The notes: a model not told the origin generated them from the sequence alone. DNA of 64,000 nt from Peptococcaceae bacterium (GCA_012517475.1 JAAYUV010000045.1:1-64000), one strand, 5' to 3'; numbered from the stretch's first letter, positions 1 to 64,000 are shown. A program made the numbers and translations.

Positions 1-27
1 TTCTGAGGCGATGTTGAACCTTTATTT

Positions 28-97
28 AAAAGGAATTCGCCTCTTGGAAGGGTTTTTAGCGCTAACTATTTCCATTTTGAGGCCTCGAATTCCTTTT
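28..97. repeat. Imperfect inverted repeat with AT-rich flank
   Basis: The arm AAAAGGAATTCG at 28-39 is mirrored by CGAATTCCTTTTT at 85-97, and the adjoining CCTC and GAGG bases can pair too. The right arm runs into a T-rich stretch, so the element could be a long bulged terminator or a small palindromic element. No gene is attached to it inside the window. Its role is unknown. Confidence 0.35.
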
Positions 98-118
98 TAT
101 TTTGGTAAAATTCCCTGA

Positions 119-292
119 CTTTTTCAGGAGAAACTAGCTAATTGTGATGGCTCTGGCACAGCAAGGATTGGACAAAGAAGCGGTGCAGCCTTTGGACAGG
201 GCAATGGCGCTGGTTTAGGTCAGGCTTCGGGTATGCGTAACGGGAATGGCTTTGGTCAAGGAATGGGAGCCGGAAGAGGGGCAAACAGGTAA
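119..292 (+). pseudogene. C-terminal remnant of a Gly/Gln-rich protein
   Basis: The open frame begins after a TGA near 116-118 and ends at TAA 290-292. It has no start codon with a ribosome binding site. The translated end is rich in Gly, Gln, Ala and Asn, with GQG, GAG and GNG repeats, and finishes GRGANR. It reads as the tail of a low-complexity protein whose front is missing or decayed. Such short Gly-rich proteins occur in anaerobic Firmicutes, but I do not recognise the family. The terminator at 307-342 follows directly, as expected for the 3' end of a former gene. Confidence 0.4.
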
Positions 293-306
293 AAATCTAA
301 TAATAA

Positions 307-342
307 GGTTGCCGGAATTTAAATAACATAAATCCGGCAACC
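307..342. terminator. Bidirectional intrinsic terminator between convergent remnants
   Basis: A ten-base stem GGTTGCCGGA at 307-316 pairs with TCCGGCAACC at 333-342. T-rich sequence follows on the plus strand and TTATTATTAGATTTTT on the minus strand. It lies between a plus-strand remnant ending at 292 and a minus-strand remnant ending at 354, so it could end transcription from both sides. Confidence 0.75.
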
Positions 343-353
343 TTATTTCTTCA

Positions 354-462
354 GTAGTTCTCCGCGACCTCAATATTGAGAATTTCCTCTATAGGAACCC
401 CATTAAAGAGAATAATATTTGATTTAGGAATCTGCTTATTATGAAGCTTAGATTTTCAGCTC
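354..462 (-). pseudogene. C-terminal remnant, unknown protein
   Basis: On the minus strand a frame closed upstream by TGA encodes about 34 residues ending in a stop at 354-356. It contains NIILFNGVPIEEIL and then NIEVAENY. The peptide is well ordered and of normal composition, so it is probably the 3' end of a real gene whose 5' part was lost. There is no in-frame start. It resembles the tail of small redox or metal-related proteins often found near YraQ-type permeases, but this is only a guess. It converges on the shared terminator at 307-342. Confidence 0.35.
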
Positions 463-562
463 GTATTTAATAAGTCCACTTGCGTTTGGACGTTATTAAA
501 AATGTAGGTTCGACTAAAATTAATCCTAAGATGGTCCTCTTAATAAGAATTAGATTAATGGA

Positions 563-592
563 AAGGATCGGTTGACCATACAACCGATCCTT
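563..592 (+). promoter_or_regulatory. 12-bp hairpin in the leader of the permease gene
   Basis: AAGGATCGGTTG at 563-574 pairs perfectly with CAACCGATCCTT at 581-592 across a six-base loop. Only a broken T-run follows, so it is a weak terminator at best. It lies about 50 bases upstream of the permease start and may be a regulatory leader structure or an operator. Confidence 0.45.
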
Positions 593-641
593 CATCTATA
601 GCTTTGTTTTATGCATATAAGTTTCATTAGGAGGGTCAAAA

Positions 642-1607
642 ATGTTTATATGGATACAAACGCTTGCTGATTGGCTTGTTTATAAAGCTATGAACATGTC
701 ACAGAGTTCAAAACTGGGTAGCGCCCTAAATTTCTTTATTTATGATATAATAAAAATTTTTATACTCTTGGCGGTTATTATTTTTGTGATAACCTTTATT
801 CGCAGTTTTTTCCCACCGGAAAAGACCAGAAAGATTCTTGCCGCCAACAAAGGCAGCACCTTTTTTGCCCATGTCCTGGCAGCTTTGTTAGGAATTGTGA
901 CACCTTTTTGCTCCTGCTCGGCAGTCCCGTTATTCATTGGTTTTGTTGAAGCCGGAGTTCCCTTAGGAGTTACCTTTTCTTATTTGATCGCAGCTCCCAT
1001 GGTGAACGAGATAGCCTTGGTGATGCTTTATGGACTTTTCGGTCTGAAAGTAGCCTTAATCTATATTATTTCAGGCGAGATAATTGCTATCGTTGCCGGA
1101 TTTATTCTGGGCAAAATGGGCTTGGAAAAGTATGTAGCAGACTATGTTTACCAAATAAAAGCCGCCGGCAATCTTGAATTAACCGAACCAACACTTAAAG
1201 CGCGGCTGGAAGAGTCTTTTTATTTCACCGGAAGTTTAATTAAAAAAATCTGGATATATGTTGTCATCGGAATTGCAATCGGCGGTTTTATGCATGGATG
1301 GATACCCGCCGACGCTCTGGCTCAGTATGCGGGCAAAAACAATCCGTTTGCTGTATTGGTTGCCGTGATTATTGGTATCCCACTCTACTCCAATGCGGCA
1401 GGAATTATACCATTAGTAAGTGAGTTGACCAGAACCGGCGTAACAATGGGTACCGCTCTGGCTTTTATGATGTCCGTAACCGCTTTAAGCCTTCCGGAAA
1501 TGATCCTTCTCAAACAAGTATTGAAGCCTCGTTTACTAGGGATATTTATTGGTATCGTCGGTATCGGCATATTATTTACCGGATATTTGTTTAACTTTAT
1601 ACTATGA
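642..1607 (+). CDS. ArsP/YraQ-type permease (UPF0718, DUF318 family)
   Basis: This 321-residue protein has about eight to ten membrane segments. The diagnostic motif TPFCSCS lies at residues 87-93 and is followed by an APMVNE segment. The family (PF03773) includes ArsP, which exports trivalent organoarsenicals, and the SO_0444-type proteins linked to metal efflux. The two cysteines of the CSCS motif are the ones implicated in binding arsenic or metal. A good AGGAGG ribosome binding site precedes ATG 642. It stands alone: the remnants upstream may be former partner genes, and the IS element lies just downstream. The substrate cannot be read from the sequence. Confidence 0.85.
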   Translation: MFIWIQTLADWLVYKAMNMSQSSKLGSALNFFIYDIIKIFILLAVIIFVITFIRSFFPPEKTRKILAANKGSTFFAHVLAALLGIVTPFCSCSAVPLFIGFVEAGVPLGVTFSYLIAAPMVNEIALVMLYGLFGLKVALIYIISGEIIAIVAGFILGKMGLEKYVADYVYQIKAAGNLELTEPTLKARLEESFYFTGSLIKKIWIYVVIGIAIGGFMHGWIPADALAQYAGKNNPFAVLVAVIIGIPLYSNAAGIIPLVSELTRTGVTMGTALAFMMSVTALSLPEMILLKQVLKPRLLGIFIGIVGIGILFTGYLFNFIL

Positions 1608-1671
1608 ATTATTCTATATTTTTTCCCAATATTTCCTTCCCAAAAACTATGTTTTCAATTTAAATCAATTA

Positions 1672-3617
1672 TTTACTCGGCTTCGACAGTCCCTAGACAA
1701 ACACTAGCCGCAAAGCCTTGAGAGACAGGCGTTTTCGGGATCGTCTAAATTTAGGCGTGTTACTAGGCCCCGTTTTTCTTTGCAGTTTCGATGCCAAAAA
1801 ATACAGGTGGTTCGGGAATATTTAAAGATTCGAAGAGTTGTTTTTGCACTACCGTTGTCTCGGTTCGCTGAAATACCCGCCCATCAGGTCCTTCGAACTC
1901 GCCGATGTACATTTGGTCGAGAACCCGACGCAGTTTCTTCCATGTCTGGCCAGTCTGATTCTCTACCACTCTTATCAGTAGTAGAGCCAGCCAGCACAGT
2001 AGGACATGAGCTTTAATACGGTCAGTAAGCCTGTGATAAGCCGGTCGAATCTCCAATACCTGTTTCATGGTCCGAAAGGCGTCCTCAACCTCTATTAACT
2101 GTTTGTATCCTAGTGCTACATCCTCCGGTGAGAGGGTATCGTCTGAGGTCCGTATCAGATACTTGCCGTCAAGTCTTTCCTCAGCCTTGACCTTAGCCTT
2201 GGCGATATAAGGTTGACCTTTCTTATCTGTTTTCAGGAACCTGCCGTAAGTTTTATGAGCAATGAGGCTACAGACGGCTTTAGTGTGTGGTTCACCTTTT
2301 AAATCGCCGATGGCTTTGAGTTCTTCGTTAATCTTAGCCAAAATCTCTTCCCGCTGGGCTTTGTCCCGTTCAGCTTCGGCAGGGTTGCGAACCAGTATGT
2401 ATCGAATTCGCTTTTCTCCGTCGCCGACGATGATCTCTTTAACTTCCAAGTTATCCTTGACTGTCTTGAATCTGCCGGTGCGGCTTAGGGCTTCTTCCAC
2501 GGACTCCTTGCCATTCCTTATTTTTTCTCCGACGATGTAGTGCCCGCCGCCCCGTTGCAGGAACTTTAGGTTATCCTCCAATGAAAAGCCGCGATCCATT
2601 ACGGTAATAACTCTTCCTAATCGCCAGCCCATTAGGTCTTTCTTTACTTCTTCCACTACCGACATATCAGCGGTATTGCCCGGCCAGGACCAGCAGCGAA
2701 CCGGGATTCCCTCCCTGGTTACAGCCAGGCCGATAACAGTTTGAGGTAAATCCGGACGGTGGTCTTTGGAATTACCTTTTCGGCGAATATTTTGTTTAGC
2801 ATCGTCCGGGTCGTCATCTTGCTCCACCTCAAAGTAGGTGGATGTTGTATCGAAATAGATGAGATCAACTTTCAGGTTAAGTAAGTTGGCGGTAGCAAAG
2901 AAAACTTCCTCTTGAACTTTTAGTGACGCCTCCAGCAAAAAATCCATGGAACGATAAAGATTTTGCACGGGAATTTCGGACAGATCGGGAATATACACAT
3001 CTTCCCGCACCCAATCCTCGATAGCAAGCTTACTGGAGGGATTAAGTGCCCGGTTGGCCACCATAGCAAAAATGGCCCGTTCCACAGGCATTTGAAAGTT
3101 GCGAGACTTCAATAGCTTCTTAAGCGTGTCATCAATCTTCAGCTTATGCCAAAGATGATTAAGTACCCACGCTCCGCCGAGAGGCCGGCTGGCCTTAAAA
3201 CGGAGAGTTTTAGATTCACCAAGCTGCACCTGCGCTTTCAAGGCTTCCTCTGGGCCGAGAAACCTACCGATACTATTTACAAGTCTCTTTAATCCCTCCC
3301 TGTCAACGTCTTCAGCACGGCCAAAATTGAAGAGCACTTGAGCTTTGGCAGAACGAGCTTTCGGATCCCAAACATTATGCGCTAACTGAACGTAGCGAAC
3401 TGCGGATCCATCTTTATTCTTACGAGATATTGTTCGAATGTACATGTCTATATGATACCATGTAGCCTATTGGCAATGCAAGGGTGGGGCCAGATAACCG
3501 TGTGCCTAGAAATTTTGGAATTTTTTCAACCCTTGGGCTGGCTAAACCCGCACTACATCAGGGGTTACGGTTTTCTAAAGGACAAAACATGCCTATTAAC
3601 TGTCGAACGCGAGTAAA
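1672..3617 (-). mobile_element. IS1634-family insertion sequence, complete
   Basis: The element is about 1.95 kb and carries a single full-length transposase. Its ends are imperfect inverted repeats of about 19 bases, beginning TTTACTCG and containing TTCGACAGT (left 1672-1690; right, complementary, 3599-3617), with two mismatches. A second conserved block lies further in on both sides, near the AAATTT and GGCCCC sequences. I could not see a clear target-site duplication. The size and single long transposase fit the IS1634 group. The intact frame suggests recent or ongoing activity. Confidence 0.8.
1763..3445 (-). CDS. IS1634-family DDE transposase
   Basis: This 560-residue transposase belongs to the IS4-like DDE superfamily, IS1634 group. 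The first catalytic Asp is in the YFDTTS motif (D199), the second in VMDRGF (D284), and the third acidic residue is in the YKQLIEVED segment around residues 447-455, before a conserved FRTMK. The length matches the family, and no frameshift is seen. It starts at ATG 3445 and fills most of the element between the inverted repeats. It would bind those repeats and move the element by cut-and-paste. Confidence 0.93.
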   Translation of the reverse strand: MYIRTISRKNKDGSAVRYVQLAHNVWDPKARSAKAQVLFNFGRAEDVDREGLKRLVNSIGRFLGPEEALKAQVQLGESKTLRFKASRPLGGAWVLNHLWHKLKIDDTLKKLLKSRNFQMPVERAIFAMVANRALNPSSKLAIEDWVREDVYIPDLSEIPVQNLYRSMDFLLEASLKVQEEVFFATANLLNLKVDLIYFDTTSTYFEVEQDDDPDDAKQNIRRKGNSKDHRPDLPQTVIGLAVTREGIPVRCWSWPGNTADMSVVEEVKKDLMGWRLGRVITVMDRGFSLEDNLKFLQRGGGHYIVGEKIRNGKESVEEALSRTGRFKTVKDNLEVKEIIVGDGEKRIRYILVRNPAEAERDKAQREEILAKINEELKAIGDLKGEPHTKAVCSLIAHKTYGRFLKTDKKGQPYIAKAKVKAEERLDGKYLIRTSDDTLSPEDVALGYKQLIEVEDAFRTMKQVLEIRPAYHRLTDRIKAHVLLCWLALLLIRVVENQTGQTWKKLRRVLDQMYIGEFEGPDGRVFQRTETTVVQKQLFESLNIPEPPVFFGIETAKKNGA

Positions 3618-3642
3618 ATGTAGGGTTCCAATTAATTCTTAC

Positions 3643-3671
3643 AAAAAAAACACCTTTTTGAGGTGTTTTTT
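3643..3671. terminator. Intrinsic terminator right of the IS element
   Basis: The stem AAAAACACCT pairs with AGGTGTTTTT across a short loop, with A-run and T-run on the two sides, so it could work on both strands. It lies between the IS element and the IS21-like repeats. It may be the end of the glmS transcript coming from the right, or part of an older gene junction. Confidence 0.65.
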
Positions 3672-3737
3672 AGGTCATAAATCTGAATGATTTTTAGAAT
3701 TTTCTTGGATTATTTTAGGACTTCTAGATTTTTTCAT

Positions 3738-3926
3738 TCGCAAAGTTTGCGAGATATATGCATCTTCGAGATTTATGAATCGGCTAAATTCAAGCATTCT
3801 GCTGCTTTTACCCGAGAATTTTTGTGAATAGATTTGGGACATTTTCATGATATAACCAGGGACAATTTTATGATATAACTTAGGACAAGATACAATATAA
3901 CGTGGGACATTTTATGATATCGCCGC
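3738..3926. repeat. Orphan IS21-type terminal repeat block
   Basis: Four related units start at about 3836, 3859, 3882 and 3904, spaced 22-23 bases. Each begins with GGGACA or GGACA and continues with a TATGATATAAC-like sequence. Multiple repeats of this form are typical of the ends of IS21-family elements (istA/istB). No istA or istB gene is in the window, so this appears to be a left-over end of a deleted element. A small palindrome, TCGCAAAGTTTGCGA, lies at 3738-3752. The rest of the 338-base gap (3618-3955) holds only the terminator at 3643-3671. Confidence 0.55.
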
Positions 3927-3955
3927 CACAATTGTAATATCAAATGCAAATATTC

Positions 3956-5779
3956 TTACTCCACCGTCACACTCTTGGCCAAGTTCCTCGGTTTATCCAC
4001 GTCATTCCCTCTGGCCACGGAGACATAGTAGGAAAGAAGCTGCAGAGGAATGACCGTCAGGATCGGGGCCAGCTCATTCACGGTTTCAGGCAGATAGAAC
4101 ACTTCATCAACAGATCTGTCAAAATCGCTGTTGCCTTCAAAGGTAAACCCGATAACCTTGGCATCTCTGGCTTTGACTTCAATGACATTGGAGAGGGTTT
4201 TTTCATAGAGGTCGCGCTGGGTAGCCAGTGCGATCACAGGGGTCTCTTCCGTAATCAGGGCCAGTGTCCCGTGTTTAAGTTCACCAGCAGCATAAGCTTC
4301 CGCATGAATATACGAAATCTCTTTCAGCTTCAGAGAACCTTCCTGTGCCACTCCCCAGTCCAGTCCGCGGCCGATGAAAAATGTGCTGTACACTTCCGTA
4401 AACAGTTTGGATATTTCTTCAATCCGGTAAGCCTGTTTCAAAATTTCTTCGGCTTTTTCCGGCAGCTTTTTGAGTTCGGAAATAATTTCCGTAATCCACT
4501 CCTGAGGCATAGTCCCTTTGGCTTGAGTAAGATATAAAGCCAGAAGGATCATTCCTTCAATCTGGGTTGTATACGCTTTGGTCGAGGCCACTGCAATTTC
4601 AGGTCCTGCCCAGGTATGAATGACATCATGGGCTTCCCGGGCAACGGAACTCCCCACCACATTGGTAATAGCGATAACCCTGGCGCCATTCTTTTTGGAT
4701 TCCCTTAATGCCGCAAGGGTATCAGCCGTTTCGCCGGACTGGCTGATGACAACTACTAAAGTTTTATCATCAATGAGCGGGGACCTATACCGGAACTCGG
4801 AAGCAATATCCACTTCCACGGGAATCTTGGCCCAGCGCTCGATAAGGCTGCGGCCGATCAGTCCTGCATGATACGCTGTCCCGCAAGCCACAATAGCGAC
4901 TTTTTGGAAAGAAGCCACTTCACTGGGGGAAAGATCGACTTCCTGGAGAACAACATTATCATTGCCCAGTCTGCCGGCAAGTGTATCCCTCAGGGCCTTA
5001 GGCTGCTCAAAGATTTCCTTGAGCATAAAATGTTCATAACCGCCTTTTTCAGCTGCTACGGAGTCCCAGGTTACTTCGAAGATGATTTTTTCCCTGCATT
5101 TTCCGCTGAAATCGCAGAATTTGACACCATCTTCCGAAACAGTGACCATTTCTCCGTCTTCCATGATAAACGTATTCCGGGTATATTTGAGAACAGCCGG
5201 TATATCACTGGCGATAAAATATTCACCCTCTCCAATTCCTACAATCATAGGGCTGTCTTTACGGGCCGCAACCAGCATATCCGGATGCTTATAACTTAAG
5301 ACCACAGTGGCATAGGAACCGGACACCCGGGACAGGGTTTTGCGCACGGCCTCTTCGAGGTCGCCCTCATAAAAATGCTCAACCAGATGAGCCAAAACTT
5401 CCGTATCCGTTTCGGAACGGAACAGATGTCCTTCCCCGATCAGCCATTGTTTTAATTCTAAGTAATTTTCGATAATCCCATTATGGACTACTGCAAAATC
5501 CCCGTGACAATCCATATGTGGATGAGCGTTGATATCGGAAGGTCTGCCATGAGTAGCCCAGCGGGTATGCCCAATCCCGACGGTGGATTTAAAAGTACGG
5601 GAAGCCAGCTTTTCTTCCAGAACAGCCAGTTTTCCTACACTCTTGGCAATTCGTATCCCGCCTTCTTCGAGAACAGCAATACCGGAGGAATCATATCCCC
5701 TGTATTCCAACTTTTTTAGTCCTTCCACCAGTACCGGAACCGCAGGCCTTTTTCCGATATATCCAACAATACCGCACAT
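3956..5779 (-). CDS. glmS: Glutamine--fructose-6-phosphate aminotransferase
   Basis: GlmS makes glucosamine-6-phosphate from fructose-6-phosphate and glutamine, the first committed step to UDP-GlcNAc for peptidoglycan and surface glycans. The 607 residues have the family's normal length. The chain begins MCGIVGYIG, with the catalytic Cys2 of the glutaminase domain (about 1-240), followed by two SIS isomerase domains (about 285-420 and 455-600), and ends DKPRNLAKSVTVE as in other GlmS proteins. ATG 5779 is preceded by a GAGGAG site. Upstream lies a glmS ribozyme, so expression should fall when glucosamine-6-phosphate is plentiful. An intrinsic terminator and a palindrome separate ribozyme and gene. 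Confidence 0.98.
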   Translation of the reverse strand: MCGIVGYIGKRPAVPVLVEGLKKLEYRGYDSSGIAVLEEGGIRIAKSVGKLAVLEEKLASRTFKSTVGIGHTRWATHGRPSDINAHPHMDCHGDFAVVHNGIIENYLELKQWLIGEGHLFRSETDTEVLAHLVEHFYEGDLEEAVRKTLSRVSGSYATVVLSYKHPDMLVAARKDSPMIVGIGEGEYFIASDIPAVLKYTRNTFIMEDGEMVTVSEDGVKFCDFSGKCREKIIFEVTWDSVAAEKGGYEHFMLKEIFEQPKALRDTLAGRLGNDNVVLQEVDLSPSEVASFQKVAIVACGTAYHAGLIGRSLIERWAKIPVEVDIASEFRYRSPLIDDKTLVVVISQSGETADTLAALRESKKNGARVIAITNVVGSSVAREAHDVIHTWAGPEIAVASTKAYTTQIEGMILLALYLTQAKGTMPQEWITEIISELKKLPEKAEEILKQAYRIEEISKLFTEVYSTFFIGRGLDWGVAQEGSLKLKEISYIHAEAYAAGELKHGTLALITEETPVIALATQRDLYEKTLSNVIEVKARDAKVIGFTFEGNSDFDRSVDEVFYLPETVNELAPILTVIPLQLLSYYVSVARGNDVDKPRNLAKSVTVE

Positions 5780-5819
5780 TTTTTCTTTTCTCCTCTCAAC
5801 CTTGTAAAACTAAGAAATA

Positions 5820-5866
5820 GGGACATCGCCGCTCCTTGCCATCCATGGCACCGCGGCATTCGTCCC
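5820..5866 (-). repeat. Three-stem palindrome in the glmS leader
   Basis: Three nested stems form one long hairpin: GGGAC 5820-5824 with GTCCC 5862-5866, GCCGC 5828-5832 with GCGGC 5853-5857, and TGCCAT 5837-5842 with ATGGCA 5845-5850. It is more GC-rich than its surroundings. It sits between the terminator at 5879-5905 and the glmS ribosome binding site. Compact palindromes of this kind are often dispersed repeats in genomes of this group, which I infer but cannot test here. It could also be an RNA structure that shields the glmS message. Confidence 0.6.
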
Positions 5867-5878
5867 TCCATGGACATC

Positions 5879-5905
5879 AAAAAATAGCCGTCTATAGACG
5901 GCTAT
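5879..5905 (-). terminator. Intrinsic terminator between glmS ribozyme and glmS
   Basis: On the minus strand, ATAGCCGTCTA pairs with TAGACGGCTAT and is followed at once by TTTTTT. It lies downstream of the ribozyme and about 100 bases before the glmS start. A second, weaker stem at 5928-5958 (AAGGGGTTTT with AAAACCCCTT) stands between it and the ribozyme. Confidence 0.8.
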
Positions 5906-5961
5906 GGGTATGGACAACCTAAACCAAGGGGTTTTGGACAAAACAAAAAAACCCCTTTCTT

Positions 5962-6096
5962 GTGCAACCTGCTCTTTGTCCTGGAAATTGCTTTCCAGTT
6001 TTGCCGCAGATTTTACGATGACAAGTCACCGAGAGGCACCCGCCGAATCTTTCGATAAACCTCTACCTCGTCAACCTACAAATAGGTTCTGGCGCT
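5962..6096 (-). ncRNA. glmS ribozyme (glucosamine-6-phosphate riboswitch)
   Basis: Read on the minus strand, the RNA has the conserved core of the glmS ribozyme in order: AGCGCC at 6096-6091, GTTGACGAGG at 6075-6066, GTTTATCGAA at 6060-6051, and TTCGGCGGGTGCCTC at 6047-6033. P3- and P4-like hairpins follow, down to a GAGCAGGTTGC segment near 5962-5975. Self-cleavage is expected between A6096 and G6095. The family uses glucosamine-6-phosphate as a cofactor for cleavage, which leads to decay of the downstream glmS mRNA. The match to the known core is close to complete. Confidence 0.95.
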
Positions 6097-6121
6097 GGAT
6101 TAATTCTTACCGTCTTTTTCT

Positions 6122-6217
6122 TCATGCCTTATTCAATTTTTCGAATTGTAAGTACTGACTGCAAAGCAGCCTGTCAATGAAACCTGCCCTGGCATCACCC
6201 CCGGAAGAAAGCCTCAT
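6122..6217 (-). CDS. Possible 31-residue small ORF between glmM and the glmS ribozyme
   Basis: ATG 6217 is preceded by GGGAGGATGGCAAAA, a strong ribosome binding site at good spacing. The frame runs 31 codons to TGA 6122, starting MRLSSGGDARAG and ending FEKLNKA. The binding site lies in one arm of a hairpin (6228-6249). I recognise no family. It ends 26 bases before the ribozyme cleavage site, so it would be translated from the 5' part of the glmS transcript. It could be a leader peptide, or chance; comparison with related genomes decides. Confidence 0.35.
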   Translation of the reverse strand: MRLSSGGDARAGFIDRLLCSQYLQFEKLNKA

Positions 6218-6227
6218 TTTTGCCATC

Positions 6228-6249
6228 CTCCCAATTATATTATTGGGAG
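6228..6249 (-). promoter_or_regulatory. Hairpin that covers a ribosome binding site
   Basis: CTCCCAAT at 6228-6235 pairs with ATTGGGAG at 6242-6249 over a six-base loop. On the minus strand the 3' arm contains the GGGAG of the site for the 31-codon ORF, so folding would hide it. A TATAAT box lies just upstream on the minus strand (6275-6270), without a convincing -35 partner. The rest of the 5780-6400 gap is covered by the ribozyme, terminator and palindrome entries. Confidence 0.4.
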
Positions 6250-6400
6250 ATGATTTATAGACCCTCTCCATTATAATCCAGTTCATATAATTGGTATAGT
6301 CTTTTTTTAAATATAAAATGTTCCAATTATGTAAATGCTTTCATATAACGGAGAGTTTCCAAAACTATAATAATATATGGTTCATCGATGAGAAGGGTAC

Positions 6401-7732
6401 CTATTTTACTGCATTAATCACATCGACAACTTCTTCGGCTAATCTCGTGAGTTCTTTTTGATCAGGACCTTCCAGCATGACCCGGACAAGCGGTTCTGTC
6501 CCTGAAGGCCGGACTAAAATTCTGCCATCCTGACCCAAAAAATTCTGTACATCTTTAATCTTGGATTGTACATGATGATCACTCATCACTTTATCTTTAT
6601 CTGTGACCCGGGTATTCATCAACACTTGCGGGAAGCGGAACATCTGTGCTGCCAGTCCGGACAATTTATCTTTTTTCTCTTTCATGACGGCAAGCAGTTG
6701 AATTCCGGATAGAAGTCCATCTCCGGTAGTATTGTGTTCCAGGAAAATGATGTGGCCGGACTGTTCTCCTCCCAGGACAGTACCTGTTTCCAGCAGGTTT
6801 TCCATCACATAACGATCCCCGACTTTGGTTTCAAATATTTTAATTCCGGCATTCCTCAGCGCTTTATGCAGGCCCATATTGCTCATCACCGTAACGGTTA
6901 TGGCATCCCGGATGAGTTTGCCTTTTTCTTTAAGAGCCAGGGCACAAATTACCATAATGAAATCCCCGTCAATGATATTCCCATTTTCATCGACTGCCAC
7001 GATCCTGTCTGCATCTCCGTCACAAGCCAAACCAATATCGGCTCCGTATTCCAGCACTGCAGCCGCGAGTGCATCAGGGTGGGTAGAGCCGCAGCAAACA
7101 TTGATGTTGATTCCGTCAGGCTGATTGAATATGGGTATAACCTCCGCCCCGAGTTCGGACAGTACTTTGGGACCTACCACTGAAGCTGCCCCGTTGGCAC
7201 AGTCTAATACAATTTTTATTCCGTTCAAAGGAACAGCCGTGCTTTTCAAAAATTCCGAGTAATGTTCCACCGCATTTTCCACTTCAATAATTCTGCCAAT
7301 TTCACTTCCCGCAGGTAAGTCCAGGTTATCCAAAATCGCCAAAGTATCTTCAATTTGATCTTCCAGTTCATCGGGAAGTTTAAAACCGCTGCCGGCAAAA
7401 AATTTGATTCCGTTATCCTGGTATGGATTATGGGAAGCAGAAATCACGATCCCCGCAGTGGCGCCCATCTTTCTGGTCAAATAGGCGATTCCGGGAGTAG
7501 GTAAAACCCCGACTTTTAACACGTCCGCGCCCATGGAACAAATCCCCGCTATTAAGGCGGCTTCCAGCATATCTCCTGAAATCCGGGTATCCTTTCCGAT
7601 AACAATTTTCGCTTTTTCCTTACCTTGTCCCAAGATATAAGCTCCCGCTTTACCCAATCGAAAGGCCAATTCCGGGGTAAGCTCCTTATTCGCTTCTCCT
7701 CTTACTCCGTCGGTTCCAAATAGTCTGGCCAC
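6401..7732 (-). CDS. glmM: Phosphoglucosamine mutase
   Basis: GlmM converts glucosamine-6-phosphate to glucosamine-1-phosphate in the cytoplasm, the step after GlmS. The 443 residues match the usual length. The phosphoserine loop is SASHNP with Ser100, the metal-binding loop is DGDADR in mid-protein, and the phosphate-binding loop is RPSGTEP near the C-terminus. The start codon is GTG 7732, behind a GAGAGG site. It is the fourth gene of the cdaA-cdaR-FAD-glmM run. In other Firmicutes GlmM binds and inhibits CdaA, which makes the operon a link between c-di-AMP and wall precursor supply. Confidence 0.97.
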
Positions 7733-7761
7733 GTAATCCTCTCTCCTCGCTCTTTTTATTC

Positions 7762-9369
7762 TTATTCAACAGGTGCATATTGCATCATAAGTTTATCAGC
7801 TGCTCTTAACCCGTCAACAGCCGAGCTGGTTATCCCGCCCGCATAACCGGCGCCTTCACCCGCGGGGAAAAGCCCTCTTAAATTAAGTGACTGTCCCGTT
7901 TCATCTCGAAGAATCCGAACCGGTGCGCTTGTTCTGGATTCAATCCCGCTGAGGGTAGCTTCTCTTCCAGCAAACCCGGCAATCTTTTCATCGAAAGCCT
8001 TTAAAGCCCTTTCCAGCACTTCGCCTACCACAGGAGGAAGTATACGATGTAATTCAACCGGAGTAAATCCCGGCTTATAGGAAGGAACCAGCCGGAAATC
8101 CCCTGACATTTTTCTAATAAGGAAATCCTGGACAGTTTGAGCCGGAACATGATAGTTCCGCCCTCCGGCCAGAAAGGCTTTCTTTTCCCAATAGCGCTGG
8201 AAATCTACCCCTGCCAGAGGGTCATCGGAAGGAAAGTCAGCGGTTTTGACTGCAACCACAACCGCGCTGTTGGCAAGCCCGCTGTTCCGGGCAAAAAGAC
8301 TCATCCCGTTGGTCACTACCCCTCCCGCCTCGGAAGAAGAAGCAACAACCTGCCCCCCGGGACACATACAAAAAGAGTATGCGCCTCGCCCGGTGGCTTC
8401 ATCTTTATAGGTCAATTGATAATCTGCCGCCCCCAGGGAAGGATGAACAGGGGTTCCATACTGTACTTTATTGATGAACTCCTGGGAATGTTCCACCCGC
8501 AGTCCCATAGCGAAAGGTTTTGGCTCGAGGAGGACTCCCAGTTTTTTTAGAAATTCGTATACATCTCGGGCACTGTGTCCTACTGCGAGGATGACCGTTT
8601 CTACGGGGAGAATCTCCTGAAAGTTGATTTCCAGTCCTTCGAGTTTTCCATGGCGAGTTTGTAAACCGGTCACCTTTGTTCTGAAAAGAACCTCTCCTCC
8701 CAGAGACTCAATTCTCTTTCTCATATTCCCAACAATCATTTTAAGAACGTCGGTACCGATATGCGGTTTGGCCGCATATCGGATCTCCGGATTTGCTCCG
8801 AATTCTACGAACTTTTCAAGTACTTCTCTTACCCTGATATCATCGATGCGGGTAGTAAGTTTTCCGTCAGAAAAAGTACCTGCTCCGCCTTCCCCGTACT
8901 GTACATTGGATTCTTCATCAAGCTCTCCGGTTTCCCAGAAACGGTTCACTTTTCTGGTCCGTTCTTCTACCTTGTCCCCTCTCTCCAGGACAAGAGGCCG
9001 GTACCCCTTCTCAGCAAGGGCTAAAGCGGCAAAATAACCGGCCGGGCCGGAACCAATGACCACAGGTCTGGTAACCAGCCTCTTATCCGGTTTATTTGCA
9101 ATCACATATTCTTTTACGGGAGGTTTTTCTTTTATTTGGGGATAACGAGACATAACCCTCCTTATTTGTTTAGGAGGGATATCCAGAGAAAATTCCACCG
9201 TATATACAAAAAAAATATCCGGTTTTTTACGGGCATCCACTGAACGCCTTACAATCCGCCAACTTTTTAAGCTTTCCGCAGGAACTTTCATCCTTGAGGC
9301 TAAAAGATGAGGCAGTTGAGCCTCATCCAAGCCAACAGGCATTTTAATATCCGGCCAAATAAGATTCAC
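7762..9369 (-). CDS. FAD-dependent dehydrogenase, COG2509 type
   Basis: This 535-residue flavoprotein has a dinucleotide-binding GSGPAG loop at 106-111 after an N-terminal domain of about 100 residues, and a C-terminal FAD-contact segment with [13 protein letters not shown] near 500-515. The layout fits the uncharacterised COG2509 FAD-dependent dehydrogenases, whose reaction is unknown. It starts at GTG 9369 behind GGGGAG. It stands between cdaR and glmM, spaced 31 and 29 bases, so it is almost surely co-transcribed with them. Whether this means a role in wall or c-di-AMP physiology is open. Confidence 0.85.
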
Positions 9370-9400
9370 CCGTATTCTCCCCTATCACGATGCTCAAATC

Positions 9401-10651
9401 TTATTGAGGAATGGAAGCGTCCCCCGACGTGCCAGCGGGTTTTAATGTCAGATTGACTTTTGGAACGTTAACCATGGCTACTCCGGAAGGAACTTTCCAT
9501 AAAACGGTAAGGTCCTTATAGATACCCGCCTGCAGGTTGGATGCATCCACCCAGGTGGAAACGTCCCCTTGTTTTATGGCATCCAAAATATCGGGATATC
9601 CGCTAACGGTAATTTCAATCGGAGGAATTGTCTCGGCAGCAAGACCCTGGGGTATATTCTTAACCTCTACGGGTATGGCCTTCATGGTACGGTTTACAGA
9701 ATTCGGACCAATATAGACCATTACATTAAACTTTGTTCCTTCGATAAAGGATACCCCGGCAGGCAGCGTCACGGAATTCAAGGGAATATCAAAAACCTTG
9801 TTGGAGCTAAGCCCGCTGATATCAACCGTTCCCAGGTTAACCGCCTGAATCCCCTTTAAGGCCTCTTCATCACCCAAAAGCTCTACCTGGGCTGGAAGAG
9901 GGGAAATTATCCGGACACTGCTGCCCTCCGCCGGGGCACCGCGCGTGGCAACCCTGACAGGAACAGTTTTACTGGCTGTACCTTTTGAATAAATCGGAAC
10001 TACCACTTCAACCGTATCAGGGAAAGCATGGATTGATTCCAAATTCGGATCAGGCGCAAAGATTCCCTTCCCTGCGATATCTTTAAATGTCACAGGTCTG
10101 GCAACTCTCATGCTTTCCTTCATCCCGGTGACACTTACCTCAACCGATACATTTTCTAATTTTTCGAGTATTGATGTCGGTCCTCTCACATTGACAACGG
10201 GAGGTGTAACCAAAGGCTGTTTTGCCACAAATCCTTCGGCCGGAGTACCCTCGAGCTGGATGATAACCGGTACAATCCTATCCTTGACCGTATCCAGCCG
10301 GATAACAACATTGCTGGGACTGATATCCTCAATTTTAACTCCCTCGGGCGCATCCATATGAACCTGATAGGAATGTTCACCGGCCAGTGCATCTTTCAGA
10401 TCAACATAAGCGAACAGATCCTTCACGCTAACCCCTTGGTTATTGTTATCCAGGCGTACGGAAATCGGCGGGATATTGGAGATAATCACCAAGTTGGAAG
10501 GCTGATTGTACGTCACCAAAGGCACATTCAGGGTTTGTTTTCCAAAAAGTCCAATGTTTTCGTTTTGGCTTACGATCCATATCCATAAAATAATGGCCAA
10601 TATAAGAGAAACAACCTTATATCCCATATTTCGTCTGATCATATCACGCAT
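9401..10651 (-). CDS. cdaR: YbbR-domain protein, regulator of CdaA
   Basis: The 416 residues start with a short basic stretch and one membrane anchor (about 11-28, ILAIILWIWIVS), followed by extracytoplasmic YbbR-type beta repeats, about four by length. CdaR binds the membrane part of CdaA and tunes c-di-AMP synthesis. The start lies 3 bases beyond the cdaA stop, so the two are probably translationally coupled. The C-terminus is a Pro/Gly/Ser-rich tail. Confidence 0.92.
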   Translation of the reverse strand: MRDMIRRNMGYKVVSLILAIILWIWIVSQNENIGLFGKQTLNVPLVTYNQPSNLVIISNIPPISVRLDNNNQGVSVKDLFAYVDLKDALAGEHSYQVHMDAPEGVKIEDISPSNVVIRLDTVKDRIVPVIIQLEGTPAEGFVAKQPLVTPPVVNVRGPTSILEKLENVSVEVSVTGMKESMRVARPVTFKDIAGKGIFAPDPNLESIHAFPDTVEVVVPIYSKGTASKTVPVRVATRGAPAEGSSVRIISPLPAQVELLGDEEALKGIQAVNLGTVDISGLSSNKVFDIPLNSVTLPAGVSFIEGTKFNVMVYIGPNSVNRTMKAIPVEVKNIPQGLAAETIPPIEITVSGYPDILDAIKQGDVSTWVDASNLQAGIYKDLTVLWKVPSGVAMVNVPKVNLTLKPAGTSGDASIPQ

Positions 10652-10654
10652 CGG

Positions 10655-11464
10655 CTATCCCCTCCTAAACGGGTTATACCCCGAAGCTTTCTCGACAAGA
10701 ATTTCGTTTTTCAAGAGGTCACGCAAGCTTTTTTCATCAAGGAAGCGGATCAAATTACCGTTTTGAGCCGCAGAAATAACGCCGGTCTCCTCGGAGATTA
10801 TCAAAATCAGGGCATCCGATACTTCGGACAAACCCAGAGCGGCTCTATGCCTGGTCCCCAAATCCTTTTGCAGCCTGTTATCCTGAGTCAGCGGCAGGAA
10901 GCAGCCCGCAGCCGCTACACGATCACCCCGGATAATGACTGCGCCGTCATGCAAGGGGGACTTGGGAATAAAAAGATTGATCAAAAATTCGGAAGAAACG
11001 ACTCCGTCAATTTTAACCCCTGTGTCCACAAACTCTTGAATACCTGTGTTTTTTTCGATGACAATCAGGGCCCCTATACGGCTTTGCGCCAACACCTGAC
11101 TGCATTTAACCAGCTCTTCGATCAGCTTCTTGATTTCTTCCGTACCTGTGGTTCCGGGATGCATGATAATAAATTTTCCTCTTCCAAGCTGCTCCAAAGC
11201 CCTCCGCAGTTCCGGCTGAAATACAACAGGCAAAGCTACAAGCAACATTTGCCACACTTTATCCAGTATCCAGGCCAGGGTGGTTAAATTCAGCTGCCGG
11301 GATAGGACAGATGCGATCAGGAGGATGAACAATCCCTTCAGAAGTTGGACTGCCCTCGTCCCTTTAATCAACATGAGGATTTGATAAATAATGACCGCGA
11401 CAATAGCGATGTCTAAAATAGACTGCCAATGAAATGGCTTAATTTGTGATAAAAAACTTGCCAC
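10655..11464 (-). CDS. cdaA: Diadenylate cyclase CdaA
   Basis: CdaA makes c-di-AMP from two ATP at the membrane. I place the start at GTG 11464 because GGGGGTGAG lies just upstream and the product then begins like other CdaA proteins; a TTG at 11494 would add ten residues. The 269-residue product has three N-terminal membrane helices, then the DAC domain with the DGA motif at 173-175 and RHR at 205-207, both needed for catalysis. It is the first gene of the cdaA-cdaR-FAD-glmM operon and is divergent from the MazG-type gene. Confidence 0.96.
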   Translation of the reverse strand: MASFLSQIKPFHWQSILDIAIVAVIIYQILMLIKGTRAVQLLKGLFILLIASVLSRQLNLTTLAWILDKVWQMLLVALPVVFQPELRRALEQLGRGKFIIMHPGTTGTEEIKKLIEELVKCSQVLAQSRIGALIVIEKNTGIQEFVDTGVKIDGVVSSEFLINLFIPKSPLHDGAVIIRGDRVAAAGCFLPLTQDNRLQKDLGTRHRAALGLSEVSDALILIISEETGVISAAQNGNLIRFLDEKSLRDLLKNEILVEKASGYNPFRRG

Positions 11465-11592
11465 GGTCTCACCCCCAACAAAAAAACAAATCAATAGGAT
11501 ATGATTCTACGGATAATTTCAAATCCCTTGCCCTCAAAAAAAAAATCCCTTAAAATTATCCCTATCAAGCATATGCAAGGAGTCATCAATTT

Positions 11593-11916
11593 ATGGATAT
11601 CAAAGATTGGCAAAATGAGGTAGACGGGTGGATTTCCCAATTTGAAGAAGGTTACTGGCACCCCTCTTCCATGATGCTGAGGCTGATTGAAGAAGTAGGG
11701 GAACTTGCCAGGGAAGTCAATCACCAATACGGGCAAAAACCAAAAAAGCCTACCGAACCGGAAGGAAATCTTGCTTTGGAGATGGCTGATATCCTTTTCA
11801 TCATTGTATGCATGGCCAACTCCCTTCACATAGACTTGGATGAGGCTTTCCAGGGAATGATGGAAAAATACCGCCGGCGTGACAGCAACCGTTGGACTCG
11901 AAAAATGCCGGAATAG
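11593..11916 (+). CDS. MazG-like nucleotide pyrophosphohydrolase (YpjD type)
   Basis: The 107-residue protein is all-helical with the MazG metal-binding pattern: EEVGE at about 35-39 and EMADILF at about 63-69. Short single-domain forms such as Bacillus YpjD hydrolyse nucleoside triphosphates to monophosphates and pyrophosphate, and may clear damaged nucleotides. AAGGAG lies about nine bases before ATG 11593. It is divergent from cdaA, and their promoters must share the 128-base gap. The substrate is not visible from the sequence. Confidence 0.85.
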   Translation: MDIKDWQNEVDGWISQFEEGYWHPSSMMLRLIEEVGELAREVNHQYGQKPKKPTEPEGNLALEMADILFIIVCMANSLHIDLDEAFQGMMEKYRRRDSNRWTRKMPE

Positions 11917-12106
11917 ACTTCGGAAAGTATGTGAACAGCAATAGAATATATAAAATAATTAAGTATACCATTCCTATTGTATATCTTTTTAAAAAAATAG
12001 TAAAATCGCTCGAATCTCCTATCATAAATAATCTGTTTGTCCCCTTAAGATTAGGCCAAAAGTAAGGCCGCAGTTTCATACTGCGGTCCTACGAAAAGGA
12101 GTCCTA

Positions 12107-12208
12107 TTGACCTGGGATATTTCGCATGCTAAAGTATTCTGAGTATACATAAAATTTTAGACGAAGCGCAATTTTTTATTTTCTCCCTGGACGCAGGGGG
12201 TTTTTTTT
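12107..12208 (+). promoter_or_regulatory. Candidate promoter and terminator for a short RNA
   Basis: TTGACC at 12107-12112 and TAAAGT at 12130-12135 are separated by 17 bases, a plausible sigma-A promoter. About 50 bases downstream a strong intrinsic terminator follows: CCCTG 12185-12189 with CAGGG 12194-12198, then eight T. Together they would give an RNA of some 65 bases. A separate hairpin, CCGCAGT/ACTGCGG, lies at about 12068-12086. I recognise no RNA family. The terminator could simply serve the MazG-type gene. No coding frame is seen in the 11917-12219 gap. Confidence 0.35.
12185..12208 (+). terminator. Intrinsic terminator, plus strand
   Basis: CCCTG pairs with CAGGG over a four-base loop and is followed by TTTTTTTT at 12201-12208. 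It reads only on the plus strand, so it does not end the minus-strand acetolactate-synthase-like gene that stops at 12220. Confidence 0.75.
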
Positions 12209-12219
12209 AGCCTGGTTAC

Positions 12220-13989
12220 CTAAATATTTTCAATAATCCCGTCCAATGTTCCGTCTCCTGACACAGAACACATTGCTGTCGGATCAACGGTTAGTTCAAT
12301 AAGATACGGTCTTTGTGAAGAAAAAGCTCTATCCAGGGCGTTTCCTATTTCCTTCGGATCCTGAATCAGTTCAGCCCCCAGCCCCATCCCTTTTGCTGTT
12401 GCAACAAAATCGACCCCACGATAATGTTTGGCTTCATAGTTATTATAATGCAAATCTGTGGAGATCCAACGCTTGTTGTAGAACATATTTTGCTGCTGGC
12501 GGATAAGTCCCAATAGTGAATTGTTCAGCAGATAAATCACGACCGCAATATTATGTTTGGCGGCTGTAGACAAGTCGGCCAGAGACATTCCCAGACTCCC
12601 GTCCCCAACGAGATTGACGCATTGCCTGTCAGGATAGGCCAGTTTTGCTGCCATTGCTGCACCTAACCCCCACCCCATGTTTCCTGCCCTGCCGGTAATC
12701 AGATAGGTTCCCGGATTATAGGCTTCAAAAAGCTGTGAAGATAGGATTTGGCTGATCCCGCAGTCATGGGTCACAATCGCATCTCTTTCCAGGTGGCTTC
12801 TCAGCTCTGCTATGGCCCTTTGGGGTTTCATGGGAAACGTATCAAAATCGGTTTGCCGCGAATATTTCTTTTTCTCATAACTGAGTTTATCAATATCCCA
12901 GGGATAGCCCCCCGTCAACGTAGCAGTTTGTTTTACCCTGGCAATTAACTTCTGCAGGAAAACCTTCAGATCGGAATGAATCGCCAATTCTGATTTCACT
13001 TGACGGTTTAGTTCCCTTGGATCAATGTTAACGTGTATAAACTTCCTTGAGCCGGTAAAAGAGGCCAGGTCGCCTGTAGTCCGGTCGGAAAAACGCCCTC
13101 CCACATTAATAACCAGGTCGGAATCCAGCAAAGTCTTATTACCCAGAGGGGTATGACAGATCGTTCCGATCATTCCGGCATAAAGAGGATGATCATTGGG
13201 AAAAGCATCTTTCCCCATCAGGGTGGATACAACAGGAATACCCAACAACTCAGCCAGATGGAAAAGTTCTTTCGAAGCCCGGGCAAGCTTTACTCCGCCC
13301 CCCGCCAACAAGATAGGCAGCCGGGCATATTTGAGAAGCGTAATTACATTTTCGATCTCTTCGTCACTCGCTTCGGGATTCTTTGGTGACGGGACTTCCG
13401 CTTGGAGCCATGTTTCCAGATCAATTTCTATTTCACTTTTCTGGACGTCGAGCGGGAAGTCAAGAAGGATAGGTCCTCTCCGTCCCGTAGTCGCTTTTTC
13501 CCAGGCCTCATGCAAGATTCCCGGTATATCACGTACATCCCTGATTAAATAGGCGCCTTTGGTAACCGGTCCGGCCATTTCCACAATGGGCGCCTCCTGA
13601 AATGCATCCCGCCCTATGAGACTGCAGGGTACCTGTCCGGTAATTGCAATTAAAGGGATAGAGTCAGCGTATGCACAGTAAAGTCCGGTCAGGAAATTGG
13701 TAGCTCCCGGACCTGAAGTACAAGCACAAACACCAATTTTACCGGTTGCTCTGTAATACCCGTCAGCCATAAAGACTGCTGTTTGCTCATGTCTGACATT
13801 ATACGATTTGATCTTCCCGCCTTCGAGGACCGCATCATAAACCGGTAAGACGGCCGCCCCGGGTATACCGTACAGTTGACTGACTCCTTTGCTTTCCAAA
13901 AATCTCACCAAGAGCTGAGCCCCCGTTATTTTTTTGCAACCTGTCCGTTGTTGTGCGGAATTCTCTTTTTCATCTCCCCACAAAGCCAT
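12220..13989 (-). CDS. Thiamine-pyrophosphate enzyme, acetolactate-synthase-like
   Basis: The 589-residue protein has the three-domain fold of the acetolactate synthase/glyoxylate carboligase family. RHEQTAVFMADGY near residue 70 supplies the catalytic Glu that activates thiamine pyrophosphate; true glyoxylate carboligases have Val there. The cofactor-binding stretch runs from VGDGSLGMS to LLNNS near 465-495. Parts after it, such as LGLIRQQQ, resemble glyoxylate carboligase, so substrate choice is unclear. There is no small regulatory subunit (ilvN) or other branched-chain gene nearby, which argues for a catabolic or specialised role. ATG 13989 follows GGGGG. A promoter and IclR-like operator lie upstream. 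Confidence 0.8.
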   Translation of the reverse strand: MALWGDEKENSAQQRTGCKKITGAQLLVRFLESKGVSQLYGIPGAAVLPVYDAVLEGGKIKSYNVRHEQTAVFMADGYYRATGKIGVCACTSGPGATNFLTGLYCAYADSIPLIAITGQVPCSLIGRDAFQEAPIVEMAGPVTKGAYLIRDVRDIPGILHEAWEKATTGRRGPILLDFPLDVQKSEIEIDLETWLQAEVPSPKNPEASDEEIENVITLLKYARLPILLAGGGVKLARASKELFHLAELLGIPVVSTLMGKDAFPNDHPLYAGMIGTICHTPLGNKTLLDSDLVINVGGRFSDRTTGDLASFTGSRKFIHVNIDPRELNRQVKSELAIHSDLKVFLQKLIARVKQTATLTGGYPWDIDKLSYEKKKYSRQTDFDTFPMKPQRAIAELRSHLERDAIVTHDCGISQILSSQLFEAYNPGTYLITGRAGNMGWGLGAAMAAKLAYPDRQCVNLVGDGSLGMSLADLSTAAKHNIAVVIYLLNNSLLGLIRQQQNMFYNKRWISTDLHYNNYEAKHYRGVDFVATAKGMGLGAELIQDPKEIGNALDRAFSSQRPYLIELTVDPTAMCSVSGDGTLDGIIENI

Positions 13990-14005
13990 AAATCTAACCC
14001 CCTTG

Positions 14006-14040
14006 TTCCACTATAAGAAACAGCGTTTCACTATGTGGAA
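14006..14040 (-). promoter_or_regulatory. IclR-like operator upstream of the acetolactate-synthase-like gene
   Basis: TTCCAC at 14006 and GTGGAA ending at 14040 enclose GAAAC and GTTTC, giving an imperfect 35-base dyad with 12 of 16 arm positions matched. TTCCA/TGGAA and GAAAC/GTTTC arms recall operators of IclR-family regulators such as KdgR. It lies just downstream of the predicted transcription start, where a bound repressor would block elongation. No iclR-type gene is in the window. Confidence 0.5.
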
Positions 14041-14051
14041 TTTTTTTCTAT

Positions 14052-14080
14052 ATCATATTCTCATTTTCGCTGAAGAACAA
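14052..14080 (-). promoter_or_regulatory. Predicted sigma-A promoter of the acetolactate-synthase-like gene
   Basis: On the minus strand TTGTTC (14080-14075) and TATGAT (14057-14052) are 17 bases apart. Transcription should start near 14045, at the edge of the dyad operator, leaving a leader of about 55 bases. Confidence 0.5.
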
Positions 14081-14141
14081 CGATTATGCTCCCAGTGGCG
14101 GGAATTCTGTGACAGGCCGTAGATATCTCCGGGTAAAAGGG

Positions 14142-14170
14142 AAAAAATCGGCTAAATCAGCCGATTTTTT
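14142..14170. terminator. Symmetric intrinsic terminator
   Basis: AAAAAATCGGCT at 14142-14153 pairs with AGCCGATTTTTT at 14159-14170, giving a T-run on both strands. It stands upstream of the minus-strand promoter and ahead of the plus-strand gene at 14350, so it insulates two divergent units. Nothing else is seen in the remainder of the 13990-14349 gap. Confidence 0.75.
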
Positions 14171-14349
14171 GTGACTCCAGCAATTCACCGTTGTTTTTGT
14201 GCGTTTCAGGACGGAAATAAGCTATTCATTGAATAATGGGAACCTGTTTATTCAGAAAAGATTTAATTTCCAACAATATTAAATAATAAATTGATTGTTA
14301 TTTGCAAAGTCTAATCGTAGAATTCATTTTTTATTGAGGAGGGATTTGT

Positions 14350-14550
14350 ATGGCTCGGGAAGGAATAATCCCAACCGCTCTTGGCAGTGCGGTAACGGCA
14401 GCAGGAGTAGCTATGCGCATATGGGATATGAAAAATAACGGTATGAGTAAACGGGATATCATGCCCATGATCGGGGCAGGCGTAATTGGTTTTGGTTTGG
14501 CTCATATTGTTTTAGGCGGAATTGACCTTGCAGAACACCGGAGTTTTTAA
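14350..14550 (+). CDS. Small membrane protein of unknown function
   Basis: The 66 residues carry two hydrophobic segments (about 5-22 and 38-58), separated by a basic loop WDMKNNGMSKRD, with an acidic-basic tail ending AEHRSF. A GAGGAGG site lies seven bases before ATG 14350, so it is very probably translated. Similar short proteins occur in Peptococcaceae under misleading database names, as far as I recall; I assign no function. It is monocistronic, followed at once by the remains of a surface-protein gene. Confidence 0.7.
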   Translation: MAREGIIPTALGSAVTAAGVAMRIWDMKNNGMSKRDIMPMIGAGVIGFGLAHIVLGGIDLAEHRSF

Positions 14551-14573
14551 AAATAGGAGAAATATTTTGTTAA

Positions 14574-15660
14574 GATGAATACTATCACGGAATACATTAT
14601 TATATTGGGGCTGTTGCAAAACGACTAGTTCCGCCCGGGGAAGACTATCGTCTTATCGTATCCAAGACCGGGTATTACGAAGAAACCTATTACAATTTGA
14701 ATGTTGTGGAAGGCTCTCTTTACAATTTGGAACTCATCCCGCTTATTCCGCAAACTTATACCGGTTCGGGAACGGTGGAGGGAAATATCACCCTGGCAAA
14801 CTCTTCACAGGGAGCGGCAAACGTAACGCTGGATTCAGAAAAGGCATTAATGCCACTGCAGATACCGCCGGCGCAGTACCCACAGCGTCTACGGATTCCC
14901 AAGGCCATTACCGGATAGAGAACCTGACAACAGGAAATTATACCGTAAAAGTATACGGTACTGGCTATATAACCAACTACTTTACCGTTGTATGCGTGGG
15001 GGGAACAACTCAACAAGGGCAAAACGGAACCGTTACACCCAACTTATCCCAAAATGAAATCAGAATTGTCCTGACTTGGGGAAGCAGCCCTTCTGATTTG
15101 GATTCTCACCTGGAAGGTCCTGCGGCAGCAGCAAATAAAAGATTCTACGTCTATTACGGTAACCGTTCCTATACTTATTCGGGTATCACATATGCGGCAC
15201 TTGATCAGGATAAAGTCACGGGCTTTGGACCGGAAACCATCACCATCTCCCAGTTGCTGACCGGTACTTACCGCTATTCCGTTCATAATTATTCCCACCG
15301 CACGTCAGCAAACGATTTGACTTTATCCAATTCCAATGCCCAGGTACGCGTTTACGTCAATAATGCCTTATATAAAACCTTCAATGTCCCCTCCAATCAG
15401 GGAGGAACCCTTTGGACGGTATTGTGGATGAGACTGCAAATACCATTACTTTAACCGCAGAATATTTGAATAACCTCACCTCTGCAAATAGTCCTTATAC
15501 GATCTATTTCATACGGAGCACAAATGGCGCTATTTATACGGAAACACTGACTGTCGATCCGCAAGCGGATGCGGCTTTAGACTTATACATGCCTAATCTA
15601 ATGCTGCAGGTGGACGGGCCAGACCAATTCAATATAACCAATCCTCTCAAAGCGCAATAG
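14574..15660 (+). pseudogene. Frameshifted surface protein with carboxypeptidase-regulatory-like and YfaP/DUF2135-like domains
   Basis: Three frames must be joined to read this gene. The first (to about 14838) opens right after a stop and has no start, so the 5' end is missing. It shifts near 14835 into a frame with a regulatory-like beta-sandwich (GHYRIENLTTGNYTVKV) and then RIVLTWGSSPSDLDSHLEGP, typical of the YfaP/DUF2135-like domain. A further break near 15410 leads to a segment resembling an X2-like domain (ANTITLTAEYLNN) and the stop at 15660. The intact parent would be a large extracellular protein. Loss of the start and two shifts mark it as dead. Confidence 0.75.
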
Positions 15661-15688
15661 ATAACACAAAGTTCTTATCATTTAAAAA

Positions 15689-15712
15689 CCCCGGAGTTTA
15701 AATCCTCCGGGG
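15689..15712. terminator. Intrinsic terminator between convergent genes
   Basis: CCCCGGAG at 15689-15696 pairs with CTCCGGGG at 15705-15712. Plus-strand sequence continues TCTTCGTTGTT, minus-strand TTTTTAAATG. It ends the pseudogene transcript on one strand and probably the operon ending at 15750 on the other. Confidence 0.65.
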
Positions 15713-15749
15713 TCTTCGTTGTTCGCTTGAAAAGATTAGTAAAGAAAAC

Positions 15750-16292
15750 TCAGAATTTCTTCTCAAGAAGCTGCGATATTTTTTCCAGACTTTTAGCCGT
15801 TCTGTTTTCAGGACTGGGAGAGAAAAGCAGATTTTTTGTAAATGAAAAATCTAGGATTTGTTTTTTTGTAAAAACCTCATTTTCGTCATTCTGATAAGTA
15901 ATGGTGCAATCATACCGCATATTTACATATTCGCCGGGGGGAAGAGCGCTTACAATTCGCTGGGACGGGGCAAGTACGGAAATGCGGTTATCAAAAAATA
16001 ATGGAAACGGGTGATCTTTTGGAAATTCTATCTTTAACTCCGGATTAGTCCGTACGGAAATATTTAATGCTGCCTTTTTTCCGAAGTTTTCAAGAACAAA
16101 ATAATTAACCGATTCATCTTCCTGCAGCTTTGTCAAATACAAAACAACGTAAGGCTGGACCATTTGTTTGAGACTTTTTTTTATGGATCCCACCCTGGAA
16201 GTCAGTATAATGGAAAAAAGTAAAATTGCCGCCATCCCGATGGCCCCGTTGTATTCTTTTAAAACCTGTAAGAACTGATGCAGATAAGCCAT
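15750..16292 (-). CDS. Membrane-anchored protein of unknown function
   Basis: I start at ATG 16292, which has GGGGGGAT just upstream; a TTG at 16325 would add eleven residues. The 180-residue product has one N-terminal membrane helix (about 17-35, GMAAILLFSIILTSRVG) and a soluble beta-rich domain of about 110 residues with an ENFGKKAA segment and a YVNMRYDCTITYQND segment, followed by a short helical C-terminus. I do not recognise the family. It lies 137 bases downstream of the MurJ-like gene, so it may be transcribed apart from the Pel-like operon. Confidence 0.6.
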   Translation of the reverse strand: MAYLHQFLQVLKEYNGAIGMAAILLFSIILTSRVGSIKKSLKQMVQPYVVLYLTKLQEDESVNYFVLENFGKKAALNISVRTNPELKIEFPKDHPFPLFFDNRISVLAPSQRIVSALPPGEYVNMRYDCTITYQNDENEVFTKKQILDFSFTKNLLFSPSPENRTAKSLEKISQLLEKKF

Positions 16293-16429
16293 ATTATCCC
16301 CCCAATTGATTAAAATTCTTACCAAGTTGGTTATTGTGGTAAATTTTTCATCATTATTTGCTAATTTATTTTAATATAAACAGGGCAAAAGGAAAATCTT
16401 TTTTTATATGATTAATCCCCTATATTTCA

Positions 16430-18055
16430 TCAAGATTTTATTTCTTTTTTATTTCCCGTTTGATTTGGCTCTATGGTATGTTTTGTCCAGATGTAAGAAG
16501 CCATATAAATCGACAAACTTGCAAACCCAAACAGGGATAAAGATCCCCATTTCATAGGGAGAGTACAGTTTTCAATTGTATTCCACCATTGACCGTAGGA
16601 TATTGAAGCAAGAAAAATCATACTATTTGAAATGGTGAAAGGCAAAATGAACTGTCTGCGTGGTGTAAAGAAAAAACCGAGTTCCTTCCGCAGAAAAAGA
16701 AAAAGAATACTAAAATTGACAAAGGTTCCGATAGCTGCTCCGTAACCTAATCCTGCAGCTCCAAAATCCTTAACCAACAGCAAATCTAAAAGAATGTTTA
16801 CCAGCATAGAGATAACAGCCGCCAACAACGGAAGATTTTTGTTGTCTTTCAGTAAACAAACCCGAATGAGCAGGGCGGAAAGCCCCTGCCAGGCAATGGA
16901 CAACGTATAACCCGACATGATACCGGAAGTCATAACCGTGGACTCATGACGAAACGAACCCCGCTCAAATAGAATACTAACAATGGGAGTATTCAGCATG
17001 AAAAGGATGATGGACATGGGGATCGTCAATAAAAGGCCGACGGTAAGAAACTGCTTGACACTCATGCGAAACATTTCCTGCCCCTCCAGCAAGAGTTTCC
17101 GGGAAAGTGTAGGAAATGCTACGGCGCTGATTGCTGCAATAAATACCCAAACCGGAAATTGAACAATGCGAAATGCATAATTGAGCGCAGCCAGCGTCCC
17201 TTCCCCTAGCCCGGAAGCGAGGTAACGTTCTACAGCATAGGTTACCTGACTGGTCAAGAGGACAAGAAAATATGGTGTAAAATTTTCACTTACTTTTTTC
17301 ATATTCGTTTTTACGCCGTGGATGTCAAATATTGAGCTTATTTTAGGAAAACGAGCTGCTCCCAAGAGGGACCAGGTGTAAAAGAATTGGATGAAAACAC
17401 TGATTAATATAAATCCGGAAAGGAGCATAACACCGTACTCTGTTACATCGGAAGCAAACCAAACGATGATTGTTCCTCCAAGCAGGACCGAATTGAATAT
17501 GACAGGACTGAAAGCGGATAACTTAAAACGACGATCTACCTGCAGTACGGAGATCCCCACATTGATCAGGGGAAAAAGAATCAGCGCAGGTAAAAGAATA
17601 ACCAAAAGTTTTCCTGCCAGAACACGCACCTGCTGTTCCAACCCCTGACCGATGAAATCAACCACCCAAAAACGAAAAAGGTAAAATAGAACGATGAAAA
17701 TAACTCCAGTAAGGACAGACAGCAGTGAGATCTGGCCAAACATTTGATCGGCTTTCATCCTGCCCATCTTCAGGCTCATCTCCGAGAAAGCAGGAAGAAA
17801 AGCCACCCCTAATGCTGCAGCCCATAAATTGTTGCCTACGGTGTCAATAATAAAATAGCTGAGCAAAAATGCGTCAGCTTCCGACGATGTGCCCAGATAA
17901 GAAGCAAAAAAAATATCTTTTAACAGGGATGTAAAGGCCAGAAGAAGATTAATTCCAATGATGGCGGTGATATTTCTTAACCAATCATGGTTTATATACT
18001 TGTCAAATTCCAGCCTTGCTTTTCTAACCCATTGCATAGATATTCGGCCTCTCAT
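16430..18055 (-). CDS. MurJ/MviN-like lipid-linked sugar flippase
   Basis: The 541-residue membrane protein has about 14 helices of the MOP superfamily. The N-terminal region (TSLLKDIFFASYLGTSSEADAF) and the later AALNYAFRI segment are typical of MurJ/MviN lipid II flippases and related exopolysaccharide flippases. In this setting it more likely moves a lipid-linked glycan or teichoic-type precursor than bulk lipid II, but that is inference. The start overlaps the preceding stop as TAATG, so translation is coupled to the ATP-grasp gene. Confidence 0.8.
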   Translation of the reverse strand: MRGRISMQWVRKARLEFDKYINHDWLRNITAIIGINLLLAFTSLLKDIFFASYLGTSSEADAFLLSYFIIDTVGNNLWAAALGVAFLPAFSEMSLKMGRMKADQMFGQISLLSVLTGVIFIVLFYLFRFWVVDFIGQGLEQQVRVLAGKLLVILLPALILFPLINVGISVLQVDRRFKLSAFSPVIFNSVLLGGTIIVWFASDVTEYGVMLLSGFILISVFIQFFYTWSLLGAARFPKISSIFDIHGVKTNMKKVSENFTPYFLVLLTSQVTYAVERYLASGLGEGTLAALNYAFRIVQFPVWVFIAAISAVAFPTLSRKLLLEGQEMFRMSVKQFLTVGLLLTIPMSIILFMLNTPIVSILFERGSFRHESTVMTSGIMSGYTLSIAWQGLSALLIRVCLLKDNKNLPLLAAVISMLVNILLDLLLVKDFGAAGLGYGAAIGTFVNFSILFLFLRKELGFFFTPRRQFILPFTISNSMIFLASISYGQWWNTIENCTLPMKWGSLSLFGFASLSIYMASYIWTKHTIEPNQTGNKKEIKS

Positions 18056-19239
18056 TACCTGTCAAATATCTGCCGCCACATATTGCGGTCAGGAAGATAA
18101 TGCAATGCAGCCAAAATAAAACCCGCCAGGGGCATGATGTCATTCCTGGAAAGGATGTCGTCATTGATCCCTTTTTTCGCCCCTGCGAAGAACGGAGGGT
18201 CCATCTTCCATCTGTTTTTGTTGCTTAAAAAATGCAGGATATCCCCCGGAAAAAGCCAGCGGCATTTTATACCCAGTTGGTAAAGGGATACCGTCTTGAC
18301 GGATTTCCCCATAATGAGACGGTAATAAAGCCAGGGAAAATCTACCCCGGACAGAATGGCCAGCTGCAGCGACCCCCAAAAACGGGGATTGATTTCCATG
18401 AATTTGTCTTTGCCGTCTCGCGGATCATGGATGAACTCTACTTCGGCAATCCCTTTCCAATGGAGGCTCTTCATAATGGCATCGGCTTTTTCTACAAGGT
18501 CAGGTCGCCATACACTTTCCTGTACTGTACTTGGCCCTTTGTCCAGGGGAAAATGCCGGATTTCCTTTTGCACAAAGGAAGCCTTCAGATTGGATGATTG
18601 ATCATAAAGAAGACAGACATCATATTTGGTTCCAGTCGGGATACACTCCTGGACAAGGGCAAAAGGAGAATGCCGGATAATTTCCTGGTAAACATTCTCC
18701 AGTTCCCCCGGTTCTCTTTCCGCCGTCATATACACGATTCCTCTTGATCCTGAGCTCTTCCGGGGCTTAATAACCAGAGGGAATTTCCACTGCTTGTCCA
18801 CAGCGCTCACATTTTCCAGATCCTTCTCCGTTTCCGGTTCGATACCCAACGGACAATCCACTCCTATTTTCCGGACCAGCCCTGTTGCCAGCCCTTTATC
18901 AGCCGCAATCCGATAATCCTCTTCCCTGGGCAAAAGCAAGTGGCAGGAAGATTTCAACTGGTCCTGCTGTTTTATCACCAGTTCGGATATCTCATCATCC
19001 ATTGGAAAAAGAGTTTCCACGTGGTATTCCTCAATGACTTCCATTAACTTTTCCCAAAAACTCCGAGGATTGGTTCTGGGATGAGGATAAACGATTCTTT
19101 TCCTGCAATACTTGGAAAAAGCGGCAGTTGCCCAGCGCGTATCTTCCCCCACAATAACCGTCAGCCCTTGTCTTCCTAACGACCTGGCGGCTGCCAGGGT
19201 TTTTCTCTGTTGTCCGTCTGTAAGCAGAACTGTTGTCAT
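18055..19239 (-). CDS. ATP-grasp ligase
   Basis: The start is ATG 19239, with AAGGAGAAGAG ahead; a codon ten residues upstream has no site. The 394 residues contain a Rossmann-like preATP-grasp domain (VLLTDGQQRKTLAAARSLG), an ATP-binding lysine segment (FPLVIKPRKSSGSRG, about 165-180) and the metal-binding FMEINPRFWGS near 300-310. This is the carboxylate-amine/thiol ligase subgroup seen in cell-surface gene clusters. It could join an amino acid to a sugar or lipid carrier. The substrate cannot be read from the sequence. Translation is coupled to the flippase downstream. Confidence 0.82.
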   Translation of the reverse strand: MTTVLLTDGQQRKTLAAARSLGRQGLTVIVGEDTRWATAAFSKYCRKRIVYPHPRTNPRSFWEKLMEVIEEYHVETLFPMDDEISELVIKQQDQLKSSCHLLLPREEDYRIAADKGLATGLVRKIGVDCPLGIEPETEKDLENVSAVDKQWKFPLVIKPRKSSGSRGIVYMTAEREPGELENVYQEIIRHSPFALVQECIPTGTKYDVCLLYDQSSNLKASFVQKEIRHFPLDKGPSTVQESVWRPDLVEKADAIMKSLHWKGIAEVEFIHDPRDGKDKFMEINPRFWGSLQLAILSGVDFPWLYYRLIMGKSVKTVSLYQLGIKCRWLFPGDILHFLSNKNRWKMDPPFFAGAKKGINDDILSRNDIMPLAGFILAALHYLPDRNMWRQIFDR

Positions 19240-19250
19240 CTCTCTTCTCC

Positions 19251-21197
19251 TTATTTGGATACTCCCCAAATTTCGGCCAGGGATTCCTGTTTTTCATCAA
19301 CTTGGCGAATATGGTAAACCTGGATCAAGTCATCTTCGTAGTAAAGCTGAATATTATTGTGACACTTTCCGTATTCCTTTACCCAGTTTCCAAGCGCCTT
19401 GTAATAGTAATCCCGCTGGGAAAGAATTGTCTCCATTTCCTTAAAGGGAGGCCGGAGCATTTTTTTCTCGATAAAGATAAAGATATTCTGAATTTCTAAA
19501 ACCGCCTGATTATCTTTCCGGTAAATTTTTTCGGTCCAAGGGCTATAATTTTCTGCGAATTCTTTCAGATGCATATGCCAGCTCTTCCCTAAAGCCAGGT
19601 CATAGCCTTCCTCACTCGAAACCATCATCCAGGTCGTTGGCGTATACTCTTTACTTAAACGCAGGTATTGGTTAACCATACAATCATACTGCATTTTATA
19701 TGGAGCCGGCGCTTCCGGAGGAAAGAACACCATGCCCACTACAATTGCCCCGAAACAAAGAAGCGGTTCGATCTTACCTTTCATAATACGGGGAAATCCG
19801 TAGGTTACTGCACCCCACCCTAAACCCAGACCGATACTGACTACAACGGACCACAATACACCGGCCCGGCTGGTCAGGACGGCATTCCCCGTGTAGGGGG
19901 CAATATAGAGGTAAAGAAGCAGGGATATACCGCCAAGCATCAGGACAGAAAGTGCCCTGCCCATTTTACTCCTGAGACTCGGAAAGATAAGCATTACCAG
20001 AAAAAAGAGCCCGATTCCCGCTCCCAGAACCTTATCAAAGACAGTCAAAACAGGAGGATCTATCTGCAGGCTGCTTAACAGGAAATCGACAGATGAGCCA
20101 TGCATCTTTTTGCCCATGAGTAAACCGGCAAGTAATGGTATCCCGGACACGATCCCGCTAATCATTCCTGCTCCCGTAAGATGCCGGGCCGCTTTAAAAT
20201 TTGCCCTGGGGGAGACCAGCATATAAGCCAACAAAAAGCAAAAGACCCCGATCGCCATAAAAACCCAAATCAGAGTATGAACAAGGCCGGTTACCGCGTA
20301 ACAGGATAATGCGGTCAAAAAGGCGTTCTTATCCCTGGATTCCAAATAGGACACCGTAAAATGCCAGGCAGGCACAAGAAAGACAAGCCCAAATTCCTGA
20401 GCGTTGGTTGCAGCCTGTCTTTCCAGACCAATCGGAAGGTACTGACCCAAGACCCCAAAAATAAAGGCTGAAAAAATTCCCGCATAGGGATTGGCCGTTA
20501 ATCTCCGGACAAACAGGTAAATGCCGAAAGTAATCAGCAATCCGTTAAAAGGTCCGGTATACTTCAGAACATAAATGGGGTCCTGACCGGCAAATTTGCG
20601 TAAAACTGAAAGATAAAAATGAAACCCCTGGGGATAGATCCCATCGTGAAAGAGTATATTCTGTTCCAGATATTTCATCCAGGCCAGGGTGACATAGGAA
20701 TCGGACATGGAGGGAGCCGCATGGTGAAGACTGTCATTGAATCTGAGATATGCTGACACAACCAGAACAAGAAGTAAGACGGAATTCGGAATAAGCTCCT
20801 TCCAAAATCCCTTCAGTGAGAATTTGAAAGACATCTTCCCTTTCAGACCCTGAAATGCCTTTACTTCCCCGTCCAAAAAACGGTAGATGAAAACGTTGAG
20901 CTTGGTGATCTTATCTTCAAATCGTTTTCGCTTATCCCGGTACGGTAATCTGGAAAGCAGGGGGAACAATAGCAAAATAAGGCCCAGGGTCAGCAGTTCG
21001 TAGAGCTTAATGCTGATCAGGAGGTAACACAGGATAATGATTAACGCCACCATTTTGGCATATTTGTCGAAAAATCTTTCTCCTGGGGTCTCTTCGCTGC
21101 TTTTGAACAGGAAAGAAGGCCATATCGTAAATACAATTAAAAACGATAAAGCAAAACGGATGATATTCACCATCTGATCCTGAACAGGTATGTTCAC
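19251..21197 (-). CDS. Large multi-pass membrane protein, possible glycosyltransferase or polymerase
   Basis: This 648-residue protein has two helices at the N-terminus, a basic cytoplasmic stretch (about 85-130), then about ten further helices and a C-terminal soluble domain of about 130 residues. After the first loop it has SMSDSYVTLAWMKYL and DGIYPQGFHFYLS segments, which resemble the outer loops of C-type membrane glycosyltransferases (PMT/ArnT-like), though I do not see a clear catalytic DE pair. It starts at GTG 21197 after AAGGAG. It may polymerise, extend or decorate the glycan of the Pel-like operon. Function is not established. Confidence 0.5.
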   Translation of the reverse strand: MNIPVQDQMVNIIRFALSFLIVFTIWPSFLFKSSEETPGERFFDKYAKMVALIIILCYLLISIKLYELLTLGLILLLFPLLSRLPYRDKRKRFEDKITKLNVFIYRFLDGEVKAFQGLKGKMSFKFSLKGFWKELIPNSVLLLVLVVSAYLRFNDSLHHAAPSMSDSYVTLAWMKYLEQNILFHDGIYPQGFHFYLSVLRKFAGQDPIYVLKYTGPFNGLLITFGIYLFVRRLTANPYAGIFSAFIFGVLGQYLPIGLERQAATNAQEFGLVFLVPAWHFTVSYLESRDKNAFLTALSCYAVTGLVHTLIWVFMAIGVFCFLLAYMLVSPRANFKAARHLTGAGMISGIVSGIPLLAGLLMGKKMHGSSVDFLLSSLQIDPPVLTVFDKVLGAGIGLFFLVMLIFPSLRSKMGRALSVLMLGGISLLLYLYIAPYTGNAVLTSRAGVLWSVVVSIGLGLGWGAVTYGFPRIMKGKIEPLLCFGAIVVGMVFFPPEAPAPYKMQYDCMVNQYLRLSKEYTPTTWMMVSSEEGYDLALGKSWHMHLKEFAENYSPWTEKIYRKDNQAVLEIQNIFIFIEKKMLRPPFKEMETILSQRDYYYKALGNWVKEYGKCHNNIQLYYEDDLIQVYHIRQVDEKQESLAEIWGVSK

Positions 21198-21231
21198 GCT
21201 TGCACCTTCTCCTTTTTTCGATATTTGAGGG

Positions 21232-22833
21232 CTACTGGGCCGAGTATAAATAATAGTCCAGATTAGATAAGACTTTTATAACGGAGCGTAAGGAAAGGAC
21301 AAGGAAAACAACCGTTCCCACGGCCAATCCGATAACTGCCCAGTAATACGCAATCCAGCGGCTGAGAATAAAACCGATCACAGCATTAACGATGACAGCA
21401 ATAAAAATAGATTTAGCCACAGTGGATGGATAAGACAAGCAGAAGAGGATAAGGGTATTCATCAGTCCCAATGACAGCAAGGAATAAGAGCCAAGCGCCC
21501 AGATGAAAACAAAGAGGGTAATATGGTTTCGAAAGACCCGGAGATGGATAAATCCGTTGTACTCTAAAAAACGAATTAAGAAAAAAAGAGCAATACTGTT
21601 TACAATGCAGAATAAACCGATAAAAATTAACCTCTTCAGATAAAATCTAAGGTATTGGGAAGACAATGCAGATAATTGACTGATACTGTATGTCTTTTGG
21701 TCAGCAACCAGCTTGAACATGATTTCATTCACAACCACTTCAACCAACCCCATGGGTAAAATCAAAACCAATAAGGCAAAATCCAAACCCAGCTCGTATT
21801 CTCCTCGGAACCAAATAAAATAGGGCATAAAAGCGGTATTGGCTGACCATGCGACAATCCTGTCCAGATTCAGAAAAAGGAAGTATAAAAAGCCATACTT
21901 GAAATAAGGTAAACAAATAAAATACATGACAGATTTTCTCGGGAGATCGGGGGAAATTCCCATGTCCTTCTGGCGTTCGCTTCGTAAAAAAAGCAGATGG
22001 GAGGTCAATACCCCCAGTACGGCGATAATTCCCAGAGAAATCAGTTGGGAAACAATAATGTTCATTTTGAGAATCAGAAACAGAATAAATACAATTCCGA
22101 TCCCGAGTGTAATCAGTCCAGTGAAAACAAGCTCCTTCTGCAGGATATACATCACGGTTACTGAAAGCCAGATACCTGATAAGAAAATCAAAAAAAGGAT
22201 AATTAACAGGGACATTTGCCAGGGGTAGATTGAAAACAACCAATTAAAAATAAAAAACAACAATGCAGTCACAAGTGACGTGACAAAACCAATTCGAACA
22301 AAATAATAGACACTTTTTCTGGCCATATTGACATAACCCTGATTCAGATACATAAAACCGAACCTGGCTAAAGCCTGGATAAAACCGCCTACGATAACAA
22401 AGCTGAGAATGGTTCCAATGGCGATACTGGTTGCCGCCGAAACAGACAGATATTCGTAGGACCACAATGAAAACCGCAGGGTCAGCATGGCAGTAACGGA
22501 TACCGCCATGGGCAAGGCAAAAATGCTGCCCCTTAAAAAGCTTCTGATAATTTTTGCAATATATCTCCCAAAGTCCGACTCCCGGGCATGTTCTACCGGA
22601 GCCTCGAGATGATCTTTGCGGATGGTGTCCCAGATCTTTTCGGCGAGGACAAAAACATCATCCAGTCCGAAAAGACTCCTGGCTCTTTTATCATTCCATC
22701 CCATGGATTCCAGCGTTGCAGCGATTTCATACCTGTCCACAGGATTTCGTACTTTTTCCAAAACCTGTCTTGTCAGCTCCTGAAAGGAGTTTTGTTTGGA
22801 ATCGGAAAGCACCGCAGTATTTTGACCAGTCAT
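21232..22833 (-). CDS. PelG-like polysaccharide transport protein
   Basis: The 533-residue protein has an N-terminal soluble part of about 110 residues with a small helical domain (VRNPVDRYEIAATLESMGW), then about 12 membrane helices. The helical core and features such as LNLDRIVAW, LDFALLVLILPMG and the terminal DYYLYSAQ resemble PelG, the MOP-superfamily inner-membrane partner of the PelF glycosyltransferase. Similarity is weak and judged by eye. PelG proteins normally lack the N-terminal domain. The ATGA overlap with the coiled-coil gene upstream couples translation. Confidence 0.55.
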   Translation of the reverse strand: MTGQNTAVLSDSKQNSFQELTRQVLEKVRNPVDRYEIAATLESMGWNDKRARSLFGLDDVFVLAEKIWDTIRKDHLEAPVEHARESDFGRYIAKIIRSFLRGSIFALPMAVSVTAMLTLRFSLWSYEYLSVSAATSIAIGTILSFVIVGGFIQALARFGFMYLNQGYVNMARKSVYYFVRIGFVTSLVTALLFFIFNWLFSIYPWQMSLLIILFLIFLSGIWLSVTVMYILQKELVFTGLITLGIGIVFILFLILKMNIIVSQLISLGIIAVLGVLTSHLLFLRSERQKDMGISPDLPRKSVMYFICLPYFKYGFLYFLFLNLDRIVAWSANTAFMPYFIWFRGEYELGLDFALLVLILPMGLVEVVVNEIMFKLVADQKTYSISQLSALSSQYLRFYLKRLIFIGLFCIVNSIALFFLIRFLEYNGFIHLRVFRNHITLFVFIWALGSYSLLSLGLMNTLILFCLSYPSTVAKSIFIAVIVNAVIGFILSRWIAYYWAVIGLAVGTVVFLVLSLRSVIKVLSNLDYYLYSAQ

Positions 22834-23678
22834 TTCATTTGATCCATCCCGGGTATGATCATATTGATAATGAGTTCGGAGAGCTTGCCTTCACGTTGGG
22901 CCTTTTCAATGTGTTCCAGCGTAATTCTTTCATTCTTTTCAAGAATGATTTCACCGGAATTATCCAGAAGCTGTTCACCTGCCAATTTATCAATCATGTA
23001 TTTATAGCGGGCATTATCAATCTTCGTTTTTAAACCTTCTTGTGAAAGCCCTTTTTCCTTCATATCTTGACTTTTCTGCATACTGACGGAGTTGAACAAA
23101 GAACCGGCTGCCGTTTCTTTCTCATAAAATCCTGATCTCTCGGGGTATTGAAGTGAAAAATCAAGTTCTGAATGTTTTGGGACAAAGGTTTTTGGGACTG
23201 AATCAGAACGCCTGTTTTTATTCTGGGGAAAATCATTTAGAACTTTCTTCTCTAATGCTTTCATAATGGAATCGACCTTGGGATTCGCACTTCCCCCCAA
23301 CATTTTAATAACGATATTCAGTTCCCTTTGGATATCGATTTTGGCGTCTTCAATTTGACTGTCAATGGTTTTAACCTGGTTTTGAAGATGACTTATCTTG
23401 GTTCCGGCGTTTTCCATGATCTGTCTGGAGTTCTCATCTGCAGCTTTTAAAAGGGTAATACAAATATTCTCCAGTCTTTGGACTCCCAATTCCAGAACTG
23501 CCGTACTATGCAGAGCCGCAAGGTCATCCATAAGCTTGTTCAGATATCTCTCCAATTCATTTTTTTCTTCCTGCATTTTATTTCGTTCCTCTTCCAGAAT
23601 GAGAAGTCTCTGTCTGTTAAAGGAACGAATTTCTTCCAGCTGCTTTTCCAAATTACTCTTGTTGCCCCCTATGTACAT
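22830..23678 (-). CDS. Coiled-coil protein of unknown function
   Basis: The 282 residues have no signal peptide or membrane segment. Residues about 5-125 form a long heptad-rich helix beginning NLEKQLEEIRSFNRQRLL, with further coil to about 150. A linker of low complexity follows, and the C-terminal 60 residues (YMIDKLAGEQLLDNSGEIILEKNERITLEHIEKA) resemble a short oligomerisation or tether domain. It lies one base from a second coiled-coil gene and overlaps the PelG-like gene by four bases, so the three are likely to be made together. A structural or scaffold role at the synthesis complex is a guess. Confidence 0.6.
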   Translation of the reverse strand: MYIGGNKSNLEKQLEEIRSFNRQRLLILEEERNKMQEEKNELERYLNKLMDDLAALHSTAVLELGVQRLENICITLLKAADENSRQIMENAGTKISHLQNQVKTIDSQIEDAKIDIQRELNIVIKMLGGSANPKVDSIMKALEKKVLNDFPQNKNRRSDSVPKTFVPKHSELDFSLQYPERSGFYEKETAAGSLFNSVSMQKSQDMKEKGLSQEGLKTKIDNARYKYMIDKLAGEQLLDNSGEIILEKNERITLEHIEKAQREGKLSELIINMIIPGMDQMK

Positions 23679-23679
23679 A

Positions 23680-24105
23680 TTAATCTGCTTCTTCCCTTTC
23701 CAGGATATTTTCGTACCGGCCTGCTATGCCGAGAAACTCCTCTTTCATCTTGCGAATCGAATCTTTTAACCTAGACAGTTCCAAACTCTTGCTTTCAATC
23801 AGCATCTTCAAATCATTGATGGATTCTTCAACATTTTTTATGGTGAACGCAGATTTTTCTACGGAGGATATATAACTTTCATACAACTGGGTGGAAATTT
23901 TGTTCTTTAAATCAAGACCGTTTTGTAATTGTTCCTCGGCTTTCTTTACTCTCTCCTTCAGCAATTCTTTTTCATGGATCAGGCAAGATAATTCCTGAAT
24001 AAGATTCAGACGCTGCTCTTCAAAATACTGGTTTTCTGCTTGAATCATTTTCGTGATTTCTTCTATTTCGTTATTAGCCAATGAGCGCCCGAGTTTGGGA
24101 ATCAT
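23680..24105 (-). CDS. Short coiled-coil protein of unknown function
   Basis: The 141-residue protein is almost wholly predicted coil, rich in Glu, Lys and Leu, with several helices broken near residues 68-80. There is no membrane segment. ATG 24105 follows a GGGGAG site. It is 35 bases from the PelF-like gene and one base from the longer coiled-coil gene, which points to a complex of the two. I recognise no family. Confidence 0.6.
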   Translation of the reverse strand: MIPKLGRSLANNEIEEITKMIQAENQYFEEQRLNLIQELSCLIHEKELLKERVKKAEEQLQNGLDLKNKISTQLYESYISSVEKSAFTIKNVEESINDLKMLIESKSLELSRLKDSIRKMKEEFLGIAGRYENILEREEAD

Positions 24106-24140
24106 TTTTCTCCCCGCCTTTTTGCGAAATATATCAGTCT

Positions 24141-25877
24141 TTAGGCAATACTTTCGTCTAAGAACTGGGCAACTAGTCCGGCCTTATACAGATAGATCTT
24201 CGCATTTTCCAATTGTCCTAACTCCGTGTAAGCAATCGCGATCTCCGTAAGGAGAACAGGAACTGCCGATGAATCCGGAGACTCTTTGATGGCCTGATTG
24301 AATTGTTCTATCGCTTCCTCATATAGTCCCAATTCGGCCAGAGCATAGCCTTTATCTGCATAGAGTTTTTGTTTCAAGAGTTTCGTTTCAAATCTATTAA
24401 TTCTATTAAAGAACAGCTTCTTATATGCCTTGTAATATAATTGAGTGGCTCTTTCCAGCGTAAAAAAATTAAGCGCTCGTTTCGATGCCTCCTGACCAAA
24501 ATGTTCTCTGAGTTCCGTATCTTTCAGGAGCCTGATAATTGCCTTGGCCAGATCTTCATATTGTCCGGGCTGAACAATCAATCCCGCTTCTCCCAGAGCT
24601 TCACTGACACCGCCAACATCCGTAGAAACAATCGCTTTACCTGCCATCATGGCTTCAACCACGGAATACGGAAACGCCTCGGTTATACTCGAGAGAGCAA
24701 TCACATCCGCTTGCCGGAGAACAGACGGCACATCCTCCGTATGTCCCGCTATTACAAAATGATCCTGCAAGTTCAATTTTTTTACCAAATCCATACATTC
24801 TTCATAATATTTCTGTACGGATACAGTTCCATATACCATGAATTTCACTTCAGGTATCTTATGACTAACCAGCTCCGCAGCTTTTATCAAGGAAATAATA
24901 TCTTTTACCGGATCTATCCTTGCCACAGTTACAACTGTGGGATTCACATTCACCGCCGGGGCATCCCCGGGAGCAAATTGTTCCTGGTTCACTCCGTTAT
25001 AGATGACTTCAATTTTGGATGGCTTTACATCAAACTGTTCCTCCCAGCGGGTATTGTATTTACAGACCGGCGAAACTTGATCTGCCATGTGATAATTCAT
25101 GGTGGAAATGGATTGAACCAGACGAATCAGAAACGTTTTCAGATAAGAAGAGTAGCTAGCCCTATTGGCCGCCAGGTATTGTTCTCTCAGATAAACACCA
25201 TGCTCAGTTAATAAGAACGGGGTCTTGTGCTCCAACTTGGCTATGACACAGGGAATACCGCAAAAGGCAGCCGCCGCGGAATGTGCAACATCCACCTTGG
25301 GGACCGGAGTATTTAGGATTGTAAAAAATCTATAGATCCAGCCTAAGCTTTGAATGAGGTCAAAAGCACTGGGCCAGGGAAGTTTTTTCCCCGAATCGGA
25401 AGAACTTGCCGTTATGATATTTTTAAATACCTCCCAGGTAATCTGGGCTTTAAAACTCTCCCTATAGTCATACTGTTGGAAATACCGGTATAACGCGTGA
25501 ACGGTTTGGGCAAAAAGAACCGGATCTTTTTCCGGAGATATGATTTGTTCGATTAAGGAGATAAATTGGGGAAGAAATTGCTTCTCCACAATTTGAATAT
25601 CAGTCCGTTTTTTGGCCAGGTAGATCTCTGAGAAAGACCGTAATAAATGCTCGCTGGCATCTTCGGTTCCCCAGAGGGGTACTCTGATCAGAGAAGAGTT
25701 TTCCGGCAGGGTAAACTTCTGGGTAACATAGGGATTCATAATAATGCTATAAATAACAAAATCAACCCGCTCAAGGTTCCTTAGCAGCACATCACACCAT
25801 GTACTTACTCCTCCATGGCTAAACGGATAAGTTCCTTCCGTTGCAAGCATCACTTTAATCTTAGAAACAGTACTCAT
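24141..25877 (-). CDS. pelF: PelF-like GT4 glycosyltransferase with C-terminal TPR repeats
   Basis: PelF is the cytoplasmic glycosyltransferase that polymerises Pel, a GalNAc/GlcN-rich exopolysaccharide, probably from UDP-sugars. Residues about 8-60 hold the family's opening (ATEGTYPFSHGGVSTWCD) with the NPYVTQKF and RVPLWG segments. The GT-B C-terminal half contains the EAFPYSVVEAMMAGK motif near 400-415. From about 500 the chain continues as a helical repeat region with two TPR-like units (KGYALAELGLYEEAIEQF, IAIAYTELGQLENAKIYL) to residue 578; classical PelF stops earlier. I start at ATG 25877 because AGGTGAT lies seven bases upstream. Confidence 0.85.
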   Translation of the reverse strand: MSTVSKIKVMLATEGTYPFSHGGVSTWCDVLLRNLERVDFVIYSIIMNPYVTQKFTLPENSSLIRVPLWGTEDASEHLLRSFSEIYLAKKRTDIQIVEKQFLPQFISLIEQIISPEKDPVLFAQTVHALYRYFQQYDYRESFKAQITWEVFKNIITASSSDSGKKLPWPSAFDLIQSLGWIYRFFTILNTPVPKVDVAHSAAAAFCGIPCVIAKLEHKTPFLLTEHGVYLREQYLAANRASYSSYLKTFLIRLVQSISTMNYHMADQVSPVCKYNTRWEEQFDVKPSKIEVIYNGVNQEQFAPGDAPAVNVNPTVVTVARIDPVKDIISLIKAAELVSHKIPEVKFMVYGTVSVQKYYEECMDLVKKLNLQDHFVIAGHTEDVPSVLRQADVIALSSITEAFPYSVVEAMMAGKAIVSTDVGGVSEALGEAGLIVQPGQYEDLAKAIIRLLKDTELREHFGQEASKRALNFFTLERATQLYYKAYKKLFFNRINRFETKLLKQKLYADKGYALAELGLYEEAIEQFNQAIKESPDSSAVPVLLTEIAIAYTELGQLENAKIYLYKAGLVAQFLDESIA

Positions 25878-25887
25878 TCCCAATCAC

Positions 25888-26847
25888 CTATATGATCCGA
25901 ACTTTCTCTCTCCGATAAATGGCTGCGGGCCTAAAAAAATAGATTGTTTCCTTCAACCCCACCTGCAAATTATAAATCGGCATCCATTTGAGGTATTTCT
26001 GTGCTTCGCTGATGTCTAAATAGCTATGGAGAATGTCTTGCTTCCTTCTTACCTCATATTTGGGCTCTATTTCTACTCCCAGCTCCCGGGCAATAAAGAA
26101 ATATAATTCTCTGATACTTGTAGACTGGCCGGTTCCAATGTTCAATGTGAGATTTTTTCCTTTTTCCATCGCCAATATATTGCCTACCGCAACATCTTTA
26201 ACAAAAACAAAATCACGGGTTTGTTCTCCATCTCCAAAGATGGTGGGTGTAATCCCGGTGAGAAGACTATTGATAAAAATAGCTACCACCCCGGCCTCAG
26301 AATCGGGTAACTGCCCTGGCCCGTAGACATTGGCATAGCGCAGGATGGTGTAGTCTAACCCGTAAAGTTTGCTGTAGAGTCGGATATACAGTTCAGCCCC
26401 ATATTTGGATACCCCGTACCCGGCTAATGGTTCGACAGGATGGTTCTCGTCAACGGGAAGATATTCGGGGGTTCCATACACCGCGGCAGATGAAGCAAAT
26501 ATAATTTTCTTCGGTCTGAATTTTACAGCCGCATCCAATATGTTCAAAGTTCCTACAATGTTTACTTCCGAATCCGTTACGGTATTCCGGACCGAGTAAG
26601 GAACACTGACCTGAGCAGCCAGATGAAAGATAATATCCGGCCGTTCCTGGGAAAAGCAATTAAACACAAATTCTTTATTACAGATATCTCCATGATAAAA
26701 GGTAACCCCAGGCGGAATATTTTCTTTTTTTCCTGTTACAAGACTATCCAGTACAGAAACCTTATATTTAAGGTTATAAAGCTGTCTCACTAATTCTGAG
26801 CCAATAAATCCCGCCCCGCCTGTAACCAGTACCTTCATCTTTAACAC
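25888..26847 (-). CDS. NAD-dependent UDP-sugar 4-epimerase (GalE/Gne/PelX-like)
   Basis: The 319-residue extended SDR enzyme has the NAD loop TGGAGFIGSE near residues 9-18, the catalytic Tyr-Lys in YGVSKYG (about 149-155) and the Ser-rich FASSAAVYG ahead of it. It is probably a UDP-glucose or UDP-GlcNAc 4-epimerase. In Pel loci an epimerase (PelX) makes UDP-GalNAc, which suggests a similar supply role here. It starts at GTG 26847, overlapping the glycosidase stop by seven bases. A clear paralogue lies at 56092-57039. Confidence 0.85.
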   Translation of the reverse strand: MLKMKVLVTGGAGFIGSELVRQLYNLKYKVSVLDSLVTGKKENIPPGVTFYHGDICNKEFVFNCFSQERPDIIFHLAAQVSVPYSVRNTVTDSEVNIVGTLNILDAAVKFRPKKIIFASSAAVYGTPEYLPVDENHPVEPLAGYGVSKYGAELYIRLYSKLYGLDYTILRYANVYGPGQLPDSEAGVVAIFINSLLTGITPTIFGDGEQTRDFVFVKDVAVGNILAMEKGKNLTLNIGTGQSTSIRELYFFIARELGVEIEPKYEVRRKQDILHSYLDISEAQKYLKWMPIYNLQVGLKETIYFFRPAAIYRREKVRII

Positions 26848-27671
26848 AAGCCCAAACCCTCTTTCTTTAAGGAATACGCCACTGAGTCTATATTGATTTT
26901 TCCCGTATACCCGTCTTTCGCATGATATGCGAGAAAGCTTTGTTCTTTGGCCATTTTGCGAACAGCCGGGATATCCCTGGATTGACCTTCGGTAAGTAAA
27001 AGAATCTGTATATTATATTCGCTTTTGATCTTATTTAGATTGTCGACAAGCACAGGCAACCAAGGTACCTTCACCCTCTCCCTGTCAGGGGGATTTTCCC
27101 AGCATACGGCGTTTAGAAAGGGCGAGGTATATTGAATAATCTCAGCAAGTCCCCCATTTTGGATCAAAATATGCCGGGGAAAGGTCTCCCGTATCCTTCG
27201 GACTATTTGGGTCAATAGAAAGATACTTTCTTGTTTTCGGGATAACGGATAACCATTTTCTTCTATATAACCCAATGTATCGAAAAAGACTCCGTCATAT
27301 TTCAAATAGTTCAAGAAATAGCTGACTTTATGCAGTAACAGGTTTGTCCAGCTTTCGGACCTCAGATCAACCCAGTAGTTATTAAACTTTGGGTTGATAA
27401 GCGGCTGTCCTTCCGATTGGAGGTAATCATCCTTTTTTAGGAAGCTGAATTCTCTGCTCCAAGGACAAATCTCCAGCACACTGAGATAACCAATAACCAG
27501 CGTTCCTGCCTTTTTGATATGCTGTATACTCCCATCTGTTTGTCCGGCAGGATCCACAACAGCCATATCAAAAAGAGACAGCATTTCCTCTTGGCGGTGT
27601 CCATAATACAGCACATAGTTTCTGCACATTGAAAATTGTAATATTCTATCCATCATTCTTTCTCTGAACAT
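26841..27671 (-). CDS. GH114-like glycoside hydrolase (endo-alpha-polygalactosaminidase type)
   Basis: The 276-residue protein has the TIM-barrel pattern of the GH114 and PelA-hydrolase families. Key segments are VIGYLSVLEICPW (59-71), YWVDLRSE (99-106) and DGVFFDTLGY (126-135) with paired acidic residues D126 and D131, then NAVCWENP. These enzymes cleave alpha-1,4-linked galactosamine polymers. No signal peptide is visible, so it might act inside the cell or be exported another way. It stands between the HD-GYP gene and the epimerase, spaced 8 bases and overlapping by 7. The start could be ATG 27671 or a later ATG. Confidence 0.7.
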   Translation of the reverse strand: MFRERMMDRILQFSMCRNYVLYYGHRQEEMLSLFDMAVVDPAGQTDGSIQHIKKAGTLVIGYLSVLEICPWSREFSFLKKDDYLQSEGQPLINPKFNNYWVDLRSESWTNLLLHKVSYFLNYLKYDGVFFDTLGYIEENGYPLSRKQESIFLLTQIVRRIRETFPRHILIQNGGLAEIIQYTSPFLNAVCWENPPDRERVKVPWLPVLVDNLNKIKSEYNIQILLLTEGQSRDIPAVRKMAKEQSFLAYHAKDGYTGKINIDSVAYSLKKEGLGLC

Positions 27672-27679
27672 CCTCCATT

Positions 27680-29572
27680 TTAGGCGGAACTATTTTCTAG
27701 TGGAGTAGTAACTTTTGTTTTTCGGTATATGAATTCGGTATAAACAATACAGGTGTCGCAATGATTGCCATGGGCCTCACAACAAACCCCTTTGATGTCC
27801 CAACAATGTAAGTTCTTTTTTTGATAAGCGGGACAATTTTCGCGAATATGAGAAGGACAACATCTCATTTCCCAGCACCACCCCAGAGAATATGCCAGAC
27901 GCGAGGAACTCAACTGCTTCTTTTTAAACCATAGCAGAAAAACCTCAACAACTTCCGGATCAAGCTGGGTACCGGAAGCAGCACTCATATCCGTAATGGC
28001 CTGTTCAAAAGTTAGTGGTTCCCGGTATTTTCGCCCTTGTATTTTTGCGGTAAAGAAATCGGCCGCTGCAATGACCCTGGCTCCTAAAGGAATCTGATTC
28101 CCCCCTAATCCTCCCGGATAACCAAGCCCGTCCCATCTTTCATGATGATGCCTTATATAGGAAGCAACCTTTTGATTGACGATGGTGGACTCGATCATGG
28201 TTGCGCCCGCTTCCGGGTGAAATTTTATGGTCTCATATTCCAGCGGATTAAACCTGCCTTGCTTATTCGCCAATTCTCCGGAGAGGCTGATCATACCAAT
28301 ATCATGAAAATAAGCTGCTAACTTAATATCTTCTATTTCCTCCGGGGATAAATTCATTTGTCTGGCAAGGGTAACCGAATACCGGACAATCAGCTCGGAA
28401 TGCCCGACAGTATGCGGTTCGAGGTTATCCAGGGTCTCAATCAATGTTTTCCATGTCTTGATATAAGAAAAGGATAAAGCTTTATAGGCTTCTTGCTGAT
28501 CCCATATCTCGCCTAAGCGCTTTGCCATCATTTCCAGAAACGCTTCCTGCATTTTTGAAATATTGGGTAACCTCTTATACCAAAAAATTATTATTCCCTT
28601 TTGACACTTGCTGTTTGTTTTCGCAATGACCAAGGATTGAATCCCTAAAGCCAAAAAATAATAAGGAATTCCGTAAAATTCTTTTGAATCCGGTTTGATC
28701 TGACAGACCGTCTTGTTTTCCAGGAATTGATACAGGATATCCAAGGTTTCTTGATCGTGACGAAATTGAAACTCTACTTCTTCCGCTAGCCTTGTCATAA
28801 CAGGAATGTCCCACTTTTCATCTGCTTTCCTGCCCAGGCAGCACCCACTGGTTTCCATTGTTCTTGACATTACTGTCAGAACATTTTGGGTTACCTGATC
28901 GACTGAATATACAGATTGGTTTAACTCATGGATGACCCGATTGGTATTTTTAATGGTTTCAACATGATTCTTTACGTATTCCAGTTCCAGCAGCAAATGT
29001 AATAAGGGGCCAAGCTTCATTCTAACATCCTCAAGGATTTTTCGGCCCAAAACCGAAAGGGACCGAACAGGGCCTATTCGGATAAGCCCTTCCCCGCCTT
29101 CCAAACACAATTCCAAAAGCGTTTCTTTCTGATCTTTCGTAAACAGTATCGATCCATTTTTTTTTGGTCCTGCAATTCCCAAAGGAGGGCTGTACTTTCT
29201 GGAATCATAAGGAACCAGTCCGCTGTAATCGGCACCGGTTACCTGATAGCTGCAATGCTTATGCCGCGAAACCCTTAAACGATAATTATCCGACTGAGAG
29301 TCAAATATATAAAAATAATACCCGTCTGCCTGGACTGCAGAGATAATAGCCTCAAGGACAGCATTCAGCTGTCCGTCCAATTCTCCTTCATTCTTAGCAG
29401 CCTTAAAAAGTATATCTGTAACAGCGGCTGTTCTTTTCGAATAACAGGTGCTTCTTTTGAGGATAAAAACAAAAATGAGCAGGACAAGCATCACTGTGAT
29501 TAATACTATGATTATGACAAAAAGTGCCTGTTCAGAACTAAATCCATTCAGACCAAAACGAATCATTGACAT
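27680..29572 (-). CDS. Membrane GAF/HD-GYP protein with a C-terminal Cys cluster
   Basis: The 630 residues contain an N-terminal membrane helix (about 15-38), two GAF-like sensor regions (about 55-200 and 235-355), a full HD-GYP domain (about 380-540) and a Cys-rich tail. The HD-GYP motifs are complete: HDIG, HPEAGA, HHERWDGLGYP, and ARVIAAADFF. HD-GYP proteins hydrolyse c-di-GMP. The tail (from about 580) carries nine cysteines spaced as in the two-CW-like modules of anaerobic sensors, perhaps binding metal or sensing redox. Its place in the operon suggests control of polymer synthesis through c-di-GMP. Confidence 0.85.
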   Translation of the reverse strand: MSMIRFGLNGFSSEQALFVIIIVLITVMLVLLIFVFILKRSTCYSKRTAAVTDILFKAAKNEGELDGQLNAVLEAIISAVQADGYYFYIFDSQSDNYRLRVSRHKHCSYQVTGADYSGLVPYDSRKYSPPLGIAGPKKNGSILFTKDQKETLLELCLEGGEGLIRIGPVRSLSVLGRKILEDVRMKLGPLLHLLLELEYVKNHVETIKNTNRVIHELNQSVYSVDQVTQNVLTVMSRTMETSGCCLGRKADEKWDIPVMTRLAEEVEFQFRHDQETLDILYQFLENKTVCQIKPDSKEFYGIPYYFLALGIQSLVIAKTNSKCQKGIIIFWYKRLPNISKMQEAFLEMMAKRLGEIWDQQEAYKALSFSYIKTWKTLIETLDNLEPHTVGHSELIVRYSVTLARQMNLSPEEIEDIKLAAYFHDIGMISLSGELANKQGRFNPLEYETIKFHPEAGATMIESTIVNQKVASYIRHHHERWDGLGYPGGLGGNQIPLGARVIAAADFFTAKIQGRKYREPLTFEQAITDMSAASGTQLDPEVVEVFLLWFKKKQLSSSRLAYSLGWCWEMRCCPSHIRENCPAYQKKNLHCWDIKGVCCEAHGNHCDTCIVYTEFIYRKTKVTTPLENSSA

Positions 29573-29594
29573 TTTTTGTTTTCCCCTATCCTGT

Positions 29595-30041
29595 TTAAAA
29601 AGGAATATTTATTTTACTTTCGTTAGAAAGAAAGACGTTTTTTTCATTTCTAAAATAAAAATGTTCTAAAGCTTTTCGTTTAGGTAAGTTTTGACCTTTT
29701 GGAATATGTATTCCGGTACTGTTTATAATTGAAAGATTTTGAGCAAGCTCTTTACATTTATTTTGAAGAGCGGAGATCTGGATGGATTGATAGAGAAGCA
29801 ACAGAAAAATTACAAAGTTAGAAATAAGGAAAAGCAGTGCAGGCGGATAATCTATCAATAGAGAAGAGGCGAGGATTTGCAAAATGGACGGAATGAGTGC
29901 CAAAAGTATCATTACCATCGACGTCGCAATCCAGGGCAAAGAGGCTCTTTCGTCTATTTTCCGGGTGACAAGAAGATAGAAAACAAGGAGAACAAAGAGG
30001 GCGCCCATGGCAAGAATAATAATCCTCAGTACTTCAGACAT
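29595..30041 (-). CDS. DUF2304 membrane protein
   Basis: The 148-residue protein has three membrane helices (about 5-24, 38-58, 68-90), then a short cytoplasmic coil region. The order and length match DUF2304. In many bacteria this small membrane protein is the partner of a polyprenyl-phosphate GT2 glycosyltransferase. Here it overlaps that gene by eight bases. It may help place the enzyme or move its product. Confidence 0.85.
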   Translation of the reverse strand: MSEVLRIIILAMGALFVLLVFYLLVTRKIDERASLPWIATSMVMILLALIPSILQILASSLLIDYPPALLFLISNFVIFLLLLYQSIQISALQNKCKELAQNLSIINSTGIHIPKGQNLPKRKALEHFYFRNEKNVFLSNESKINIPF

Positions 30042-30765
30042 AACGCATCACCTTCTTCTCAAATTTAAGCCTTAATACTACTACCAGGATACTTACTATC
30101 ATTTTGAGGACATAATAAACACATTTGATTCCTTTATGCATACTTTTGCCTGACAGTCTCTTTATGTTCTTTGCCGGAACTTCCAAAACCCGATACCCTT
30201 TTTTGATGGCGTAAATCAGGGTATCGGCATCGGGATAATCTTCAGGAAACATCCCCATTTTTGAAAAATGCTCGAAGACTTCTCGGTTTAGGCCTTGCAA
30301 TCCCGATGTCGGATCGGTAATACGCTCTCCGGTAAAAAATTTAATAAGCAGGCGGAAAAAACGAATGGCGGCACCTTTAAACAAGCCGGCATCCCTTATG
30401 TCCTCCAAAAACCTGGAACCGATCACGATATCACAACTTCCGGACTCTAAACATTCCCGTATTGTGGAGATAACCCGTGGATCATGCTGTCCGTCAGCAT
30501 CAAACTGGATTACATATTTGTACTCCCTGGCAAGCGCATACTTATATCCTGTTTGCAGTGCTCCTCCGTACCCAATATTGAAAAAATGATTAATCACCTG
30601 TTCCCCCATCCCGCTGGCAATCCCGCCTGTACCATCCTCGGAACCATCGTTGATGACAATGATATCCAGACCTTGACTGTACTCGCGAATACCTTGGATA
30701 ACCTGAAAGATATTGTTCTCCTCGTTATAGGCCGGAATGATGATGAGACCCTCTGCCTTATTCAT
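30034..30765 (-). CDS. GT2 polyprenyl-phosphate glycosyltransferase
   Basis: This 243-residue GT2 enzyme resembles dolichyl-phosphate mannosyltransferases. It has the nucleotide-binding IIPAYNEE segment (9-16), the DXD motif in QFDADGQHD (about 91-99), and an SGLQGL segment. It would transfer a sugar from a nucleotide donor to undecaprenyl phosphate, for use by a membrane glycosyltransferase on the outside. The pairing with DUF2304 and the large membrane protein downstream supports that. It is the first gene of the Pel-like operon. Confidence 0.85.
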   Translation of the reverse strand: MNKAEGLIIIPAYNEENNIFQVIQGIREYSQGLDIIVINDGSEDGTGGIASGMGEQVINHFFNIGYGGALQTGYKYALAREYKYVIQFDADGQHDPRVISTIRECLESGSCDIVIGSRFLEDIRDAGLFKGAAIRFFRLLIKFFTGERITDPTSGLQGLNREVFEHFSKMGMFPEDYPDADTLIYAIKKGYRVLEVPAKNIKRLSGKSMHKGIKCVYYVLKMIVSILVVVLRLKFEKKVMRYV

Positions 30766-31023
30766 ACCTATATACCTATCCTTCTTGCCGAAAAAATAAT
30801 CTGGTGTCCTCTAATTGAAACCAACGCCTTGATGTAAGTGGCGTAACTGGATAACGATCTTTTGTAAATGGTAATAACTGTAAAATAAATAATTAAAATG
30901 ATTATTCTCTAAGACTTTTTAAAATCCTAGTGGCCTTCAATTATTAGTGACAATACAAGAATCTTTCTCAAGGTTTTCTATTTTTTTCTTTAGAGAACAA
31001 TAAAGTGCGAATATACAAAACAA
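30766..31023 (-). promoter_or_regulatory. Leader and possible promoter of the Pel-like operon
   Basis: TTGTCA (30953-30948) and TAGGAT (30929-30924) are separated by 18 bases on the minus strand, a weak sigma-A match, leaving a leader of about 150 bases. Inside it AACGCC and GGCGTT-like arms (about 30826-30845) could pair. I see no c-di-GMP or other known riboswitch. The gap is otherwise AT-rich and contains no coding frame. Confidence 0.3.
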
Positions 31024-31057
31024 GACCCGTTTCAAAGAGGGTTCTTTGGAACGGGTC
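31024..31057 (-). terminator. Intrinsic terminator after the DUF2140-like gene
   Basis: GACCCGTT pairs with AACGGGTC, with the extra bases near the loop also able to pair. On the minus strand the stem is followed by TTGTTTTGT. It separates the surface-polysaccharide regulator genes on the right from the Pel-like operon on the left. Confidence 0.7.
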
Positions 31058-31082
31058 CTGAAATGCCGACATTTTTTTCCTT

Positions 31083-32105
31083 TTACAAACCAAATACTTT
31101 TTTTACTTCAACCAGGGTATCGACATTCATATTGGAAAGCATAACCTGCTTGAGGTCCGTTTTTTCTTCCGGAGAAAGCTTGGAATACATCGCTTTCACG
31201 GACTGAGCCTCAGCTTGAAACGGGTAAGAAGGATTGGCGGTCATTTTGCTGACTACCCCGCGGATGGTAGAGATGATCGCTTTCTCACCGGCTGTTTTTA
31301 CTTTGCCAAGCACAACTGATAGCTGGCCGTTGACCTGCTGCAAAAGTTCCTTCTTGGTTTCATCGGAAACCTTTGGAGGGTCTGCAGGTTGTGCAGGTTT
31401 ATTATTTCCTGTGTCCTTGGAAGCATTGTTTTGTATGGCGCTTGCCGAAAGATTATTATTTGAAGGGGTCCCATTGGAACTATCGGTATTTGATTGGGCT
31501 ATTGCCGAAGAAGGAGTACTCTTATTAAACCCTATCGTCATTTTCCCCTCGGTGATGTCTAAGGCTGCAATTGCAAAAGGGATAAATTCTTTGTCCAGAA
31601 CCAGGTTTCCCTCCTCTATCGTGATTCCTTTAGCGGCTATTTTGCTGAGCAAATATGAAATCATGCTTTTGGGCAGCGGAACACTTCCCGCCCAAAACCC
31701 CTGGGGTTGATAGATGATACTTCCCTCCCGGGAAGAAAGATTACCTTTACTGTGAAGAACGACCTCAATCGAACTGAGGTAAGATGCCGGGGCAAAAAAT
31801 GCAATGCCTTTGTCCAGAAGTTTAATATTTACTTCTTTGATATTTTGCTGGGAGGCAAGAACCTTTGCCGCGTAGAATTTAACGATGGAATTAACCTCAG
31901 TTTCACTCAGTTCAACCGTCCCACCCAACTTTTCAGCTTTTCTCACCTTATCAATTGCTTTCAGGGCAGGTAAATCTTCGTATGCCGGGACATCTTTTTT
32001 TATTAGGGAGAAAAACGTAAAAACTGAGGCAGAAAGCAGAAGAGCTATCAAAACAAGGGGCAGCATTTTTTTTGAGGTTATTTTCAGAGGAGACCACTCC
32101 TTCAA
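31083..32105 (-). CDS. Membrane-anchored extracytoplasmic protein, weakly YpmS/DUF2140-like
   Basis: The 340-residue protein has one N-terminal membrane anchor (about 14-34) and an outside region. Residues 60-200 form an alternating beta-strand domain starting with VELSETEVNSIVKFYAAK, as in YpmS/DUF2140-like proteins. A Ser/Asn-rich linker (about 200-240) follows, then a helical domain to the end. The start is uncertain; a TTG at 32105 has no clear ribosome site. It follows capB with a 36-base gap. Its role in polymer control or surface attachment is unknown. Confidence 0.55.
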   Translation of the reverse strand: MKEWSPLKITSKKMLPLVLIALLLSASVFTFFSLIKKDVPAYEDLPALKAIDKVRKAEKLGGTVELSETEVNSIVKFYAAKVLASQQNIKEVNIKLLDKGIAFFAPASYLSSIEVVLHSKGNLSSREGSIIYQPQGFWAGSVPLPKSMISYLLSKIAAKGITIEEGNLVLDKEFIPFAIAALDITEGKMTIGFNKSTPSSAIAQSNTDSSNGTPSNNNLSASAIQNNASKDTGNNKPAQPADPPKVSDETKKELLQQVNGQLSVVLGKVKTAGEKAIISTIRGVVSKMTANPSYPFQAEAQSVKAMYSKLSPEEKTDLKQVMLSNMNVDTLVEVKKVFGL

Positions 32106-32141
32106 TGGTATCGTTTTATTTTTCTATCATTTTCTTAACAA

Positions 32142-32843
32142 TTATTTCACCATAAGAGTATCCCTATTTTTTTCCGCATAGTAATGATAGTAATAATTAT
32201 ACCCTTTAGATTTTATCTCCACTTTGTTTAGGACTGTGCCGATGATTTTGGCACCGACCTTTTCCAATCTTTCCTTGGCCTGCAAAGCAAACTCCTTATT
32301 CACTTCTCCTGACGCAAGCACCAAAACCACTCCGTCCACTGCCTGAGCAAGGATCGACGAATCTGTTACCGCAACAGTAGGCGGAGAGTCCACCAAAACC
32401 ATATCGTAGATTTCCGAAGCAAGCATCAAAACCTGTTTCATGCGTTTGGATCCGAGTAATTCGGCCGGATTCGGCGGTATGGGCCCGGAAGTTAGCACAT
32501 CCAATCCGGCCTGCTCCGTTTTGCAGACATATTTCATAAAAGGAACATCTTCTACCAGGGTGATAGAGAGACCTTGGGAATTATTCAGATTGAAAATCTT
32601 ATGTTGGGTCGGCTTGCGCAAATCGGCATCAACGATAAGAATGTTCTTATTGGCCTGCGCCATTGCCGTTGCCAGATTAGCCACTGTTGATGATTTTCCT
32701 TCGTTGACCCCTGCACTGGTAAATAAAATTTTCTTCATGACATGGTCTACATTGGCAAATTGAATATTGGTACGCAGAATACGGAAAGCTTCAGAAACCG
32801 GCGATTTTGGATTAGCCGCAGTAACAATGGTGTAATCCCGCAA
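32142..32843 (-). CDS. capB: Bacterial tyrosine kinase, CpsD/CapB family
   Basis: This 233-residue cytoplasmic kinase has the Walker A motif (SAGVNEGKSS, 43-52), Walker A' (VDADLRKP, 71-78) and Walker B (VLVDSPP, near 150), then a C-terminal Tyr cluster (GYNYYYHYY) where autophosphorylation occurs. Together with CapA it forms the split BY-kinase that controls capsule and exopolysaccharide polymerisation and export. The start is TTG 32843, with AGAGGGG six bases upstream. It is 15 bases from capA. Confidence 0.95.
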   Translation of the reverse strand: MRDYTIVTAANPKSPVSEAFRILRTNIQFANVDHVMKKILFTSAGVNEGKSSTVANLATAMAQANKNILIVDADLRKPTQHKIFNLNNSQGLSITLVEDVPFMKYVCKTEQAGLDVLTSGPIPPNPAELLGSKRMKQVLMLASEIYDMVLVDSPPTVAVTDSSILAQAVDGVVLVLASGEVNKEFALQAKERLEKVGAKIIGTVLNKVEIKSKGYNYYYHYYAEKNRDTLMVK

Positions 32844-32858
32844 ATTGACCCCTCTTTC

Positions 32859-33551
32859 CTATAGCTCACTCGCTTTGTAAAATGGTATTACTCCTAGAAC
32901 AGGCAATTCTAAAATCTTTTCCACATCTTTCTCTGTTTTTAAAGTATTGTCCAAAAACTCAAGCAGTAAAGCCGATCCTATGGAACACATAAAACCTATG
33001 AGGAAAGCAATGATAACATTCAGTTTTTTATTTGGTTTTACAGGTACTTCCGGCACCACTGCCTTGTCTAAAATACTGACACTATCCACTTTTTTGATTT
33101 CAATTACTTTATCCGAAAACTCTTTCGTAATTGCGTTAGCAATTTGTGCCGCCACATAAGGATTTTCATCTTGAACCGCTATTTCCAGGACCTCCGTATT
33201 TTTAACAGGGTTTACGGTGATTTTTCCATCTAATTGTTCCGGTTTGATGGATAGATTTAATATTCTGATCACATTCTCTTCCACTGTTCTGCTTTTAACA
33301 ATGGCGCCGTAGGTCTTGGCCAACTGCTGATTGGCTAATAAAACATTATAATCAAGCAATTGCTGCTGAGTCCCGTTATCTGTTGTTTTTTTCCCGACAA
33401 TAAGGGTGGTAGAAGCCTGATAAACAGGTTTTATGACATAGAAACTGACAATTCCGCTAATGAGCCCTGCCATAATTGGAATCATAACGACGAGAATCCA
33501 GCGCTTCTTTAGAACTTCCCAGTACTGCAAAAGGTCTAATTCCTGTTCCAT
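32859..33551 (-). CDS. capA: Polysaccharide chain-length regulator, CapA/YveK (Wzz) family
   Basis: I start at ATG 33551, which has AGGAGGAGC ahead; eleven more residues upstream are possible. The 230-residue protein has helices near both ends (about 22-44 and 178-200), with an extracytoplasmic coil domain between. This Wzz-type protein activates the CapB kinase through its C-terminal cytoplasmic tail and sets polymer length. The pair is at the left edge of the polysaccharide locus, with the cognate phosphatase gene cpsB near its right edge. Confidence 0.93.
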   Translation of the reverse strand: MEQELDLLQYWEVLKKRWILVVMIPIMAGLISGIVSFYVIKPVYQASTTLIVGKKTTDNGTQQQLLDYNVLLANQQLAKTYGAIVKSRTVEENVIRILNLSIKPEQLDGKITVNPVKNTEVLEIAVQDENPYVAAQIANAITKEFSDKVIEIKKVDSVSILDKAVVPEVPVKPNKKLNVIIAFLIGFMCSIGSALLLEFLDNTLKTEKDVEKILELPVLGVIPFYKASEL

Positions 33552-33679
33552 CCTGCTCCTCCTGTAAGAGTACTTTGATAACAAAGATATGTTCCATTAT
33601 TTACCATATCTTATTCGCTTTGAATATTTTTATTCCTGTAGATTTTTTTCGGTCATTATTATCTTTTTTGTCATATATT

Positions 33680-33709
33680 AGACTCTCCGGAGAAACCTCC
33701 AGAGAGTCT
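33680..33709 (-). terminator. Hairpin after the CWB2 protein gene
   Basis: AGACTCTC at 33680-33687 pairs with GAGAGTCT at 33702-33709, with further pairs near the loop. The minus strand continues TAATATATGAC with no full T-run, so termination would be weak. Confidence 0.5.
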
Positions 33710-33735
33710 AAATGCTTTCCGGAATAAGCTATATT

Positions 33736-36225
33736 CTATATGAAAACAACCGTGTATCCGCTGCCGAAGTTAATGGTTTTTCCCTTTAGTTCCCCAAGTT
33801 TGATTTGATTGTAGGCCGTATCGCCGGGTACTGCTGCTTCAACCGCAGTCTTAAACTGCTGAATTGCCGCAGCGCCACCCTCACTTAAACCGCTGGTGAC
33901 AAGTCCTGTTATGGCTTGCGCAAAATTAAAGTTTTCATTGGTCATCGTTCCAAGGGTAGTATTTTCTTGCCCGGCTTTTACTGTTACGGATACATTCTTG
34001 GAAGATGTCTTTGTTGCTGTAACCCAACTGTTTGCTATTGTATTAGGACTTGAAGTTGCCGCTCCCAGGGTTAGTGTCAGGGTTAATTCAGAACTGTCGG
34101 CATATCCTGTTTTGCTGGTTTTGGCTTTTACCACCACATCACCGGTGCCGAAGACCAGACGGAGATTCCCAAGGCTTATTCCGTCATCTCCCGAGTCTAA
34201 CCCTCCTATGATATCACCGACTTTTATAGTATTATCTGTTGTATTTATAACTGCCGATACGGAAGAGTCTATCCAGTTGACACCCCGGGCTGTTATTGAG
34301 CTCGCTGTTAAGGTAGGACCGGAGGCATTTCCTGTCAGCTTGAGCCATCTTAACTTAACACTGTCATTAACCCCATTCAGATTGATTTCGAAGCTATTGG
34401 TACCTTTCAAGCTAAAATCTCTGGTCACCCCACCTTTATCTATTACCGCAACTGAACTGACCGTTAATTGGGTCAGAGAGCTATCACCGCCCCCTCCTCC
34501 ACCTCCACCGCCACCGCCACCACCGCCGGTGGAAGAAGATGTAGTTTGCCCGTTAACCTGGCCGCCGCCGGAATATGTTGTTCCCGTATTTCCGGTAGAA
34601 AGGCTTCCGATGTTCGATGTCGAAGGAACTGTAATTGTGGCTTGCGCATTGGTTTGCATGGTGCTGATCGTGGTATTGCTGCCAAGAATAATAGTCGCTT
34701 GTTCATCGACAACAACGGGCTCCGTAAATGTCCCCCTGAACTCGACTACCGGGTTTTGTCCATTTTGTCCTGCGGTAACCGTGATGGTTCCCAACTGGGT
34801 TCCCGTTCTGGCATCAATGATGGCATAGGTATTTGCGGTTGCACTTCCGGTTTGAGTACCGGTTAGTTCGACCCTTACCGTTGATTGTGAATTCCCGTCA
34901 TCCGAGGTGGTGACAATTAATTCCCCGGAAGATGAATAGGTTATATGGATACTGTCTTTGCCCCCTGACAGTACTACAATTTTATCTGCTGTAACTTTAT
35001 TAAGATTGGCCGTCCCGTTTACTCCGGGGTCAATAAAGACACTGCCTTTTACCGTAACATTGTCTAATGTGATATTGTCGCCTTTCAGATATACACTATA
35101 ATCGGCATTAAGATTTTTTACCGTTACGTTTTTACCCGTAATCCTGATGCATTCCTTGACAACTAAAGGCAGGCTTGCATCGCTGGAACCTTGTGTGCTA
35201 TTATCCTGATTGTATACCGTTGCAGCCGTCAATTCATTCATAATTCCCGGACTGACAACCGTTTCCCCGCCTAATGCAACCGCTTTATTGGAAAGCAGAT
35301 ATTTTTTTGCATATTCTTTAGTTTCCTCGGGTAAGCTGCTGTCGGTTAATACGATGGGAGATTTTGTTTGGGCAGCAAATGCAGCCCCTGCAAGAGAATC
35401 AACTAAATGCTCGTTTTGTCCGTTGGCAATAAAGATTTTTCCGGGTTTAATTTCTTTACTAAAGAACTTCAAGATTTCCCGATTGGTTGCGTAACGATCC
35501 GCTCCTCCTAATCTGACCGCATTGGGAAGTGAAGCCTTAACCGTCTCACCGAGCACCTCTTCCCCCCCGATAATATAGGATTTTGTAATCTTTTCAACCA
35601 TGTTGCCAACGTACTGGGAAACACCGAAGGGCAATCTGTCCGAATTGGAAAGGAGTACCGGAATTCCTTCTGCCGCAGCAATTGAAGAAACCGATAAAGC
35701 ATCTGCATTGGACCAAGCCGTCGCGACGATAACCTTATTTATGGACGAAAATTGTTTGGCAATATTGACTGATGTCTCGAAGCGGTCCTCTCCAGCCAGC
35801 AGGTTAACGCCCAGTCCCATCTCCTTTAGCTTATCTATTACAGGCTGCTGAATTACGGCGCTCCCACTGGTTACATATATATTCTTGACACCGAGGCGGA
35901 TTAGTTCTTTTTCGGTGTAAGCATTAAGGATCGTCCCCTGTGTCAAGAGAATAGGAGCTTTTTTCAATTCGGCAAAAGGGGCGGCCGTAAGGGCATCGAC
36001 TAAATTCTCATTATTACCCGAGGATAAAATAGCATTGTCCGCTTTTGTCCACCCCGCTTGGGAAATAAGGACTGCCGTCTCATATCTGTCACTACCGCCA
36101 AGCCTGGTGAGGATGCTACTTCCTGTAGCAGTTTCTGCCGTTACCGCTGCAGGAAAAAAAGCAGTGCACAGAGAAAAGATTAAAGTCATACAAACAGACA
36201 ACGCTTTACTTCTTGTAAAACGCAT
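33736..36225 (-). CDS. Large secreted CWB2-repeat surface protein with a polyglycine linker
   Basis: The 829-residue protein has a signal peptide (1-30, ending AVTA), then three CWB2 repeats (RLGGSDRYETA, LAGEDRFETS, RLGGADRYATN at about 41, 140, 240), which bind secondary wall polymers in Clostridia and Bacilli. A beta-rich section (about 355-560) with repeating NVTVKN-type strands follows, then a run of some 14 Gly near 575, and a C-terminal part with two Ig-like beta domains. It is anchored by wall polymer, not by sortase. AAGGAGG precedes ATG 36225. It lies between capA and a VanZ-like gene. Confidence 0.88.
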   Translation of the reverse strand: MRFTRSKALSVCMTLIFSLCTAFFPAAVTAETATGSSILTRLGGSDRYETAVLISQAGWTKADNAILSSGNNENLVDALTAAPFAELKKAPILLTQGTILNAYTEKELIRLGVKNIYVTSGSAVIQQPVIDKLKEMGLGVNLLAGEDRFETSVNIAKQFSSINKVIVATAWSNADALSVSSIAAAEGIPVLLSNSDRLPFGVSQYVGNMVEKITKSYIIGGEEVLGETVKASLPNAVRLGGADRYATNREILKFFSKEIKPGKIFIANGQNEHLVDSLAGAAFAAQTKSPIVLTDSSLPEETKEYAKKYLLSNKAVALGGETVVSPGIMNELTAATVYNQDNSTQGSSDASLPLVVKECIRITGKNVTVKNLNADYSVYLKGDNITLDNVTVKGSVFIDPGVNGTANLNKVTADKIVVLSGGKDSIHITYSSSGELIVTTSDDGNSQSTVRVELTGTQTGSATANTYAIIDARTGTQLGTITVTAGQNGQNPVVEFRGTFTEPVVVDEQATIILGSNTTISTMQTNAQATITVPSTSNIGSLSTGNTGTTYSGGGQVNGQTTSSSTGGGGGGGGGGGGGGDSSLTQLTVSSVAVIDKGGVTRDFSLKGTNSFEINLNGVNDSVKLRWLKLTGNASGPTLTASSITARGVNWIDSSVSAVINTTDNTIKVGDIIGGLDSGDDGISLGNLRLVFGTGDVVVKAKTSKTGYADSSELTLTLTLGAATSSPNTIANSWVTATKTSSKNVSVTVKAGQENTTLGTMTNENFNFAQAITGLVTSGLSEGGAAAIQQFKTAVEAAVPGDTAYNQIKLGELKGKTINFGSGYTVVFI

Positions 36226-36464
36226 TTTGAAACCTCCTTATCTTTCTACTCGTACTTAAGAATGTTAGGTTTTGACTTAAAAGGATTGATTATATTGTGA
36301 TTTGATTTGCCAACCCCTCCTCGCTAAGATTACTCAATGTGTAACAAAAAAATTCCTCCCAATATATGTTAATAATGTTATATATTTACATGTGATGGTT
36401 GTAAGGTCCCCTTGATATGTTTGATCATACAAACTATAAGAGAATTTAGGGAGAAATAGTCCAA

Positions 36465-36887
36465 TTGAAGAGATTCATCCGTATTTTTTTAATTGCATTA
36501 CCGCTTGGATATATGCTATTCATCTGGATCTTATCCAGTAAACCTAGTGACGCAGTTGTGCGGTTCGGCTCCCAATCCGATGATTTGATTAGAGAAGCCC
36601 TTCATTTGATTGAGTTTGGGATTCTGTATTTTCTTATTTTGATTGCTCTGCATGCTTCAGGCAAGCCGGGATTACCAGCACAAAGCTTAGCAATAACCAT
36701 ATCAATTTTTTATAGTATCATGGATGAGATACATCAGTCTTTTATTCCATATAGGACAGCCAGTTTGCTTGACCTCTTGAAAGACTTTATTGGAATTTTT
36801 TTAGCATATCATTTATGTAAACACTACAGCAAAAAAATAAAAATTTCTTGTCTGGGAGATCTCTTAAAAAAGCTTGGGCTGTTTTAG
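36465..36887 (+). CDS. VanZ-like membrane protein
   Basis: The 140 residues have about four membrane helices, with an HLIEFGILYFLI helix and a DEIHQSFIPYRTASLLDLLKD segment between helices, both typical of VanZ-like proteins. VanZ itself gives low-level teicoplanin tolerance; the biochemical role of the family is unknown. The start is TTG 36465, with GGGAG about ten bases upstream. It is the only plus-strand gene of the polysaccharide locus, and its end overlaps the GNAT gene by four bases on the opposite strand. Confidence 0.75.
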   Translation: MKRFIRIFLIALPLGYMLFIWILSSKPSDAVVRFGSQSDDLIREALHLIEFGILYFLILIALHASGKPGLPAQSLAITISIFYSIMDEIHQSFIPYRTASLLDLLKDFIGIFLAYHLCKHYSKKIKISCLGDLLKKLGLF

Positions 36888-37417
36888 TTAATAATATCTA
36901 CCTTATCTTGAAATCGTTCCATAAATTGTTTTTTAAACATTGCATACCACCTCAAATTTTTATATTCACCTTTCGAGTTGATTTGTTCGGTGAACTCGCC
37001 CTCGAATGTAAAACCGTACTTTTCATAAAATCGAATAGCGCGTATATTTTCGGATATTACATTTAAATAAATTTTATGGAGTGATAGTTCAAGGAAAGCA
37101 ATACGCATTATCCTATCTGTCGCAGTTTGCGAAATGCCTTTTCCGATAGCTTCTTTCCTTAAACTTATAGCGTATTCCGCATTGCCATTTTTGCAATCAA
37201 TATTCTTTAGGCTTATTGTCCCGAGATATTCATCCTCATTGTTGACAATAGCGTAATGCTTATTATTTGGGTCATGGTGCGATTGTTTGATAAATTCGGT
37301 TAAAGAATCCAAGTTAATTGTTTCAGGGTTAAATTGAAAGTATCTATTAATTTCAGGGCACTTTATCCACTCCAGCATTCCGTTCTTATCCTTTAGTTCA
37401 AGTTTTCTCAACCTCAC
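36884..37417 (-). CDS. GNAT acetyltransferase, RimJ/RimL-like
   Basis: The 177-residue protein has a full GNAT fold, with the acetyl-CoA segment RKEAIGKGISQTATDRI near 106-122 and the NVISENIRAIRFYEKYGF helix-strand near 138-156. It starts at GTG 37417 and overlaps rfbB by four bases (GTGA), so it is coupled to sugar-nucleotide synthesis. GNAT enzymes of such loci often acetylate the amino group of a dTDP-amino sugar. That is a likely but unproven role here. Confidence 0.8.
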   Translation of the reverse strand: MRLRKLELKDKNGMLEWIKCPEINRYFQFNPETINLDSLTEFIKQSHHDPNNKHYAIVNNEDEYLGTISLKNIDCKNGNAEYAISLRKEAIGKGISQTATDRIMRIAFLELSLHKIYLNVISENIRAIRFYEKYGFTFEGEFTEQINSKGEYKNLRWYAMFKKQFMERFQDKVDIIN

Positions 37418-38523
37418 TTATCAAACACCTCTGCTTCAAGTCCATTAACCCCTTGTGTCATTGGCAAAAATATTCCTCTCTCCCCGTACATCTGATCATA
37501 ATAACGTATATACTCCCCTGAGATAACATCCTCCATCCATTCCTGATTTTTGAGATACCATTCTATTGTCTCTTTCATACCCTGTTCAAATGTATAACTG
37601 GGGCTCCACCCTAACTCTTTCTTGATTTTGGAGCTATCTATCGCATACCTTTTGTCATGTCCCAGCCTATCAGTTACATAGGTAATTTGATCCTCACCCC
37701 TATTAAGGGCTTTCAAGATCAATTTCACAATTTCTATATTCTGTTTTTCATTATTGCCGCCGATATTGTAGACTTCCCCTCCAATTCCTTTTTGCATCAC
37801 TGCATCAATCGCTGTACAATGATCCTTTACGTGAAGCCAATCCCTTACCTGCTTGCCATCTCCATATATGGGCATTGCCCTATTCTTCATTGCATTGTTA
37901 ATCATAAGAGGGATTAACTTCTCCGGGAATTGATATGGTCCATAATTATTAGAACAACGGGTAATATTTACCGGTAGTCCGAATGTTTCAAAATAAGCCC
38001 GGACTAATAAATCAGCTGATGCTTTCGATGCGGAATAGGGGCTATTGGGTGCAAGATTAGTCTTTTCGGTGAAATAGCCTTCTGTGCCAAGTGTTCCATA
38101 TACCTCATCAGTAGACACTTGAAGAAACTTGACATTTTCCTTAAATTCTCTGCTAAATTTATTTTGGGGGTGAATCTTCCAAAACTGCCTGGCGGTGTCA
38201 AGAAGCGCCAAAGTCCCCATAATATTGGTCTTTCCAAATATCTCGGGATCTTCAATACTGCGATCCACATGGGATTCTGCTGCGAAATTAACAACAACTC
38301 GAATCTCAAATTCCTGAAATACGGTATTCAAAAGGCTTCTGTTTCCTATATCGCCTTTAATAAAATGATAATTACTATCTCCGGCAATATCTCTCAGATT
38401 CTTCAAATTACCGGCATAATTTAAGCAGTCTAAATTGATAATTTTATGGTTGTAGTTGGTTAACATATACCTAATAAAGTTAGACCCAATAAAGCCGGCT
38501 CCCCCTGTTATAAGTATGTTCAT
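37414..38523 (-). CDS. rfbB: dTDP-glucose 4,6-dehydratase
   Basis: RfbB turns dTDP-glucose into dTDP-4-keto-6-deoxyglucose. The 369-residue SDR enzyme has TGGAGFIGSN near 6-15, the catalytic STDEVYG and YSASKAS motifs, and the RCSNNYGPYQFPEKLIP signature after them. It is slightly longer than the usual 330-360. ATG 38523 follows GAGGAGG. It sits next to rfbA and belongs to the dTDP-amino-sugar branch, with the FdtA-like isomerase and aminotransferase to the right. No rfbC or rfbD is present, so the path does not lead to rhamnose. Confidence 0.96.
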   Translation of the reverse strand: MNILITGGAGFIGSNFIRYMLTNYNHKIINLDCLNYAGNLKNLRDIAGDSNYHFIKGDIGNRSLLNTVFQEFEIRVVVNFAAESHVDRSIEDPEIFGKTNIMGTLALLDTARQFWKIHPQNKFSREFKENVKFLQVSTDEVYGTLGTEGYFTEKTNLAPNSPYSASKASADLLVRAYFETFGLPVNITRCSNNYGPYQFPEKLIPLMINNAMKNRAMPIYGDGKQVRDWLHVKDHCTAIDAVMQKGIGGEVYNIGGNNEKQNIEIVKLILKALNRGEDQITYVTDRLGHDKRYAIDSSKIKKELGWSPSYTFEQGMKETIEWYLKNQEWMEDVISGEYIRYYDQMYGERGIFLPMTQGVNGLEAEVFDK

Positions 38524-38574
38524 GAAAATCCTCCTCGGTTAATAATTTAACCTTTACAAACCGGATCAGAGGTA

Positions 38575-39453
38575 TTATATTGCTTCCCTATCATTAGCAA
38601 TACTTAAAATATATTGTCCATACTCGGTTTTCTCATATTCCTTTCCCAGCTGAATTAATTCCCCTTTCGTAATCCAACCATTTCGATACGCGATCTCTTC
38701 GGGACAAGAAATGTATAAACCTGTCCTTCTTTGGATGGTTTTAACAAATTCGGATGCTTCTGATAATCCTTCGTAAGTTCCTGTATCCAGCCAAGCAAAG
38801 CCTCTGCCCAGCAACTCAACTGTCAATTTGCCTTCGTTAAAGTATTCTTTATTCAAGTCTGTTATCTCAAGCTCACCTCGGGCCGACGGTTTAATACTCT
38901 TTGCCTTTTCGATAACACTATTGTCATAATAGTATAAACCGGGAATTACATAATTGGATTTTGGTTTTTCGGGCTTTTCTTCCAGTGAAATTACTTTAAA
39001 ATTTTCGTCAAATTCAACCACACCGAATTCTTTTGGATTAGGGACGTAATAACCAAAAATGATTGCTCCGTCTTGAATAGAAGAAGCATTTTTTAATTTA
39101 GCGCCAAACCCTAATCCATAGAAAACATTATCTCCAAGTATCAGACAAACGTTATCATCGCCGATGAAATCCTCACCTAAAATAAAAGCTTCAGCTAAAC
39201 CTCTCGGTTTTTCCTGCGTTTTATAATCAATGTTCATCCCAAATTTAGAACCGTCGCCCAATAAATTCCTGTATAATTCTATGTACTCCGAGTTTGAAAT
39301 AACCAGTACATCCTTAATGTTTGAGAGCATCAAAACAGAGAAAGGATAATAGATCATTGGTTTATCATAAATTGGAATTAACTGTTTGCTTATTCCCTTT
39401 GTAATTGGATATAGGCGAGAGCCGTTACCGCCTGCTAAGATGATACCTTTCAA
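38575..39453 (-). CDS. rfbA: Glucose-1-phosphate thymidylyltransferase
   Basis: RfbA makes dTDP-glucose from glucose-1-phosphate and dTTP. The 292 residues match the usual length and show LAGGNGSRLYPITKGISKQLIPIYDKPM near the start, with the nucleotide-binding loop and EKP segment. The start is TTG 39453, with GGGGGG eight bases upstream. It is the first step of the dTDP-sugar branch. Confidence 0.96.
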   Translation of the reverse strand: MKGIILAGGNGSRLYPITKGISKQLIPIYDKPMIYYPFSVLMLSNIKDVLVISNSEYIELYRNLLGDGSKFGMNIDYKTQEKPRGLAEAFILGEDFIGDDNVCLILGDNVFYGLGFGAKLKNASSIQDGAIIFGYYVPNPKEFGVVEFDENFKVISLEEKPEKPKSNYVIPGLYYYDNSVIEKAKSIKPSARGELEITDLNKEYFNEGKLTVELLGRGFAWLDTGTYEGLSEASEFVKTIQRRTGLYISCPEEIAYRNGWITKGELIQLGKEYEKTEYGQYILSIANDREAI

Positions 39454-39528
39454 GTCTTACCCCCCTTGGTTTTAAATATTTAGTAGTATATATTTTAACT
39501 TTTGAATTCAATACGGATCTCTATTTGA

Positions 39529-40158
39529 TCAAATTGATCTTATAACCTTGCCTGGATTACCCGAAATCATCACATTAGCCGGGAACTCTCCTTTTATTAC
39601 CGAACCTGCCCCAACGATTGAATTATTGCCAATTTTGGTGCCGGGCAGGATTATTACTCTGCTTCCAATCCAAACATTCTCGCCGACATAAATAGGAGCA
39701 ACCGTTCCAATATTTGTCCTTCTCTCGTCGGGATGGATTCCATGGGCATTGTGGTCAATCATCATAACCCCTTCGCCAATCAGAGTATTATCCTCTATGA
39801 TTACTTCATCAGCACAGCATATTAGTAAGTTGTTGTTCGTTGCAACATCATTCCCGATTATGATCTTTGCCTTTTCATATCGCGGCTGCAGCTCACAAAA
39901 ACCTTTATGGAAATACCCCCCCAATACATATCCGAAACTCGTTCGGTCCCCAATGCTGATTGATCCCCTGCCTGTAATAACAGTCCTTTGATTAAACACA
40001 ATACGGTTACCGAAATTGACTTGAACTTTATTTACTTTGGCGGTGCAAATCACTTCATAATATCTAATGATCTTTCTAAGCTTCTTTAAAGCAATATACA
40101 TAACAATATGCGGTTTTAAGATATATTTTTTTAACCGGTTCCGGGTTGTGCTTTCCAA
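39529..40158 (-). CDS. Hexapeptide-repeat acyltransferase
   Basis: The 209-residue protein contains a left-handed beta-helix of hexapeptide repeats (about 60-205; IGDRTSFGY, IGNDVATNN, IEDNTLIGEG, VGENVWIGSR, IGNNSIVGAG, SGNPGKV), as in maltose O-acetyltransferase and WcaF/WcaB-type enzymes. The N-terminus is a short basic stretch with no membrane helix. The start is TTG 40158 with a GGGGGAG site. It may O- or N-acetylate a sugar. Of the two acetyltransferases here it is the better match to the FdtC/QdtC type of enzyme, but I cannot tell. Confidence 0.8.
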   Translation of the reverse strand: MESTTRNRLKKYILKPHIVMYIALKKLRKIIRYYEVICTAKVNKVQVNFGNRIVFNQRTVITGRGSISIGDRTSFGYVLGGYFHKGFCELQPRYEKAKIIIGNDVATNNNLLICCADEVIIEDNTLIGEGVMMIDHNAHGIHPDERRTNIGTVAPIYVGENVWIGSRVIILPGTKIGNNSIVGAGSVIKGEFPANVMISGNPGKVIRSI

Positions 40159-40215
40159 TTCTCCCCCGCCTTTTCGTTTTTAGTATCAAGAACCTTATGC
40201 CAATAAAAAACAAAC

Positions 40216-41478
40216 TTATGTAGAGATCGTTGAATTCTTAAATAACAATTTGCGAAATATTACTATGAGATAAATCAGAAAGATAAAATAGTTCAGTGAA
40301 TAGGCATAAGTCACACCAATACTTCCATAGTAATTCATAAATACAAATGCAAAACTTATATATATACCCGTAAAGATCACCTCAGTGGCAATGAACCATA
40401 TCGTCATGGCTTTTGCCACCATCAAATAGCCTAATATCCAAGAAGAAATTTTTAAGGTATCCCCAATTATCTGAAACAAAAAATATTTCTTCATCGGTAA
40501 AAATTCAGGTGTATAAAGCACATGGATAATCAGATCCCTGCATATATAGACAGCTGTACCTCCTAAAATTGCCATGGGGAGTAAAAATTTATACCCTTTG
40601 AATATTTCATTTTTCAGCCCCATATCATCCTTAATGCTCGAAAGAGTAGGCAAATAGTAGATAGATAACGCTGTTGTCACCACCATCAAATATGCATTGG
40701 AAATACTCCAAACGCCTTGGATATATCCCGCTTCATTGGGTGTAAAGTGATTAAATACATACTTTCTAATCATTAATGTGCCTGTTGGAACCAGGAGCAC
40801 CGAGACTATGCTCATGCCCGCATATTTAAATAACTTACATAAAATTGTAGTGTCAATTGACATTTTGCCCATCTTGAATTCAATTACGTTGAGACGTTTA
40901 GAAAAATGAAGATTTATCATAAAAATACAGATCTGAGCAATCGCTGAATTAATGAGTGCCCCAAATACACCAAATTTAATTGTAATGATAAAAGCGAGAA
41001 TAACCGACAAGATACTTCCTGTCATCCCGGTCATAATCAGATATTTTATTTGTCTATAGCCATTTAGTACTGCTGAAATGGTTGTATTTAAACCGAAAAA
41101 TATGACTGTAAATCCAAATATTATAAAGGCTGTGCTGTATTTTGTATCTCCAAAGGCTAGCTTTGCTAAAGCATTATGAAAAATGAGTACAGCGATTCCA
41201 ATCAGGAATGAGCAAGTAATACTTATCATGAAGGCATGAGACACAACATTCTGCTTATCTTCCTCTGAGTCAAATTCTGAAATGTATTTCGTAATGCCCG
41301 AACCGATAGCCCCATTTGCAAATGTGGATAGAATCGTGGTGATGTTAGTAAAATTTCCAAGAAGGGCAACCCCGGTAGGTCCTATATAAATAGCCATAAT
41401 TTTAGTTGTAATAATTCCAGCCAATATTCTAACTGTTGTTGAGATCCCCGACCAAAAACTTGTCTTAATAAAATTCAT
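40216..41478 (-). CDS. wzx: Wzx-type O-antigen/exopolysaccharide flippase
   Basis: The 420-residue membrane protein has about 12 helices in the MOP-superfamily style of Wzx. The N-terminal FIKTSFWSGISTTVRILAGIITTKI and GPTGVALLGNF parts are typical of the WzxE-like group. It would flip the undecaprenyl-linked repeat unit to the outer face for the Wzy polymerase. A TTGGAGAT site precedes ATG 41478. A second MOP flippase is in the Pel-like operon. Confidence 0.88.
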   Translation of the reverse strand: MNFIKTSFWSGISTTVRILAGIITTKIMAIYIGPTGVALLGNFTNITTILSTFANGAIGSGITKYISEFDSEEDKQNVVSHAFMISITCSFLIGIAVLIFHNALAKLAFGDTKYSTAFIIFGFTVIFFGLNTTISAVLNGYRQIKYLIMTGMTGSILSVILAFIITIKFGVFGALINSAIAQICIFMINLHFSKRLNVIEFKMGKMSIDTTILCKLFKYAGMSIVSVLLVPTGTLMIRKYVFNHFTPNEAGYIQGVWSISNAYLMVVTTALSIYYLPTLSSIKDDMGLKNEIFKGYKFLLPMAILGGTAVYICRDLIIHVLYTPEFLPMKKYFLFQIIGDTLKISSWILGYLMVAKAMTIWFIATEVIFTGIYISFAFVFMNYYGSIGVTYAYSLNYFIFLIYLIVIFRKLLFKNSTIST

Positions 41479-41515
41479 AAATTATCTCCAATGAGCAAAT
41501 ATTCAGTTGTGCAAT

Positions 41516-42634
41516 TCAATCTTCAATTGTTTTTCCCGTAAATCGGTTAATCACTTCAATAACATACTCAATCTCCTGGTCTGTCATGCCTGTGTATAAG
41601 GGCAAGCTGACCAAAGTCTCTGCGTAATGTTCAGTTTTGGGGAAAGCGCCTTTTTTATGCCCTAAATAGCGGTATGCTTCTGATAAATGAGGTGGAATTG
41701 GGTAATGAAGTTGGGTACTGATCCCATGTTCACTGAGATATTCCTGAAAAGCGCCTCTATTTCCCTTTTCGATTTTCACAACAAATAAATGCCAAACATG
41801 CTCTGCTCCAGCTCTAATAGCAGGTAATATGACCTGGCTGTTCTTAATATGTTCAAGATATTTTCTTGCAAGTTTCTCCCTTTGTTCTCTCATCTCGTTA
41901 TAATGCTTCAACCTGACAGAGAGCAAAGAAGCTTGAATCTCATCCAGCCTTGAGTTTACGCCCAGCATTTCATTATGATATTTAACCTTGCTTCCATAGT
42001 TTCTCATCATCTTTATTTTTTCAAAAAGTTCTTGGTCATCCGTGACAATGGAACCGCCATCACCAAAAGCACCAATATTTTTGGTAGGATAATAACTAAA
42101 ACAACCTATATCTCCCCATTTACCGGTCATTATGCCTTTAAAGCGGGCTCCATGGCTCTGGGCGCAGTCCTCTACGAGGTAAAGTTTATGATGATCCGCT
42201 ATGTCCTTTATTTTTTGTATATTGGCAGCTTGTCCATATAGATGAACTACAAGTATGGCTTTCGTTCTTGGAGTAATCTTTTCTTCGATCTTGTCGGCAT
42301 CCAGATTGTAGTATTTATCCGGTTCAACAAAAACAGGTGTCGCTCCATTTTCAGTTATACCCAGAACAGAAGCAATATAGGTATTGGCCGGTACAATCAC
42401 CTCATCTCCGGCACCAATGTTAAGCGCACGCATTGCAAGGATTAAAGCATCCAGGCCGGAATTTAAACCTACACAATATCTGGACCCTATGTAGCTTGCA
42501 AACTCTTCTTCAAACTTCTCACATTTTTTCCCTAACGTATACCAACCAGATTCAAGTGCAGCAATAGCTGCACGATCATATTCATTTTTGTATTTGTAAT
42601 AACCCCTGTCTAGTTGGTTAAAGTGTATCTTCAT
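41516..42634 (-). CDS. DegT/DnrJ/EryC1 aminotransferase (FdtB/QdtB-like)
   Basis: This 372-residue PLP enzyme of the sugar aminotransferase family has an NSGLDALILAM N-terminal contact, VEDCAQSHGA (catalytic-site Asp), and the PLP lysine in FSYYPTKNIGAFGDGG near 185-200. It would aminate dTDP-3-keto-6-deoxyhexose to a 3-amino sugar. The ATG 42634 start overlaps the isomerase stop by 17 bases, so translation is coupled. An upstream in-frame start would add 42 residues that match nothing in this family. Confidence 0.9.
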   Translation of the reverse strand: MKIHFNQLDRGYYKYKNEYDRAAIAALESGWYTLGKKCEKFEEEFASYIGSRYCVGLNSGLDALILAMRALNIGAGDEVIVPANTYIASVLGITENGATPVFVEPDKYYNLDADKIEEKITPRTKAILVVHLYGQAANIQKIKDIADHHKLYLVEDCAQSHGARFKGIMTGKWGDIGCFSYYPTKNIGAFGDGGSIVTDDQELFEKIKMMRNYGSKVKYHNEMLGVNSRLDEIQASLLSVRLKHYNEMREQREKLARKYLEHIKNSQVILPAIRAGAEHVWHLFVVKIEKGNRGAFQEYLSEHGISTQLHYPIPPHLSEAYRYLGHKKGAFPKTEHYAETLVSLPLYTGMTDQEIEYVIEVINRFTGKTIED

Positions 42635-43043
42635 ATTTCCAATAATCCCTTTCCACATATTGCATAAACTCACCATAGTCACGAATATAATCGTTTTCAT
42701 CATAATAATCTGATGCGGCGACACACAGAACGGACTCTTCGTTTCTCCAATACATTTCATGCCAATATCCCTTAGAGACGATTAAAGCTTTATTTGGTGA
42801 GTCTAAATGGTAGTTAGTTTTCGTTAAGCCGTCATCCAAAATTACCTCAATGGTACCGTAAGGACACCAAAGGATTTGCTGAAGTTTTTTATGGGCATGC
42901 ATTCCCCGTTTAACCCCTACCGGAACATCATAAGTATAGTAAATTCGCTTTATCTCAAAAGGGATTTGGTTATGGGATTCAAAGAAGGATAAGTTACCTA
43001 ATCCTTTGCTACTGATTTTATTTAAAATAAGCAGCTTATCCAT
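42618..43043 (-). CDS. dTDP-4-oxo-6-deoxyglucose 3,4-ketoisomerase (FdtA/QdtA-like cupin)
   Basis: The 141-residue cupin of the WxcM-like family has the RGMHAHKKLQQILWCPYG metal/substrate loop (about 46-63) and KGYWHEMYW near 92-100, both typical of FdtA and QdtA. These enzymes move the keto group of dTDP-4-keto-6-deoxyglucose from C4 to C3, giving the precursor of Fuc3NAc or Qui3NAc. The difference between the two products is set by a few residues I cannot call by eye. It is coupled to the aminotransferase. Confidence 0.9.
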   Translation of the reverse strand: MDKLLILNKISSKGLGNLSFFESHNQIPFEIKRIYYTYDVPVGVKRGMHAHKKLQQILWCPYGTIEVILDDGLTKTNYHLDSPNKALIVSKGYWHEMYWRNEESVLCVAASDYYDENDYIRDYGEFMQYVERDYWKYEDTL

Positions 43044-43206
43044 ATCGCCCCGCCTTTCAACATTATTACATTTTTTACATTTTTTACCTTATCGGGGATA
43101 GAAAAAATATAGAAGTTTTTGACCATTATTTTTAAAGGTGTTATCTACCACTTCTATAAAGCTATGCTGCGTGTTTTCAACTTATTACCAAAATATCAAT
43201 ATGAAG

Positions 43207-44442
43207 TTAAATCAAACTTAATATCCGCCATTTTAATCTGCTTACCTTATCTCTAACCTTGATAAAGACCACAGCCATGAACTTGTATCCTAAATCTTTG
43301 TACCTGTTGTCCCTGCTAATCTTGCGTCCAAGTATTTTAGGCATAACATTGTTAATGTCGTACAATTCTTGATAGGCGTGATATTGGATGGCAATCAGAT
43401 CAATATACTCTTGATCGTTCATCGTAATAACATCCTCTATTAAATCGCATGCATCAATTTTATGCTCCGATGTACTGAGAATGTTGGGATGAACATGAAA
43501 AAAACCGGTTGCAATCAAATCAAAAGTATAGGCATGTATCGTAATAGATGGTATAAGGTGGTTAACCGCATCGAGCAGCGTAGTCCCCATTCCAATATAT
43601 AAATCTGCCTTTTGAAAAAACCTGTCAAGTTCCTTATATGGCAGGAGTGGAATTAACTCAATGCTGTCTTGACACTCCGTATTCAATGAATTGACTAATG
43701 CTTTTATTTCATCGCTTCCATTTCCGTCTCCAATAATAATCAGCCGAATATCGTTATACTTTTGCATTAAGTTTTTATAGCTTTTGATCAGACCAATTAC
43801 ATAACCCTTCATTTCAAGTTCAAATCTTGTTATTGTCAGTATGACAAAAGGTTTGTTCTTTTTTCTGGATTTGATTTCAATATCGGTATATTCGTTTACA
43901 TTCATTGGCAAACGACAAATCTCATTGTGCGCATCTTTAAATTCCAGACCAAGGAATTCTTGCGACATTTGTATGCATTCTTCATCCATAAAAAGAATAT
44001 GACCTTCTTCATAGATTCTTCTTACATAACCTCTTAGAAAAAACTTCGATAAAGCTAAAATAAGCTGCTTTGATCTTTTTCCCGGTATTCCATAAAACAG
44101 TGTGTAAGGATGAATTACATATAAAATAGTTTTTTCAACATTACTATGTTTCGATTTGATTTTTTCTGCTTGGGCATATTCCACCAATGTGTGGGTTATG
44201 ATGATGTATGTTGCATCATCTTCGTGTATAGTATCAAATATTTGTGCGTACATTAGATAATCGGTGACATAAACGGTCATTCCGTCTTGAACCATTTCAT
44301 CCATTAAATGCTGGTTTTCCACGCGGTCCGTAAAGACATTAACCGTAAATTCCTTTGACATTGCCCACTTTGCCATTCTCATAGTCAACGTCGCTGCCCC
44401 GCCGCCTAATTCTTTTATCATCGTAATAAATACTTTTTTCAT
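43207..44442 (-). CDS. GT4-like glycosyltransferase
   Basis: The 411-residue protein has the GT-B fold. The N-terminal half begins KKVFITMIKELGGGAATLTMRM and the C-terminal half has the nucleotide-sugar segment FVILTITRFE and the donor loop IGMGTTLLDAVNHL. The canonical EX7E motif is modified, so the donor is hard to guess. The gene is a stand-alone member of the Wzy locus, with gaps of 163 and 122 bases on its sides, and may have its own promoter. Confidence 0.75.
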   Translation of the reverse strand: MKKVFITMIKELGGGAATLTMRMAKWAMSKEFTVNVFTDRVENQHLMDEMVQDGMTVYVTDYLMYAQIFDTIHEDDATYIIITHTLVEYAQAEKIKSKHSNVEKTILYVIHPYTLFYGIPGKRSKQLILALSKFFLRGYVRRIYEEGHILFMDEECIQMSQEFLGLEFKDAHNEICRLPMNVNEYTDIEIKSRKKNKPFVILTITRFELEMKGYVIGLIKSYKNLMQKYNDIRLIIIGDGNGSDEIKALVNSLNTECQDSIELIPLLPYKELDRFFQKADLYIGMGTTLLDAVNHLIPSITIHAYTFDLIATGFFHVHPNILSTSEHKIDACDLIEDVITMNDQEYIDLIAIQYHAYQELYDINNVMPKILGRKISRDNRYKDLGYKFMAVVFIKVRDKVSRLKWRILSLI

Positions 44443-44564
44443 CTTTTATCCCATTTCGCCAATGAATTTAAACTGATAATACCTGAAACAATACGCATAT
44501 TTTCTTATCACCGTTCTATAAAAGAAACCATATTAAAACTTACTCCATTACATTAAAAAATCTG

Positions 44565-45875
44565 TTATGTGGAATTAACATTTATTTGTTTGGCAGCATT
44601 ATATTCTATTTGGCTGATATACCATAATATAATGCAGGCCAGGAAAATCAAATTTGAATTTGTGATACTGTCAATAGAAGTTAATGAAAATAAAATACAG
44701 CTATAGCCAACTGCTAAAATTGTTAAGTTATGATCACGAGGGAATTTTTTTGAACACCTGATACAGGAAAAGAGGACAGATCCGAAGAAATAAATTAAAA
44801 AAATCCCTACTATAATGCCGTCGCCAACAATAAATTCCACCCAGGTATTATGACAATCTACTGAAGTGTAATTTCTAATTTGTCCTTGTCCCACCCCAGC
44901 TAAAAGATTTGTGTTGACCATCTCTTTGAGATTCAGCAGCCAAATCGTTCCTCTGCCGGCTTCATCTGCAAAATTTGCACGCGTCTCGTAATCAGAAAGG
45001 AAATTTTCAAATCCATTCAATAATGGTTCGGAATAGAATAAGAAGAATAGAAAAATAAATAATACAATTCCTATTGAACCCAATACTGTTTTGACCCTAA
45101 ACAGCATTCTTTCTTTTTTTAAGAAACATAAAATGATGATTACCGGCGCTAAAATAAATAGAGCGAGTGCCATTCGCGAATTTGTATAATATCCGCAAAA
45201 GTAACTAAGTATTACTTGAATAAGATGCCTTTTCCATTCTTTTGTCTTATTGAGAAGCCTGTATAAGGAAATCGTAGTCGCAGGTAAAAGGCTGGCCCCA
45301 AGCAAATTAGGATCAATTTGGAATCCGCGCAGTCTTCCGAATGTCGAACCGCTCATTTCTCTTATAATACCTTCGGTGTACGGCAGACTGGGGGAAACTG
45401 TACTTACGCCGGCTATTTCAAATCCATTCAATTTACATATCACAGCGATCATAAATATCACACTAAATCCTAAAGCGGTTGCAACCAGAACATCCATCAT
45501 TTCATTGATTTCGTCCATTGATTTAATACACGCAAGATAAATTAAGGCACAACCAAAAGCAACTGCAAACATCATATGCTGTAAAAACGATGCTAATTGC
45601 AGACCATTAACAAAATCCACAAGAAACAGGAGTAGAATCGCTATAATCATTAAAGAAAGGTGCTTTTGATTAATTAATAATTTTAATTTGCTTACGTTTA
45701 ATATAAGAAGCAAAAGTCCAAAGAACATATACAATCTTACCGAGACACCAGCAATAGATATCCCATAAAAATCTATGGGCAGCAGCATAAGTATAAAATG
45801 ATGAAATTTAACTTGTTTTCCCTGTAGAAGTATGGCGGATAACAAAAAAGCTGAACAAATCCATATCCATATCAT
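44565..45875 (-). CDS. wzy: Wzy-type polysaccharide polymerase
   Basis: The 436-residue protein has about 11-12 membrane helices with a large outside loop, including LRGFQIDPNLLGASLLPA and the DCHNTWVEFIVGDG segment, as in O-antigen ligase/polymerase (Wzy_C) proteins. It would join lipid-linked repeat units outside the membrane. ATG 45875 overlaps the GT4 stop in ATGA. Sequence conservation in this family is low, so the call rests on topology and context. Confidence 0.8.
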   Translation of the reverse strand: MIWIWICSAFLLSAILLQGKQVKFHHFILMLLPIDFYGISIAGVSVRLYMFFGLLLLILNVSKLKLLINQKHLSLMIIAILLLFLVDFVNGLQLASFLQHMMFAVAFGCALIYLACIKSMDEINEMMDVLVATALGFSVIFMIAVICKLNGFEIAGVSTVSPSLPYTEGIIREMSGSTFGRLRGFQIDPNLLGASLLPATTISLYRLLNKTKEWKRHLIQVILSYFCGYYTNSRMALALFILAPVIIILCFLKKERMLFRVKTVLGSIGIVLFIFLFFLFYSEPLLNGFENFLSDYETRANFADEAGRGTIWLLNLKEMVNTNLLAGVGQGQIRNYTSVDCHNTWVEFIVGDGIIVGIFLIYFFGSVLFSCIRCSKKFPRDHNLTILAVGYSCILFSLTSIDSITNSNLIFLACIILWYISQIEYNAAKQINVNST

Positions 45876-47038
45876 AAAATATTCCCTTCTCTCAGGTGTT
45901 CACGATAATCAATAGTTTTCGTTTTCTCATTTCCATCAACAAAGCATATCTGTTCTTTAAAGTTCTCGACTGAACTTACAAAGGAAAATTGATTTTCAAT
46001 GGTATGATAAGCAGCCAGCGAAACCATCTCATAATTATTACTGTATAGTGCCCGCTCGAGTCCTTTTGCTATTTCTTCAGCAGTACTTTCTGAGAGTAAC
46101 CACCCGTTTTTGCCGTCAATGATAATGTCACATATTCCCCCAACAGGCGATGCTAGAGCCGGAGTGTACTGTACCATTGATTCTATTAAAGCATTTGGCA
46201 AACCCTCGGTATCAGTAGGAAGGAGCAGTAATATCCAGGTTGATGTAATATCAGCTATATGTTCATGCTCTATCCATCCAAGCATCTGAATATGATTTTT
46301 TGCTTGAAGTCCGTCTATTTTTTCTACGCATTTGTCAAATAATTTTCCGTTTCCGACTATCTGGAGCTTCCATTCCGGGAACTTTTTATAAAATTCATTA
46401 AATCCATGAATGCTTTCTAAAACTCTTTTTCCTTCAGTTAATCTGCAAATCATACCAACGGTATTATTTTTGGGGGTTCCCTGTGTTCTTGGTGCAACAC
46501 AATTATCAACATAAAGATGAATAATTCGGATATCCGCTTTATTTTTTTTTATTTTCCATTGTTTGATGACTGACGGACTTTCCACACAGATATGATCTGC
46601 ATGATTAGCCATATAGAGAATTACTTTTTCTGACAATGCCGTAATTCGCGAACGCGAGCCTTCAATGCCAACATTTCCATACAGAAAATAGTTAACTTTA
46701 GCCTGTTTCAACTTCGCTGCAAAGAAGGGGAGAATCATCTTGTCTGCTATCCAGAAAAACACCTCATCATCTTTACGTATCAGGTTCATAGCAATGAAAA
46801 ACATTTTTATTTGAAACAATAAATAATATAGGATTTTTATTAGTTTACTATCGGAATTTTTGTACGCGACATTTCTGATATATAAATGTTGTCTCTCAAT
46901 AATTCCCGCTAAATTGCCTCCAAGCAATATAGTGGATTCGACCGATTCCAGAATAATTGATAATAATTTGTTTATTGTAACTTCCGACGATCGGTTGTTT
47001 TTAGGCATAGGGTTTGTTACGACAACAATTCTTTCCAT
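45872..47038 (-). CDS. GT4 glycosyltransferase
   Basis: The 388-residue GT-B enzyme has a signature VGMICRLTEGKRVLESIHGF and the donor loop LPTDTEGLPNALIESMVQYTPALASPVGG, with the EX7E motif (E..LPNALIE). AAAGGAG is about 12 bases before ATG 47038. It is coupled to wzy, and is one of the enzymes that build the repeat unit on the lipid carrier. Confidence 0.88.
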   Translation of the reverse strand: MERIVVVTNPMPKNNRSSEVTINKLLSIILESVESTILLGGNLAGIIERQHLYIRNVAYKNSDSKLIKILYYLLFQIKMFFIAMNLIRKDDEVFFWIADKMILPFFAAKLKQAKVNYFLYGNVGIEGSRSRITALSEKVILYMANHADHICVESPSVIKQWKIKKNKADIRIIHLYVDNCVAPRTQGTPKNNTVGMICRLTEGKRVLESIHGFNEFYKKFPEWKLQIVGNGKLFDKCVEKIDGLQAKNHIQMLGWIEHEHIADITSTWILLLLPTDTEGLPNALIESMVQYTPALASPVGGICDIIIDGKNGWLLSESTAEEIAKGLERALYSNNYEMVSLAAYHTIENQFSFVSSVENFKEQICFVDGNEKTKTIDYREHLREGNIL

Positions 47039-47086
47039 ATGAAGTCATACTCCTTTCTGCCCTTTGTTTTCAACACTCGCAAACTG

Positions 47087-48226
47087 TTAAACAACATTGC
47101 AAAAAACCCGCGCTATATCGCTTTTATAAGCATCCATAGTGTGCTGTTTCGAAAACTTCACTCCGTTTTCAATAACAATTTTACGTATCTCTGAGGTTAA
47201 TACATCGACCACCGCTGTGGCAGCTTCTTCAGCATTGTCATATTCAAAGCATCTGCCTGATTGGCTGACTTCTATAAATTCGCGGCTACCTCCGATATCA
47301 GCCCCAAGCACTGGTACCCCTGCAGCACAGGCTTCCAGACCTGCAAGAGGAAATCCTTCGAAAGAGGATGGAATCATCAGAACATCAATTGCGCTAAGAA
47401 TATTGGGAACATCATTTCTCTGTCCCAAGAAAAAAACTCTGTCCTCTATACCTTTTTCTTCAACAATATGAAGCAGCCTGTCTTGATAAGACTTATCCTC
47501 TTCCCGGGTCTGCCCCACAAGGAAGGCATAAGCATTAACTCCTCTGCACCAAAGCTCTTCAACTGTTCTTATTACCACATCCTGACGTTTCGACGGCTGC
47601 AAAAGCGCGATTTGCCCTATTATCAGCTTGCCGTTTCTATCGATTCCAAGCTCGGAAAAAATTGTATTTCCGTCTCCGTTTGTATATTTTTCTGAATCAA
47701 CCGGATTATATATTGTGATTTTTTTAACTTTCCCCTTAGAATTATTAATCTGTTCGCCTACAATATTGGATACGGAAATTATTTTTTTAACTGACTTCCA
47801 GCCGCTGCAAAAATTAATAAGCTTTATTGTAGCGCCGTCCAGAAATAGATGATGAAGATGCCAGATCACGGATTTACCACGTAAAAGACCGCAGAAAGCG
47901 CTCCATGGAAGCGCAGCCGGCCCGGGGGCATAGATGATATCCGGATTTTCCCGATTGATGACGCGAATTCCCCTCGCAACTGCTTTTAAAGAAAGCCAGC
48001 CATATCTGAATATCATACTTTTTCCTTTTATACCTGTCGGCATGGTTTGATTTCCCATCAGTGTATACGAGATACCCCTTTTATCCAATTCGTTGGACAG
48101 AACGCCTTTTTCAGGGATTAGACAATGAAAAACATATTTATCTTTTAACATATCCAGCACGGTCAATGTCATTTTTTGACCTCCGGCTACAAGCGACAGC
48201 GTTTCCCAAACAAGTATCTTTTTCAT
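47087..48226 (-). CDS. GT4 glycosyltransferase
   Basis: The 379-residue GT-B enzyme has an N-terminal VAGGQKMTLTVLDML acceptor helix, the NGKLIIGQIALLQPSKRQDVVIRTV segment and the donor loop IPSSFEGFPLAGLEACAAGVPVLGADIGG, with the full EX7E motif. ATG 48226 is chosen because of the GGAGGACC site, which overlaps the acyltransferase stop by four bases. It probably adds one sugar of the repeat. Confidence 0.88.
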   Translation of the reverse strand: MKKILVWETLSLVAGGQKMTLTVLDMLKDKYVFHCLIPEKGVLSNELDKRGISYTLMGNQTMPTGIKGKSMIFRYGWLSLKAVARGIRVINRENPDIIYAPGPAALPWSAFCGLLRGKSVIWHLHHLFLDGATIKLINFCSGWKSVKKIISVSNIVGEQINNSKGKVKKITIYNPVDSEKYTNGDGNTIFSELGIDRNGKLIIGQIALLQPSKRQDVVIRTVEELWCRGVNAYAFLVGQTREEDKSYQDRLLHIVEEKGIEDRVFFLGQRNDVPNILSAIDVLMIPSSFEGFPLAGLEACAAGVPVLGADIGGSREFIEVSQSGRCFEYDNAEEAATAVVDVLTSEIRKIVIENGVKFSKQHTMDAYKSDIARVFCNVV

Positions 48227-49278
48227 ATTTTTTGGTCCTCCAGAGAATGATGGCCCCACAATTTTATGTGGGTAAATGGCTTTTCAATAAAATAGTAGGA
48301 TACAAAAGCAAAGCCGATTGTAAATACCAACACCAAAATGGCCGCCAAAACTTTTGGTTCTATATTCGTCTCTAGCATAACGTTAATGAAAATCATATGA
48401 TACAAATATATGCCATATGAAATATCAAACGGAATCCGATGTCTTCCAAAGCGATATGCCATTGCAATGGTTATAAACGGAATAAATACTCCGCTGATTA
48501 TAGAAGTATAGTGTCCAATTGATACTGGACTCCTTAAAAAATATATTGTAAAAATTAACGTGTACAAAATAAATATCCACCAACAGTAATGACACAAAGC
48601 CGGCAGAATACGCTCACGGTTGATATAAATAAATACACCAATTAAAAAAATATATACATAGGGAATGAATGTTTGAAATAGCAATTTGAACAGAATATGC
48701 GGTAAATACGCCTCGGCAATTTTTGTCAGTATATTACAAGCTATACTCCCCCCTATAACTAAAATCCATTGTTTATCAGTCAGACTCTTTAACCGATTAA
48801 AGAATAAACCTACTAATACATAAAACTGTAGTTCCACTACAATGGTCCAAAGGCTCCCATTAGGAGTTCCATTGCCATATTCTCTTAACCAATCAGGCGT
48901 ATAAAACTGCAAAAAAGTTAACTGTGTTGAAAACCATACTAATATTCTTTTTAAATCTAATGCGGGCGAATACAAAAATAAAATCAACAAAAAAGATACG
49001 CCAAATGCACCCCAAAGCCCAGGATACAAACGTTTAATACGTTTAATGAAAAATTCCTTTTTTGTACTGCATTTTTCAAAAGATGCAGCGATTAAAAAAC
49101 CACTAATTCCAAACAACACAACAACACCTTGATAATAGCTAAGTAAATAACTGATAAATAACGTTTCAGTTAGTCTCAAATGAGTGACAATATGCAATGC
49201 TACAACGCTAAAAGCTGCTAGATGCCGTAAGTAATCAAAGGAATTGTTCTGGAAAACTATGGTCTGACTTTTGTTCAT
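48223..49278 (-). CDS. Acyltransferase 3 (OafA/YrhL-like) membrane protein
   Basis: The 351-residue protein has ten or eleven membrane helices and the Acyl_transf_3 signature: FDYLRHLAAFSVVALHI with catalytic His, FGISGFLIAASFEKC, and KRIKRLYPGLW. These enzymes O-acetylate surface sugars from cytoplasmic acetyl-CoA. I start at ATG 49278; a TTG at 49296 is possible. It overlaps the phosphatase-family gene by 44 bases. Confidence 0.85.
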   Translation of the reverse strand: MNKSQTIVFQNNSFDYLRHLAAFSVVALHIVTHLRLTETLFISYLLSYYQGVVVLFGISGFLIAASFEKCSTKKEFFIKRIKRLYPGLWGAFGVSFLLILFLYSPALDLKRILVWFSTQLTFLQFYTPDWLREYGNGTPNGSLWTIVVELQFYVLVGLFFNRLKSLTDKQWILVIGGSIACNILTKIAEAYLPHILFKLLFQTFIPYVYIFLIGVFIYINRERILPALCHYCWWIFILYTLIFTIYFLRSPVSIGHYTSIISGVFIPFITIAMAYRFGRHRIPFDISYGIYLYHMIFINVMLETNIEPKVLAAILVLVFTIGFAFVSYYFIEKPFTHIKLWGHHSLEDQKI

Positions 49279-50725
49279 ATTTGTCCCACACTCCAAATTG
49301 CCTCGTTATTATTTTATATATATCTGTCATTTCGTATTGTTCTTTTTCAAGTTTGAACCCCTTGGAAGCAATGACCGCTGTTTCATAACGATGAGAACCC
49401 GGTGAAAGCTTATGCATGAACCCTTGCTTTTCAAACAGTTTCTCGCCTAAGTTCCAGTCTGCTCCGTAGTGTTCATCAAGCTGAAAAATAATTTCAGGGT
49501 AACGATCCAGATACTGACCACGATAAAGCGTATCTATACGACGAATCCATTTAAACGCGGGAGTCTTCTCATCTTCAATGAGAACAGCTTCTAGTTTTTC
49601 AACTATCTCATCGCATAGTTTTTCTTTATCTTCAACTTTGTCGGCAATCCGGATACCCCCGTAGCTGTAATTCTTTAACGCCGAAAGATCGCTGAGGTAC
49701 GCAACTGTCTTATCCCAGTCAAAGTCAGTACTTGAAACAAATATACTTTTCCATACCGGTATCATCTTTGCTAATTTTACAGCCCACTTTGGCAAACCAA
49801 ACTTTTTAACGAAATGAAGTGACCCTTTTTTTACCCATTTTTTGATATGAAATAGCTTTGCTTGAGAATCCGATCCGGATGTACGCGGGGCAAGATAACC
49901 TTCCCGTCTGAGCATTTCGTTTATTCTTGCCGTATATACCGGGCGCGCGCCGTGACCATGGTCACTTATCACAAGTATGGGCGTCTCAGGGCAAAGCTTG
50001 ATTATTTCACCGATATATTTATCAATTAACTTGTAGGTATCTCGAATTACATCACAATATTTCGTCTCTCCCGGATATTCGGGATGTTTTTCATCGCAGT
50101 ACCTCCAAAAATCATGCTGAACACCGTCAACCGTTGAAAAATAAGAAAACAACATATCACAATCTTCATTTTGAATTGCACGTTTTGTTAACCTAAATTC
50201 TTCGGCTGCTTTTTCAAAGAATTCCTCTTTTAGTCTGTCAAGCTGCCTTTCAGAGATGAATTTCCCCTCATTTCCAAGAATCCTTGAATCAGGGGTGTAA
50301 AGCATTGTCTTAGTTTTCGGGAACACACTCATGTTTCCCTCATACGGACGGGAAATAAACAGTCCGTTAATTTCCCAGCCGTGCTTAATATTCATTGGAA
50401 GAAGCACTGCACAGCTATATCCTTTTCTGTTGAGTTCATCCCAAAATGTTTTGCCGCGAAATGCACAATCATCAAAGGATATCGGTTTATACTTGTTCTC
50501 TTTGTCACAGACATTAACAAAATTGATAATACCGTGTTCGGACGGATCAAGCCCTGTAAAAATAGTAGCCCAGGCAGGCGTCGTATCTGCGGGGAATACT
50601 GAGCGCAGGTGCGGGTAACCATTATCGCTCAGCATAGCGCTGATATGGGGCAGATCTTTCTCATATTTCATTACAATGTCAAAATCCATTCCGTCAATAC
50701 CGATGACAATTAATTTTTTGATCAT
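49235..50725 (-). CDS. Alkaline-phosphatase-superfamily phosphodiesterase/transferase
   Basis: The 496-residue protein shows the type I phosphodiesterase/nucleotide pyrophosphatase fold. Metal ligands sit in VIGIDGMDFD (6-15), and the catalytic Thr is in PADTTPAWATIFTG. Later ligands are in STVDGVQHDFWRY and VISDHGHGA. No signal peptide is visible, which suggests a cytoplasmic site or an odd export route. Members act on phosphodiesters, sulfates or nucleotide sugars. With the kinase-like and acyltransferase neighbours it may install or remove a charged group on the repeat. The reaction is not known. Confidence 0.8.
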   Translation of the reverse strand: MIKKLIVIGIDGMDFDIVMKYEKDLPHISAMLSDNGYPHLRSVFPADTTPAWATIFTGLDPSEHGIINFVNVCDKENKYKPISFDDCAFRGKTFWDELNRKGYSCAVLLPMNIKHGWEINGLFISRPYEGNMSVFPKTKTMLYTPDSRILGNEGKFISERQLDRLKEEFFEKAAEEFRLTKRAIQNEDCDMLFSYFSTVDGVQHDFWRYCDEKHPEYPGETKYCDVIRDTYKLIDKYIGEIIKLCPETPILVISDHGHGARPVYTARINEMLRREGYLAPRTSGSDSQAKLFHIKKWVKKGSLHFVKKFGLPKWAVKLAKMIPVWKSIFVSSTDFDWDKTVAYLSDLSALKNYSYGGIRIADKVEDKEKLCDEIVEKLEAVLIEDEKTPAFKWIRRIDTLYRGQYLDRYPEIIFQLDEHYGADWNLGEKLFEKQGFMHKLSPGSHRYETAVIASKGFKLEKEQYEMTDIYKIITRQFGVWDKYEQKSDHSFPEQFL

Positions 50726-50743
50726 TTTTTATATCTCTTTCTT

Positions 50744-51409
50744 TTATTTTTCTAACAGCGGATTAATAACCCCCATAACCTGATCAAGCATTACTTGCTT
50801 ATCCTGATTCCCTGAAATGATGACTGTGGGATACATTTTGGAAATGGCATCATAAAGAGGTTCCCTTATCTGGAGATAAAGCGGATCAGGAATGTCATCC
50901 TTGCGCGAACAACAAACTTCAACAGGTGTTTTAATATATATAATCAAATCCGGCCTCGGAGCATGCTTCCACTTGCCAGATATGGTTTTGGCCATATAAT
51001 CTTTGTCTAAGCCGAGATTTGCTGCATAAGTTACCGCATTATCATATATATAACGATCAATAAGCAATACGCTTCCCAGCATATGTTTCAGACGTACATT
51101 GAAGAAAATCTGCACTTTAAATTCGCAGGTGGTCAGGAAAGAAAAAATCTTATATACTCCCTTTTTTTGTGACTGCTTACGTAAACTCTCCAGATAATTC
51201 TTATAATCTCCGCTATATGGATTGCTGTTCCTTTTCATAAGAATTTTTTTACCAAGCTTAATGAAAAATGACATGACTTTAACTACATATGCTGCCCGTA
51301 CAATTTCAACTTTGAAACCTCTGATCTTTAATTGCTCATAGGCGTAGTTGATACTTGTTGATTTTCCTGACCCATCGAGTCCCATGAAGCAGATTATCGG
51401 GTTTTTCAT
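50744..51409 (-). CDS. Thymidylate-kinase-like P-loop protein
   Basis: The 221-residue protein begins with a P-loop (MGLDGSGKST, about 8-17), followed by a LID-like region with DRYIYDN near 112-118, typical of thymidylate kinase. Its position in the middle of a glycan locus, not among nucleotide genes, suggests a specialised kinase acting on a sugar, lipid or polyol. ATG 51409 is chosen for its GAGAGGG site and the ATGA overlap with the GT4 gene. I cannot name the substrate. Confidence 0.75.
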   Translation of the reverse strand: MKNPIICFMGLDGSGKSTSINYAYEQLKIRGFKVEIVRAAYVVKVMSFFIKLGKKILMKRNSNPYSGDYKNYLESLRKQSQKKGVYKIFSFLTTCEFKVQIFFNVRLKHMLGSVLLIDRYIYDNAVTYAANLGLDKDYMAKTISGKWKHAPRPDLIIYIKTPVEVCCSRKDDIPDPLYLQIREPLYDAISKMYPTVIISGNQDKQVMLDQVMGVINPLLEK

Positions 51410-52371
51410 ATAGCCCTCTCCCGTATTTCCTGTAGTATGATATCCGCAACATTGCTCCAAGAAAGAGGATTCGATAAATATGAAGTATCATTTTTCAGAT
51501 TCTTTATTTCATCTACGGCGGTATACAATTCGTTGCAGTTACTGATTGTTTTAATCGCTTTTGGATTATTTATTTCTATTAACGCAATGTTTTCAAAGCT
51601 CTTATAGGCTACTACAGGTGTTCCACAAGACAGCGCTTCCATTACCGACAATGGAATACTGATTACGAATTCGGCAGAACGTGTTGGAAATAAGTAAACA
51701 TCGGCCATTTGATATATTTCGTTGATATCCGGCATAAAACCGACGTGCAGTTTTACTCCTGCCTTTTGTAATGCTTGTACGATTTCATGGCTTTCAAACA
51801 TTCCACTGGCAATTACCATACGTTCAAATGTATTAGGATCAAGAAAACAAAAATCCTCAAGTCCACGTCCTTCCGAACAATGTCCTACATGAACGATGAG
51901 TGGTTTGGTCGTGTCAAATCCATACTTTTCTTTGAGCTTTAATGCCGTTTCTTCAGAAACGGGACGAAATTTTTCTGCATTGATTCCAATTGTCATTTTG
52001 CTGGCATGATAGCCTTCAGCAATTCTTAAATTACTTAAATCTCCTGACGCAATGGCGAAGTAGCTGCACTGAAGCGGACGGTTATTATTTTTAGAAATAA
52101 AATTCCGCTGCGGTTTTTGTACAATAACAATATAAATATTTCTGCAAAGCCTTTCGATGATACGGCAGATGTAATAAACCTGGGTATTAGCTCTTGCAAA
52201 TATGAATGTAACATCAGCTTGTAATGAGTGCTTGAGGATTTTGCATATATCATGCAAAGAGGAATAGAATACCGTATTCTCCTGCTCAAAGCATTCTGCC
52301 AGGTGAGTGGCAATATTACGCATGCCTTCATTTTCAAAACCATTAATTGTACTGATAATATGTATTTTCAT
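51406..52371 (-). CDS. GT4-like glycosyltransferase
   Basis: The 321-residue enzyme has the GT-B C-terminal half with PLIVHVGHCSEGRGLEDF, the loop YLFPTRSAEFVISIPLSVMEALSCGTPVVAYKS (EX7E-like), and an NWVDII-type C-terminal end. Its N-terminal half is short. It follows the radical SAM gene by two bases and overlaps the kinase-like gene by four, so it belongs to that cassette. Confidence 0.8.
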   Translation of the reverse strand: MKIHIISTINGFENEGMRNIATHLAECFEQENTVFYSSLHDICKILKHSLQADVTFIFARANTQVYYICRIIERLCRNIYIVIVQKPQRNFISKNNNRPLQCSYFAIASGDLSNLRIAEGYHASKMTIGINAEKFRPVSEETALKLKEKYGFDTTKPLIVHVGHCSEGRGLEDFCFLDPNTFERMVIASGMFESHEIVQALQKAGVKLHVGFMPDINEIYQMADVYLFPTRSAEFVISIPLSVMEALSCGTPVVAYKSFENIALIEINNPKAIKTISNCNELYTAVDEIKNLKNDTSYLSNPLSWSNVADIILQEIRERAI

Positions 52372-52373
52372 AG

Positions 52374-53831
52374 TTATTTGAAAATGGATTGACTGAGTTT
52401 TTTAAACGCCTTGATGGAACGTTTAAAATCCTCAAAGTCAAAAAGCCCCTTCCATAATCGATGAAAAATATACCACAAGCGCAAATAATATTTTTTTCTG
52501 GCATAGGCACAAAAACTTACCAATTCTGCAGCGGATACATCCGGAAGATTAATCACACAGTTGATTGTTCCGTCTTCCTTACAATACTCATCATACCTTC
52601 CATTTATATAACCGTTTGTCTTCGCCCAAAGATAAGCCTCCGTACCGGGATAAGGAACCAACGGGAAGAATTGTACCGTATCAGTCTTGAACCTTAAAGA
52701 AGCTTTGAGGGTTTCGTTCATCGTTTCCCTTGTCTCACCCTTGTTTCCCACCATATAACAGGCGTGAACCATTAACCCGGCTTTTTTAGCATTGGCCATA
52801 TATTCCTCGATATGCTTGACCGTTATTCCTTTTTTAATATTGTTAAGTATTGTTTCATTTACACTTTCGATACCTGGAATAATTAAGTGACACCCTGCCT
52901 GTTTCATCAATTTCATGGTTTCATAATCCAGATTTACTCTTGCGTTACAAAGCCATTTTAACCGCTTATGCAAATCGTTTTGGATTATCAGATTGCACAT
53001 CTCAATTACACGTTTTTTATTTACTGTAAAAGTATCATCCTCAATAACAATTTCTTTTACAGTTGGAAAGTTATCAGCTATATATTTCATTTCGTTTATC
53101 ACGTTTTCAGCGCTTCTAAGACGGTATTCATGTCCATGTAAGGTTTGCGGATAAACACAGAAAGTACACCTTGCGGGACATCCTCTGCCCGTAAATATCT
53201 GAATTGACGGGTAAGATGCGGCAGGAAAAAAATAATCCATGATGTCAAGATGTTTTTTAATAAACTCAGCTGCAAAAGGGATCTCATCCAAATTGTGAAT
53301 ATACTCGGCATCCGGATTCTGAATGATTTCATTGTTCCTCCGGTAAGTCAGCCCTTCAATATTTTCCAGCGTACTGTTCTTTTCAATTGCCTGTGCGAGG
53401 TTTTTCACAATGTAGTCATATTCTTTTCTGGCAATGCCATCAATCCGGCTGTCTAATTCCATCGTTTCTTCAGCAGTCGATGACGGATGTGTTCCAACCA
53501 ATAGAATAAAGGATTGGGGATACCTGTCTTTGATTTTACCCGCGAATGTTACATCGCTATAAATTGACGGAGTACTGGTATCTATTACGAATAATCTTGT
53601 GCCCTCTGCACGTTGATCAATATAATTGAAGCTTGCTTCCTCGTCCATCCGCTTTGCCGGTGCATCAAGAAATTCAATCCCGAAGCCTTCTTTTTCTACG
53701 ACAGCGGCAGAGTAAATTAACCATAATGGATAATAAAGAACACCGCTATGACCGATTGCCGGACTTCTCGATTCTCTCGAGAACTTACCGTACTGCGCTT
53801 TAAAGGGCGGATTAACAAAAAATACCTTCAT
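52374..53831 (-). CDS. Radical SAM protein with N-terminal B12-binding-like domain
   Basis: The 485 residues have a Rossmann-type B12-binding-like N-terminal domain (VFFVNPPFKAQYGKF, then FVIDTSTPSIYSD, and VGTHPSS) and a radical SAM barrel with GRGCPARCTFCVYP, holding the CxxxCxxC cluster ligands near 214-221. The family includes methyltransferases, Mg-porphyrin cyclases (BchE) and various tailoring enzymes. The N-terminal His ligand DxHxxG is not seen, so cobalamin may not bind. GGAGGAGT precedes ATG 53831. It is unusual in a Wzy locus and might C-methylate or otherwise alter a sugar or lipid. Confidence 0.8.
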   Translation of the reverse strand: MKVFFVNPPFKAQYGKFSRESRSPAIGHSGVLYYPLWLIYSAAVVEKEGFGIEFLDAPAKRMDEEASFNYIDQRAEGTRLFVIDTSTPSIYSDVTFAGKIKDRYPQSFILLVGTHPSSTAEETMELDSRIDGIARKEYDYIVKNLAQAIEKNSTLENIEGLTYRRNNEIIQNPDAEYIHNLDEIPFAAEFIKKHLDIMDYFFPAASYPSIQIFTGRGCPARCTFCVYPQTLHGHEYRLRSAENVINEMKYIADNFPTVKEIVIEDDTFTVNKKRVIEMCNLIIQNDLHKRLKWLCNARVNLDYETMKLMKQAGCHLIIPGIESVNETILNNIKKGITVKHIEEYMANAKKAGLMVHACYMVGNKGETRETMNETLKASLRFKTDTVQFFPLVPYPGTEAYLWAKTNGYINGRYDEYCKEDGTINCVINLPDVSAAELVSFCAYARKKYYLRLWYIFHRLWKGLFDFEDFKRSIKAFKKLSQSIFK

Positions 53832-53866
53832 TACTCCTCCAAGACTAATTCCTTAATAAAATTGAT

Positions 53867-54646
53867 TTATATATGATAGGCCACACTTGATTTTATTTTT
53901 GAGTATTTCTTAAAGCTTTTTATTGTATAAAACAACATATAATAAACAGACTGAAAAAAATTTAACCCTACATGCCGATAAACCATAAAGGTCATTTTTG
54001 CTGATTTCATTTTGTTCCCGGTTTTCGAATTTTTAGAAAGCCGGTATATTAAAAGTGGCTCATTGATGCCATATGCGTAGTTTTCATTACGAAGAATTTT
54101 TAGCCAGAGTGCATAGTCTTCGTGCAAATCGTTCCTTTCCATTTTGTATTCGGCCAGCAACTGCTTATTAAGGAGTACAGAAGAACAAGAAATGATATTT
54201 TGTTTGAGTAAATCCTTATATTTTATTTCTTCAGGTATTTTCAGCATAAAAGAGTAGGGGTTATCATTTTCATCTATGAAAGAAGAGCCTGTAAACAAAA
54301 GATTGGCATGCTCTTTGTTTTTAATGAGCTTTATCTGCTTCTCAAGTTTGCCCGGTGCCCACATGTCATCACTATCCAAAAAAGCGATCCAATCACCCTT
54401 TGCTTGTGATATGCCAAAATTTCTTGTTTCTGAAACACCGGAATTTTTTTGGTTGCGAAAGAATTGTATTCTTTTATCCCTTCCTGCTATCTCTGAAACT
54501 ATTATGGCCGTATCATCTCTGGACCCGTCGTCAACGACAATCAACTCAAAATTGCTATAAGACTGAGATAATACAGAACTTATTGCTTTTTCTATATATT
54601 TTTCTGAATTATAGGCCGGCATGATTACGCTTACTAAGATATCCAT
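53867..54646 (-). CDS. GT2 glycosyltransferase
   Basis: The 259-residue GT2 enzyme has the typical VSVIMPAYNSEKYIEKAISSVLSQ start, the VDDGSRDDT motif, the DXD in FLDSDDMW and a C-terminal membrane-proximal basic part. I choose ATG 54646, with GGGG nine bases upstream, over longer options. It is a likely builder of the repeat unit. Confidence 0.9.
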   Translation of the reverse strand: MDILVSVIMPAYNSEKYIEKAISSVLSQSYSNFELIVVDDGSRDDTAIIVSEIAGRDKRIQFFRNQKNSGVSETRNFGISQAKGDWIAFLDSDDMWAPGKLEKQIKLIKNKEHANLLFTGSSFIDENDNPYSFMLKIPEEIKYKDLLKQNIISCSSVLLNKQLLAEYKMERNDLHEDYALWLKILRNENYAYGINEPLLIYRLSKNSKTGNKMKSAKMTFMVYRHVGLNFFQSVYYMLFYTIKSFKKYSKIKSSVAYHI

Positions 54647-54699
54647 CAACAACATCCCCAAAATCATACGAATATTTTTAAAATGTATTCAAATCTAAC

Positions 54700-56067
54700 T
54701 TAACCAGCCATTTTTTCCATTGCATCCTTATAATTTACTTCTGCCCCAATGGCCTTCTCTCTCTGGAATATCACTCTGGCCGTAAGCAAAAGAATCTTAA
54801 TATCCATTAATAATGAATAATTCCGTATATACATTAAATCCAGCCTCAGTTTGTCTTCAGGAGAAGTAGTGTACTTACCCATTACTTGTGCTAATCCTGT
54901 AATCCCCGGTTTAACCTCCATCCGGTATCTATAATACGGTATTGTTTCCGTAAATTGATTTACAAAGAACTCTCTTTCGGGGCGTGGCCCAACCAAGCTC
55001 ATTTCCCCCCGAAGAACATTGATAAACTGGGGTATTTCATCTAATCGCGTAATTCGGAGAAATGAACCAAATTTTGTTATTCTGGGATCCTTATCTGTTG
55101 CCAAGACCGGTCCTGTTTGCCATTCTGCGTTATTTATCATCGACCTAAACTTGAATACTTTAAACGGTTTGCCATTCTCCCCCAATCTCTCTTGTTGGAA
55201 CAATGCAGGACCGGGAGATGTCAGGTGAATTGATATCACGATAAGTATCATTATGGGACTTAGTACTCCCAGGAAGATCAAAGAACTTACTATGTCAAAA
55301 CATCTTTTTATATGTTGCTGACCACGCTTAATACCAGGAGGTTTTAAAGCCAGCATGAGGGTGTCATCGACGTAGCGGGTTTCCGAGCTATTTAACAAAA
55401 CTGCCATAATGTCCGGAACCAGAAATATTTCTTTGTGTTCTTTTATACAAAGGTCTATTAACTTACCTTTCCCTGCTAAATTTGAGCTTATGGCGACGAT
55501 ATCGATCTCTGAACTTTTAATTTTCCTTTCAATCTCCATAATATCTTCTGAGTAAATCAATATTTGGATATCGTATTTTCCTTTGGCGTGACAGGAAAAT
55601 TTTTTAGCTACGGATTTCGATTCCTGAACATCTTTCCCAACTACCAATACCCTTTTTTCCAATTTCGATCGCTGAAAATAGTACCATATGGGTAGACGAA
55701 ATAAAGCGAAAAGAAAAATTTGAATTGCCACAGTAGAAATAGATAAAACTCGAGTTATTACAAGAGTCTGGTTTAAAAAGAGTATCCCCAATGCCAAAAG
55801 ATTGATGATAACAGCCGCTAAGATCAGCGAATATACAACTTGTCGGAAAACTCGGTGTATCCAGCCGCTATATAAATCAAAAATATGGAATATCAAAAAA
55901 GCTTCAAGAGATATCCAAGGTGCTGCATGCAGATAGATTAAAATGATTGTTTCAGGATTTAGATAACCCATCCAAAGTACTAAAACCAATATGTACGATA
56001 TATTAATACAAACTAAATCAAATATAATTAATCCCAATTTACCTAAAGACAGGTTTTCTTGAAACAA
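54700..56067 (-). CDS. Undecaprenyl-phosphate sugar phosphotransferase (WbaP/RfbP family)
   Basis: The 455-residue protein has four N-terminal helices, a middle Rossmann-like domain, a fifth membrane-associated helix (FDIVSSLIFLGVLSPIM), and the catalytic domain with KVFKFRSM, LDEIPQFINVLRGEMSLVGPRPE and the DLMYIRNYS tail. It transfers the first sugar phosphate to undecaprenyl phosphate and so primes the repeat. The start is TTG 56067, with GGGGGG just upstream. The first sugar is not certain; GalU and the nearby epimerase suggest glucose or galactose. Confidence 0.92.
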   Translation of the reverse strand: MFQENLSLGKLGLIIFDLVCINISYILVLVLWMGYLNPETIILIYLHAAPWISLEAFLIFHIFDLYSGWIHRVFRQVVYSLILAAVIINLLALGILFLNQTLVITRVLSISTVAIQIFLFALFRLPIWYYFQRSKLEKRVLVVGKDVQESKSVAKKFSCHAKGKYDIQILIYSEDIMEIERKIKSSEIDIVAISSNLAGKGKLIDLCIKEHKEIFLVPDIMAVLLNSSETRYVDDTLMLALKPPGIKRGQQHIKRCFDIVSSLIFLGVLSPIMILIVISIHLTSPGPALFQQERLGENGKPFKVFKFRSMINNAEWQTGPVLATDKDPRITKFGSFLRITRLDEIPQFINVLRGEMSLVGPRPEREFFVNQFTETIPYYRYRMEVKPGITGLAQVMGKYTTSPEDKLRLDLMYIRNYSLLMDIKILLLTARVIFQREKAIGAEVNYKDAMEKMAG

Positions 56068-56091
56068 TTGAATTCCCCCCTGAAGCTTAAC

Positions 56092-57039
56092 TTAAGCCGT
56101 TACTCTCTCTTCAGAGTCATATATTAAAGAATAATATTTATATGTTAACTCCAAGCCCCGGTAGAGACTAAATTCCGGTTTCCAGTATAACTCACTGAGT
56201 GCTTTTTTATTGCTTAAGTAACTATCTTTAATATCTCCCTGGCGTTGAGGATGATAAACAGGCCTTACATTACTTTGGTTTATTTGATTTAGTACCTGTA
56301 CTAGTTGATTTACAGAAGTCTGTGATGTGGTGCAAATATTAAAAATCTCACGGTCCCCTTTGCTAAGAGCAATAATATTAGCTTTTGCAATATCTTCAAC
56401 GTAAATGAAATCGCGGGTTTGATTTCCGTCCCCATATATAATGAGCGGTTTTCCTTGCAGCAGATTATTCATAAAGATTGATACCACGCCGCCTTCTCCC
56501 TGGGGATCCTGTCTTGGACCATAGACGTTTGAATATCGTAAAACAGTATAATTTAACCCGAATAACTTGGCGTACATCTTCATAAAATGCTCAGGTGTAT
56601 GCTTGCTGATTCCATAAGGGGATAAAGGGTTAATATGATGAATTTCGTCAATTGGGAGAAATTTCGGATCTCCGTAGACTGCCGCGGAGGACGCATAGAT
56701 AATCTTTTTTACACCATAATCCTTACAACATTGCAAAATATTAAGCGTACCTAAAATATTAATAGTTGCATCAAAATATGGATCTTGAAGCGAATTTTGA
56801 ACACTAATCTGAGCGGCATGGTGAATCACATACTCAGGTTCCTCTGCTCGGAAAATTTTTATTATTTTTTCGGTTTCAGTTATATCGCCTTTAAAAAAAA
56901 TTGCAGCTTTGTTTACGTTTTTAAGTTTACCTGTTGATAAATTATCCACCACCACGACCTGATGTTTTTCTTCAATTAATTTATCCACGATATGGGAGCC
57001 AATAAAACCAGCTCCACCAGTTACTAATACTTTTGACAT
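56092..57039 (-). CDS. NAD-dependent UDP-sugar 4-epimerase (GalE/Gne-like)
   Basis: The 315-residue SDR enzyme has TGGAGFIGSH near 7-16, catalytic SSAAVYG and YGISKHT, and the LRYSNVYGPRQDP segment. It is closely similar in length and motifs to the enzyme at 25888-26847. It likely makes UDP-galactose or UDP-GalNAc for the Wzy-type polymer. CGGGGGAAA precedes ATG 57039. Confidence 0.87.
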   Translation of the reverse strand: MSKVLVTGGAGFIGSHIVDKLIEEKHQVVVVDNLSTGKLKNVNKAAIFFKGDITETEKIIKIFRAEEPEYVIHHAAQISVQNSLQDPYFDATINILGTLNILQCCKDYGVKKIIYASSAAVYGDPKFLPIDEIHHINPLSPYGISKHTPEHFMKMYAKLFGLNYTVLRYSNVYGPRQDPQGEGGVVSIFMNNLLQGKPLIIYGDGNQTRDFIYVEDIAKANIIALSKGDREIFNICTTSQTSVNQLVQVLNQINQSNVRPVYHPQRQGDIKDSYLSNKKALSELYWKPEFSLYRGLELTYKYYSLIYDSEERVTA

Positions 57040-57146
57040 TTCTTTTCCCCCGAATTATTTCTTGCCTTTATCCTTGGATAAAATTTTTTCTACTTATAAA
57101 ACTTTTCCATCGTTATTCAGCAAGTTTTAATTTCATATCTTTTTTC

Positions 57147-57962
57147 TTAATTATTAGCGACTAGAGGTTTGCAGCCGCTCGCATCGTCAAAGTCTTTACC
57201 CTCACCGCTATACTTAAGAACAGTAATTTTTGATTCCTTTTCGACCACCTCATAATCGAAACTATTCTTTGGCAGATTGGAATACTGTTCCAACAGATTC
57301 TCATACTTATTGGAAAACCCTTTCTTTTTTAAAAGAGAGAGAATGTATCTCATTCTGAAAGCAAAAACTCCGCAATTCCATAAAGCACCCTGATTAATAA
57401 ATATTTGGGCTTCTTCCTGGGTAGGCTCCTTTGTAAAACGGCTAACCCTCGCGCAGATCTTGTTTTTATCAAAAGGAGCAGGAATAATATACGCCGACTT
57501 TTCTGAAGGGTAAGCAGGAACAACTCCCACCAGAGCAATATTTGCCCCCGTCTCCTTCAGCATCCTTTCCAACTTTTTCACATAATAAAAAATACCTTCC
57601 TGCATATTCGGATCTACCGGAACAACAGCCACAATCTCATCAGAATTTACTTTTTCTACCGAATTCAGAAATGCGCACGCTAAGGCGATGGCGGGGAAAG
57701 TATCTCTTCTTTCCGGTTCAACAATCATTTTCACTTCTGTCCCCAGTTGGTTTTGAATCATATCAACCTGAGTTTTGCCCGTCGCTATGTATGTATCATC
57801 AGAAAGATGCAAGGATTTTAATTGAGCCCAGACCCGTTGAACCATAGACTCGTATTCGTTTTCCTTATTTTTTAAAACTTTCAAAAACTGCTTGGAACGT
57901 GAATCGTTGGATAATGGCCAGAGTCTTTTCCCTGATCCCCCTGATAAAAGCAATAATTTCAT
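57147..57962 (-). CDS. manC: Truncated mannose-1-phosphate guanylyltransferase-like protein
   Basis: The first 250 residues are a normal nucleotidyltransferase core: LSGGSGKRLWPLSND, PERRDTFPAIALACAF, VPVDPNM and WNCGVFAF. At residue 250 the expected SGEWKDLGTWN motif reads SGEGKDFDDA, then the chain diverges and ends at 271. The C-terminal part of about 80-180 residues is absent, and I see no other frame with it. The gene may be dead or may keep some activity. A strong GAGGGGGAG site precedes ATG 57962. Confidence 0.7.
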   Translation of the reverse strand: MKLLLLSGGSGKRLWPLSNDSRSKQFLKVLKNKENEYESMVQRVWAQLKSLHLSDDTYIATGKTQVDMIQNQLGTEVKMIVEPERRDTFPAIALACAFLNSVEKVNSDEIVAVVPVDPNMQEGIFYYVKKLERMLKETGANIALVGVVPAYPSEKSAYIIPAPFDKNKICARVSRFTKEPTQEEAQIFINQGALWNCGVFAFRMRYILSLLKKKGFSNKYENLLEQYSNLPKNSFDYEVVEKESKITVLKYSGEGKDFDDASGCKPLVANN

Positions 57963-58047
57963 TGTTCTCCCCCTCGTTTTAACCCTCTCTTTTTCTTACT
58001 TGCTTCTGAAAAATCTCTACTATTCTATTGCTGTTTATGGCTAAATA

Positions 58048-58073
58048 TTCCATTCAAATACATCCGAATGGAA
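58048..58073 (-). terminator. Weak hairpin after cpsB
   Basis: TTCCATTC pairs with GAATGGAA across a ten-base loop, just after the stop of the phosphatase gene. It is followed by a short T-rich region on the minus strand. A weak terminator or processing site is plausible. Confidence 0.35.
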
Positions 58074-58078
58074 ATTGC

Positions 58079-58870
58079 TTATATAAATCGTTCTCTGAGG
58101 CTCTCTCTAAACGTTCTTTCTTTTTTCGTATGGAACCCGCTGTAAACTTGCTTTGGCATCAGTGACTGTCCTTCCAAAATAGAAGTCGGATTCTCTGCGA
58201 TCGCTGCCGTTAACCGCGATGTTCCAAACTCCTTGAAATAAAAGTGAATGTCCCTAAGGTCCAAACCTCTGCCTGCTTGGTGGTAATCACTTCCCAAAAA
58301 ATCAACCATTCCGGTTACATATAACTCCTGCGCAAATTTTTTAGTTTTCATCCCGTACTTACCCATGAAACTCCCGATATTCACCTGAATCCTTATACCC
58401 TTCTCAGCCCATTTCCCCAGGACGTCCGGAGAATCAAGAATCTCCCTATTTCGTTCCGGGTGAGCTACGATGGGAGTTAGTCCTAAGATTTGGAGATCAA
58501 AGAATACTTGTTCTGTGTAAGAAGGAATATTTAACATGGGGAGTTCTACAAGGATGTATCTTCCGGTATCACCTAAGGAAAGAAGTTTCCCTTCTTTAAA
58601 CCATTTCGCCATATCCGGGAAAATAAAGATTTCCGCGCCGGGAAGAACTTTCAAAGGAATACTCTCTTCCTCCAACACCTGGTTCATCATTTTTACATTC
58701 TGTCTAATCTGGTCCGGATGGATCATCACTCTTGCTTCGAAAACATGCGGAGTAGCAATCACGGTGGTATAACCTGCTTCCACCAGTTCCCTGGCTATCT
58801 CCAACGACTCGTTTATCGTTTTTGCCCCGTCGTCCAGTCCGGGCAAAATGTGACAATGAATGTCAATCAA
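58079..58870 (-). CDS. cpsB: Tyrosine-protein phosphatase, CpsB/CapC/YwqE family
   Basis: The 263-residue PHP-fold enzyme has HCHILPGLDDGA at 5-16, ATPH near 50, HPERN near 138-142 and the DYHQAG segment near 195, which bind the metal cluster. It dephosphorylates the Tyr cluster of the CapB kinase and so completes the on-off control of polymer export. The start is TTG 58870, behind GAGGAGG. The cognate capA and capB genes are 25 kb to the left. Confidence 0.95.
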   Translation of the reverse strand: MIDIHCHILPGLDDGAKTINESLEIARELVEAGYTTVIATPHVFEARVMIHPDQIRQNVKMMNQVLEEESIPLKVLPGAEIFIFPDMAKWFKEGKLLSLGDTGRYILVELPMLNIPSYTEQVFFDLQILGLTPIVAHPERNREILDSPDVLGKWAEKGIRIQVNIGSFMGKYGMKTKKFAQELYVTGMVDFLGSDYHQAGRGLDLRDIHFYFKEFGTSRLTAAIAENPTSILEGQSLMPKQVYSGFHTKKERTFRESLRERFI

Positions 58871-58948
58871 TTAGAACATCCTCCTCAGGCAATATCCTTG
58901 TTGTCTTTAACCATATTGCTTCCGTATCTCCATAGTGTTTTTGCCGGA

Positions 58949-59884
58949 TCAAGAAATATTTTTTTTCTCTATGCTTTCTGTATCCCCAAGCACCTCAGAG
59001 GTACTTTTTATGTGTTTTCGCTTTCTGAATAATTCTTCTAAATACTGGGCAAATTTTTGTCCAAGCTGAGGAGATTCCAGGGCGTACTCTACCGTAGCTT
59101 CCAGATAGCCAAGTTTATCACCCGCATCATAGCGTTTTCCTTCAAAAATACAGGAATAAACGTTTTCATTTTTGCATTGGGCTTTTAAGGCATCTGTCAG
59201 CTGAATTTCTCCGCCTTTTCCCGAACCGGTTGTTTCCAGGAATGCAAAAATAGAAGGATTCAAGACATATCTTCCCATGATTGCCAGTCTTGAAGGAGCA
59301 TCCTGCGGTGAAGGTTTTTCAATCATGTCTTTTACCCTGTAAATTTTCCCTTTATTCTCCATCGGATCTATAATTCCGTACTTACTGATCTCATTGTCTG
59401 CGACTTCTCTGATCCCGATCACCGATGACCTTGTCATACAGGCCACATCGATCAACTGCTTGATAGCGGGTTTTTCGGATTTGACAATGTCGTCGCCTAA
59501 AAGTACGGCGAAAGGCTCATTTCCCACAAAAGACCTGGCACAATAAACGGCATGCCCTAATCCCAACGGCTCATTCTGTCTTATGTAATGAATATTAGCC
59601 ATATTGGAAAGATTTTTGATCTTTTCTAACTGTTCAAATTCACCTTTTCGTTCCAAATGGGCTTCCAGTTCCGGTGAACGATCATAGTAATCAACGATAG
59701 ACCACTTTCCCCTGCCTGTAATGATTAAAATATCCTTGATTCCTGCTTCAATCGCTTCCTCGACAATGTATTGAATGGTGGGTTTATCCACGATCGGCAA
59801 CATTTCTTTTGGTAATGCCTTGGTCGCCGGTAAAAATCTTGTACCTAATCCTGCCGCAGGAATTACTGCCTTGGTAACATACAT
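58949..59884 (-). CDS. galU: UTP--glucose-1-phosphate uridylyltransferase
   Basis: GalU makes UDP-glucose, the donor for the epimerases in this window and for wall and polymer sugars. The 311 residues have PAAGLGTRFLPATKALPKEM (10-29), EKPSPQDAPS, and the C-terminal KRYDAGDKLGYLEATVEYAL segment typical of the family. ATG 59884 follows GGAGGT. It may be the first gene of the polysaccharide locus; a hairpin lies in its leader. Confidence 0.96.
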   Translation of the reverse strand: MYVTKAVIPAAGLGTRFLPATKALPKEMLPIVDKPTIQYIVEEAIEAGIKDILIITGRGKWSIVDYYDRSPELEAHLERKGEFEQLEKIKNLSNMANIHYIRQNEPLGLGHAVYCARSFVGNEPFAVLLGDDIVKSEKPAIKQLIDVACMTRSSVIGIREVADNEISKYGIIDPMENKGKIYRVKDMIEKPSPQDAPSRLAIMGRYVLNPSIFAFLETTGSGKGGEIQLTDALKAQCKNENVYSCIFEGKRYDAGDKLGYLEATVEYALESPQLGQKFAQYLEELFRKRKHIKSTSEVLGDTESIEKKNIS

Positions 59885-60022
59885 TGAAAGGTACCTCCAT
59901 TTATTTGATAACTAGAAATAAATTCACAACCTGCTTTTCCAAATATATTCAGCTGCTTCATAAATATTCACAAAAGTATTCAGTTAAAAAATGGGGCTAT
60001 CATTCTGCATCTCTATAAAGTA

Positions 60023-60054
60023 AAAATGCCTATAATGCAAATTATATAGGCATT
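60023..60054 (-). promoter_or_regulatory. Hairpin in the galU leader
   Basis: AAATGCCTATA at 60024-60034 pairs with TATAGGCATTT at 60044-60054, with a run TTTTTACTTTAT after it on the minus strand. It lies 140 bases before the galU start and looks like an attenuator or terminator in the leader. The rest of the 59885-60238 gap is AT-rich and empty apart from the moaA terminator. Confidence 0.5.
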
Positions 60055-60188
60055 TCCATTTATTTCCATAAAATCTTATCGCCAAATACTCTGATAATAT
60101 ATCTGCTCTTATCTAAATTGCTTCATTTTTAGTACGAATTCTAAACAGAAAATAAATAATCCAAAAAAAACTGTGAAAAATTTTTAAT

Positions 60189-60225
60189 AAAAAAACTTGC
60201 CTTTTAAACTCCGGCAAGTTTTTTT
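60189..60225. terminator. Intrinsic terminator after the Moco operon
   Basis: CTTGCC at 60196-60201 pairs with GGCAAG at 60213-60218, extended by an A-run and a T-run of seven, so it works on both strands. It follows the moaA stop on the minus strand. Confidence 0.85.
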
Positions 60226-60238
60226 ATCCTGAGGGTCC

Positions 60239-61195
60239 TTACCCTCCGATTTCATTCATATTACGTTTTACTATGCTGACATGTTGGGTATCCAACTGAT
60301 GTTTATTCGGTTTGGACTTGATTCCCTCGTATAATAACCTCTTGATTTCATCCGGATGAGCATTTTTTAAATCGATTTCCTGATCTGAATGAAGGCAGGG
60401 TTTTAGTTTCCCGTCCGGTGTTATCCTGATTCTGTTGCAATAATTGCAAAAATGACTGCTGACCGGACTGATAAGGCCAACCTTCCCTTTGCCATTAGGC
60501 AATTTGTACATCCTGGCGACTGTCCCATGGCCCTTGAAAGGTAAAGGAATAAGCCCAGGAACCTTGTTTAAGACGGTCTCTTTAGAAATAAAAGAACCCA
60601 TCGGCCAGCTTTTGGCCTCGCCCAACGGCATCAGCTCAATGAAGCGCACCTCAATATCACTCTTCAGCGTGAGGTTGACAAAGTCTTCAATCTCGTCATC
60701 ATTATACCCGCCAATCAGCACGACATTAACCTTTACCGGGGATAGTCCTGCTTCTCCGGCAATCCGGATGCCTTCCAGGACATCGTCCAGTTCCCCGCAG
60801 CGCGTCATTTTCTTATACTTGGCCCGGTCCAGACTGTCCAGGCTGATATTGACTCTGTCCAAGCCTGCCTTTTTTAGTTCCAAAGCATATTTGTTGAGTA
60901 AAATCCCATTTGTAGTCATGCTCAAATCTTTAAGACCCTTGATCTGAGCTAAGTTCTCCACTAACTGGACAATACCGTTTCGAACCAGCGGTTCGCCCCC
61001 TGTGATCCTGACCTTGTCGATTCCAAGCTGAACCCCAACTTTAACAATGTTCACAATCTCTTCCAGACGCAGGATATCTCGATGTTCTCTTTTACGGACT
61101 CCGTCTGCAGGCATACAATAGGCACATCGCAAATTACACAGATCGGTAACGGAGATTCTTAGGTAATTAATTTTTCTTCCGCACTTGTCTATCAC
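60239..61195 (-). CDS. moaA: GTP 3',8-cyclase MoaA
   Basis: MoaA, a radical SAM enzyme, starts molybdenum cofactor synthesis from GTP. The 318 residues hold the N-terminal cluster motif CNLRCAYCMP (CxxxCxxC), and the C-terminal cluster with CNYCNRIRITPDGKLKPCL. The C-terminus has the double-Gly ending IGG needed for activity. The start is GTG 61195, with AGGAG upstream. It overlaps nothing but lies six bases from the previous gene. Confidence 0.97.
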   Translation of the reverse strand: MIDKCGRKINYLRISVTDLCNLRCAYCMPADGVRKREHRDILRLEEIVNIVKVGVQLGIDKVRITGGEPLVRNGIVQLVENLAQIKGLKDLSMTTNGILLNKYALELKKAGLDRVNISLDSLDRAKYKKMTRCGELDDVLEGIRIAGEAGLSPVKVNVVLIGGYNDDEIEDFVNLTLKSDIEVRFIELMPLGEAKSWPMGSFISKETVLNKVPGLIPLPFKGHGTVARMYKLPNGKGKVGLISPVSSHFCNYCNRIRITPDGKLKPCLHSDQEIDLKNAHPDEIKRLLYEGIKSKPNKHQLDTQHVSIVKRNMNEIGG

Positions 61196-61201
61196 TTTGC
61201 C

Positions 61202-62224
61202 TCAACTCCTTCCGAAATGACAAACCGGATACCTGCACGTTTCACAGCCCAGACATAAACCGCCTTCACCCATACTCACAAAATCTTCCTTGGTCAGTAC
61301 CTCTCCGGCAAAAATCCGGGGAAGTACCACGTCGAGAATTGTAGTCTTGTGATAAATCGCCGCCCCGGGAACCCCCAGGATGGCTGTATGATTCAAATAA
61401 GCCATCATAAACATATTTCCCGGCTGGACAGGTGCGCCATACGTTACAACCCTCGCTCCGGAATTTTTGATTGCCCCGGGTGTCAGATCATCCGGATCGA
61501 CCGACATGCCTCCGGTCAGGATAATCAGGTCGGCATCCCTTTTTATGAAAGAAACGATGGATTCATTCAGTTGTGTTGGTTCGTCCGGACAATAAATTTG
61601 GTCAAGGATTTCAGTATCGAAATACTCCAGCTTTTTTCTGATTACAGGCCCGAATTTATCTTCTATCCTTCCCTTAAAAACTTCATTCCCGGTAATCATA
61701 ATCCCGGCCTTAAGTTTTTTATAGGGTTTAACTTCAAACACAGGTCCTCTTCCGGCGCAGATGTTTTCTATTTGATTAATCTTTTCTTCTTCGATAACCA
61801 GAGGTATGACCCTGGCTCCAACCAGTTTATCCTCTTGTACAACCGTATAATTATCCGGTCTGGAACTGACGGTAACCTTGTCAATAGAATTAATGGCCCG
61901 GAGCATATCGCGGTTGACCTTAAACAATCCTTTCACGGTCGATTTCAAAACGGTTTTTCCTTCTCGCGGCTGTTCATAGGAAAGATTTTTTCCCATAACC
62001 GCTTTGGCAATTCGGATGGCCGCCTCGTCTTCGTGAATCTCCCCGGCGTTCTCTTCCCAGATATAAATATGTTCTTTGCCGATGTTTAAAAGCTCCTCGA
62101 CATCTTCCTGCCGAATGACATGACCTCTTCTAAAGGCAATACCCTTAAATTGCCCCGGAATGACCTTCGTGATATCATGGCACAGTTTCATCCCCACTGC
62201 ATCTTGCACCCGAATTTTATCCAT
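61202..62224 (-). CDS. Molybdopterin-binding protein, MoeA/MogA-like, with C-terminal Cys motif
   Basis: The 340-residue protein has a MoCF/MogA-like molybdopterin-binding domain in its C-terminal half (GIMITGNEVFKGRIEDKF, LTGGMSVDPDDLTPGA, LGVPGAAIYHK) and a distinct N-terminal part with GMKLCHDITKVIPGQFKG. It ends GLCLGCETCRYPVCHFGRS, with four cysteines. It likely acts in metal insertion or cofactor transfer with MoeA, in a clade typical of anaerobes. I choose ATG 62224, seven bases after GAGGGG, over the ATG two codons earlier. Confidence 0.85.
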   Translation of the reverse strand: MDKIRVQDAVGMKLCHDITKVIPGQFKGIAFRRGHVIRQEDVEELLNIGKEHIYIWEENAGEIHEDEAAIRIAKAVMGKNLSYEQPREGKTVLKSTVKGLFKVNRDMLRAINSIDKVTVSSRPDNYTVVQEDKLVGARVIPLVIEEEKINQIENICAGRGPVFEVKPYKKLKAGIMITGNEVFKGRIEDKFGPVIRKKLEYFDTEILDQIYCPDEPTQLNESIVSFIKRDADLIILTGGMSVDPDDLTPGAIKNSGARVVTYGAPVQPGNMFMMAYLNHTAILGVPGAAIYHKTTILDVVLPRIFAGEVLTKEDFVSMGEGGLCLGCETCRYPVCHFGRS

Positions 62225-62264
62225 ATGCATCCCCTCACTTACTTTGCCGTTGTAATGATGTTTT

Positions 62265-63482
62265 TTATTGAAGAAGGTATGCTTTTAGTTTGCTTCCTGC
62301 GGGCTGCGGTTCACTTCCTGCCGGGATCTCGGCCAGAAGATTGCAGCCGACCAGAGATCGAAGCACGCCGTTTCCCTGACCGCCGGTCATTTCCATCCAC
62401 GCCGTGCCATTTTCGATAACCAATTTTCCCCTGAGGAATCGCCTGCGGGGACTTGCCTTCCGGAAATTATGTTTTAGCTTTACTTCAATTTGGGGAAGAA
62501 GATAATCGGTATAACCGGCTAGTTTTTTGATGAAAGACACTCCCAACAAATGAAAGATCACCAAGGCCGCAGCCGGATTCCCCGAAAGGCTGAGAATTAC
62601 CTTATCATCCTTCACTGCAGCAAGGTTGGGTGAGCCCGGTTTTGTTTCTATCTTCCAGTATAAGGTCTCTGCTCCGATAGAAGAGACGGCTTCCCCTACA
62701 ACATCATAGTCTCCTACCGAGACACCGCCTGTGGAGATAACCATATCAGCCTCATCCAGCCCCCTTTGGATCATCGCCCCGACATCCTCAACACGGTCTC
62801 CCACGGTTCCGAGAATAACCGGATCTGCGCCAATTTCCCTGCAATAGGCTGCAAGAGTATAACTGTTACTGTTTCTGATCATTCCCGGTCTTAACGGTTC
62901 GCTAATATCCAATAACTCATCCCCTGTACTGATGATAGCGATCTTAGGGCGTTTATATACCGGTACCTGACTGATCCCAAGAGCAGCCATTAAGCCTATG
63001 ATTGGCGGACTCACCACCATACCCTTTGGTGCAATCATCTCATCCATGGCCACATCTTCTCCGGCGGGTACAACATTTTCTCCTGACTTAAAGCTGGAAA
63101 AGATGGATACCAGATTTCCGTTTACTTCCGTTTCTTCATATTTTATGACCGCATCAGCCCCTTCCGGAATCGGGGCGCCGGTGAGAATTTTTACCGCCTT
63201 TCCGCTTACGACGGATTCCCTTGGGTAAGAGCCGGCAGGCACCTCTTCAATGACTTCCAGAATGACCGGGTTTCCTTTGGAAGCCTTGGACGTATCCTCT
63301 GCCCGGAAGGCATACCCGTCAAACGGAGAACGGGCAAAAGGAGGGATATTCTCCTTGGCAATGATATTTTCGCTTAACACCCTGCCTAATGCATCCGACA
63401 AATTGATGGTTTCCCGGCTTACAGGCATGCATCTTTCAAATAGCAAAGACTGAGCTTCTTCCAGTGAGATATTCTTATTCAT
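62265..63482 (-). CDS. moeA: Molybdopterin molybdenumtransferase MoeA
   Basis: MoeA inserts molybdate into adenylated molybdopterin. The 405 residues have the domain order and motifs of the family: FARSPFDGYAFRA near 50, LTGAPIPEGADAVIKYE, the MoCF segment IISTGDELLD, and STGGVSVGDYD. The C-terminal domain contains LSGNPAAALV. GAAGGAGGG lies before ATG 63482. It is the first gene of the Moco operon, after a riboswitch and terminator. Confidence 0.96.
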   Translation of the reverse strand: MNKNISLEEAQSLLFERCMPVSRETINLSDALGRVLSENIIAKENIPPFARSPFDGYAFRAEDTSKASKGNPVILEVIEEVPAGSYPRESVVSGKAVKILTGAPIPEGADAVIKYEETEVNGNLVSIFSSFKSGENVVPAGEDVAMDEMIAPKGMVVSPPIIGLMAALGISQVPVYKRPKIAIISTGDELLDISEPLRPGMIRNSNSYTLAAYCREIGADPVILGTVGDRVEDVGAMIQRGLDEADMVISTGGVSVGDYDVVGEAVSSIGAETLYWKIETKPGSPNLAAVKDDKVILSLSGNPAAALVIFHLLGVSFIKKLAGYTDYLLPQIEVKLKHNFRKASPRRRFLRGKLVIENGTAWMEMTGGQGNGVLRSLVGCNLLAEIPAGSEPQPAGSKLKAYLLQ

Positions 63483-63533
63483 GGTTACCCTCCTTCATAT
63501 TCTGGGATAATACAAGTTTTCATTGAGGTAAAA

Positions 63534-63566
63534 CAAAAATCCTTGTCCCCGACGGGAACAAGGATA
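63534..63566 (-). terminator. Terminator of the Moco riboswitch
   Basis: ATCCTTGT pairs with ACAAGGAT over a stable stem with further CCC/GGG pairs near the loop, then TTTTTG on the minus strand. It stands between the aptamer and moeA, where it can act as the expression platform. Confidence 0.8.
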
Positions 63567-63615
63567 TGGAAAAACTTACTAAAAATTAACCTCTAGCTGT
63601 CCGTAATTCCAGACC

Positions 63616-63719
63616 TTCTCCTTTCCAATCGGGAGGCATAACCGTTTCCAGTTATACCCTGTGAGCTCAAGCTCAGGTTCATGACCCATAGTGGACCTTA
63701 GGTTCATAAACTCGGAGAA
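63616..63719 (-). ncRNA. Probable Moco riboswitch aptamer
   Basis: On the minus strand TTCTCC (63719-63714) pairs with GGAGAA (63621-63616) to close the RNA. Inside, AACTG-GAAA-CGGTT (63653-63640) forms a GNRA tetraloop hairpin. GCCTCCC at 63637-63631, GAACCTAAGGTCC and GAACCTGAGC elements surround it. These features and the position upstream of moeA match the Moco RNA motif, which senses molybdenum (or tungsten) cofactor. A terminator follows. I match by eye and recall, not by covariance model. Confidence 0.6.
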
Positions 63720-63835
63720 CTTATGAAGTTGATTTTATTATATTTAATCCGGATTCTTTTTACAATAGGATTTACTGATTCAATTTCTTATGAAACGATA
63801 ATTGGAATAAAATTTTCAAATGAAAAAAGAAAAAA

Positions 63836-63855
63836 ACCCGGAAAAGCTTCCAGGT
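63836..63855 (-). terminator. Intrinsic terminator, minus strand, right edge
   Basis: ACCTGGAA pairs with TTCCGGGT with one mismatch and a short loop, followed by TTTTTTTC on the minus strand. It would end a minus-strand gene that lies beyond the right edge. No gene is seen in 63856-64000. A 65-codon plus-strand frame covers this stretch but looks like chance. Confidence 0.6.
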
Positions 63856-64000
63856 CAAAGTTTATATTTCATAAAGGGAAGGGTTTAGAGGATAGAGTTA
63901 TTGTAATGTACAAAGCTTAGAAAACAATTAGAAAAATAGGTTTATTGATAAAAACATCACGGTTTAATAAACATTTGGGTCCAATAAAGCCTGCCTGAAC

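Follow-up and report, generated by a model that had tools for sequence, protein, structure and literature searches.

The window, a stretch of 64,000 nucleotides from a Peptococcaceae bacterium, carries twelve genes at 16430-30765, all on the minus strand, neighbours overlapping by up to 19 bp or lying at most 35 bp apart. These ORF calls agree with an earlier note, made from the sequence alone, which described a tight operon here resembling a variant Pel locus. Pel, a partly deacetylated alpha-1,4-GalNAc polymer, is among the best-studied polymers of biofilms, and PelD, PelE and a deacetylase are common to its known loci. Family searches confirmed the assignments to GT2, DUF2304, HD-GYP, GH114-like, epimerase/SDR, PelF/DUF3492, ATP-grasp and MurJ/MATE proteins. 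Searches of Pfam and NCBIfam with the window proteins alone gave no strong match for the large membrane protein, the PelG-like protein or either coiled-coil protein. The operon adjoins a Wzx/Wzy-type capsule region, with CWB2, Wzz and tyrosine-kinase-like genes among its neighbours and a polysaccharide region of 36-50 kb next door. No RNA elements were found in an Rfam scan, and a promoter and terminator scan gave sites no more numerous than in shuffles. The twelve genes very probably build and export a sticky sugar polymer related to Pel.

The PelF and PelG-like proteins and the Pel-type accessory genes

The gene at 24141..25883 encodes a PelF-family GT4 polymerising glycosyltransferase with a C-terminal TPR region (DUF3492 1.2e-40; TPR_1 2.9e-7). 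Its score of 162.5 bits against the NCBIfam PelF model NF038011 lies above the curated cut-off of 100, in keeping with its earlier description as PelF-like, and an EX7E motif is present as E402-E410. In the tree, the PelF proteins of window-type loci formed one clade (100/100), sister to PelF of Deinococcus and Streptomyces. The canonical clade, which joins Gram-negative with canonical Gram-positive PelF (99/97), excluded the window PelF. The idea of a distinct Pel-like branch was supported, this PelF clade standing apart from the canonical Gram-positive pel loci.

The protein at 21232..22833 is a PelG-like MOP-fold exporter with an extra N-terminal helical domain of ~90 aa. The PelG model PF16933 matched neither this protein nor any other in the window's genome; it matched 4 of the 17 PelG-like orthologues (best 1.4e-7), one of them at 32 bits against a cut-off of 29. 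A direct HMMER search of the PelG-like proteins with a canonical-PelG model gave nothing (best E 0.34) and a profile-profile comparison with controls was therefore used. With hhalign, the PelG-like family aligned colinearly with canonical PelG over 400 columns at 85% probability, MurJ and Wzx controls giving <1%. Searching plasmids for the PelG-like protein produced no match. The AF2 model (pLDDT 82) found WzxE, MATE and MurJ proteins, all of the MOP fold, in Foldseek. Judged by its profiles, the 21232 protein is probably a remote relative of PelG, and calling it PelG-like was right, though only at this level.

A PelA-hydrolase-type glycosidase is encoded at 26841..27671 (PF03537 1e-8). Its alignment profile matched PelA best in the PDB (9cgy 5.7e-17, 5tcb 1.3e-14), then TM1410 (6e-4) and Ega3 (0.67), and the motifs YDGxFxDT and CWE are conserved. 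The label GH114-like held in the family search, with the PelA hydrolase domain as the closest relative. Neither a signal peptide nor a TM segment was found and the enzyme is thus probably cytoplasmic. The gene at 25888..26847 encodes an NAD-dependent sugar epimerase/dehydratase of GalE/SDR type (Epimerase 1.3e-61), which with a score of 184 falls short of the GalE equivalog cut-off of 262 and is present in only some relatives.

As the earlier note had said, PelE was not seen: no separate TPR membrane gene is present among the twelve, and the TPR region sits on PelF. Family searches found no gene in the operon resembling PelD, the c-di-GMP receptor built of a GAF and a degenerate GGDEF domain. 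The PelD model PF16963 gave nothing in the window's genome, but it also missed canonical Gram-positive controls and was rejected as a test of absence, so that the absence of PelD is read from gene content only. No PelA/PelADA deacetylase was found among the twelve genes, again as claimed before; however, seven relatives have a deacetylase of another type, DUF3473, in their cluster, and an orthologue of it is encoded on a separate contig of the window's genome (G000:C88).

Coiled-coil, HD-GYP and putative lipid-linked sugar genes

Two coiled-coil genes separate pelF from pelG: CC1 (23680..24105), which is short, and CC2 (22830..23678), which has a conserved C-terminal domain of ~55 aa. The DivIVA Pfam model matched 10 of the 17 CC1 orthologues (best 4.9e-11) and 4/18 of those of CC2, where PRC was also matched in 4/18. 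An N-terminal profile of CC1 retrieved GpsB/DivIVA, and the best PDB match of CC2 was GpsB. This signal was concentrated N-terminally, and other coiled-coil families matched one member each. As in DivIVA/GpsB, an N-terminal GY[D/N]xxxV motif precedes the coiled coil; the GY[D/N] element that marks this type of N-terminus is present in most orthologues, but both window copies have lost it. The families differ further from DivIVA/GpsB in lying between pelF and pelG and in the PRC-barrel and/or conserved C-terminal domain that CC2 adds. The two proteins, formerly recorded simply as coiled coils, belong on these sequence matches to families of DivIVA/GpsB-like putative scaffolds. The notion that motif loss in the window followed loss of canonical DivIVA was unsupported: a same-genus genome also has no clear DivIVA match and its cluster keeps the motif.

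The gene at 27680..29572 encodes an N-terminal TM segment, a GAF-like region, an HD-GYP domain (HD_5 2.6e-35) and a Cys-rich tail, a candidate c-di-GMP phosphodiesterase or sensor. A PDB search returned the HD-GYP structures 5z7c and 4mcw and the N-terminal region of PtsP (3ci6). The HD, HHE and GYP motifs and the last metal Asp are all present in the window copy. As every metal ligand is kept, this copy looks like a working phosphodiesterase, and given that it looks catalytically intact a receptor role is not indicated for it. Among relatives, HD and the last Asp are lost in L020, L021 and L022, and the last Asp is replaced by Glu in L034-L037. Several relatives are in this sense degenerate. 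The proposal that c-di-GMP control has moved from PelD to the HD-GYP protein is no more than plausible. In L020 and L021 the gene just upstream encodes a CC2-like (DivIVA-like) N-terminus fused to GGDEF-EAL, and the window's genome encodes about 25 GGDEF proteins. The window-type polysaccharide machine is probably controlled by c-di-GMP, a link that we infer.

The GT2 glycosyltransferase at 30034..30765 (Pfam Glycos_transf_2 1.3e-21) has orthologues at 58-59% in L008 and L010. Its partner, a DUF2304 small membrane protein at 29595..30041 (PF10066 3.1e-19), is also encoded next to GT2 in L008, L010, L020, L021 and L024. Given this partner and the GT-C enzyme of the operon, GT2 is probably a polyprenyl-phosphate sugar synthase. 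The GT-C enzyme, at 19251..21197, was assigned to no family by sequence search. Its AF2 model (pLDDT 89) gave Foldseek matches to STT3 (2.8e-9), AftA, DPY19 and ArnT at probability 1.00; what had been called a large membrane protein is more exactly, by its modelled fold, a GT-C superfamily glycosyltransferase, a fold that it has in common with STT3, AftA and ArnT. The TM-scores to these three are alike, about 0.35-0.46 by query length, and so donor and acceptor are not readable from the fold. Two copies are usual in relatives (L008, L009, L010 and others). The ATP-grasp carboxylate-amine ligase family protein at 18055..19269 (ATPgrasp_Ter 5.6e-10, ATP-grasp_3 1.4e-8) is conserved in 11 loci. 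The MOP-family flippase at 16430..18055 (MurJ/Wzx-like; PF03023 1.7e-64) has counterparts in the L010, L033, L034 and L039 clusters; its score of 211 is below the MurJ equivalog cut-off of 235.55, and the name MurJ-like holds at superfamily level but not beyond.

Conservation and alternative readings

The full gene set or its core was found again in 18 further loci, nearly all in Bacillota, with PelF-CC1-CC2-PelG the most constant block. A restriction to Peptococcaceae did not hold, the set being present in several other Bacillota families. The neighbourhood comparison proposed in the earlier note showed PelF, the remote PelG, the PelA-type hydrolase and the epimerase to be co-conserved in one operon; that note had said its reading would fail if the 24141 and 21232 proteins fell outside PelF and PelG or the genes were not co-conserved, and neither was the case. 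The system is often lost, as seen in a Desulfosporosinus copy (G036) reduced to PelF-CC1-CC2 plus an internally deleted PelG and in two loci where CC1-CC2 alone is left. An independent function for such solo pairs was considered and rejected: the L106 pair adjoins a frameshifted PelF scrap and its CC2 has apparently lost its start, which marks it as a remnant.

We assign a probability of about 0.68 to the reading that the operon encodes a PelF/PelG-type synthase-dependent polysaccharide machine, separate from canonical Pel, with a DivIVA-like scaffold, an HD-GYP c-di-GMP input and GT-C decoration. P. aeruginosa pelABCDEFG shares with it a PelF-family GT4 beside a PelG-related MOP exporter, a PelA-hydrolase-type enzyme and a GAF protein that is anchored in the membrane and carries a domain of c-di-GMP type. 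In contrast to that system, no PelB/PelC, PelD, PelE or PelA deacetylase gene was found in the window operon, its hydrolase is without a signal peptide, its PelF lies on another branch, and it adds the DivIVA-like pair and the GT-C, ATP-grasp, MurJ-like and GT2-DUF2304 genes. PelB/PelC are not expected in Gram-positive organisms. In Deinococcus, Streptomyces, Kocuria and Thermus (plasmid records), PelF belongs to the sister clade, and downstream of its gene lies one for a 'hypothetical' membrane protein that shares the N-terminal domain of the window's PelG-like family and matches that family at 98.9% by profile. At these loci GH114/GH135-type genes and long hypothetical proteins take the place of the DivIVA-like pair, GT-C, HD-GYP and ATP-grasp genes.

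The operon might instead serve a wall-linked or S-layer-associated secondary polymer, a capsule or surface-protein glycosylation, with PelF building a lipid- or protein-linked glycan, a MurJ-like protein exporting it and an STT3-like GT-C transferring it. The Foldseek match nearest to GT-C is indeed the STT3 oligosaccharyltransferase, the operon does hold a MurJ-like flippase with GT2-DUF2304, and wall growth zones would suit DivIVA-like scaffolds. The CWB2, Wzz and tyrosine-kinase-like neighbours and the Wzx/Wzy region point the same way, and since the operon abuts that region some accessory genes could serve a Wzx/Wzy-type pathway. However, Dichloromethanomonas keeps the CWB2/Wzz flank where the operon is gone, which places the flank outside the conserved unit, the TM-scores do not single out STT3, and the pairing of PelF with PelG in an operon having no lipid-initiating transferase indicates synthase-type export. 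We regard this reading as unlikely.

A further reading, that a normal Gram-positive pel operon (pelDEADAFG type) has diverged in sequence, carries additional accessory genes and makes Pel itself, is rather improbable too. The PelF score, the remote PelG and the presence of an epimerase and a PelA-type hydrolase, known accessories in Gram-positive loci (PMC7112168), would suit it. The Gram-positive pelDEADAFG system (Bacillus cereus ATCC 10987; PMC7112168, PMC13254593) has in common with the window operon PelF and, remotely, PelG, with the epimerase and the PelA-type hydrolase as accessories. Against it stand the position of the window PelF outside the 99/97 clade, the hydrolase lacking a signal peptide, and gene content: canonical loci have PelD, PelE, PelADA and a PF16933 PelG, the first three not found in the operon, and the canonical Bacillota loci examined were without CC1, CC2, ATP-grasp, MurJ-like, GT-C and HD-GYP genes.

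That several unrelated modules sit together by chance in a large glycan region, as the adjoining polysaccharide region and the absence or displacement of the epimerase, DUF2304, MurJ and ATP-grasp genes in several relatives might suggest, is hardly credible: blocks of the twelve-gene order are seen again in Gracilibacter, Desulfosporosinus acididurans and Ca. Dichloromethanomonas, and in a total of 18 further loci, so that the order is not chance. The core of PelF-CC1-CC2-PelG-GT-C, together with HD-GYP and the PelA-type hydrolase, also reappears between unrelated flanks, which are aro genes in L011/L017 and different genes in other loci, and its genes often all run the same way.

Proposed working of the PelF/PelG machine

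In the PelF/PelG-type machine, the epimerase would supply a nucleotide sugar, likely of UDP-GalNAc type by prediction, which PelF would polymerise in the cytoplasm, the PelG-like MOP protein providing the exit route of the nascent chain. CC1 and CC2 may act as a coiled-coil scaffold holding the synthase to the membrane, perhaps at cell poles or septa; together with PelF's TPR tail they could stand in for PelE. The TM-GAF-HD-GYP protein would give the c-di-GMP input in PelD's place, as a local phosphodiesterase where its ligands are intact, as in the window, and as a receptor in relatives that have lost them. GT2 with DUF2304 would make a polyprenyl-phosphate sugar; either the MurJ-like flippase or DUF2304 itself may carry this across the membrane, where GT-C would attach it to the exported polymer. 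The product may be modified by the ATP-grasp enzyme and, among relatives, by the DUF3473 deacetylase, and the PelA-type hydrolase could trim or clear chains on the cytoplasmic side.

The branch seems undescribed, with the usual c-di-GMP receptor replaced. The literature search found no report bringing PelF, DivIVA and exopolysaccharide together; the full 161-organism table of a 2020 survey may list some of the loci as pelFG-only. More tentatively, this could be a second PelF/PelG branch of anaerobic Bacillota in which the DivIVA/GpsB-like pair holds the synthase-exporter at particular places in the membrane and links it with the turnover of c-di-GMP, through HD-GYP or the DivIVA-like-GGDEF-EAL fusion, with GT-C, fed by polyprenyl-phosphate sugars, decorating the chain outside the membrane.

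If this is true, the PelF/PelG core would be a reusable polymer-export engine that accepts different regulators, scaffolds and decorations, and the system would be a hybrid of lipid-linked and synthase-dependent polysaccharide logic. The system also makes it possible to test whether positioning of the DivIVA type is linked to the secretion of exopolysaccharide. Roles are proposed for 'hypothetical' families, namely the N-domain PelG, CC1, CC2 and GT-C proteins, and a biofilm candidate is named for syntrophic, sulphate-reducing and dehalogenating Bacillota.

The operon and its PelF and PelG-like proteins

ORF calling placed all twelve minus-strand genes of the operon (window 16430-30765) exactly where the earlier note had claimed them, with spacings of -19 to +35 bp. 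Pfam and NCBIfam confirmed the claimed GT2, DUF2304, HD-GYP, GH114-type, epimerase/SDR, PelF, ATP-grasp and MurJ/MATE assignments; for the PelG-like protein, the large membrane protein or either coiled coil, these databases gave no strong match.

The protein at 24141, read from the sequence as PelF-like, scored 162.5 bits against the NCBIfam PelF cut-off of 100; it also matched DUF3492 (1.2e-40) and carries a TPR at its C-terminus. The EX7E motif of GT4 enzymes is intact. The PelF cut-off was passed in only five of 61 related genomes, the same five that have the PelG-like gene. In a maximum likelihood tree of 40 PelF and GT4 proteins, all 18 PelFs of the window-type system formed a single clade (100/100), which joined (99/97) PelFs from plasmids of Deinococcus, Streptomyces, Kocuria and Thermus. 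A well supported split separates these from the PelFs of Gram-negative bacteria, fusobacteria and canonical Gram-positive loci; the root is uncertain because the outgroup branches are long.

The protein at 21232 had been called PelG-like by eye, and this was upheld at profile level only (85% against canonical PelG over 400 colinear columns), MurJ and Wzx controls staying below 1% in the same profile-profile test. The window's protein had no Pfam match; PF16933 was matched by 4 of 17 orthologues (best 1.4e-7), one genome search scoring 32 bits where the cut-off is 29. The AlphaFold2 model (pLDDT 82) has the MOP fold, as in WzxE, MATE and MurJ. The family carries an additional N-terminal domain, E[IV]AAxLESxGWND...FG...VFxLA, in common with the 'hypothetical' protein encoded after pelF in the Deinococcus/Streptomyces group (profile match 98.9%), which indicates that the two PelF branches pair with two PelG forms.

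Those plasmid loci of Deinococcus, Streptomyces, Kocuria and Thermus (L086-L089, L097, L098), where pelF is followed by the PelG-like 'hypothetical' with this domain, also carry GH114/GH135-type genes and long hypothetical proteins. They look like another little-described PelF pathway.

Hydrolase, DivIVA-like coiled coils and c-di-GMP

The supposed GH114-like glycosidase (26841) was closest to the PelA hydrolase domain (9cgy, 5.7e-17; 5tcb, 1.3e-14), with TM1410 and Ega3 far behind, and its acidic residues are conserved. Unlike PelA, neither it nor any homologue has an N-terminal hydrophobic segment, suggesting a cytoplasmic enzyme. The 19251 protein has a GT-C fold in its predicted structure (pLDDT 89), matching STT3 (2.8e-9), AftA and ArnT; relatives usually have two copies of the gene.

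DivIVA was matched by 10 of 17 orthologues of the coiled-coil protein CC1 (23680-24105; best 4.9e-11), other coiled-coil families by one member each. Orthologues of the second, CC2 (22830-23678), matched DivIVA in 4/18 and PRC-barrel in 4/18, and GpsB/DivIVA structures were found with the profile of CC2 as well as with that of the CC1 N-terminus. The GY[D/N] motif is lost from the window's CC1 and CC2, a caution for a DivIVA-like reading in this genome. Across the whole genome (rated 98% complete) DivIVA had no match at E<=0.001, and matches were no more than weak in a same-genus genome and one same-family genome.

The HD-GYP protein (27680-29572) combines an N-terminal TM with a GAF-like region and a Cys-rich tail. 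The window copy keeps its metal ligands, as do those of relatives' loci L008, L009, L010 and L039. In L034-L037 Glu replaces the last Asp; L020, L021 and L022 have lost both HD and the last Asp. Upstream of the cluster in L020 (2262-4157) and L021 (2137-3984), a gene joins a CC2-like DivIVA-type N-terminus to GGDEF and EAL (215 bits) domains; these two genomes are among those whose HD-GYP has lost its metal ligands. About 25 GGDEF proteins are encoded in the window's genome. With the ligand pattern, the fusions and the GGDEF complement, the link to c-di-GMP is firmer than the earlier note could make it when it moved control to the HD-GYP protein, but we only infer which protein does the sensing and which the degrading of c-di-GMP.

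The conserved tail, CW...C...CPA...CW...C.xHG..C..C, is absent from L035-L037 and is perhaps metal- or redox-sensing.

Distribution, loss and replacement

The whole set or its core was found in 18 further loci, from Gracilibacter, Desulfosporosinus, Ca. Dichloromethanomonas, Pelotomaculum, Dethiobacter, several other Bacillota and one Smithella-binned contig. PelF and PelG occur in all, the Smithella-binned contig being cut within both genes. Nearly all have CC1/CC2; in Dethiobacter the two are apparently fused, and in genome G437 they were not found. GT-C is absent only from the decayed copy of genome G036 and from L019, whose contig ends in PelG. Epimerase, DUF2304 and MurJ are optional. Contig ends cut several loci, so absences there mean little. 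The PelG-like gene is present in 8 of 398 genomes drawn evenly from the phylum. In seven loci the cluster includes a DUF3473 polysaccharide deacetylase; in the window's genome its orthologue (71%) is on a different contig. Gracilibacter has a further block, L105:4027-10334, directly downstream of its main operon, with two DUF3473 deacetylases and ATP-grasp, MurJ-like, GT2 and DUF2304 genes.

In Ca. Dichloromethanomonas, L106:5971-13001 is syntenic with window 10667-36175; the flanks are kept, but all that is left of the operon is CC1, a CC2 that has apparently lost its start, and a frameshifted scrap of PelF. Its intact cluster is on a different contig, with a PelF sister to that of Gracilibacter in the tree. 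At the Desulfosporosinus aro locus, CC1-CC2 alone remain in one case (L107:6579-8022), and PelF-CC1-CC2 with a PelG missing its middle in another (L011:3067-7602). The system thus behaves as a unit subject to loss and replacement.

Adjoining the operon, window 31083-33584 encodes a protein without known family (31083), a tyrosine-kinase-like ATPase and Wzz, whose synteny with a CWB2 gene is conserved independently of the operon. An adjacent polysaccharide region of Wzx/Wzy type lies on the minus strand (36884-50725), with a flippase, Wzy_C, a DegT aminotransferase, a nucleotidyltransferase, GT4s and acyltransferases.

Relation to Pel

This co-conserved branch of the PelF/PelG kind is real. The canonical Bacillota pel loci examined differ from it in having no CC1, CC2, GT-C, ATP-grasp, MurJ-like or HD-GYP gene. 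The main texts of the Gram-positive pel papers PMC7112168 and PMC7112194 mention no DivIVA, Pelotomaculum, Deinococcus, Desulfosporosinus or other Desulf- name. In the main texts of open-licence papers, PelF, DivIVA and exopolysaccharide were nowhere found together, nor was any description of the branch found. Since neither a PelE nor a PelA deacetylase gene turned up among the twelve, and PelG is recognised at profile level only, the locus should not be classed as a Pel operon. It most likely works as a Pel operon does, but with another scaffold, another regulator and another set of decorations; we infer its functional steps from family knowledge.
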